IMG/VR virus record: IMGVR_UViG_3300042293_000027 | Span: 1-24,039 of that record | Direction: 5' to 3' (one strand) | From: a virus | DNA: 24,039 nt | In this document: one piece after another, positions 1 through 24,039 of the stretch | Layout of the letters: each line of letters begins with the position of its first letter | How positions within the stretch are numbered: position 1 is the first letter of the stretch | Position numbers and translations under genes: made by a program | The notes under the pieces: model-generated | Databases searched by the model: none | Seen by the model: only the letters and a program-made list of their open reading frames with translations | What the model was told of the DNA's origin: nothing

Positions 1-16
1 ACCAGTTCAGGGCGAT

Positions 17-2227
17 ATGAGCAAGATGACGTTTGAGGACTACCGCAAGTCAATCGGGATGCATGAGGGCGGTCGGCACATGGCTCAAGGTGGTCAGGTG
101 CAGCGCTTTGATGAGGGCGGTCAGGTGTCGCAAGATCAGATGCGTTACGAACTCGCCAACAGCCCTGTCATGCAAGCCACACCGCGCAGCCCGATGCAAG
201 ACTTTATCGGTACGGTTGGCGGGTACATGGACAAGGCAGGCAAGTTCGTGAGCGAGGCGATTGAGCCAACTGCAGAGAAGCATCCTGTCAAGCACTTCTT
301 GGCTAACATGATCTTGGCTGATTCGCTCAAGAGTGCGGGTACGCTGATGCAAGACTTGACAGGCACGGTACGCGAAACAGACGAAGACAACCCTGTGCGC
401 GGTGTCATCAGCAAGGATTGGAAGAACCTGACCACAAGCAGAGAGCCGATGCTTGACCCACGGGCGCTTGACCTCGCGGGATTCGCATCACCAGTTGTCA
501 AAGGTGTGACGAAACTAGCGGGGGCGGGTGCGAAAGCGATCACGCCGTTTGCAACGAGGGTTGATGACATGGTGCGTGAACTCAGCGCGTCAGGCGCGAT
601 ACCGCAGCCGGGTCTGTCAATCAAAGATGTGACCCCCAAGGCACTCGCCCCCGCCAACGAGCAGGGGTTCTACTCGCCCACTGAGGCGGCAGCGTTGAAC
701 TTGCAACGCAAGTCAGGCAACGGTCAGGCGTTCCTAAACGACCTTATGAAGGGCGAGAACGTCAAGCCTGACGAGATCAACGCGATGGGGTTGGATACGT
801 TCCTGAAAGACAAGAAGAACGTGACAGCGGCTGAAGTGCAGGACTACATCGCGCAGAACAAGATACAGTTGGGTGAGTCGGTGTATGGTGGCAAACAAAA
901 AGGTAACTTTCTTGAGTTTTTGAAAGAGAAGGGCTACCCTGACGATGAGGCTTTGCGCATACTCAACAAAGCTGAAGATGGAAATATGGATGGGCAAGTT
1001 TCAGCGTTAAGGGATGAGTATTTAGATTTAAGCGTTAAGCCTACAAAGTTTGGTCAATACCAACTACCCGGCGGCAAGAACTACCGCGAGGTGGTGATCA
1101 CTACGCCGTTGGAAAACAGCGCAGCATTAGAAGCCGCGAAAATAAAAGCAGGTGATGCAAGAAGGCAAACAGCAGACCTGTCAGTGCAATATAGAAACCA
1201 AAAAGAAATTGATCCGCAAAGCCCACGGGTTTTGGATGCATGGAAAAAACTAGAAGAATCTCGTAATTTGCGCGATCAAGCAGAGGCAGAAGCTGATGCG
1301 CTTAGAAGGGTTGCAAGTGAAAAAACATACCGCTCATCCCACTTTGATGAACCCAACGTACTCGCCCACCTGCGCATGAGCGACCGTGTGACTGACGGCA
1401 AAAAGACGCTGTTGGTCGATGAGGTGCAATCTGACTGGCATCAGGCGGGGCGTGAGCGTGGGTACAACTCACCCGATCCAATCAAAAAAAATGCCGATGG
1501 AACTTACACGCTGACCAAGCCTGACGGCACGCAAATTGAAATGCCTGCACGCACAGATATAGAAATGTTTCGCCGCGCAGCAGCACTTGATACAGGCGTA
1601 CCTGATGCCCCCTACAAAGAAGACTGGTATCAACTCGCCCTACGCCGTGCGGTTAAGGAAGCAATTGATGGCGGCTATGACCGTGTGGCGTTGCCGACTG
1701 GGGCTAGGGTAGCTGAACGGTTTTCTTTGACCAAGTACATTGACCGAATTGCTCACAAAAAAAATGCTGACGGCACATACAGCCTTGCCGCCGTTGACAA
1801 AGAAGGCAGAACTGCGTTGAATGACAAGAGCGTGCCACAAGATAAATTGGCAGGCATCGTTGGTAAAGAAGTGGCTCAAAAAATTATTGATGCCGAAGGG
1901 AAGGGGTATCCAAAAGGAAGTGTCAGCGAAGATATGCTGATTTTGTCAGGTCTTGACCTCAAGGTCGGCGGCGAGGGTATGAAGAAGTATTACGATGAGA
2001 TATACCCCAACTACCTCAAGAAGTTTGGCAAGAAGTATGGCTCGACTGTTGGCAAGACAACCGTTGATGTAGAGGGCGCAGCCGAACCCCTGCACTACAT
2101 GGACATCACACCCGCGATGCGCAAAGAGTTCAGCACTGGCATTCACATGGCAAAGGGCGGCAAGGTGTCGTTCGCCAAATCCGCAGACGATATGCGCAAA
2201 GAGTTACTAAGGAATAAACATGGCTGA
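17..2227 (+). CDS. Large polyvalent-type phage protein, function unknown
   Basis: A 736-residue protein whose central and C-terminal parts carry blocks I recognise from large multidomain 'polyvalent' phage proteins. These are YQLPGGKNYREV (about residue 346), HFDEPNVLAHLR (about 440), LLVDEVQSDWHQAGRERGY (about 465), ALPTGARVAERF (about 558), GEGMKKYYDEIYP (about 652) and MDITPAMRKEF (about 695). No biochemical activity is known to me for this domain. Such proteins are often encoded beside portal genes and may be virion or ejected proteins (inference). A charged, probably coiled-coil segment (about residues 365-435) separates the first two blocks. Both termini carry a GGxVS...MRxEL motif (34-46 and 714-730). 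The frame is open back to the window edge. The ATG at 17 has only a weak GGG upstream, so the true start could lie outside the window. The 3' end overlaps the portal start by 8 nt. Confidence 0.75.
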   Translation: MSKMTFEDYRKSIGMHEGGRHMAQGGQVQRFDEGGQVSQDQMRYELANSPVMQATPRSPMQDFIGTVGGYMDKAGKFVSEAIEPTAEKHPVKHFLANMILADSLKSAGTLMQDLTGTVRETDEDNPVRGVISKDWKNLTTSREPMLDPRALDLAGFASPVVKGVTKLAGAGAKAITPFATRVDDMVRELSASGAIPQPGLSIKDVTPKALAPANEQGFYSPTEAAALNLQRKSGNGQAFLNDLMKGENVKPDEINAMGLDTFLKDKKNVTAAEVQDYIAQNKIQLGESVYGGKQKGNFLEFLKEKGYPDDEALRILNKAEDGNMDGQVSALRDEYLDLSVKPTKFGQYQLPGGKNYREVVITTPLENSAALEAAKIKAGDARRQTADLSVQYRNQKEIDPQSPRVLDAWKKLEESRNLRDQAEAEADALRRVASEKTYRSSHFDEPNVLAHLRMSDRVTDGKKTLLVDEVQSDWHQAGRERGYNSPDPIKKNADGTYTLTKPDGTQIEMPARTDIEMFRRAAALDTGVPDAPYKEDWYQLALRRAVKEAIDGGYDRVALPTGARVAERFSLTKYIDRIAHKKNADGTYSLAAVDKEGRTALNDKSVPQDKLAGIVGKEVAQKIIDAEGKGYPKGSVSEDMLILSGLDLKVGGEGMKKYYDEIYPNYLKKFGKKYGSTVGKTTVDVEGAAEPLHYMDITPAMRKEFSTGIHMAKGGKVSFAKSADDMRKELLRNKHG

Positions 2228-4760
2228 TATGCCTATACCGCAGGACTACGACCGCCACATCGATCCGATTGAGGACATGGGTGCGCTTGGTGAAGTTGCT
2301 GAAATCCATCTGTTTGACGAAAGCATCCAAGAGATGGATGACGGGTCAGCCGTTGTCAACCTTGATGACATGAAGACACCCGAAGACTCGCCTGACTTCT
2401 ACAGCAACATGGCTGAAGAACTTGATTCGTATGACTTGGGCGACATCGCGCTGAAGTACATTGAACTAGTTGAGAAAGACAAAGAGGCGCGTGAAGAGCG
2501 CGACAAGCAATACGAAGACGGATTGCGCAGAACGGGGATGGGCAACGATGCACCGGGCGGCGCTCAGTTCAACGGCGCATCGCGTGTCGTGCATCCCGTG
2601 ATGGCTGAAGGTTGCGTGGACTTTGCAGCACGCGCCATCAAGGAGTTGTTCCCGCCTGACGGGCCAGTCAAGACGAAGATTGCAGGCGAGGTCACAGAGC
2701 AGAAGACCAAACTCGCAGAGCGCAAGCGCGACTTTATGAACTGGCAGCTTACCGAACAGATCGAAGAGTACCGCGATGAGGAAGAGCAGCTTCTGACGCA
2801 GCTACCGCTTGGTGGCAGTCAGTACATGAAGATGTGGTATGACGAGGGCAAGCGCCGCCCCTGCGCTGAGTTCTTGCCGATTGACAACGTATACCTACCG
2901 TTCGCAGCGGCAAACTTCTACACCGCCTCGCGTGTGACCGAAGTCAACGACCTGACCGAAGACGAGTACAGCGTGCGCGTTGCGTCAGGGATGTACCGCG
3001 ACACCGACATCTACCGCGCAAGCCAAGAACCTGAGCAAAGCCGCCCTGAGAAGGCGAACGACCGCATTGAGGGTCGCAAGTCTGAGAACGAAAATATTGA
3101 TGGCGTGCGGCGCGTCTATCACATCTACACATGGATGGAGATCGAAGACGACAAGGAGTCGGGCGGCGAACGCGCCCCCTACATCCTGATGATTGATGAT
3201 CAGACAACCGAAGTGATCGGGATGTATCGGAACTGGGAAGACGGTGACGAGGACATGATTAAGTTGGACTGGATCGTTGAGTTCAAGTTCATCCCTTGGC
3301 GCGGCGCATATGCAATCGGCTTGCCACACCTGATCGGCGGTCTTGCTGCCGCGCTGACTGGTAGCTTGCGTGCTTTGTTGGATAGCGCACACATCAACAA
3401 CAGCAGCACTATGCTCAAGTTGAAGGGCGGGAAGATTTCGGGTCAGAGTCAGACGGTCGAACCCACGCAGGTGGTGGAGATTGAGGGCGCACCGGGCGTT
3501 GACGATATCCGCAAGATCGCCATGCCCATGCCGTTCAACCCGCCCTCTGCCGTGCTATTTCAGCTTCTAGGGTGGCTGACCACCGCAGCCAAGGGGGTAG
3601 TCACTACCGCCGAAGAAAAGATCGCCAACGTCACATCCAACGCCCCCGTTGGTACGACTCAGGCGCTGATCGAACAGGGCGCTGCGGTGTTCTCATCGAT
3701 CCACTCGCGGTTGCACACCAGTCAGGCGCGTGTGCTGAAGATTCTTGGTCGCTTGAACCGTTGGTATCTTGATGTTGAGAAGACCGACATGGCTCAAGAA
3801 CTTGGCGTGACCAAGGAGGACTTTGAGCGCAACACCGATGTCGTACCAGTTTCTGATCCACACATCTTTGCGGAGTCACAACGCTATGCTCAGATTCAGG
3901 CTCTCGCCGCAAGAGCGCAGGCGAATCCAAATCTTTATAACCTCTTGGCTGTTGAGAAGCGAATTCTTAAGCAGATCAAACTTCCTGATATCAATGAAGT
4001 GCTACCTGATCCGCAGAACGTTAAAGAGATGAACCCCGCGCTTGAGAACGTGGCTATGACGCTTGGCAAGCCTGCAGGCGCGTTCCCGCATCAAGACCAC
4101 CTAGCACACCTGCAGGTGCATTTGGACTACGCCAAAGACCCTGTGTACGGCGCAAACCCCATCGTAGCCCCTGCGTTCATCCCCGCCGCGCTTGAGCATA
4201 TTAAGCAGCACCTGACGCTGTGGTATCTGCAACGCATGGATGCCTACGCAAGCGCATCGCTGAAAGAACCGTTCAACATCTTGAAGGTTGAGCCGATCTT
4301 GGATCAGGCGCAGCAATTGCTTGCCCTGTCATCGCAGCACTTGCATCAGGATACGGCTGAACAGTTCCAAGGCATGATGCCCGTCATGCAGCAGATGATT
4401 CAAACGATTCAGCAATTGAAATCACAGCAACAGCCAAGCGACCCATCAGTTCAAGCGTTGGTTCAAACGCAGATGGCTGAAACTCAGCGCAAAGCGAAGA
4501 ACGATACAGATCGATTGCAGTTTGAGGCAGCGAAATTGGCTGCAGATACTCAAGCCAAGCAAGAGAAGAACGTGGCTGATCAGCAAATTAAAGCCGCAGA
4601 ACTTACACACGATATCAACTTGCTGACGCTTGAACAGCAACACGAGCAGCAGCGTCGGCAATTGCAGGCGCAGCAAGAGCAGCAAATTCAAGCGCAACAG
4701 GCAGCACAAGCACAGCAGGAAGCAGCACAACCCCCAACTGAACCACCCCAAGGAGTTTAA
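2220..4760 (+). CDS. Portal protein (large, podovirus type)
   Basis: This 846-residue protein has the length and layout of large portal (head-tail connector) proteins. It has an acidic N-terminus, a central conserved body (for example NGASRVVHPVMAEGCVDFAARAIKELFPP near residue 115 and the GGLAAALTGSLRALLDSAHINN segment near 375) and a long helical C-terminus. From about residue 690 the C-terminus becomes extremely Gln/Ala-rich coiled coil, as expected for an extended portal barrel. Portals form the dodecameric ring through which DNA is packaged and ejected. The start is well supported by TAAGGA at 2208-2213, 6 nt before the ATG. Residues 41-48 (DGSAVVNL) recur in the scaffold-like protein at 5684. 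Family assignment is by recognition of the sequence pattern, not by a search. It fits the adjacent co-chaperonin, scaffold and capsid genes. Confidence 0.85.
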   Translation: MADMPIPQDYDRHIDPIEDMGALGEVAEIHLFDESIQEMDDGSAVVNLDDMKTPEDSPDFYSNMAEELDSYDLGDIALKYIELVEKDKEAREERDKQYEDGLRRTGMGNDAPGGAQFNGASRVVHPVMAEGCVDFAARAIKELFPPDGPVKTKIAGEVTEQKTKLAERKRDFMNWQLTEQIEEYRDEEEQLLTQLPLGGSQYMKMWYDEGKRRPCAEFLPIDNVYLPFAAANFYTASRVTEVNDLTEDEYSVRVASGMYRDTDIYRASQEPEQSRPEKANDRIEGRKSENENIDGVRRVYHIYTWMEIEDDKESGGERAPYILMIDDQTTEVIGMYRNWEDGDEDMIKLDWIVEFKFIPWRGAYAIGLPHLIGGLAAALTGSLRALLDSAHINNSSTMLKLKGGKISGQSQTVEPTQVVEIEGAPGVDDIRKIAMPMPFNPPSAVLFQLLGWLTTAAKGVVTTAEEKIANVTSNAPVGTTQALIEQGAAVFSSIHSRLHTSQARVLKILGRLNRWYLDVEKTDMAQELGVTKEDFERNTDVVPVSDPHIFAESQRYAQIQALAARAQANPNLYNLLAVEKRILKQIKLPDINEVLPDPQNVKEMNPALENVAMTLGKPAGAFPHQDHLAHLQVHLDYAKDPVYGANPIVAPAFIPAALEHIKQHLTLWYLQRMDAYASASLKEPFNILKVEPILDQAQQLLALSSQHLHQDTAEQFQGMMPVMQQMIQTIQQLKSQQQPSDPSVQALVQTQMAETQRKAKNDTDRLQFEAAKLAADTQAKQEKNVADQQIKAAELTHDINLLTLEQQHEQQRRQLQAQQEQQIQAQQAAQAQQEAAQPPTEPPQGV

Positions 4761-4762
4761 TC

Positions 4763-5044
4763 ATGGCTGAAGGTATCTCGCAACACAAACGCATGGCAAT
4801 GGGCGAATCCGTTCCGATGGCAAAAGGCAAGGGATCACTCCCCAAGTTTGCAGGCGGCGGCGCAGTAATGTCTGAGAGCAAGGTTGCCAATCTTCCCGCT
4901 AAGGGTGAGGTTATGCCTGTGGTCAAAGGCACTGGCGCAAAGATTGCCACGTTCAAAAGAGGCGGCAATGTAGAGGGCGGCAACATCAGAGAAAAACTTT
5001 TGCCTAAACGCAGAAAAATTAAATCTGCTAGTCACGGCAAATGA
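4763..5044 (+). CDS. Small basic GG-motif protein
   Basis: A 93-residue Lys/Gly/Met-rich protein of unknown function. It contains two copies of the recurrent peptide [FML]xxGGxV: FAGGGAV at 29-35 and FKRGGNV at 64-70. The C-terminus is strongly basic (PKRRKIK, residues 81-87). No signal peptide or membrane segment is visible. A canonical AAGGAG lies 7 nt upstream of the ATG, so it is probably translated well. It sits 2 nt after the portal stop and its own stop overlaps the next start (ATGA), so it belongs to the portal operon. The same peptide appears in the large protein at 17, the scaffold-like protein at 5684 and the small basic protein at 9912, suggesting a shared ligand or role. A DNA-binding or minor virion role is possible from the charge, but this is speculation. 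Confidence 0.7.
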   Translation: MAEGISQHKRMAMGESVPMAKGKGSLPKFAGGGAVMSESKVANLPAKGEVMPVVKGTGAKIATFKRGGNVEGGNIREKLLPKRRKIKSASHGK

Positions 5045-5220
5045 TCAACCAGTTAATCGATCAGATCAAGAAGCGGCGCGTAGAAATCGCGCTTGCTCTT
5101 GCTGAAGGTCGCGCAATCAATATTGAGTCGTATCACCGCTTGGTCGGAGAGTATCAGGGGCTTGGTGAAGCCTTAGAGATGCTCGACAACCTAATGAAAG
5201 AGGATGAACGCGAACTTTAG
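5041..5220 (+). CDS. Short helical phage protein, 59 residues
   Basis: A 59-residue ORF beginning at the ATG that overlaps the previous stop as ATGA and ending at TAG. The sequence starts MINQLIDQIKKRRVEIALAL and continues with a region built around YHRLVGEYQGLGEALEMLDN and an acidic tail. It should form two amphipathic helices, possibly an antiparallel hairpin. I recall similar short proteins (pattern QxxLGEYQGL-EAL) directly downstream of portal genes in many podoviruses, with no assigned function. Support comes from the stop/start coupling, coding-like third-position use and this recurring neighbourhood. A hairpin and a terminator-like stem follow at once, so it is the last gene of the portal transcription unit. 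The name is left open because no activity can be inferred. Confidence 0.7.
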   Translation: MINQLIDQIKKRRVEIALALAEGRAINIESYHRLVGEYQGLGEALEMLDNLMKEDEREL

Positions 5221-5221
5221 G

Positions 5222-5247
5222 AAGGTTTGACAACATTGTCAAACCTT
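5222..5247. repeat. Perfect 12-bp-arm inverted repeat (hairpin or operator)
   Basis: The arms AAGGTTTGACAA and TTGTCAAACCTT flank a 2-nt centre. As RNA this folds into an 11-bp stem with a 4-nt loop, but no U-tract follows directly. Both arms contain TTGACA, the sigma70 -35 consensus, one on each strand. I found no good -10 at 17 bp downstream on the + strand. It may be an RNA-processing or stabilising hairpin, the first part of a double terminator, or a dyad operator. Confidence 0.6.
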
Positions 5248-5256
5248 TCAATACCC

Positions 5257-5274
5257 GCGCCGAATGGCGCTTTT
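5257..5274 (+). terminator. Short rho-independent-terminator-like stem
   Basis: GCGCC (5257-5261), loop GAAT, GGCGC (5266-5270), followed by TTTT. The stem is only 5 bp and the U-run is short, so termination would be partial. Together with the 26-bp palindrome just upstream it separates the portal unit from the co-chaperonin gene, whose ribosome-binding site starts 4 nt later. Confidence 0.45.
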
Positions 5275-5288
5275 AACAAGGAAGTCGA

Positions 5289-5687
5289 ATGACTTTAGAA
5301 GAAGCATTTCCAGTAGTTGATTCAGGTTGCGCCCCGCTTGGTGGAAGAGTCTTAGTCCAGTTCAAGCAAACCCCCAAGAAAACCACGGCAAGTGGAATCA
5401 TTCTTGTGGAAGAAACCAAAGAAACCGAAAAGTGGAACACGCAGGTGTGCAAGGTCATTTCGCTTGGCGCATTGGCTTACCGCAACCGTGACACCCTTGA
5501 ACTTTGGTCTGAAGGTGTTTGGGCTGTGGTGGGCGACTATGTGCGCGTGCCACGTTGGGGCGGTGATCGGTGGGAAGTACCACTTGGCGAAGATGACAAA
5601 GAGTGCGCTCTATTTGCCATCTTTAATGATATCGAAGTGATCTCAAAAGTAACTGGTGATCCACTCAAAGTTAAGGCGTTCCTATGA
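5289..5687 (+). CDS. GroES-like (Cpn10) phage co-chaperonin
   Basis: The 132-residue protein has the Cpn10 order: a strand PLGGRVLVQFKQTPKKT (residues 16-32), then a mobile-loop-like stretch with the hydrophobic tripeptide Ile-Ile-Leu at 37-39 inside ASGIILVEETKETEK. In GroES-family proteins (and T4 gp31) this tripeptide docks on GroEL. Next come a VGDYVRVPRWGG strand and a C-terminal FAIFNDIEVIS strand near residues 107-117. It is longer than GroES (about 97 residues), with an N-terminal extension and a longer middle and C-terminus, as usual for phage versions. It probably acts in the cytoplasm as a lid for host GroEL during capsid-protein folding. It lies directly upstream of the scaffold-like gene, overlapping it by ATGA, and a few genes before the capsid gene. 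The start is set by AAGGAAG at 5278-5284. Confidence 0.85.
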   Translation: MTLEEAFPVVDSGCAPLGGRVLVQFKQTPKKTTASGIILVEETKETEKWNTQVCKVISLGALAYRNRDTLELWSEGVWAVVGDYVRVPRWGGDRWEVPLGEDDKECALFAIFNDIEVISKVTGDPLKVKAFL

Positions 5688-6628
5688 ACTCGACTGAAAA
5701 ACTTGAAATGCAAGACGAAGCTGACGGCAGCGCGGTAGTCAATCTGCCCGACGATCAAGAAAATCCACAGACACTAGCCGAAGGGGGCGATGTTGATAAC
5801 CATCCTGACGATACTGCGGGTGTTGACGATGACGATCCTGATCGTGAGCAGATTCGTGCTGCAAGACGCGAGGAACGCCGCCTCAAGAAACAGATTCACA
5901 AGGAGAAAGCAAGCCAGTCGAACCACCTCATCAATGCGCTGAAGAAGCAAAATCAGGCGCTTGAGTCACGTTTGGCTAATCTTGAAACCCGCACATCGGG
6001 CGCTGAACTGGCGCGTGTCGATAAGGTGATCGATGACACGCAGGTGCAGATCGAATACTCCAAGATGAAGATGCGCGAGGCGGTTGCCAACCAAGACGGC
6101 GATGCTGTGGTCAAGGCGCAAGAGTTGATGTATGAGTCGCAACGCAAGTTAGAGGCGCTCAACAACATCAAAACAAACGCCACCAAGCAAATGTCAGCCC
6201 CGAAGCAGAACATCAACGTGCCTGATCCTGTGGTGCAAGAGATGGCTGCTGATTGGATGGCAAAGCACAAGTGGTACGACCCCCAAGGCAAGAATTTGGA
6301 CTCAGAAATTGCCCAACGGATTGACAAATCTTTAACCGAAGAGGGTTTTGATCCATCTTCACAAGACTACTGGGATGAACTTGATGACCGACTCAAGAAA
6401 TATGTGCCGCACCGCTTCGATAGCAGACCATCGCGCACGCCGCCAAGGTCTATTGTGACTGGTTCGGGGCGTGAAAGTGCGCCTAACACCCGCTCAAATC
6501 AGTATGTGATCTCGCCTGCGCGTGTTGCAGCCATGAAAGAAGCGGGTGCTTGGGATGATCCAGTGCGCAAAGCCGCAATGGTGAAGCGATTTATGGAACA
6601 CGACCGTCTTAACAAAGGAAATCAATAA
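5684..6628 (+). CDS. Putative scaffolding / head assembly protein
   Basis: This 314-residue, highly charged protein has an acidic, disordered N-terminus (1-55, rich in Asp). A basic Arg/Lys helix (about 60-80) is followed by a long predicted coiled coil (about 80-165), then a more ordered C-terminal part with DWMAKHKWYDPQG (about 192-204) and a conserved-looking end, VAAMKEAGAWDDPVRKAAMV. This profile and its place between portal and capsid genes fit an internal scaffold that directs capsid assembly. No catalytic motif is seen. Residues 14-21 are DGSAVVNL, identical to portal residues 41-48, and residues 31-37 are LAEGGDV, a copy of the window's recurrent GG motif. Translation is coupled to the co-chaperonin by ATGA. 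A tape-measure or other coiled-coil role is a less likely alternative. Confidence 0.65.
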   Translation: MNSTEKLEMQDEADGSAVVNLPDDQENPQTLAEGGDVDNHPDDTAGVDDDDPDREQIRAARREERRLKKQIHKEKASQSNHLINALKKQNQALESRLANLETRTSGAELARVDKVIDDTQVQIEYSKMKMREAVANQDGDAVVKAQELMYESQRKLEALNNIKTNATKQMSAPKQNINVPDPVVQEMAADWMAKHKWYDPQGKNLDSEIAQRIDKSLTEEGFDPSSQDYWDELDDRLKKYVPHRFDSRPSRTPPRSIVTGSGRESAPNTRSNQYVISPARVAAMKEAGAWDDPVRKAAMVKRFMEHDRLNKGNQ

Positions 6629-7161
6629 TGGATAGCCGTTTAAAACGCAGTTCAGGCGCAGGGCGTGAGAGCCGTGCCGCACAAAACGCAGATCGCAGCC
6701 CTGCAGACGAGAAATTAGCGTCAACCTTGGCACGCCGCAAGATGTTCCGCGATGAGTTCATGCAAGAATCGCTTCCAAAAGTGCCTGACGATCCAAATTG
6801 GCACTATTGTTGGCTTTCTACAACAAATGCATACGACACGATCCACAAACGTATGCGTTTGGGCTACCAAGCGGTGACCACGGATGACCTGCCCGGCTTT
6901 GAACACCTTAAAGTCAAGTCAGGCGAACACGTTGGAAAAATTTCGATCAACGAGATGGTGCTTTATCGCTTGCCGATGGAGATTTATCAAGACTATATGC
7001 TTGAAACTCACCACTTCGCGCCGATTGAAGAGTCAGACAAGATTCGGACACAGCAAGAGCAGCTTTTGAGCGCCAAAGACAGCAGCGGTCGCCGTCTTGT
7101 TCAGTCAGAAGGTGATGGTATGCCTGATGAAAGCAATGTTCGTTTACCTGTTTTTGAGTAG
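6628..7161 (+). CDS. Conserved-looking head-region protein, function unknown
   Basis: A 177-residue protein starting at an ATG that overlaps the scaffold stop (TAATG), with AAGGAAA 7-8 nt upstream. The N-terminus (1-35) is basic and disordered. The ordered core contains HYCWLSTTNAYDTIHKRMRLGY (about 58-79), a Trp/Thr/Asn/Arg-rich block, then LPGFEHLKVKSGEHVGKISINEM and a YRLPMEIYQDYMLETHHFAP helix. I recall related proteins immediately upstream of capsid genes in other podoviruses, described only as structural or hypothetical. No enzymatic motif is evident. Its position at the end of the chaperone-scaffold unit, before the capsid promoter region, suggests an assembly factor or minor head component. 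It ends in DGMPDESNVRLPVFE, a probably flexible acidic tail. Confidence 0.65.
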   Translation: MDSRLKRSSGAGRESRAAQNADRSPADEKLASTLARRKMFRDEFMQESLPKVPDDPNWHYCWLSTTNAYDTIHKRMRLGYQAVTTDDLPGFEHLKVKSGEHVGKISINEMVLYRLPMEIYQDYMLETHHFAPIEESDKIRTQQEQLLSAKDSSGRRLVQSEGDGMPDESNVRLPVFE

Positions 7162-7165
7162 TCTG

Positions 7166-7192
7166 TTGTATTTGTGAAAATTACCTTATAAT
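7166..7192 (+). promoter_or_regulatory. Candidate sigma70-type promoter for the capsid genes
   Basis: A perfect TATAAT lies at 7187-7192 in the only long non-coding gap of the window. The best upstream match, TTGTAT at 7166-7171, is weak and the spacer is short (15 bp), so strength depends on the -10. Its place just before the two most highly demanded head genes supports a real promoter. Confidence 0.4.
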
Positions 7193-7201
7193 TCTCACAT
7201 A

Positions 7202-7271
7202 GCCGCCTGTTTTGCATAAGATGGGCGGCGCAATAGCAAGAATTTCTAAAATCACGTTGTATGGTGATTTT
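7202..7271 (+). other. Structured 5' leader upstream of capsid genes
   Basis: Two stem-loops follow the candidate promoter. GCCGCC (7202-7207) pairs with GGCGGC (7224-7229) over a 16-nt loop. AAAATCAC (7248-7255) pairs with GTGATTTT (7264-7271) over an 8-nt loop. Neither has a proper U-tract, so mRNA protection or attenuation is more likely than full termination. The remainder up to the AGGAG at 7322 is AT-rich, and I see no gene in 7162-7333. Confidence 0.45.
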
Positions 7272-7333
7272 GCCTGTAGCTTTGAACAAAGCGAAAATCA
7301 AAATTTCTTTTCAACTATTTTAGGAGTTTTCAA

Positions 7334-7921
7334 ATGAGTGCAACATCCGCACCTTTTGGTCTTCGCCCCGCATTCTTTCCCACTGGTGTGGAAAAAGCAC
7401 AGGCGTTAGCCAATGGAATTACTTCAGGGTATGCAACAAGCATCCTGAAGGGTCAAGCTGTTCAGTACAGCCCCAACGCAGGCGTGATTCTGCCAGTCTT
7501 GGACACCACAACCAACAGCGGTTTAGTTTCAGGCGTATTCGCAGGCGTTGAGTGGACTGATACGACTGGTCGCCGCCGTGTGTCGAATTACTGGCCCGCA
7601 AGCACCGCCGCTATTGCAGGCAGCATCGTCGCCTATTTTTTCAACGACCAACAAATCGTTTATGAAATTCAGACTGACGGCACTATGGCTCAAACGGCAG
7701 TCGGCAACGAAGCCAACCTGAGCAACTTTACTGCAGGCTCTACCACTACTGGCTTGTCGCAGATGACTTTATCTGCCTCGCTCGCAGGTTCGGGTTCAGC
7801 CGCGCAGTTCCGTATTGTTGATATTGCACCGTACGTTGACAACGCTTGGGGTGACCCTTTCGTGATCGTTCGGGTACAAGTCAGCAAGCCTCAGTTTATT
7901 TCGACTGTTAACGCCATCTAA
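7334..7921 (+). CDS. Beta-rich head protein, possibly decoration protein
   Basis: A 195-residue, Thr/Ser/Ala/Gly-rich, low-charge protein expected to be all-beta. It opens with a pattern I know from phage virion proteins next to capsid genes: SAPFGLRPAFFPTG, then ITSGYATSILKGQAVQ (about 28-43). The middle contains SGVFAGVEWTDTTGRRRVSNYWP, and the C-terminus has DNAWGDPFVIVRVQVSKPQF. There is no signal peptide or enzymatic motif. It is expressed from a strong AGGAG site with the leader aggagttttcaaATG, a 15-nt string repeated exactly before the gene at 8923. The promoter-like leader and the tight link to the capsid gene (11-nt gap) suggest a high-copy head component. A decoration or head-stabilising role is inference. 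Confidence 0.65.
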   Translation: MSATSAPFGLRPAFFPTGVEKAQALANGITSGYATSILKGQAVQYSPNAGVILPVLDTTTNSGLVSGVFAGVEWTDTTGRRRVSNYWPASTAAIAGSIVAYFFNDQQIVYEIQTDGTMAQTAVGNEANLSNFTAGSTTTGLSQMTLSASLAGSGSAAQFRIVDIAPYVDNAWGDPFVIVRVQVSKPQFISTVNAI

Positions 7922-7932
7922 GGGGAACTGAC

Positions 7933-8847
7933 ATGGCAGCACCAATGCGCAGTACCGACTTTAGATCGGTTGTTGAGCCGATCTTGAGCGAAGTTTTTGA
8001 TGGCGTGTATGACCAACGCTCTGACGAGTGGAACAAAGTGTTCCGCGAACAGACTGGCATCCCAAGAAACTACCACGAAGAGCCAGTTCTGTATGGCTTC
8101 GGTGCAGCACCTGAGTTACCTGACGGTAGCGCAGTGACGTACCAACAGGGTGGTGTTCTGTTCTTACAGCGTTACCTCTACAAAGTGTACGGGCTTGCCT
8201 TTGCACTGACCAAGGTACTCGTTGAAGACGGCGACCACATTCGTTTGGGTCAGGTCTATGCCAAGCACTTGGCACAGTCTTTGGTTGAAACCAAAGAAAC
8301 CCTGTCAGCTAACGTGCTGAACCGCGCTTTCAACAGTTCGTATGTTGGCGGTGATGGCGTTGCGCTCAGTTCGGCTTCACACCCGATTGTTAGCGGCAAC
8401 TTCAGCAACTTGTTGGCGACATCAGCTAACCTGTCACAGACTTCGCTTGAGCAGATGCTGATTCAGATTCGCCAAGCCGTGGACAACAACGGCAAGAAGA
8501 TTCGTCTTCAGCCGAAGCAGTTGGTTGTTGCCCCCGGTAACGTGTTCCAAGCCGAAGTTCTGTTGAAGTCTGTGCTTCGCGCAGGCACTGCCAACAACGA
8601 CATCAACCCAGTCAAGTCGATTGGTTTGTTGCCTGAAGGTTGCGCAGTTCTGTCGCGTTTGACTTCAGCTACAGCTTGGTGGGTGCAGACTGACGCGCCT
8701 GAAGGCTTGAAGTTGATGATGCGCCGTGGTCTTGAGAAGACTATGGAAGGTGACTTTGAGAGCGATTCAATGCGCTACAAGGCTACTGAGCGTTACACCG
8801 TGGGTTGGACTGACCCACGCGCAGTGTACGGCACGCCCGGCGTGTAA
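7933..8847 (+). CDS. Major capsid protein (HK97-fold type)
   Basis: The 304-residue protein matches major head proteins in length and pattern. It has an N-terminal helix (about 8-40), an E-loop-like segment with YGFGAAPELPDGSAVTYQQGG (about 54-74), a long helical spine around LVEDGDHIRLGQVYAKHLAQSL, and LQPKQLVVAPGNVFQAEVLL (about 191-210). The C-terminal AWWVQTDAPEGLKLMMRRG and YTVGWTDPRAVYG end is typical of this group. No protease or cleavable delta domain is obvious, which fits use of a separate scaffold. AAGGGG at 7920-7925 precedes the ATG. The strong terminator that follows ends the head transcription unit. The fold assignment rests on these patterns and on gene order. Confidence 0.85.
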   Translation: MAAPMRSTDFRSVVEPILSEVFDGVYDQRSDEWNKVFREQTGIPRNYHEEPVLYGFGAAPELPDGSAVTYQQGGVLFLQRYLYKVYGLAFALTKVLVEDGDHIRLGQVYAKHLAQSLVETKETLSANVLNRAFNSSYVGGDGVALSSASHPIVSGNFSNLLATSANLSQTSLEQMLIQIRQAVDNNGKKIRLQPKQLVVAPGNVFQAEVLLKSVLRAGTANNDINPVKSIGLLPEGCAVLSRLTSATAWWVQTDAPEGLKLMMRRGLEKTMEGDFESDSMRYKATERYTVGWTDPRAVYGTPGV

Positions 8848-8850
8848 AGC

Positions 8851-8883
8851 AAAGGGGGGCGGTGAAATACCCGCCCCTTTTTT
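8851..8883 (+). terminator. Strong rho-independent terminator after the capsid gene
   Basis: GGGGCGG (8856-8862) pairs with CCGCCCC (8871-8877) over an 8-nt loop. G-U and A-U pairs extend the base, and a run of T (8878-8883) follows. An A-run on the 5' side could allow some function on the other strand too. It lies 4 nt past the capsid stop codon. Confidence 0.85.
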
Positions 8884-8922
8884 AATTTAATTCTGAGTGG
8901 TTCAAGCCACAGGAGTTTTCAA

Positions 8923-9900
8923 ATGCCCCAGTTTTCAGACGACCTATTTTTAGGTTCAGCCATTACCACTCAGGGTGAAGATTCATACCCTGCTGTTTCA
9001 ACCTTTACTGGTTCAATTGCTACAACCACGCTGACCGTCACTGCGATGCTTTCGGGTGACCCAATTACTGTTGGTATGTTTATTGACAGTTCAACGGCAC
9101 TCACCAATGGAACTCGCATTACCGCTTTTGGTACAGGTACAGGCGGCGTAGGAACGTATACCGTAAGCGTTTCACAAACCGTAGCAAGCGCCACAATCAT
9201 TGGTTCGGGTAATGCTTCCTTGCAAAACCCATCACCCATGAGCGTAGGGGTTGGCCCATTGGGTCGCCTCTTCATTTGGGATGCTGTACCACAGGCAAAA
9301 CTGACAACAAACATTGTTGCCGCTGCCATCACAACTGCCGCCGCTCTCCCTCTCGCAGCAGGTGCAGGTGTTATATCCACGACCATCACAGGCGGCGCAA
9401 CAGGCTTGCAGCTTGACTGTCCTCGCGCAGTTGCTACAACCACAGGCGCAGGTACTCCGACTTCTGTCAACATTACCATTTCGGGTTACGACTATTACGG
9501 TCAAGCCATGAGCGAAGTGATCGCAACTGGTACAGTCGCATCAACAACGGTCAACGGTAAAAAAGCCTTTTACCAAATCTCTAGCGTTACCGCTTCAGGC
9601 GGCAGCGTGGTGACTGTTGCTGTGGGTACAACTGACATCTTGGGTTCGCCATTGCGCATTACTGACAGAGGCTACGTTGCCCGTGCAGGTTGGGATAACA
9701 CCTTGGCTGAAGATGCAGGCACAATGACTGTTGCCGCTACTTTGACGGCTACTACAACCACAGGCGATGTGAGGGGTACTTATGCGCCCTCATCTGCTTG
9801 TGACGGCATCAAACGGCTTGTGATGGGAATAGCCCTACCCGCAATCGCGGTTGGCCCGAACGCAACCCGCACTGGCGCTCTTGGCGTGACACAGGCATAA
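8923..9900 (+). CDS. Beta-rich virion protein with Ig-like insert
   Basis: A 325-residue, almost charge-free Thr/Ala/Gly/Val-rich protein. Residues about 27-95 form a self-contained repeat-like beta domain (FTGSIATTTLTVTAM ... GTGTGGVGTYTVSVSQTVAS) of a kind widely seen in marine and freshwater phage structural proteins. The C-terminal half contains TSVNITISGYDYYGQAMSEV ... AFYQISSVTASGG, which aligns in pattern with the protein at 10580. Near the end, the short motif DGIKRLVMGIALPAIAVG may pack against the particle. Its leader aggagttttcaaATG is identical to that of the head gene at 7334. It follows the capsid terminator, so either readthrough or an unrecognised promoter in 8884-8910 drives it. 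A minor capsid, decoration or fibre-base role is possible; the exact function is unknown. Confidence 0.6.
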   Translation: MPQFSDDLFLGSAITTQGEDSYPAVSTFTGSIATTTLTVTAMLSGDPITVGMFIDSSTALTNGTRITAFGTGTGGVGTYTVSVSQTVASATIIGSGNASLQNPSPMSVGVGPLGRLFIWDAVPQAKLTTNIVAAAITTAAALPLAAGAGVISTTITGGATGLQLDCPRAVATTTGAGTPTSVNITISGYDYYGQAMSEVIATGTVASTTVNGKKAFYQISSVTASGGSVVTVAVGTTDILGSPLRITDRGYVARAGWDNTLAEDAGTMTVAATLTATTTTGDVRGTYAPSSACDGIKRLVMGIALPAIAVGPNATRTGALGVTQA

Positions 9901-9911
9901 GGAGATAAATC

Positions 9912-10532
9912 ATGGGTTTCAAATCAGAAACAAAGATGAAGTCTACGGAAATGACTGCTGACGAAGTGACCACAAAGGGCATGAAGTCAGGCGGCAAGAC
10001 CAAGAAGATGGCAATGGGTGGCGGTATGCCTATGGGCGCACTTCCAACTGCCGCAGCCCCTGCGATGGGCGCACGCCCTGCGATGGGCGCACGCGCACCA
10101 ATGGGTCGTGGGATGCCTGCACGCCCCGCAATGGGCGCACGCAAGCCTGACCCACGCCAAGCCATGATTGAGGCTGCAATGGCTCAAAAAGCCGCTCAAG
10201 CACCGATGATGCGCAAGAAGGGTGGCAAGGCTGAAGGTGGCGAATCAAAAGCTGAGATGAAGGCTGACAAAGCCCAAGACAAGGCGATGATTGGCAAGGC
10301 GTTCAAGCAGCACGACACGCAAAAGCATGGTGACGGCAAGGGTACGAAGTTAAAACTTCAGACTGGCGGCGTTGCTAATGCGCAGGGCGGGTTCAAGAAA
10401 GGCGGCGGCATTCAGAAATTTGCCACAGGCGGTGTCGTAAGCGGCGCTGCAGGTTACAAAGACGGTGGCTTTGCCAAGGTTTCTTGCAAAGACGGCGGCG
10501 GCTTCAAGGCAATGAAGAAAGGCAACTGCTAG
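9912..10532 (+). CDS. Low-complexity basic Gly-Gly/Met/Lys-rich protein
   Basis: A 206-residue, highly basic, probably disordered protein. Residues 35-78 are built from an Ala/Met/Gly/Arg repeat (AMGA[RL] units). Residues 105-155 are Lys/Ala-rich and helical in character. The C-terminal third is packed with Gly-Gly units, including FATGGVV (170-176), KKGGG, YKDGG and CKDGGG, and ends with a short Lys/Cys tail. No known domain or catalytic motif is visible. AAGGAGA at 9899-9905 gives a strong ribosome-binding site. It shares its GG motif with the proteins at 17, 4763 and 5684, and resembles the one at 11317 in composition. Charge and disorder suggest nucleic-acid contact or a flexible virion glue; both ideas are inference. 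Codon choice matches the neighbours, arguing against a spurious frame. Confidence 0.65.
   Translation: MGFKSETKMKSTEMTADEVTTKGMKSGGKTKKMAMGGGMPMGALPTAAAPAMGARPAMGARAPMGRGMPARPAMGARKPDPRQAMIEAAMAQKAAQAPMMRKKGGKAEGGESKAEMKADKAQDKAMIGKAFKQHDTQKHGDGKGTKLKLQTGGVANAQGGFKKGGGIQKFATGGVVSGAAGYKDGGFAKVSCKDGGGFKAMKKGNC
10032..10142 (+). repeat. Interrupted repeat of ATGGGCGCACGC-type unit
   Basis: Copies of atgggcgcac occur at 10032, 10064, 10083 and 10131, the last three extended to atgggcgcacgc. They encode the MGAR/MGAL units of the low-complexity protein and could drive copy-number slippage. Confidence 0.7.
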
Positions 10533-10540
10533 TAATAAAT

Positions 10541-10565
10541 CGGGGCGGCTGCGGTCGCCTCGTTT
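10541..10565 (+). terminator. Weak terminator-like stem-loop
   Basis: CGGGGCG (10541-10547) pairs with CGCCTCG (10556-10562), one G-U included, over an 8-nt loop and is followed by TTT. The U-run is short. It fills most of the 47-nt gap between the genes at 9912 and 10580, so it could also be an intercistronic processing hairpin. Confidence 0.35.
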
Positions 10566-10579
10566 CTTCGGAGATACAC

Positions 10580-11314
10580 ATGGGTACTTATTCTTCCGCA
10601 ACTAGACAGGGTGCGTATGAACCTTTTGAATTACAAGTTTCTCGCGGTCAGGTAGACGGACACGAAGTATTGAATGTGTTTGGTTACTCTACGGCAACAC
10701 CAAGTTCAGGATTTATTGCTGCGTGGGAAAATAACACTGCGTATGCGTTCCCGACCGCTGCTTCCACTATGGTAGTTACAAGTAGTTCGGCATCTGATAC
10801 TGCCGTCACTATTTTAATTAGTGGTTTAGACGCAAATTACGAACGCATTAGCGAATCCGTTGCTTTAAATGGCACAACCGCTGTAACCACCACTAAAGTT
10901 TTTTTCCGTATTAATAGCGTATTGACTATTTTAGGCAATGCTGTTGGTACTGTTTATGTAAAAAATGCTGGTGGAACAACTTACGCACAAATTGCGATTG
11001 GCAGCGGCAAAACAAATATGTCGATCTACACTGTTCCTGCGGGATATACCGCTTACTGGACTCAGTTTGATTCATTTTCATCTACATCTGTAACTTCAGG
11101 CGTTTATGCAACTTTTCGGGCGCTTCTTACTAGTCCTACAGGCGTAAATAACGTCACATTGACAATCCCATTTTTAAATGATTTCAGCGTTACCCGCCCG
11201 TATCCTGTTGCCTACGTTGAAAAAACTGACGTTCAATGGCAGTGTAAGTCTAGCGGTGCAGGTCTTGGTATTGGAACTTTAGCTATCGGCGTGTTAATCA
11301 AAAATCCTGATTAA
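10580..11314 (+). CDS. Beta-rich virion protein related to the one at 8923
   Basis: I place the start at the ATG preceded by CGGAG (10569-10573), giving 244 residues. An in-frame upstream start at 10484 would extend back into the preceding gene and add an implausible Arg-rich leader. The protein begins MGTYSSATRQGAYEPFELQV and is Thr/Ser/Ala/Val-rich throughout. Its segment TAVTILISGLDANYERISES ... VFFRINSVLTILG parallels TSVNITISGYDYYGQAMSEV ... AFYQISSVTASGG in the upstream virion protein, so the two probably share a beta domain. A C-terminal strand set (RPYPVAYVEKTDVQWQCKSS) may mediate oligomer contacts. The gene is distinctly AT-rich in codon choice (many TTA, ATT, TTT) compared with the flanking GC-richer genes, hinting at separate ancestry. 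It is probably a structural protein; its exact place in the particle is unknown. Confidence 0.65.
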   Translation: MGTYSSATRQGAYEPFELQVSRGQVDGHEVLNVFGYSTATPSSGFIAAWENNTAYAFPTAASTMVVTSSSASDTAVTILISGLDANYERISESVALNGTTAVTTTKVFFRINSVLTILGNAVGTVYVKNAGGTTYAQIAIGSGKTNMSIYTVPAGYTAYWTQFDSFSSTSVTSGVYATFRALLTSPTGVNNVTLTIPFLNDFSVTRPYPVAYVEKTDVQWQCKSSGAGLGIGTLAIGVLIKNPD

Positions 11315-11316
11315 TC

Positions 11317-11826
11317 ATGCCAAGCAAATCACCTGCCCAAAAGCGTTTGATGCAAGCCGCCGCCCACACTAAAGGCGGGTTCGGCGGTGTGCCTCAGAAA
11401 GTTGGCAAGGAGTTTGCCAAAGCTGACAAGATGAAAGGCGGTGGACTGTACGAAAACATCCACGCCAAACGTGAGCGCATCGCAGAAGGATCAGGCGAGA
11501 AGATGCGCAAAGTTGGCAGCGCAGGCGCACCGACCGCTGCAGCTTTCAAGGAGTCTGCAAAGACAGCAAAGATGAAAGACGGCGGCGTGTCGCTTGCGGT
11601 GGGTCGCGGCGAAAAGTTACCAACTAAACAAGGTGCGGGGCTGACAGAAAAGGGTCGGGCAAAGTACAATCGTGAAACTGGTAGCCACTTAAAAGCGCCG
11701 CAGCCTGAAGGCGGCAGTCGTAAGGATTCGTTCTGTGCAAGGATGAGCGGCGTAGTGAAGCACGCAAAAGGTGATGCGCCTCGCGCAAAAGCCTCTCTCA
11801 AACGATGGAAATGTCCGGGGTGGTAA
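11317..11826 (+). CDS. Basic phage protein with KSPAQKRLM and SFCARMSG motifs
   Basis: A 169-residue very basic protein starting 2 nt after the previous stop, with no clear Shine-Dalgarno site, so it is probably coupled. It has three recognisable parts. The N-terminal PSKSPAQKRLMQAAAH is followed by VPQKVGKEFAKAD. A middle block runs GGGLYENIHAKRERIAEGSG, MRKVGSAGAPT. The C-terminus is DSFCARMSGVVKHAKGD with a final SLKRWKCPGW, placing three Cys at its end. I recall the FCARMSG...KRW/C ending in small proteins of cyanophages and other aquatic phages, without a known role and with no domain name I can vouch for. Gly-Gly units (KGGFGG, KMKGGGLY, KMKDGGV) relate it in style to the other GG-rich proteins here. 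It may be a virion-associated nucleic-acid-binding protein, but that is inference. Confidence 0.65.
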   Translation: MPSKSPAQKRLMQAAAHTKGGFGGVPQKVGKEFAKADKMKGGGLYENIHAKRERIAEGSGEKMRKVGSAGAPTAAAFKESAKTAKMKDGGVSLAVGRGEKLPTKQGAGLTEKGRAKYNRETGSHLKAPQPEGGSRKDSFCARMSGVVKHAKGDAPRAKASLKRWKCPGW

Positions 11827-12885
11827 ATGGCAACAAGCGGCACAGTCGGGCAAACTACCATTTCGGTAATGACGCTCATCGATCATGGTGCAAGACGCGC
11901 AGGTAAACTCGCCGAAGAGTTGACCTCTGAGCAGGTCTTAGCCGCCAAGCAAAGTCTGTATTTTTTGCTGTCGAACCTTGTCAACATGGGCATCCAGTAT
12001 TGGTGCATTGACAAGGTGATCGTTGGTCTGCAGCCCGAACAATTGTCGTACACGCTACCAGTCGGTACGGTTGACGTATTGAACGCCAACTACCGCACGG
12101 TGACCGCGAACAACACGGGCTACAACAGCACATCAGGTATCACCTCAAATGCGTTTGATGGGATCGGTCAAAGCATATGCCAACTGACATCAAACACGGG
12201 TTCAATCGGGATTGCGAACGGAACGGGTAGCCCAGTTTACGTTTCAACGGTTGGGATACTCCCTGCGATGTCAGGATCGGTCACAGCGGCGATCCAATAC
12301 TCAATTGATGGCACAACATGGGTAACCGTGGAATCGCTTCCTGCGACCGCTTGGTCGGTCAATGAGTGGATTTATTACGACATCAACGCATCTGCAAACG
12401 CCCCCTACTGGCGCATTCAGCAGTCAGCAGGCGTGAACATGGGGTTCTATCAGGTGGTGTTTGGGTCATCACCCATCGCCATTAATATGTCGCGCATGAA
12501 TCGTGACGATTACTCAAGCCTGCCGAACCGCAATTTCACATCAAATCGCCCTCTCCAATGGTGGTTTGATCGCACGATTCCGCAGCCCACGATGTATTTA
12601 TGGCCCGTTCCCAACAACATCCAACCAATGCTTGAACTGTGGGTCAGCCGTCAGATTCAAGACGTTGGCGACCTAAACGGCGAGTTGGAAATCCCGCAGC
12701 GTTGGTACATGGCGATCCTGAACGGGTTGTCGCATCAGATGGCGATGGAACTTCCACAGGTTGACCCTGCGCGGATTCAATACTGCGAGGCTCAGTGGGA
12801 AAAATATTGGGCGATGGCTGAGAACGAAGAGCGCGACAAGTCACCGATTTATTTCGCACCCAACATCAGCTACTACACACGATAA
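11827..12885 (+). CDS. Head-tail adaptor-like protein with inserted beta-sandwich
   Basis: The 352-residue protein starts with a helical segment (LIDHGARRAGKLAEELTSEQ ... KQSLYFLLSNLVNMGIQYW, 18-59) and the strand pattern QLSYTLPVGTVDVLNANYR (72-90). These are typical of adaptor or tail-completion proteins of the P22 gp4 / T7 gp11 type. The adaptor pattern resumes after residue 220 with RDDYSSLPNRNFTSNRPLQW, PQPTMYLWPVPNN and a C-terminal helical bundle. Residues about 100-217 are an insertion resembling a discoidin/galactose-binding beta-sandwich (AAIQYSIDGTTWVTVES, APYWRIQQS, GFYQVVFG). It probably binds the portal ring and connects the tail. The start follows the previous stop directly, with a GGGGTGG run upstream. 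A second, shorter adaptor-like gene lies at 21092. The functional call is by pattern only. Confidence 0.65.
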   Translation: MATSGTVGQTTISVMTLIDHGARRAGKLAEELTSEQVLAAKQSLYFLLSNLVNMGIQYWCIDKVIVGLQPEQLSYTLPVGTVDVLNANYRTVTANNTGYNSTSGITSNAFDGIGQSICQLTSNTGSIGIANGTGSPVYVSTVGILPAMSGSVTAAIQYSIDGTTWVTVESLPATAWSVNEWIYYDINASANAPYWRIQQSAGVNMGFYQVVFGSSPIAINMSRMNRDDYSSLPNRNFTSNRPLQWWFDRTIPQPTMYLWPVPNNIQPMLELWVSRQIQDVGDLNGELEIPQRWYMAILNGLSHQMAMELPQVDPARIQYCEAQWEKYWAMAENEERDKSPIYFAPNISYYTR

Positions 12886-13214
12886 TGGGCAGATTCCTCA
12901 ACACCCTTGGCAATGCGTCACTATCAATCGCAATCTGCGACCGATGCCGCATGAAGAGGGCGTATTCGGTCATCAGCCAAGACGGGAACATACCCGGTCT
13001 TCGCGTGTGCAACGAAGGCTGCTCTGACCAGTTTGACCCCTACCGCCTGCCTGCGCGACAGACAGAAAAGATTTCAATTCGATTCCCCCGCCCTGATGTG
13101 AGCGTTATTGCGGCGCACAATGCGCTAGTCACCAACCCATCGGGCGGCTTGGGTATCGCGCTTGAGCAAACAGACGATCCGATTGACGGAAACCTTGACA
13201 CATTGAGTCCATAA
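12885..13214 (+). CDS. Zinc-ribbon-like small phage protein
   Basis: A 109-residue protein with four cysteines in a CxxC ... CxxxC arrangement: Cys18, Cys21, Cys42 and Cys46. The stretch RMKRAYSVISQDGNIPGLRV lies between the pairs, consistent with a zinc ribbon or knuckle. The segment DPYRLPARQTEKISIRFPRP follows. The C-terminal 35 residues are acidic and Pro/Gly-rich. I recall similar short proteins between adaptor and fibre genes in other phages, of unknown role. The start overlaps the adaptor stop (TAATG) and the stop overlaps the fibre start in the same manner, so all three genes are coupled. It may be a small tail structural protein or a fibre assembly factor; the sequence does not distinguish these. 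Confidence 0.65.
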   Translation: MGRFLNTLGNASLSIAICDRCRMKRAYSVISQDGNIPGLRVCNEGCSDQFDPYRLPARQTEKISIRFPRPDVSVIAAHNALVTNPSGGLGIALEQTDDPIDGNLDTLSP

Positions 13215-16200
13215 TGGCTGACGTAAGAATCTCCGCACTACCCCAACAACAGACCCCATTGACTGGTTTGGAATTAGTTCCAATCGTTCAAAACGGTTTG
13301 ACTGTACAGACTACATTAGCCCTGATCGGTGCGTTGAGCGCAGGCGGCGTGACAACCTTTTCAGGTGGCGCGACAGGCTTGCTGCCCTCATCCCCCACGG
13401 TTGGTGCGATCACGCTTGCGGGTATGCTGAACGCCACATTCGGCGGCACGGGTATAGCTGCATACGTTGCGGGTGACCTTTTACGCGCCAATAGCACCAC
13501 GACCTTACAGAGACTAGCGATAGGTACAAACGGTCAGGTGCTGACGGTTGTCGCGGGTGCGCCTGCGTGGGCGGCGGCTAGTACAGGATCGGTCACAAGC
13601 GTGAGCGGTACGGGAACGGTCAACGGATTGACCTTGACGGGTACAGTCACCTCTTCGGGCAACTTGACGCTTGGTGGGGTGCTTGACCTGTCATCACCCC
13701 CTGCAATCGGTGGAACAGCGGCGGCGGCGGGTACGTTCACAACTTTGCGCGTTGACTCAACAATCTCGCTTGCGGGTTCAACTGGAACGGCGGGTTATGT
13801 TCTGACCTCACAAGGTGCAAGCGCCCCCACTTGGACAGCGGTTAGCAGCGGATCGGGGAACGTGGTCGGGCCTGCCAGTGCGACCGCCAACGGCATCGCC
13901 CTGTTTGACGGCACGACAGGCTTGTTGCTCAAGAACAGCGCAAGCACTGACGCATTGATTCGCGGCATGACATTGGGTCTTGGTAGCGGCACAGGGAATT
14001 TCGCTAGTACCGCGCTTGGTGTGAACGCCCTTTTAAGCAACACCACGGGCAGCTACAACGTAGCCTTTGGTTACGATGCGCTTTCATCTAACACCACTGG
14101 TGAGTACCATGCGGCGTTTGGGTATCAAGCACTTGATTCGCAAACAACGGGTACTGAAAATACGGCTGTTGGTTATTGGGCTTTGCAAAGCACCAACACA
14201 GGCAGCTACAACACCGCGATGGGTGGGTTTGCGGGTAGCGATCTAACAACAGGATCGAACAACCTCTTCCTTGGCGTTGACTCAGGTAACAACCTCACTA
14301 CTGGATCAAACAACGTTTATATCGGTAAAGCTACTGCGTTTAGTCCGTCAGAGAGCAACAACATAGTTTTTGGAGATGGATCAGGAGAGCGATGGAGAAT
14401 TACTGATACGGGTGCGTGGTACATCAACGCAAATACTGGTACTAGTGGGCAGGTGTTTACGTCTAATGGGTCAGCAACAAACCCTACTTGGACTTCCCTT
14501 GGCACGATGTCCACGCAAAATTCTACGGGCGTGTTCATCACAGGCGGCTCAATAAGCGACACAGACATCACAGTCAAAGACGATGTATTTACGCTGCAAG
14601 ACAATCTCGACCCGACTAAGCAAGCGCAGTTTCAGTTGAGTGGGTTACTAACTGGCACAACTTACGTTTACACGCTACCCACAAGCGGTAGTGGGGCTTC
14701 TACGCTTGTAGACCTTAATTCAAGTCAAACTATTAGCGCAACCAAAACTCTTTCTTCTGCAACGCAAAACTTAGGGTCATCAGCAAATACGGGAACACAA
14801 CAGTTTGCATATGGCTCAACAGCAAGCGGCAACACCAAAACCGTCAACGTAGGCACAGGCGGTCTAAGCGGCTCAACTACAAACATTGCTATTGGTTCAA
14901 GCGTATCAGGTGCAACAAGCACCACAACGATGAACGGCGTGACCAACTTCTTGGATACAGGGTTTACGCTTCAAGATAATGCCGATACGACCAAGCAAGC
15001 GCAGTTTCAGTTAGGCAGTATTACAACCGCAACAACCCGCGCCTACACGTTACCTAACCTTGACACAGTCTTAGCAGGTCTTGCTGTTAGCCAAACATTT
15101 AGCAACACCAACGTTTTTTCAAACGGCACAAACACATTTGGATCTGCTACTGGTACGGGAACAAATGGTTTCAGTTCAGGTGCAACCACCACAGGCAACA
15201 CCAAAACCGTCAACGTAGGCACAGGCGGTTTAAGCGGATCGACCACAAACATCACAGTCGGGTCAGCAAATGGCTCAACGACAACGCTGCTTGGCACGAC
15301 AGTCATCGGCGGTGCGGCGGGTAGTCAGTCGCTGCAAGTTAATAGCGTGGCGAGTGCGGTTAACTATGCTCAAATTGTTGGTGCGGTTACCAACTCTAAT
15401 CCTCTTATTTCGGCTCTTGGCACAGACACCGATATTGGCTTAAATTTTGACGTAAAAGGGGTCGGCACTCATAAATTTAGAGGTGTAAACGGATCTGCCA
15501 CACAGTTTTCAATTGACACAACCACAAACGCTGTAAATTTTCTTACTGTTACAGGTGGTGTTGCAGGTGGATACCCGCCAATTTTTAGAAATACGGGTTC
15601 TGATGCAAACATTGGCATGGTGTTTGTGACAAAAGGCACGGGCAATATTTTACTGACTACAAACTACGCTACTCAAGCCCAAGTAAGCGCCACAGCCTCC
15701 GCAGTCAACTACTTGCAACTTACAGGCGCAGCTACAGGCGCAGCCCCAACTATTTCGGCGCAGGGTTCGGATGCAAATATTGGTCTTACTTACACCTCTA
15801 AAGGTACGGGTGTGCAACAATTTTTTGTTGGCGCTTACCCTGTTTTGCGACTTGAAGGCGGTTTGGTTTCACAACAAAATACGCTTCAATTATATGCTGC
15901 GTCTAATAGTTTAAATTTAAACGCTATTGGTGCTGACACCACTATCAACTTTAACATTGTTGCAAAAGGATCGGCGTTTTACAATTTTCAATCAGGCAAC
16001 GGCATACAGTTTTTAATAAATAGCACAGCATCCGCAGTCAATTACGCTCAAGTCACAGGCGCAGCTACAGGCGCAGCACCGACTATTTCGGCGGCGGGTT
16101 CGGATGCGAATATTGGCTTAGTCTTAACAAGCAAAGGCACAGGCGTTGTTGCGTTGGGCGGGAATACGGTTGCTAATAGTGGGTTTGTTGTTTTGCCTAC

Positions 16201-16600
16201 AACATCAAGCGTTAATTATGTACAAGTAAATGGTGGAACAGCAGGTGGTGCGCCGCCAGTTTTAGCAGCAACGGGAACTGACGCCAACATTGGGTTAGGT
16301 ATTCGACCAAAAGGTTCTTTTAGCGTTACTTTTAATAATACTGTTGGCTCAACAATAGCCGAAATGGCTGTATCAACAACAGGTTTTGGGGTGAATTTTG
16401 TACGTCTTACAGGCGCAGCCACAGCAAACGCACCCGAACTATCAGCCCAAGGCTCAGACACAAACATCAACTTAAAGTTGACAACAAAAGGCACAGGCAC
16501 AGTGCAGTACGGAACATACACGGCAGGTGTTTTATCTCCCACTGGCTACATTACAATAACGGATGCGGGTGGAACATCTCGCAGACTTTTAGTTGGTTAA
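13214..16600 (+). CDS. Long repeat-built tail fibre protein
   Basis: A 1128-residue fibre. The N-terminus (ISALPQQQTPLTGLELVPIV, 6-25) is a phage-fibre attachment pattern I recognise. Residues about 268-370 are YadA-head-like repeats (NTTGSYNVAFGYDAL, TGTENTAVGYWAL, TGSYNTAMGG, TGSNNLFLG), which wind as a trimeric left-handed beta-roll. About 460-708 is a tandem pair of roughly 125-residue modules, each with TLQDN, TKQAQFQL, YTLP and GNTKTVNVGTGGLSGSTTN. From about residue 711 there are seven roughly 57-residue repeats with core SAVNYxQVTGAATGAAPTIS and GSDANIGL...KGTG. It ends YITITDAGGTSRRLLVG. There is no S74 chaperone at the C-terminus; one is encoded two genes further on. Start and stop of the zinc-ribbon gene overlap here, and no Shine-Dalgarno site is clear. 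Likely role: host-surface contact. Confidence 0.85.
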   Translation: MADVRISALPQQQTPLTGLELVPIVQNGLTVQTTLALIGALSAGGVTTFSGGATGLLPSSPTVGAITLAGMLNATFGGTGIAAYVAGDLLRANSTTTLQRLAIGTNGQVLTVVAGAPAWAAASTGSVTSVSGTGTVNGLTLTGTVTSSGNLTLGGVLDLSSPPAIGGTAAAAGTFTTLRVDSTISLAGSTGTAGYVLTSQGASAPTWTAVSSGSGNVVGPASATANGIALFDGTTGLLLKNSASTDALIRGMTLGLGSGTGNFASTALGVNALLSNTTGSYNVAFGYDALSSNTTGEYHAAFGYQALDSQTTGTENTAVGYWALQSTNTGSYNTAMGGFAGSDLTTGSNNLFLGVDSGNNLTTGSNNVYIGKATAFSPSESNNIVFGDGSGERWRITDTGAWYINANTGTSGQVFTSNGSATNPTWTSLGTMSTQNSTGVFITGGSISDTDITVKDDVFTLQDNLDPTKQAQFQLSGLLTGTTYVYTLPTSGSGASTLVDLNSSQTISATKTLSSATQNLGSSANTGTQQFAYGSTASGNTKTVNVGTGGLSGSTTNIAIGSSVSGATSTTTMNGVTNFLDTGFTLQDNADTTKQAQFQLGSITTATTRAYTLPNLDTVLAGLAVSQTFSNTNVFSNGTNTFGSATGTGTNGFSSGATTTGNTKTVNVGTGGLSGSTTNITVGSANGSTTTLLGTTVIGGAAGSQSLQVNSVASAVNYAQIVGAVTNSNPLISALGTDTDIGLNFDVKGVGTHKFRGVNGSATQFSIDTTTNAVNFLTVTGGVAGGYPPIFRNTGSDANIGMVFVTKGTGNILLTTNYATQAQVSATASAVNYLQLTGAATGAAPTISAQGSDANIGLTYTSKGTGVQQFFVGAYPVLRLEGGLVSQQNTLQLYAASNSLNLNAIGADTTINFNIVAKGSAFYNFQSGNGIQFLINSTASAVNYAQVTGAATGAAPTISAAGSDANIGLVLTSKGTGVVALGGNTVANSGFVVLPTTSSVNYVQVNGGTAGGAPPVLAATGTDANIGLGIRPKGSFSVTFNNTVGSTIAEMAVSTTGFGVNFVRLTGAATANAPELSAQGSDTNINLKLTTKGTGTVQYGTYTAGVLSPTGYITITDAGGTSRRLLVG
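14591..15340 (+). repeat. Tandem duplication of a ~125-residue fibre module
   Basis: Module one starts at 14591 and module two at 14966, both with TLQDN followed by TKQAQFQL. A 36-bp exact direct repeat beginning ggcaacaccaaaaccgtc lies at 14828-14863 and 15194-15229, one in each module. Identity at DNA level implies recent duplication or gene conversion. Confidence 0.8.
15344..16522 (+). repeat. Seven ~57-residue repeats in fibre C-terminus
   Basis: Seven in-frame repeats run from SVASAVNYAQI to the GTGTVQYG near the end. The fourth (GLVSQQNTLQL) is strongly diverged. Copies three and five are nearly identical in DNA around 15722 and 16056 (acaggcgcagctacaggcgc in both), indicating recent duplication or conversion between non-adjacent copies. 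Confidence 0.8.
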
Positions 16601-16616
16601 CTTCAGGAGAATTGAT

Positions 16617-16793
16617 TTGAACGATTTACCCTTAAAACTTTCAGCAGAAGAAATCAATTACGTTTTGCAATTGCTTGGTGAGCAGCCAAACAAAAGCAAC
16701 ACTTACCCGCTGTTGATGAAGATCAAGCAACAAGCCGAAGCCGCTGCAATCACGCAAGCCCCCGTAACCCCACTACCAAAGGTCGAATTATGA
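16617..16793 (+). CDS. Short hypothetical protein, TTG start
   Basis: AGGAG at 16605-16609 sits 7 nt before a TTG at 16617, giving 58 residues. A TTG at 16593 is possible but lies inside the fibre gene's end and lacks a ribosome-binding site. The protein has a helical core, LSAEEINYVLQLLGEQPNKS, then TYPLLMKIKQQAEAAA and a Pro/Thr-rich tail. No domain is recognised. I recall similar LSxEEINYVLQLLGEQP proteins near tail fibre genes in other phages. Its stop overlaps the next start (ATGA). It may be a fibre assembly accessory, but nothing in the sequence proves this. Confidence 0.65.
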   Translation: MNDLPLKLSAEEINYVLQLLGEQPNKSNTYPLLMKIKQQAEAAAITQAPVTPLPKVEL

Positions 16794-17140
16794 AATGGTC
16801 AATTAACAGTCTGATGGTCACCAACGATGTCAAACCTGACATGGTCACGATGTCAAACTTCACGATCAGCGACACCCAAGACGGTCTGACTGGTCAGGTC
16901 AGCTACTCGCTCAACTTGCTGCCTGCCGATCCACAGAATTACACGCCGTACAACCAAGTCACTCAAGATCAAGCGATCCAGTGGACACAAGACGCTGCGG
17001 GTGCTGCACGCATTGCATCTTGGGAGAAGGAAGTGCAGGCGCAGATCGATGCGCAAAAAATTCCTACACCCCAACCTGCGCCCTTACCTTGGGCAGAGCC
17101 AACAGAACCCTCGCCTTTGGCAGAGCCAACAGAAGGATAA
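16790..17140 (+). CDS. Small tail-region protein, function unknown
   Basis: This 116-residue protein contains a predicted beta-rich front half (VTMSNFTISDTQDGLTGQVS, 19-38), then YTPYNQVTQDQAIQWTQDAA (51-70) and a helix ending in VQAQIDAQKIP. The combination 'four strands, then a TPYxxxTxxxxIxW helix, then xQxQIDxQ' is one I recall in many small phage proteins beside fibres, with no known function. The last 20 residues are a Pro-rich imperfect tandem (WAEPTEP / LAEPTEG), encoded by a short DNA repeat at about 17093-17134. It overlaps the upstream gene by ATGA and is separated from the S74 gene by 3 nt. It may be a fibre-tip adaptor or assembly protein, by location only. Confidence 0.65.
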   Translation: MKWSINSLMVTNDVKPDMVTMSNFTISDTQDGLTGQVSYSLNLLPADPQNYTPYNQVTQDQAIQWTQDAAGAARIASWEKEVQAQIDAQKIPTPQPAPLPWAEPTEPSPLAEPTEG

Positions 17141-17143
17141 ATC

Positions 17144-17818
17144 ATGGCTGCAGTCGGATTCAACACGCTCAGTCTGTACTACACCGCTACAGCGGCGCAA
17201 GTACCAAGCAATGTCAACTTGGCGTTTGGCGAACTAGCGATCAACATCACAGACGGAAAGTTGTTTTACAAGGACAACTCAAGCGTGGTGCAAGTCCTCG
17301 CGCAGAAAGGCGTTGTGACGAGTATTGTCGGTACGGCGAACCAAGTGGTTGCCACGCAGTCGGGGACAGGCCCGTTCACCTACACGCTGTCCACGCCACA
17401 AAGCATCGGCACAACCTCTGACGTTCGGTTCAATTCGATTGGGCTTGGCACGGCAGCGTCAGGCGTTGCGGGTGAGGTTCGCGCCACGGGTAACGTCACG
17501 GCGTATTACTCTTCGGACATCAAGTTCAAAGAGAACGTGCAGCCAATTTACGATGCCTTAAATACGGTAGCGCGGATCGGCGGCAAGACGTTTGACTGGA
17601 AAGAGGACTACATTCAGTCGCACGGCGGCATGGATGGATACTTTATCCGCAAGGCTGACTTCGGATTCATCGCGCAAGACGTTCAAGCGGCTTTTCCTCT
17701 TGCCGTGCGCACGCGACCTGATGGTTCGTTGGCGGTTGATTACGCAAAGATGATCGCGTTGGCGTTTAGCGCGATTGCCGAACTCAAGTCACAAGTTGAA
17801 GCGTTGAAAAATGCCTAA
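17144..17818 (+). CDS. Short tail fibre/spike with Peptidase_S74-type chaperone
   Basis: A 224-residue protein with a fibre-like N-terminus (FNTLSLYYTATAAQVPSNVN, then LAFGELAINITDGKLFYKD at 27-44), a short beta stalk and, from residue 123, an intramolecular chaperone of the S74 type. Visible landmarks are SSDIKFKEN (123-131), FGFIAQDVQAAFP (173-185), DGSLAVDYAKMIALAFSAIA (193-212) and a C-terminal coiled coil. By analogy with endosialidase-type chaperones, Ser124 and Lys129 (spacing of five) would form the self-cleavage dyad, cutting before Ser124. The mature fibre part would then be only about 123 residues. The chaperone trimerises and folds the beta stalk. AAGGA at 17133-17137 supports the start. 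It may form the distal tip added to the long fibre, or a separate short fibre. Confidence 0.85.
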   Translation: MAAVGFNTLSLYYTATAAQVPSNVNLAFGELAINITDGKLFYKDNSSVVQVLAQKGVVTSIVGTANQVVATQSGTGPFTYTLSTPQSIGTTSDVRFNSIGLGTAASGVAGEVRATGNVTAYYSSDIKFKENVQPIYDALNTVARIGGKTFDWKEDYIQSHGGMDGYFIRKADFGFIAQDVQAAFPLAVRTRPDGSLAVDYAKMIALAFSAIAELKSQVEALKNA

Positions 17819-19280
17819 TCCATCATCAGGCGCGATCTCTTTAAGCGACATCAATTCGGCGTTCGGTTACGACCCAACCGTACAGATTGACATGGGGCTG
17901 TACCCTGTCACGCTTGGTGCGGGTGCGTCAGCGGGTGGGCAGGCGCAGATGTCAGGGTTCTACTACACCCAAGTCGGTGCAGTACCCGCTACGACCGCCA
18001 ACGTGGGGTCAGGATCGTCAGGAACAGCGCAGCAAGGCATATCCATTGCCTTGTCAAATGACGGGCTTACGTTGGCTGTGGGTGGCAATACGGACAACAC
18101 CAACATCGGCGCGGTGTGGGTGTTCACCCGATCAACGGCGACAAGCACGACTTGGACTCAGCAGGGTTCAAAATTGGTTGGAACTGGCGGGGTCGGAACG
18201 CCCAAGCAAGGTACTTCTGTGGCTCTGTCTGCTGACGGAAATTACTTGGTGGTGGGTGGTTCTAACGATAATGGCGGGATCGGTGCGGTGTGGGTTTGGA
18301 CTCGCAGCGGATCGACATGGACTCAGCAGACAAAAATAGTTCCCACTGGATACACAGGCACGCCTGCGTTTGGATCGGCTGTAGCAATTCTACCCGACTG
18401 TGATTTGTTGGCTGTGGGTGCGCCAAACAATAATGGCGGTCAGGGTGGCGTTTGGACTTTTAGCAGATCGATAACCACTTGGACACAGTTGGCGGCGATT
18501 GGCCCCGGCAACGGCGACATCAACGGCAACGCAGGAACTAGCGTATCGCTTATCAAATGGAAAACCCAAAGCCTAAACGGTTCGCAATGGTTGGTCGCGT
18601 TTGGTGCGCCAAATTTCGGTACATTACTAGGCGGCAAATATGCAGGTGCTGCTTACATTTACAGATCAAACCCATCAAACCCAACGAGTTGGACTTTTGA
18701 TTCAGCGGCAACAAACGGTGGCGTATTTGGTCGATTGCAAGGAACTGGCGCAACAGGAACAAAAGGTGCGGCGCAAGGTACATCGGTGGCATTTTCAGCA
18801 AACGGCAACACCTTGGCAGTAGGTGCGCCGTTTGATGCCACTTCAGCAGGCATCGGAAATGGTTCTGTTTGGGTGTTTAGCAGGACTTATGACGGGTTGA
18901 TATTTCCGTTTACAGGCGTTTGGTCGCAACAAGCGTTAATTACCCCAAACAACATCCCAAGCGGGATGAACTTTAACGCCAATTGGGGTGCGGCTGTAGC
19001 TTTATCTGCAGACGGCAATGTGTTGGCAACAAGCGGATACGCAGCGGGTGGCGGCAACTATTCAGACGCTATCGGCGTGATGAACGTATTCACTAGGTCA
19101 GGCAGCACATGGAACTTTAACCCAAGCATCACAAGCGGCTTATTGATCAACGGCGGTACAGGAACTGGTACGTCATCATGGAAGGGTTACAGCCTAAGTC
19201 TAACGGGGAACGGCAACTCCCTTGCGTTTGGCGCACCCGCAGACAATTCAAACAACGGCGGTTTTTGGGTGGCGCAATGA
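17811..19280 (+). CDS. FG-GAP-like beta-propeller tail protein
   Basis: The 489-residue protein starts inside the S74 gene's end (8-nt overlap). Residues 1-20 (PSSGAISLSDINSAFG) are an N-terminal motif shared by many phage receptor-binding proteins. From about residue 72 to the end I count seven blade-like repeats, with starts near 72, 130, 184, 237, 317, 385 and 454. Each has GxSVALSADGNxLAVG followed by GAVWVFTRSGSTWTQQ or a variant. This is the arrangement of integrin-alpha/FG-GAP-type seven-bladed propellers. The acidic, Asn/Asp-rich turns (NTDNTN, SNDNGG, PADNSNN) could bind calcium. Blades four and five are longer. It is probably displayed on the tail for binding a surface carbohydrate or protein. 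No enzymatic residues are apparent. Confidence 0.8.
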   Translation: MPNPSSGAISLSDINSAFGYDPTVQIDMGLYPVTLGAGASAGGQAQMSGFYYTQVGAVPATTANVGSGSSGTAQQGISIALSNDGLTLAVGGNTDNTNIGAVWVFTRSTATSTTWTQQGSKLVGTGGVGTPKQGTSVALSADGNYLVVGGSNDNGGIGAVWVWTRSGSTWTQQTKIVPTGYTGTPAFGSAVAILPDCDLLAVGAPNNNGGQGGVWTFSRSITTWTQLAAIGPGNGDINGNAGTSVSLIKWKTQSLNGSQWLVAFGAPNFGTLLGGKYAGAAYIYRSNPSNPTSWTFDSAATNGGVFGRLQGTGATGTKGAAQGTSVAFSANGNTLAVGAPFDATSAGIGNGSVWVFSRTYDGLIFPFTGVWSQQALITPNNIPSGMNFNANWGAAVALSADGNVLATSGYAAGGGNYSDAIGVMNVFTRSGSTWNFNPSITSGLLINGGTGTGTSSWKGYSLSLTGNGNSLAFGAPADNSNNGGFWVAQ

Positions 19281-19645
19281 GCTTCTTTTTGATGCCAGTA
19301 GACGAAAGCGGCTTGATCCCGCACTTTGACCCACGCACACAGACGCTGACCAAGGGGTCAAATGATGGTGTCTTGTGTTGGCGCATCAGCAACTTCAGAA
19401 TTGAAGATTTGCAGGGTAAAAACGGCAACGATGACACGGAGTGGTACGCCGACTTTTACAAGACAAAAGTAAACAATATTCTGTCATCGATCAGCGATCT
19501 AAAGGCGAATGAAGACGCTTATAATTCAATGAGTGCCGATGAAAAAGCTAAATTGTTTACTTACGAACAAGAGGTTGTCGGCATTCTCACGCAGGAAGGG
19601 TTTCCTGTTGGAGTGAAATTTCCTGAACCGTTTAAAGGACTGTAA
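19277..19645 (+). CDS. Small hypothetical protein after the propeller gene
   Basis: I start this gene at the ATG overlapping the propeller stop (ATGA), giving 122 residues. The frame is open further upstream, but that part lies inside the propeller gene and lacks a better start. It begins MSFFLMPVDESGLIPHFDPR, then VLCWRISNFRIEDLQG, followed by a charged helical middle and an ending GILTQEGFPVGVKFPEPFKG. It is acidic overall, with no membrane or enzymatic motif. The position right behind a receptor-binding protein, with translational coupling, suggests a chaperone or assembly factor for it. This is inference from the common layout of fibre plus fibre-assembly genes; I do not recognise the family. 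Confidence 0.6.
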   Translation: MSFFLMPVDESGLIPHFDPRTQTLTKGSNDGVLCWRISNFRIEDLQGKNGNDDTEWYADFYKTKVNNILSSISDLKANEDAYNSMSADEKAKLFTYEQEVVGILTQEGFPVGVKFPEPFKGL

Positions 19646-19801
19646 ATGAATATTTCTATTGAACTTTTGAACTCAATCTTGCAATACCTTGGCAGTCGCC
19701 CATACGTTGAGGTCGCTGACTTCATCACCAAAGTACGGGCTGAAGCGCAAGCCGATGCCGCAGCAAAATCTGTTTTACCCACAGAAACACAAGAGGGTTA
19801 A
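19646..19801 (+). CDS. Very short hypothetical protein, 51 residues
   Basis: This ORF begins directly after the preceding TAA, with AAAGGA at 19634-19639 upstream. The product MNISIELLNSILQYLGSRPY continues with VEVADFITKVRAEAQADAAA and a Thr/Glu-rich tail. It resembles one short amphipathic helix pair. Spacing (2 nt to the next gene), ribosome-binding site and codon use favour a real gene. I do not recognise it. It sits at the junction between the receptor-binding and lysis blocks. Confidence 0.55.
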   Translation: MNISIELLNSILQYLGSRPYVEVADFITKVRAEAQADAAAKSVLPTETQEG

Positions 19802-19803
19802 TC

Positions 19804-20037
19804 ATGGATTGGCAGAACCTATTTAACCTAGTATTGGGTGTAGCTTTACCAGTAGGTGGGTGGTTCTGCCGCCAGTTGTGGGATTCGGTCAAGGAATTAA
19901 AGACAGACATTACCGAACTACGACTTCATGTTGCTGAGAATTGCGTCAAGAAAGCTGAAATGGAATCGCAGTACAGCAAGATTGAAGCGATGCTTGAGAA
20001 GATATTCGACAAGCTAGATAAAAAGGTTGATAAATGA
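19804..20037 (+). CDS. Membrane-anchored coiled-coil protein of the lysis block
   Basis: The 77-residue protein has one probable membrane segment near the N-terminus (NLFNLVLGVALPVGGWFCRQ, residues 5-24) followed by a charged coiled coil to the C-terminus (VKELKTDITELRLHVAENCV, then KIEAMLEKIFDKLDKK). The DWQxLFNxxLGVAxxxGGW start is one I recall in small proteins beside holin and endolysin genes of many phages. Its place at the start of the lysis cassette suggests a holin accessory, antiholin or membrane tether. GAGGG about 7 nt upstream supports the start. The stop overlaps the next gene by ATGA. Function is unproven. Confidence 0.65.
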   Translation: MDWQNLFNLVLGVALPVGGWFCRQLWDSVKELKTDITELRLHVAENCVKKAEMESQYSKIEAMLEKIFDKLDKKVDK

Positions 20038-20261
20038 TCAAGCAACTGTTAACTGGCAAAGATAATGCGACTTACGACATTGCGCGTGTGGCGTGGTTTG
20101 TGAGTATTTTGGCGGTGCTTGGCGTGGCAGGCTATCAAGTGTTTGCTTACGGCGCGGTGAGCCTCAGAGAGCTTGCTGAGTCACTGGGCATTGTGTCAGG
20201 CGCGGGTGGCGCAAGCGTGTGGGCTAAAAAAGAGGCTGAACCAAATGCTTCCAATCACTAA
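20034..20261 (+). CDS. Putative holin
   Basis: A 75-residue protein with LLTGKDNATYDIARVAWFVS at the N-terminus, one clear membrane helix (about 19-41) and a second, weaker hydrophobic segment (LGIVSGAGGASVWAKK, about 51-66). A charged tail follows. The layout and the motif pattern 'DNATYDIxR ... GxxSGxxGAxxWAKK' match small membrane proteins annotated as holins in phages of proteobacteria. A holin would permeabilise the inner membrane and so time endolysin release. It overlaps the previous gene by ATGA and contains the start of the Rz gene in another frame (17-nt overlap). I cannot exclude that the gene at 19804 is the holin and this one its partner. Confidence 0.65.
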   Translation: MIKQLLTGKDNATYDIARVAWFVSILAVLGVAGYQVFAYGAVSLRELAESLGIVSGAGGASVWAKKEAEPNASNH

Positions 20262-20667
20262 TCCGTTGCTAATTAAAATTGGTTCAATTGTTGTTGTTTT
20301 TTTAGCTGCGATTGCATTTGCGTATTACAAAGGTTACTCAGGCGAACATGAAAAGTTTGTTGCGTATCAGGCAGAGGTCGCCGCTTTAGGTAAGGCGCAG
20401 GAAGTCATCAATCAAGCAAAGGTGCAAGAGCATGAAATTATCTCTAATTCAATTGCCAATCAATATGAAGCGCGTCTTAGCGCTGTTCATAATTATTACG
20501 CTGACAGGGTGCGCGATTCCGATGCCAACGGCGGTGGTTTGCCCACCCTTTCCGACCCCTCCCAATGCCCTAATTCAACCCCCGCCAACACAGAATTTGC
20601 TCGACAATGCGCTGAAACGACCTTGATGCTGACCGAATTACAAAATTGGGTACGGAGTATTAAATAA
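20245..20667 (+). CDS. Rz: Rz-like inner-membrane spanin
   Basis: I choose the ATG at 20245 (MLPITNPLLIKIGSIVVVFL) because the frame further upstream lies inside the holin gene and would spoil the N-terminal anchor. The 140-residue product has a type II signal anchor at about residues 8-27. A periplasmic coiled-coil part (HEKFVAYQAEVAALGKAQEV, then EHEIISNSIANQYEARL) and a C-terminal part with PSQCPN and ARQCAETTLMLTELQNWV follow. This is the layout of lambda-type Rz. It would bind the nested outer-membrane lipoprotein and fuse the two membranes at the end of lysis. The ribosome-binding site (AGAGG at 20231-20235) is moderate. The stop overlaps the endolysin start (TAATG). Confidence 0.85.
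   Translation: MLPITNPLLIKIGSIVVVFLAAIAFAYYKGYSGEHEKFVAYQAEVAALGKAQEVINQAKVQEHEIISNSIANQYEARLSAVHNYYADRVRDSDANGGGLPTLSDPSQCPNSTPANTEFARQCAETTLMLTELQNWVRSIK
20465..20626 (+). CDS. Rz1: Rz1-like outer-membrane lipoprotein spanin, nested in Rz
   Basis: In the +1 frame inside Rz, a 53-residue ORF starts MKRVLALFIIITLTGCAIPM. It has a short basic N-terminus, a hydrophobic core and the lipobox LTGC at 13-16, so Cys16 would be lipidated after signal peptidase II cleavage. The mature 38 residues are Pro-rich (VVCPPFPTPP, QPPPTQ), a hallmark of Rz1. An upstream in-frame ATG at 20432 would add 11 residues. I prefer 20465 because it gives the canonical signal length, though neither has a good Shine-Dalgarno site. 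Overlapping Rz/Rz1 genes of this kind are known from lambda and relatives and imply a host with an outer membrane. Confidence 0.85.
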   Translation: MKRVLALFIIITLTGCAIPMPTAVVCPPFPTPPNALIQPPPTQNLLDNALKRP

Positions 20668-21095
20668 TGTTTACATTCTCAGATCGGTCATTGAATAACC
20701 TCAAGGGTGTACACCCCAAACTTGTTGCGGTTGTCAAACGGGCGCTTGAGTTAAGCACAATTGACTTCACCGTTTTAGAGGGCGTGCGCTCACAGGCGCG
20801 ACAAGATGAATTGTGGGCGCAGGGGAGAACGAAGCCCGGTCAAGTGGTGACTTGGGTTCAGACATCAGGCACGCACGGCATCCAAGCGGATGGTTTCGGT
20901 CACGCCGTTGATCTTGCCCCTTACCCAATTGATTGGAACAATTTCAAACGTTTTGACCAATTGGCGAATACAATGTTTATCGCAGCCAAAGAATTAAACG
21001 TGACGCTTCGTTGGGGCGGCGATTGGGATATGGATTCTGTCATCCATGAACGTGGCGAGTCTGACAGCCCTCATTATGAGTTGATCAATCCATGA
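20667..21095 (+). CDS. M15-type endolysin (L-alanyl-D-glutamate endopeptidase-like)
   Basis: The 142-residue protein has the arrangement of phage peptidase M15 (VanY/T5-endolysin type) enzymes. It shows FTVLEGVRSQARQDELWAQG (34-53), then SGTHGIQADGFGHAVDLAPY (67-86), then LRWGGDWD (114-121) and DSPHYEL (133-139). Zinc ligands would be His70, Asp82 and His136, and Asp133 sits at the spacing of the catalytic Asp in T5 endolysin. The His-to-Asp spacing is 12 residues, five longer than the short SxHxxGxAxD form; I recall this 'ADGxGHAVD' variant from other phages. The enzyme would cut the peptide stem of peptidoglycan. It has no signal peptide, so release needs the holin. GGAG lies 9 nt before the ATG. 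Confidence 0.85.
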   Translation: MFTFSDRSLNNLKGVHPKLVAVVKRALELSTIDFTVLEGVRSQARQDELWAQGRTKPGQVVTWVQTSGTHGIQADGFGHAVDLAPYPIDWNNFKRFDQLANTMFIAAKELNVTLRWGGDWDMDSVIHERGESDSPHYELINP

Positions 21096-21721
21096 CAACC
21101 TCATTTGCTCTGACTTACGACAGCTTGGTAACTGCTATGACGCAGTACCTTGAGCGCAATGACGCTTCGGTTGTTGACCAAATCCCCACCTTTATCACGT
21201 TGGCTGAGTTTGAAATCGCCCAACAGATTAAGACGTTGGGTCAGATGCAGGTCGTGCAAAGCACCATGTCAATCAACAATCCGATCATCCAAAAGCCTGC
21301 ACGTTGGCGCAAAACAACAAGTATGTCGGTCACGGTCAATGGGGAAAAGAAACAAATTTTCTTGCGCAAGTATGAGTATTTGAACTTATATAACGGCAAC
21401 GGCGCGACAGGCATTCCTTTGTATTACGGCGATTACGACTACGACCATTGGTTGGTCGCACCCGCGCCTGATCAGGCATACCCGTTTGAGGTGCTGTATT
21501 ACGAGCGTCTGATGCCCCTATCAAGCATCAATCAGACGAACTGGCTCACCAACAACGCCCCGAACCTCATGTTGTTTGGTGCGCTCTTACAAGCCGTGAT
21601 CTTCTTGAAGAATGATGATCGGGTGATATTTCAACAGAAATACGAGGCGGCGTTACAAGCCGTAAAAGGCGAAGACACAACCCGTGTCGGCGACCGCAGC
21701 GCAATCGCCGTTGACAGTTAA
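21092..21721 (+). CDS. Phage adaptor / tail-completion-like protein
   Basis: A 209-residue protein overlapping the endolysin stop by ATGA. It has an N-terminal helical part (LVTAMTQYLERNDASVVDQI, then LAEFEIAQQIKTL), a central beta part with KPARWRKTTSMSV, KQIFLRKYEYLNLYNG and IPLYYGDYDYDHWLVAPAPD, and a C-terminal helical part with YYERLMPLSSINQTNWLTNN, LMLFGALLQAVIFLKNDDR and YEAALQAVK. This helix-strand-helix order is typical of head-tail adaptor or gateway proteins that bind under the portal. Its separation from the head genes by the whole fibre and lysis blocks is unusual but consistent with a tail-side role. Together with the gene at 11827 it gives two adaptor-like proteins. Confidence 0.65.
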   Translation: MTTSFALTYDSLVTAMTQYLERNDASVVDQIPTFITLAEFEIAQQIKTLGQMQVVQSTMSINNPIIQKPARWRKTTSMSVTVNGEKKQIFLRKYEYLNLYNGNGATGIPLYYGDYDYDHWLVAPAPDQAYPFEVLYYERLMPLSSINQTNWLTNNAPNLMLFGALLQAVIFLKNDDRVIFQQKYEAALQAVKGEDTTRVGDRSAIAVDS

Positions 21722-21730
21722 GGATAACCA

Positions 21731-22951
21731 ATGCCCACTTTTACCGATCCGTTCACTAATCAGACGATCAGCCCCTCGCAGGTCGGGTACGAGCCGCTGA
21801 CGATTTCTGCGAACACCACGCTGCAGTGGCCCATCAACGGCAACACGGGCGCGGTCGCCGCCAACATCATGCAGGTGGTTGCCACTACCGTTGGGCTGTC
21901 GCTTGCGATGCCGCCTGCGCTGCAGGTCAGCAACGGTCAAACCTCGCTAATTCAGAACGTGGGTGCGAACGCATTCACAGTCGTTGACTACAGCGGCAAC
22001 ACCATCGTATCAATTGCTTCAGGAATCGCGCAGTATGTATTTATTACAGACAACACCACTACGAACGGCACTTGGTCTACTGTGCAGTTTGGTGCGGGTA
22101 CTTCGGCAGCGAACGCCGCAGCCTTGGCGGGAAATGGTCTAATCGCCCAAAACACGACATTAAGCCAGTCGTACCCTGAGAGTTCGATCAACTCTAGTGC
22201 CGTGCTAACCGCAACAAATCGCGCCCAGTTCTTGGTGTGGTCAGCGGGTGCGGGGTCAATTGCCCTGCCCTCATCGGCGGTGGTCGGCAACGGTTGGTTT
22301 GTCAACGTGCGCAACGGCGGGTCGGGCATTCTTACGGTCGCCGCAAGTGGCACTGACACGATTGACGGGAACGCCAACAAACAGCTTCAGTTGACCGAAT
22401 CAATGGTCATTGTGAGTAATGGGTCAAATGGCTACTCCACGTTCGCCTACGGGCGTTCTAGCGTGTTTCAGTACACGCAGCTATCCAAGTCGGTAACTGG
22501 CGGCACAACGACCCTGAGCGCGGTTGAGTACGCCAACGTGGTGCAGCAGTACAGCGGCACACTGACCTCAAATCAGATTGTCGTTTTGCCATCAACTGTT
22601 CAAATTTATTACCTGAACAACACGACATCAGGATCATTCAGCCTGACGTTTAAGACGGCGGCGGTCGGTGGCGCTACCGTGGTATTGCCGCAGAACACGA
22701 CCTTGACGGTGGTGTGTGACGGCACGAACGTATTCAACGCAGGATCAGCGGCGGCATCAGCGATTACTTCGGTGACGGTGAACCCCGGTAGCGCAGGCGC
22801 ACCCACCATCACTTTTGTGGGCGACACCTCGACTGGTATCTTCACCCCATCGTCAGGCGTGATCGGATTCTCATCGGGCGGCATCAGCTACATGACCATC
22901 AGTTCAGCGGGTCTGTTTGTGACATCGGGGATCGCGGGAGGAACATTTTGA
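21731..22951 (+). CDS. Beta-rich tail protein
   Basis: A 406-residue, Thr/Ser/Gly/Asn/Val-rich protein. It has two similar halves in feel: PFTNQTISPSQVGYEPLTIS, a VATTVGLSLAMPPALQVSNG ... IQNVGANAFTVVDYSG unit (about 52-90), then LVWSAGAGSIALPSSAVVGN ... NVRNGGSGILTVAASGTDTI (about 170-215). A third strand set follows around VVLPSTVQIYYLNN. The C-terminus ends with TSTGIFTPSSGVIGFSSGG and MTISSAGLFVTSG, a fibre-type ending, without an S74 chaperone. The repeated 'position-dependent value / no offset' strand pattern is one I recall in tail proteins of uncultured phages. AAGGA at 21720-21724 supports the start. Probably a tail fibre, tail knob or needle component; the function is not resolved. 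Confidence 0.65.
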   Translation: MPTFTDPFTNQTISPSQVGYEPLTISANTTLQWPINGNTGAVAANIMQVVATTVGLSLAMPPALQVSNGQTSLIQNVGANAFTVVDYSGNTIVSIASGIAQYVFITDNTTTNGTWSTVQFGAGTSAANAAALAGNGLIAQNTTLSQSYPESSINSSAVLTATNRAQFLVWSAGAGSIALPSSAVVGNGWFVNVRNGGSGILTVAASGTDTIDGNANKQLQLTESMVIVSNGSNGYSTFAYGRSSVFQYTQLSKSVTGGTTTLSAVEYANVVQQYSGTLTSNQIVVLPSTVQIYYLNNTTSGSFSLTFKTAAVGGATVVLPQNTTLTVVCDGTNVFNAGSAAASAITSVTVNPGSAGAPTITFVGDTSTGIFTPSSGVIGFSSGGISYMTISSAGLFVTSGIAGGTF

Positions 22952-24039
22952 GCAAGCAGGTAATTGCGCTCAAGATATTACCCGGCGTACAGCGCGATGG
23001 AACGCTGTTTGATGCCGTCTGCTACGTTGACAGTAAGTGGTGTCGATTCCAACGTGGTCGCCCACGCAAAATAGGCGGTTACAGAGGCATCTTTCAAAAC
23101 GCCACACAGATCAGCCGTGGCATGATTATGAACGCGCAGAACGGCTTTAATTACGTCTACAGCGGCACTTTTAACCAACTCCAGTATTGGATAACAGACA
23201 ATGACGATGGCGTGGGTTCAGGCCCGTACACGATTTCATTCACTTCGGGTTTCACGTTCAACAGCAATAACCTTTGGCAGTTTGACATCGGATTCAACGG
23301 CAGCGGGAGTGGGGCAGATGTCATCATCGCGCACCCCGCGCAGAACCTCACCAACATCGACTCAACCGTTAACACCCCCGTTTTATATGGCAGCTTTCCG
23401 TCAGGTGCAATGTCGCCCGTTGGTCAGTTCACCGCCGCAGTCGCCCTCACTAACGGATTAACAACTGGCACGATCACAGGTGTCAACGGCTTGGTGTCAG
23501 CAGGTCAACTCGTCACAGGCACAGGCATCACGGCGGGTACAACGGTCGTTTCTGTTGCTGTGTCAACCAACACCGTGGTCACGCTCTCAAGCGCGTACAC
23601 AGGCACGACAGGTACGCAAACCCTCACGTTTGACAATCAGATCAACGTAAGCGGCGGGTGCGTGCTGATCTACCCTTACTTGTTCGTATACGGCAACGAT
23701 GGGCTGATTCAGAACTCGTCAGCGGGTGACTTTCAAAACTGGGTATCAGCGGATGCCAACGCCAACAACGTAGCCACAGGAAAGATCGTCAAGGGTATGC
23801 CCGTCAGGGGTGGCACTACCTCGCCTGCGGGTTTATTTTGGTCGCTTGATTCGCTTGTGCGCGTCAGCTACGCCCCCACCACGGTCGGCGCGTCAACACT
23901 CTATTGGAAGTACGACCTGATCAGTTGCCAGTCATCAATTCTGTCATCGTCAAGTGTGATTGAGTATGACGGCATCTTTTATTGGTGCGGCGTTGACCGA
24001 TTCTTGCAGTACAACGGAGTGGTCGCGGAACTCCAAAAC
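22948..24039 (+). CDS. Tail hub/tube-like protein, 3' end outside the window
   Basis: The frame is open from a TTG at 22948 to the window end (364 codons seen). GGAGG at 22937-22941 and the TTGA overlap with the previous stop support the TTG start. The next in-frame ATG is deep inside, within RGMIMNAQNGFNY. The N-terminus SKQVIALKILPGVQRDGTLF continues into KWCRFQRGRPRKIGGYRG (about 31-48). I recall this pattern at the start of tail tube or central hub proteins of aquatic podoviruses, analogous in position to P22 gp10 / T7 gp12. Residues about 166-229 hold a second beta domain of the type seen in the gene at 8923 (TGTITGVNGLVSAGQLVTGT). After it the body resumes with YPYLFVYGNDGLIQNSSAGD and ends inside FYWCGVDRFLQYNG. 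Confidence 0.7.
   Translation, partial: MSKQVIALKILPGVQRDGTLFDAVCYVDSKWCRFQRGRPRKIGGYRGIFQNATQISRGMIMNAQNGFNYVYSGTFNQLQYWITDNDDGVGSGPYTISFTSGFTFNSNNLWQFDIGFNGSGSGADVIIAHPAQNLTNIDSTVNTPVLYGSFPSGAMSPVGQFTAAVALTNGLTTGTITGVNGLVSAGQLVTGTGITAGTTVVSVAVSTNTVVTLSSAYTGTTGTQTLTFDNQINVSGGCVLIYPYLFVYGNDGLIQNSSAGDFQNWVSADANANNVATGKIVKGMPVRGGTTSPAGLFWSLDSLVRVSYAPTTVGASTLYWKYDLISCQSSILSSSSVIEYDGIFYWCGVDRFLQYNGVVAELQN

Follow-up and report, generated by a model that had tools for sequence, protein, structure and literature searches.

A putative phage tail fibre whose repeat array was likely exchanged between phages

In the available excerpt of one account, the gp38 adhesin is described as having conserved glycine repeats that flank hypervariable regions (PMC6027323). 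The distantly related Alteromonas phages A5, V22 and P24 have a host-recognition module in common, made up of fibre and chaperone, according to the accessible part of a second report (PMC10579305), and near-identical phages from cryoconite are presented in the excerpt of a third as carrying flexible tail-fibre modules (PMC7468147). Tail-fibre exchange is known mostly as the swapping of whole genes or of tips. At the locus described here exchange can be traced to the single repeat unit, with the ‘core’ staying and the ‘linker’ changing across dozens of uncultured phages; at this level of tracing, recombination joints, units and fibre lengths can all be counted. The window, i.e. the whole stretch of DNA that was analysed, comprises 24,039 nucleotides of IMG/VR record IMGVR_UViG_3300042293_000027. 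We think it likely, from sequence comparison, that its fibre came into this phage lineage by a cassette swap, as a mosaic host-recognition module whose array was built by exchange between phages.

Layout of the fibre gene

A single ORF of 1128 amino acids spans positions 13214–16600 (+ strand, as for all features below). Its position among structural genes and its PHROG matches, to unknown-function and virion structural families, point to a tail fibre; membership of the virion tail and host binding are putative. Pfam returned no family for the protein at E ≤ 0.1 and a PDB sequence search no relative at E ≤ 1, whilst a protein search of the phage collection gave partial matches only, at less than 60% identity, and a DNA search of it with the array as query gave none.

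Reading along the gene from its start, we see a conserved N-terminal ‘anchor’ (approximately aa 1–33; 13214–13314), common to 42 dereplicated fibres of the fetched loci; the DNA match of locus L005 to the window stops at 13314, the anchor's end. All three layers of repeats listed in an earlier note on this DNA are present behind it. YadA-head-like repeats lie at 14009–14338 (approximately aa 266–375), have relatives in phages, and show their motif at aa 281, 298, 332 and 349, a spacing of 17 residues. The YadA-type head of trimeric autotransporters has a repeat period of 14 residues, which the fibre fails to show, and the name rests on resemblance, since Pfam gives no YadA match. Such heads form a left-handed beta-roll trimer; the best structural match for the part in the fibre, found with VIA-align from a low-confidence model (pLDDT 52.1), is 4ea7 (Z 6.2, rmsd 2.3, 80 aligned), which we take to be an acyltransferase-type beta-helix. 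Next comes a tandem pair of approximately 125-residue modules, A (14588–14962) and B (14963–15328), beginning at aa 459 and aa 584 and containing an exact 36-bp DNA repeat at 14828–14863 and 15194–15229. Module B matches L100 (83% over 291 nt) and L104 (91% over 148 nt); an exact scan of viral contigs turned up the 36-bp word nowhere else, and L104, fetched after that scan, carries it with one mismatch.

The remainder of the fibre is an array of seven units of approximately 57 residues, starting at aa 716, 774, 831, 889, 942, 1000 and 1060: unit 1 (15359–15532), unit 2 (15533–15703), unit 3 (15704–15877), unit 4 (15878–16036; highly diverged in the unit comparison, as had been claimed), unit 5 (16037–16210), unit 6 (16211–16390) and unit 7 (16391–16597), the last running into a C-terminal ‘cap’ of 33 residues (16499–16597). 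Each unit consists of a conserved core of approximately 36 codons and a variable linker of approximately 20 residues. Tandem Repeats Finder reported none of the three repeat arrays, indicating that the arrays are old and diverged at the DNA level. A structure search with the array gave a match to a Bdellovibrio fibre (VIA-align Z 2.9, rmsd 5.5, 86 aligned), and we build on neither this match nor that to 4ea7; both of our AlphaFold2 models are of low confidence (mean pLDDT 56.5 and 52.1), which is not unexpected where trimers are intertwined and alignments shallow.

The fibre body and its end block against the backbone

Fibres were tabulated for the window and 33 of the 40 adaptor-matched loci (L028, L033, L034, L037, L040, L041 and L042 being omitted for fragmentary or unclear fibre ORFs), and 80 of at least 597 relatives were taken from a major-capsid scan. 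The adaptors of L005, L006 and L007 are 97–98% identical to that of the window and their backbone DNA matches it in long stretches at 90–95% and shorter ones at 75–84%, yet their fibre bodies are quite different: at the fibre start the match stops at 13314 or 13452, and it is back in the flank at 17129. The same is seen more widely, in that 61 pairs of loci have adaptors at least 90% and anchors at least 85% identical, and the collinear similarity of their bodies is below 20% in 33 and above 80% in 28. Conversely, the same body segments sit on unrelated backbones, as judged from the DNA around each match; L002, whose backbone is different, carries units 1 and 2 at 89–92% nucleotide identity, followed by a third unit whose beginning resembles unit 3 and whose end resembles unit 7, with units 4–6 absent.

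That the window's fibre, known from a single contig, could be an assembly chimera of two phages is suggested by a body that is unique among the fetched contigs and by flanks that match a different phage lineage. We regard this as highly improbable, given that the sequence at the left border is diverged (72% identity with L007 over 251 nt) and not one long identical stretch, that the reading frame is open, and that L049, L058 and L170 carry the same kind of anchor joined to the same type of array. The right border of the swapped cassette falls at 17097–17128, where matches to other carriers stop (17093–17100) and the match to L005 and L007 restarts (17129); the backbone gene flanking it (17144–17818) has, by Pfam, a Peptidase_S74 (chaperone of endosialidase) domain.

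Up to this border runs a co-inherited end block of approximately 690 nt, which takes in the last part of the body, the DUF7936 gene and, between the two, a 58-aa ORF: window positions 16409–17100 match L046, L073, L104 and L106 as one block of 684–696 nt at 71–76% identity, and in the DNA around the block in these four loci no other non-fibre protein of the window was matched except an ORF overlapping DUF7936. The 58-aa ORF (16617–16793) begins at a TTG codon, overlaps the start codon of the gene that follows and is shorter than the 80-aa minimum of our ORF list; other carriers likewise have an ORF of its type in the interval from fibre to DUF7936. The DUF7936 gene (16790–17140; 116 aa; PF25590, E 3.6e-12) is 82–86% identical in the four loci and 56–57% in L005 and L007. 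Among array-plus-cap ORFs (not dereplicated), 6 of 21 lack a DUF7936 gene at a distance of up to 1.2 kb, two of these being near a contig end. Since the block is only 71–76% identical to its relatives, these comparisons point to no close donor, and the import need not have been recent. A search of one literature library found no paper naming DUF7936, and for this protein and the 58-aa ORF co-travel with the fibre end is a first functional lead. DUF7936 drew three PDB matches (E 0.021–0.79), of which two carry the name protocadherin and which we put down to chance, and promoter and terminator matches in the gap after the fibre, which holds the ORF, were set aside as being at shuffle level.

Relationships among the repeat units

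For the unit comparisons near-identical ORFs were dropped (64 to 42 for unit counts, 67 to 45 for the match-end set, 51 to 42 for the anchor set). Units had to cover at least 26 core positions, and unit pairs at least 12 same-residue codons. The row L001, which is the window, was also removed, as were L045, L102, L105 and L114 (the same contigs as L002, L047, L073 and L057). A phylogeny of single repeats, proposed in the earlier note, places the core of every window unit (7 of 7) nearest to a unit of another phage, with unit 1 closest to L002 unit 1, unit 2 to L002 unit 2 (92% nt) and unit 5 to L057 unit 3 (83% over 159 nt, linker included); many of these nearest-neighbour calls, those for units 4 and 6 above all, are weak, because cores have only 36 codons and are mostly saturated. 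Some within-gene signal exists across the tree as a whole: 16 of 203 units have their nearest neighbour within their own ORF (6.8 by chance, i.e. approximately twofold), and 164 label changes are fewer than in any of 500 shuffles (mean 174.4).

Units 3 and 5 had been described as nearly identical in DNA, and from this, together with the divergence of unit 4, recent recombination between non-adjacent copies had been concluded. Over the whole unit their DNA identity is in fact 57%, made up of 76% in the first 36 codons and 26%, i.e. chance, in the other 22. What they share is a core-limited tract of 98 nt at 86.7% (15691–15788 against 16024–16120). Of the 31 codon positions at which both encode the same residue, 20 also agree in codon (10.5 expected; z = 3.7), and among the 21 window unit pairs no other exceeds z = 3. 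A tract of this kind, with unrelated flanks on both sides, has the shape expected of conversion or duplication inside the gene, with a segment passing from unit 3 to unit 5, or from unit 5 to unit 3, and bypassing unit 4; unit 5 is, moreover, the best raw DNA match of unit 3. We nonetheless consider such an event unlikely. Tracts in the same place tie unit 3 to L073 (84.8%) and L057 (83.8%), the match of unit 5 to L057 extends to 159 nt and into the linker, and the synonymous scores with these outside partners (3.9 for unit 3 with L073 unit 2; 6.1 for unit 5 with L057 unit 3) equal or exceed 3.7, so that unit 3 has partners in other phages roughly as near to it as unit 5 is, and unit 5 has nearer ones than unit 3. 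On the core tree, too, the nearest neighbours of both are units of other phages; a divergence of 13% is not recent either, and the 36-bp word recurs, one mismatch apart, outside the window.

The same picture emerges from the codon test over all units. Pairs above z = 3 number 0 of 153 for adjacent units within a gene (0.2 expected), 5 of 466 for non-adjacent ones (0.7 expected) and 137 of 18961 between genes (32 expected); the non-adjacent share (1.07%) is slightly over that between genes (0.72%), no clear enrichment, and mean z (0.20 for adjacent and for between-gene pairs alike, 0.23 for non-adjacent ones) reveals no synonymous excess within genes that would indicate intragenic conversion. 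The between-gene excess also bears on whether recombination occurred at all. Cores could be alike through a conserved protein motif and codon preference, the motif being conserved and the majority of unit pairs at codon saturation; this seems very unlikely, as synonymous identity is far over the codon-usage expectation whilst linkers in the same pairs are at chance (so for 25 of the 38 high-core pairs in which both units have a linker; in 12 the linkers are homologous). A clustering of BLAST match ends (251 ends) at core edges was rejected as proof of joints, since conserved cores would give the same pattern, and the synonymous test was used in its place. Of the recombination that had been proposed, then, the exchange itself stands, on core-limited tracts, the hybrid third unit of L002 and unequal copy numbers behind one cap, but not recent conversion between non-adjacent copies.

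The earlier note had named a uniform repeat number with clock-like copies as the pattern that would speak against it; unit number instead varies among relatives, from 2 to 7 behind one type of cap and from 1 to 23 overall. Variation at the tip, as had also been proposed, is doubtful, the last 33 residues being kept across phages and the inner array being the variable part. A programmed source of variation (a diversity-generating retroelement, invertase or slippage altering tip or length in the population) would fit a unit number that differs between phages, and we saw no evidence of one: among the window proteins that were scanned with Pfam there was no reverse transcriptase or recombinase, the window being a genome fragment, adjacent copies show no extra similarity, no array was reported by Tandem Repeats Finder, and near-identical contigs (e.g. 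L049/L051, L060/L061) have the same array where they overlap. We give it almost no credence.

Proposed mosaic assembly and comparison with described systems

The repeats, real as they are, look to have arrived with a swapped cassette rather than to have been converted recently within the gene. In the mechanism we propose for this mosaic, the short anchor would remain with the phage lineage, and the body with its array of 57-residue units and its cap, along with the 58-aa ORF and DUF7936, would be drawn from a pool common to other phage lineages. Exchange of the array probably ran through the conserved cores, which would serve as recombination joints; homologous recombination within them, presumably by general phage or host systems, would join different linkers in frame and alter the number of units, and may thereby change fibre length and host binding. 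More tentatively, the unit might be a general fibre-building joint, its core DNA letting unrelated phages splice in frame at any unit so that arrays are nearly freely mixed, with array, cap, 58-aa ORF and DUF7936 travelling as one host-recognition cassette and the two small proteins acting as assembly chaperone or tip cap.

As far as the excerpted source goes, gp38-type adhesins resemble this fibre in having conserved motifs beside variable segments and in being changed by recombinational exchange; the motif here is instead the core of an approximately 57-residue unit, repeated 1–23 times and variable in number, in a fibre known from sequence only (PMC6027323). With Alteromonas phages A5, V22 and P24 the likeness, on the accessible part of that report, is a fibre and downstream gene common to phages with unrelated genomes, and the difference that their chaperone is laboratory-tested, whereas the window has DUF7936 and a 58-aa ORF of no assigned role, plus a repeat array (PMC10579305). 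The cryoconite phages, in the excerpt of their description, likewise have core genomes that are almost identical, together with fibre variants that can replace one another and are put down to recombination; in the window, exchange is traced further, to repeat units and to an anchor/array/cap layout (PMC7468147).

Repeat layers of the fibre

Alongside genes for portal, capsid, adaptor and tail proteins, the 24,039-base window holds a fibre ORF (13214–16600; 1128 aa), in which all three repeat layers claimed by the earlier note are present. A YadA-like stretch has a period of 17 residues and no Pfam match; the module pair, starting at aa 459 and aa 584, carries its 36-bp word exactly, at 14828 and 15194, as had been claimed; and the seven units of ~57 residues, each a conserved core of ~36 codons plus a variable linker, start within aa 716–1060. 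Elsewhere in the window, a GroES-like co-chaperonin lies between the portal and capsid genes (5289–5687; Pfam Cpn10, E 1.5e-07), and the SU10 adaptor family is matched twice, by the genes at 11827–12885 (E 0.00013, below Pfam's cut-off) and 21092–21721 (E 2e-20).

Fibre body, anchor and right-hand border

Forty viral loci were returned when the adaptor gene directly preceding the fibre was used as the query; none has a 57-residue-repeat ORF, but fibres are incomplete in many. The adaptors of three fetched loci (L005, L006 and L007) are 97–98% identical to that of the window; fibre divergence begins at 13314 in L005 and at 13452 in L006 and L007, with the flank match resuming at 17129 in L005 and L007, and the L006 contig ending inside the fibre. 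Among the window's nearest relatives the array of units is a foreign element; in the wider phage group it is not entirely one, since loci L051 and L056 both combine a related adaptor (72–74%) with an array fibre and DUF7936.

In 61 locus pairs with adaptors ≥90% and N-terminal anchors (~aa 1–33) ≥85% identical, the fibre bodies beyond the anchor are unlike in 33 and alike in 28. This anchor is common to 42 dereplicated fibres (among 215 sequences), of which 33 are complete (351–1191 aa) and four bear an array, of 4–7 units each.

At the other end, window positions 16409–17100 match array carriers L046, L073, L104 and L106 as a single block of 684–696 nt (71–76%), spanning unit 7, the cap (the last 33 residues; 16499–16597) and a 58-aa ORF (16617–16793), and reaching into the DUF7936 gene (16790–17140), whose start that ORF overlaps. 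The borders of a probable swap are visible in the alignments: carrier block to 17100, the window's own relatives from 17129. DUF7936 identity is 82–86% in the same four carriers and 56–57% in L005 and L007; the gene tracks the fibre swap, not the backbone. It follows within 1.2 kb of 15 of the 21 array-plus-cap ORFs (near-identical contigs counted); among the six without it, L002 and L086 have 61 and 622 bases of contig left, respectively. Most other carriers read have a counterpart of the 58-aa ORF. By eye, a 51-aa ORF beyond the tail genes (19646–19801; starting MNISIELLNSILQYLG) resembles it, so that this phage would encode a pair of small proteins of this kind.

Units across phages

A search using the array region as the query yielded 55 loci and, after dereplication, 207 units in 42 ORFs (1–23 per ORF). 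One cap type stands behind two to seven units in the window, L002, L046, L049, L055, L073, L074, L082, L089, L104 (3 or 4 by threshold) and L108. Locus L002, without window matches in its other genes, has units 1 and 2 at 89–92% to window units 1 and 2, and then a unit that starts like window unit 3 and ends like window unit 7; this layout, with the varied counts behind one cap type, indicates that unit number varies among relatives, in unit register. In L047 (159,889 bases), ORF 2544–11507 encodes a fibre-like protein, at least 2988 aa long, that contains 23 57-residue units and the 125-residue module. Two locus pairs (L054/L066 and L075/L079) have 92–99% identical stretches with repeat regions that match only partly, and in changed order in L054/L066; both are natural cases for the study of array recombination.

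Units 3 and 5 had been described as nearly identical in DNA, an overstatement: identity is 57% over whole units and 26% in the linkers, the common tract being 98 nt at 87%. This tract does exceed chance, with 20 of 31 same-residue codons identical where 10.5 are expected (z = 3.7), the only one of 21 window unit pairs with z > 3. Local conversion, the source proposed for it, is possible, but partners in other phages, a tree of cores and the codon test make the tract explicable without it. Unit 5 matches L057 unit 3, its top synonymous score (6.1), at 83% along 159 nt that include the linker (versus 98 nt with unit 3); L073 and L057 come almost as close in DNA to unit 3 as unit 5 does, and the synonymous-score partners of unit 3 are L073 unit 2 (3.9), window unit 5 (3.7) and L046 unit 2 (3.7). 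On the tree of 207 cores, all seven window units have their nearest neighbour outside the window fibre, and the nearest core lies in the same ORF for 16 of 203 units (6.8 expected); but label changes number 164, a count that every one of 500 shuffles exceeds (mean 174.4), and mixing of units is accordingly incomplete. By the codon test, z exceeds 3 in none of 153 adjacent within-gene pairs (0.2 expected), 5 of 466 non-adjacent ones (0.7 expected) and 137 of 18,961 between-gene pairs (32 expected). The module pair fits this picture: module B matches L100 (83% over 291 nt) and L104 (91% over 148 nt), where the 36-bp word recurs with one mismatch. In another phage locus, L003, two adjoining repeat-bearing fibre ORFs (6771–12475) have a long identical peptide in common, which suggests duplication or exchange inside that phage.

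Probable exchange between phages, and known systems

The best-supported reading is that a fibre cassette (body, 58-aa ORF and DUF7936 gene) was imported and joined to the phage's own N-terminal anchor, which was kept. The arrays would have been assembled over time by homologous exchange between phages, with the conserved core probably acting as the recombination joint, because tracts stop at core edges with unrelated linkers in 25 of 38 high-core pairs. In outline, such tail-fibre exchange has precedents in T-even gp38 (PMC6027323), Alteromonas phages (PMC10579305) and cryoconite phages (PMC7468147); the present finding is therefore a variation on a known theme.
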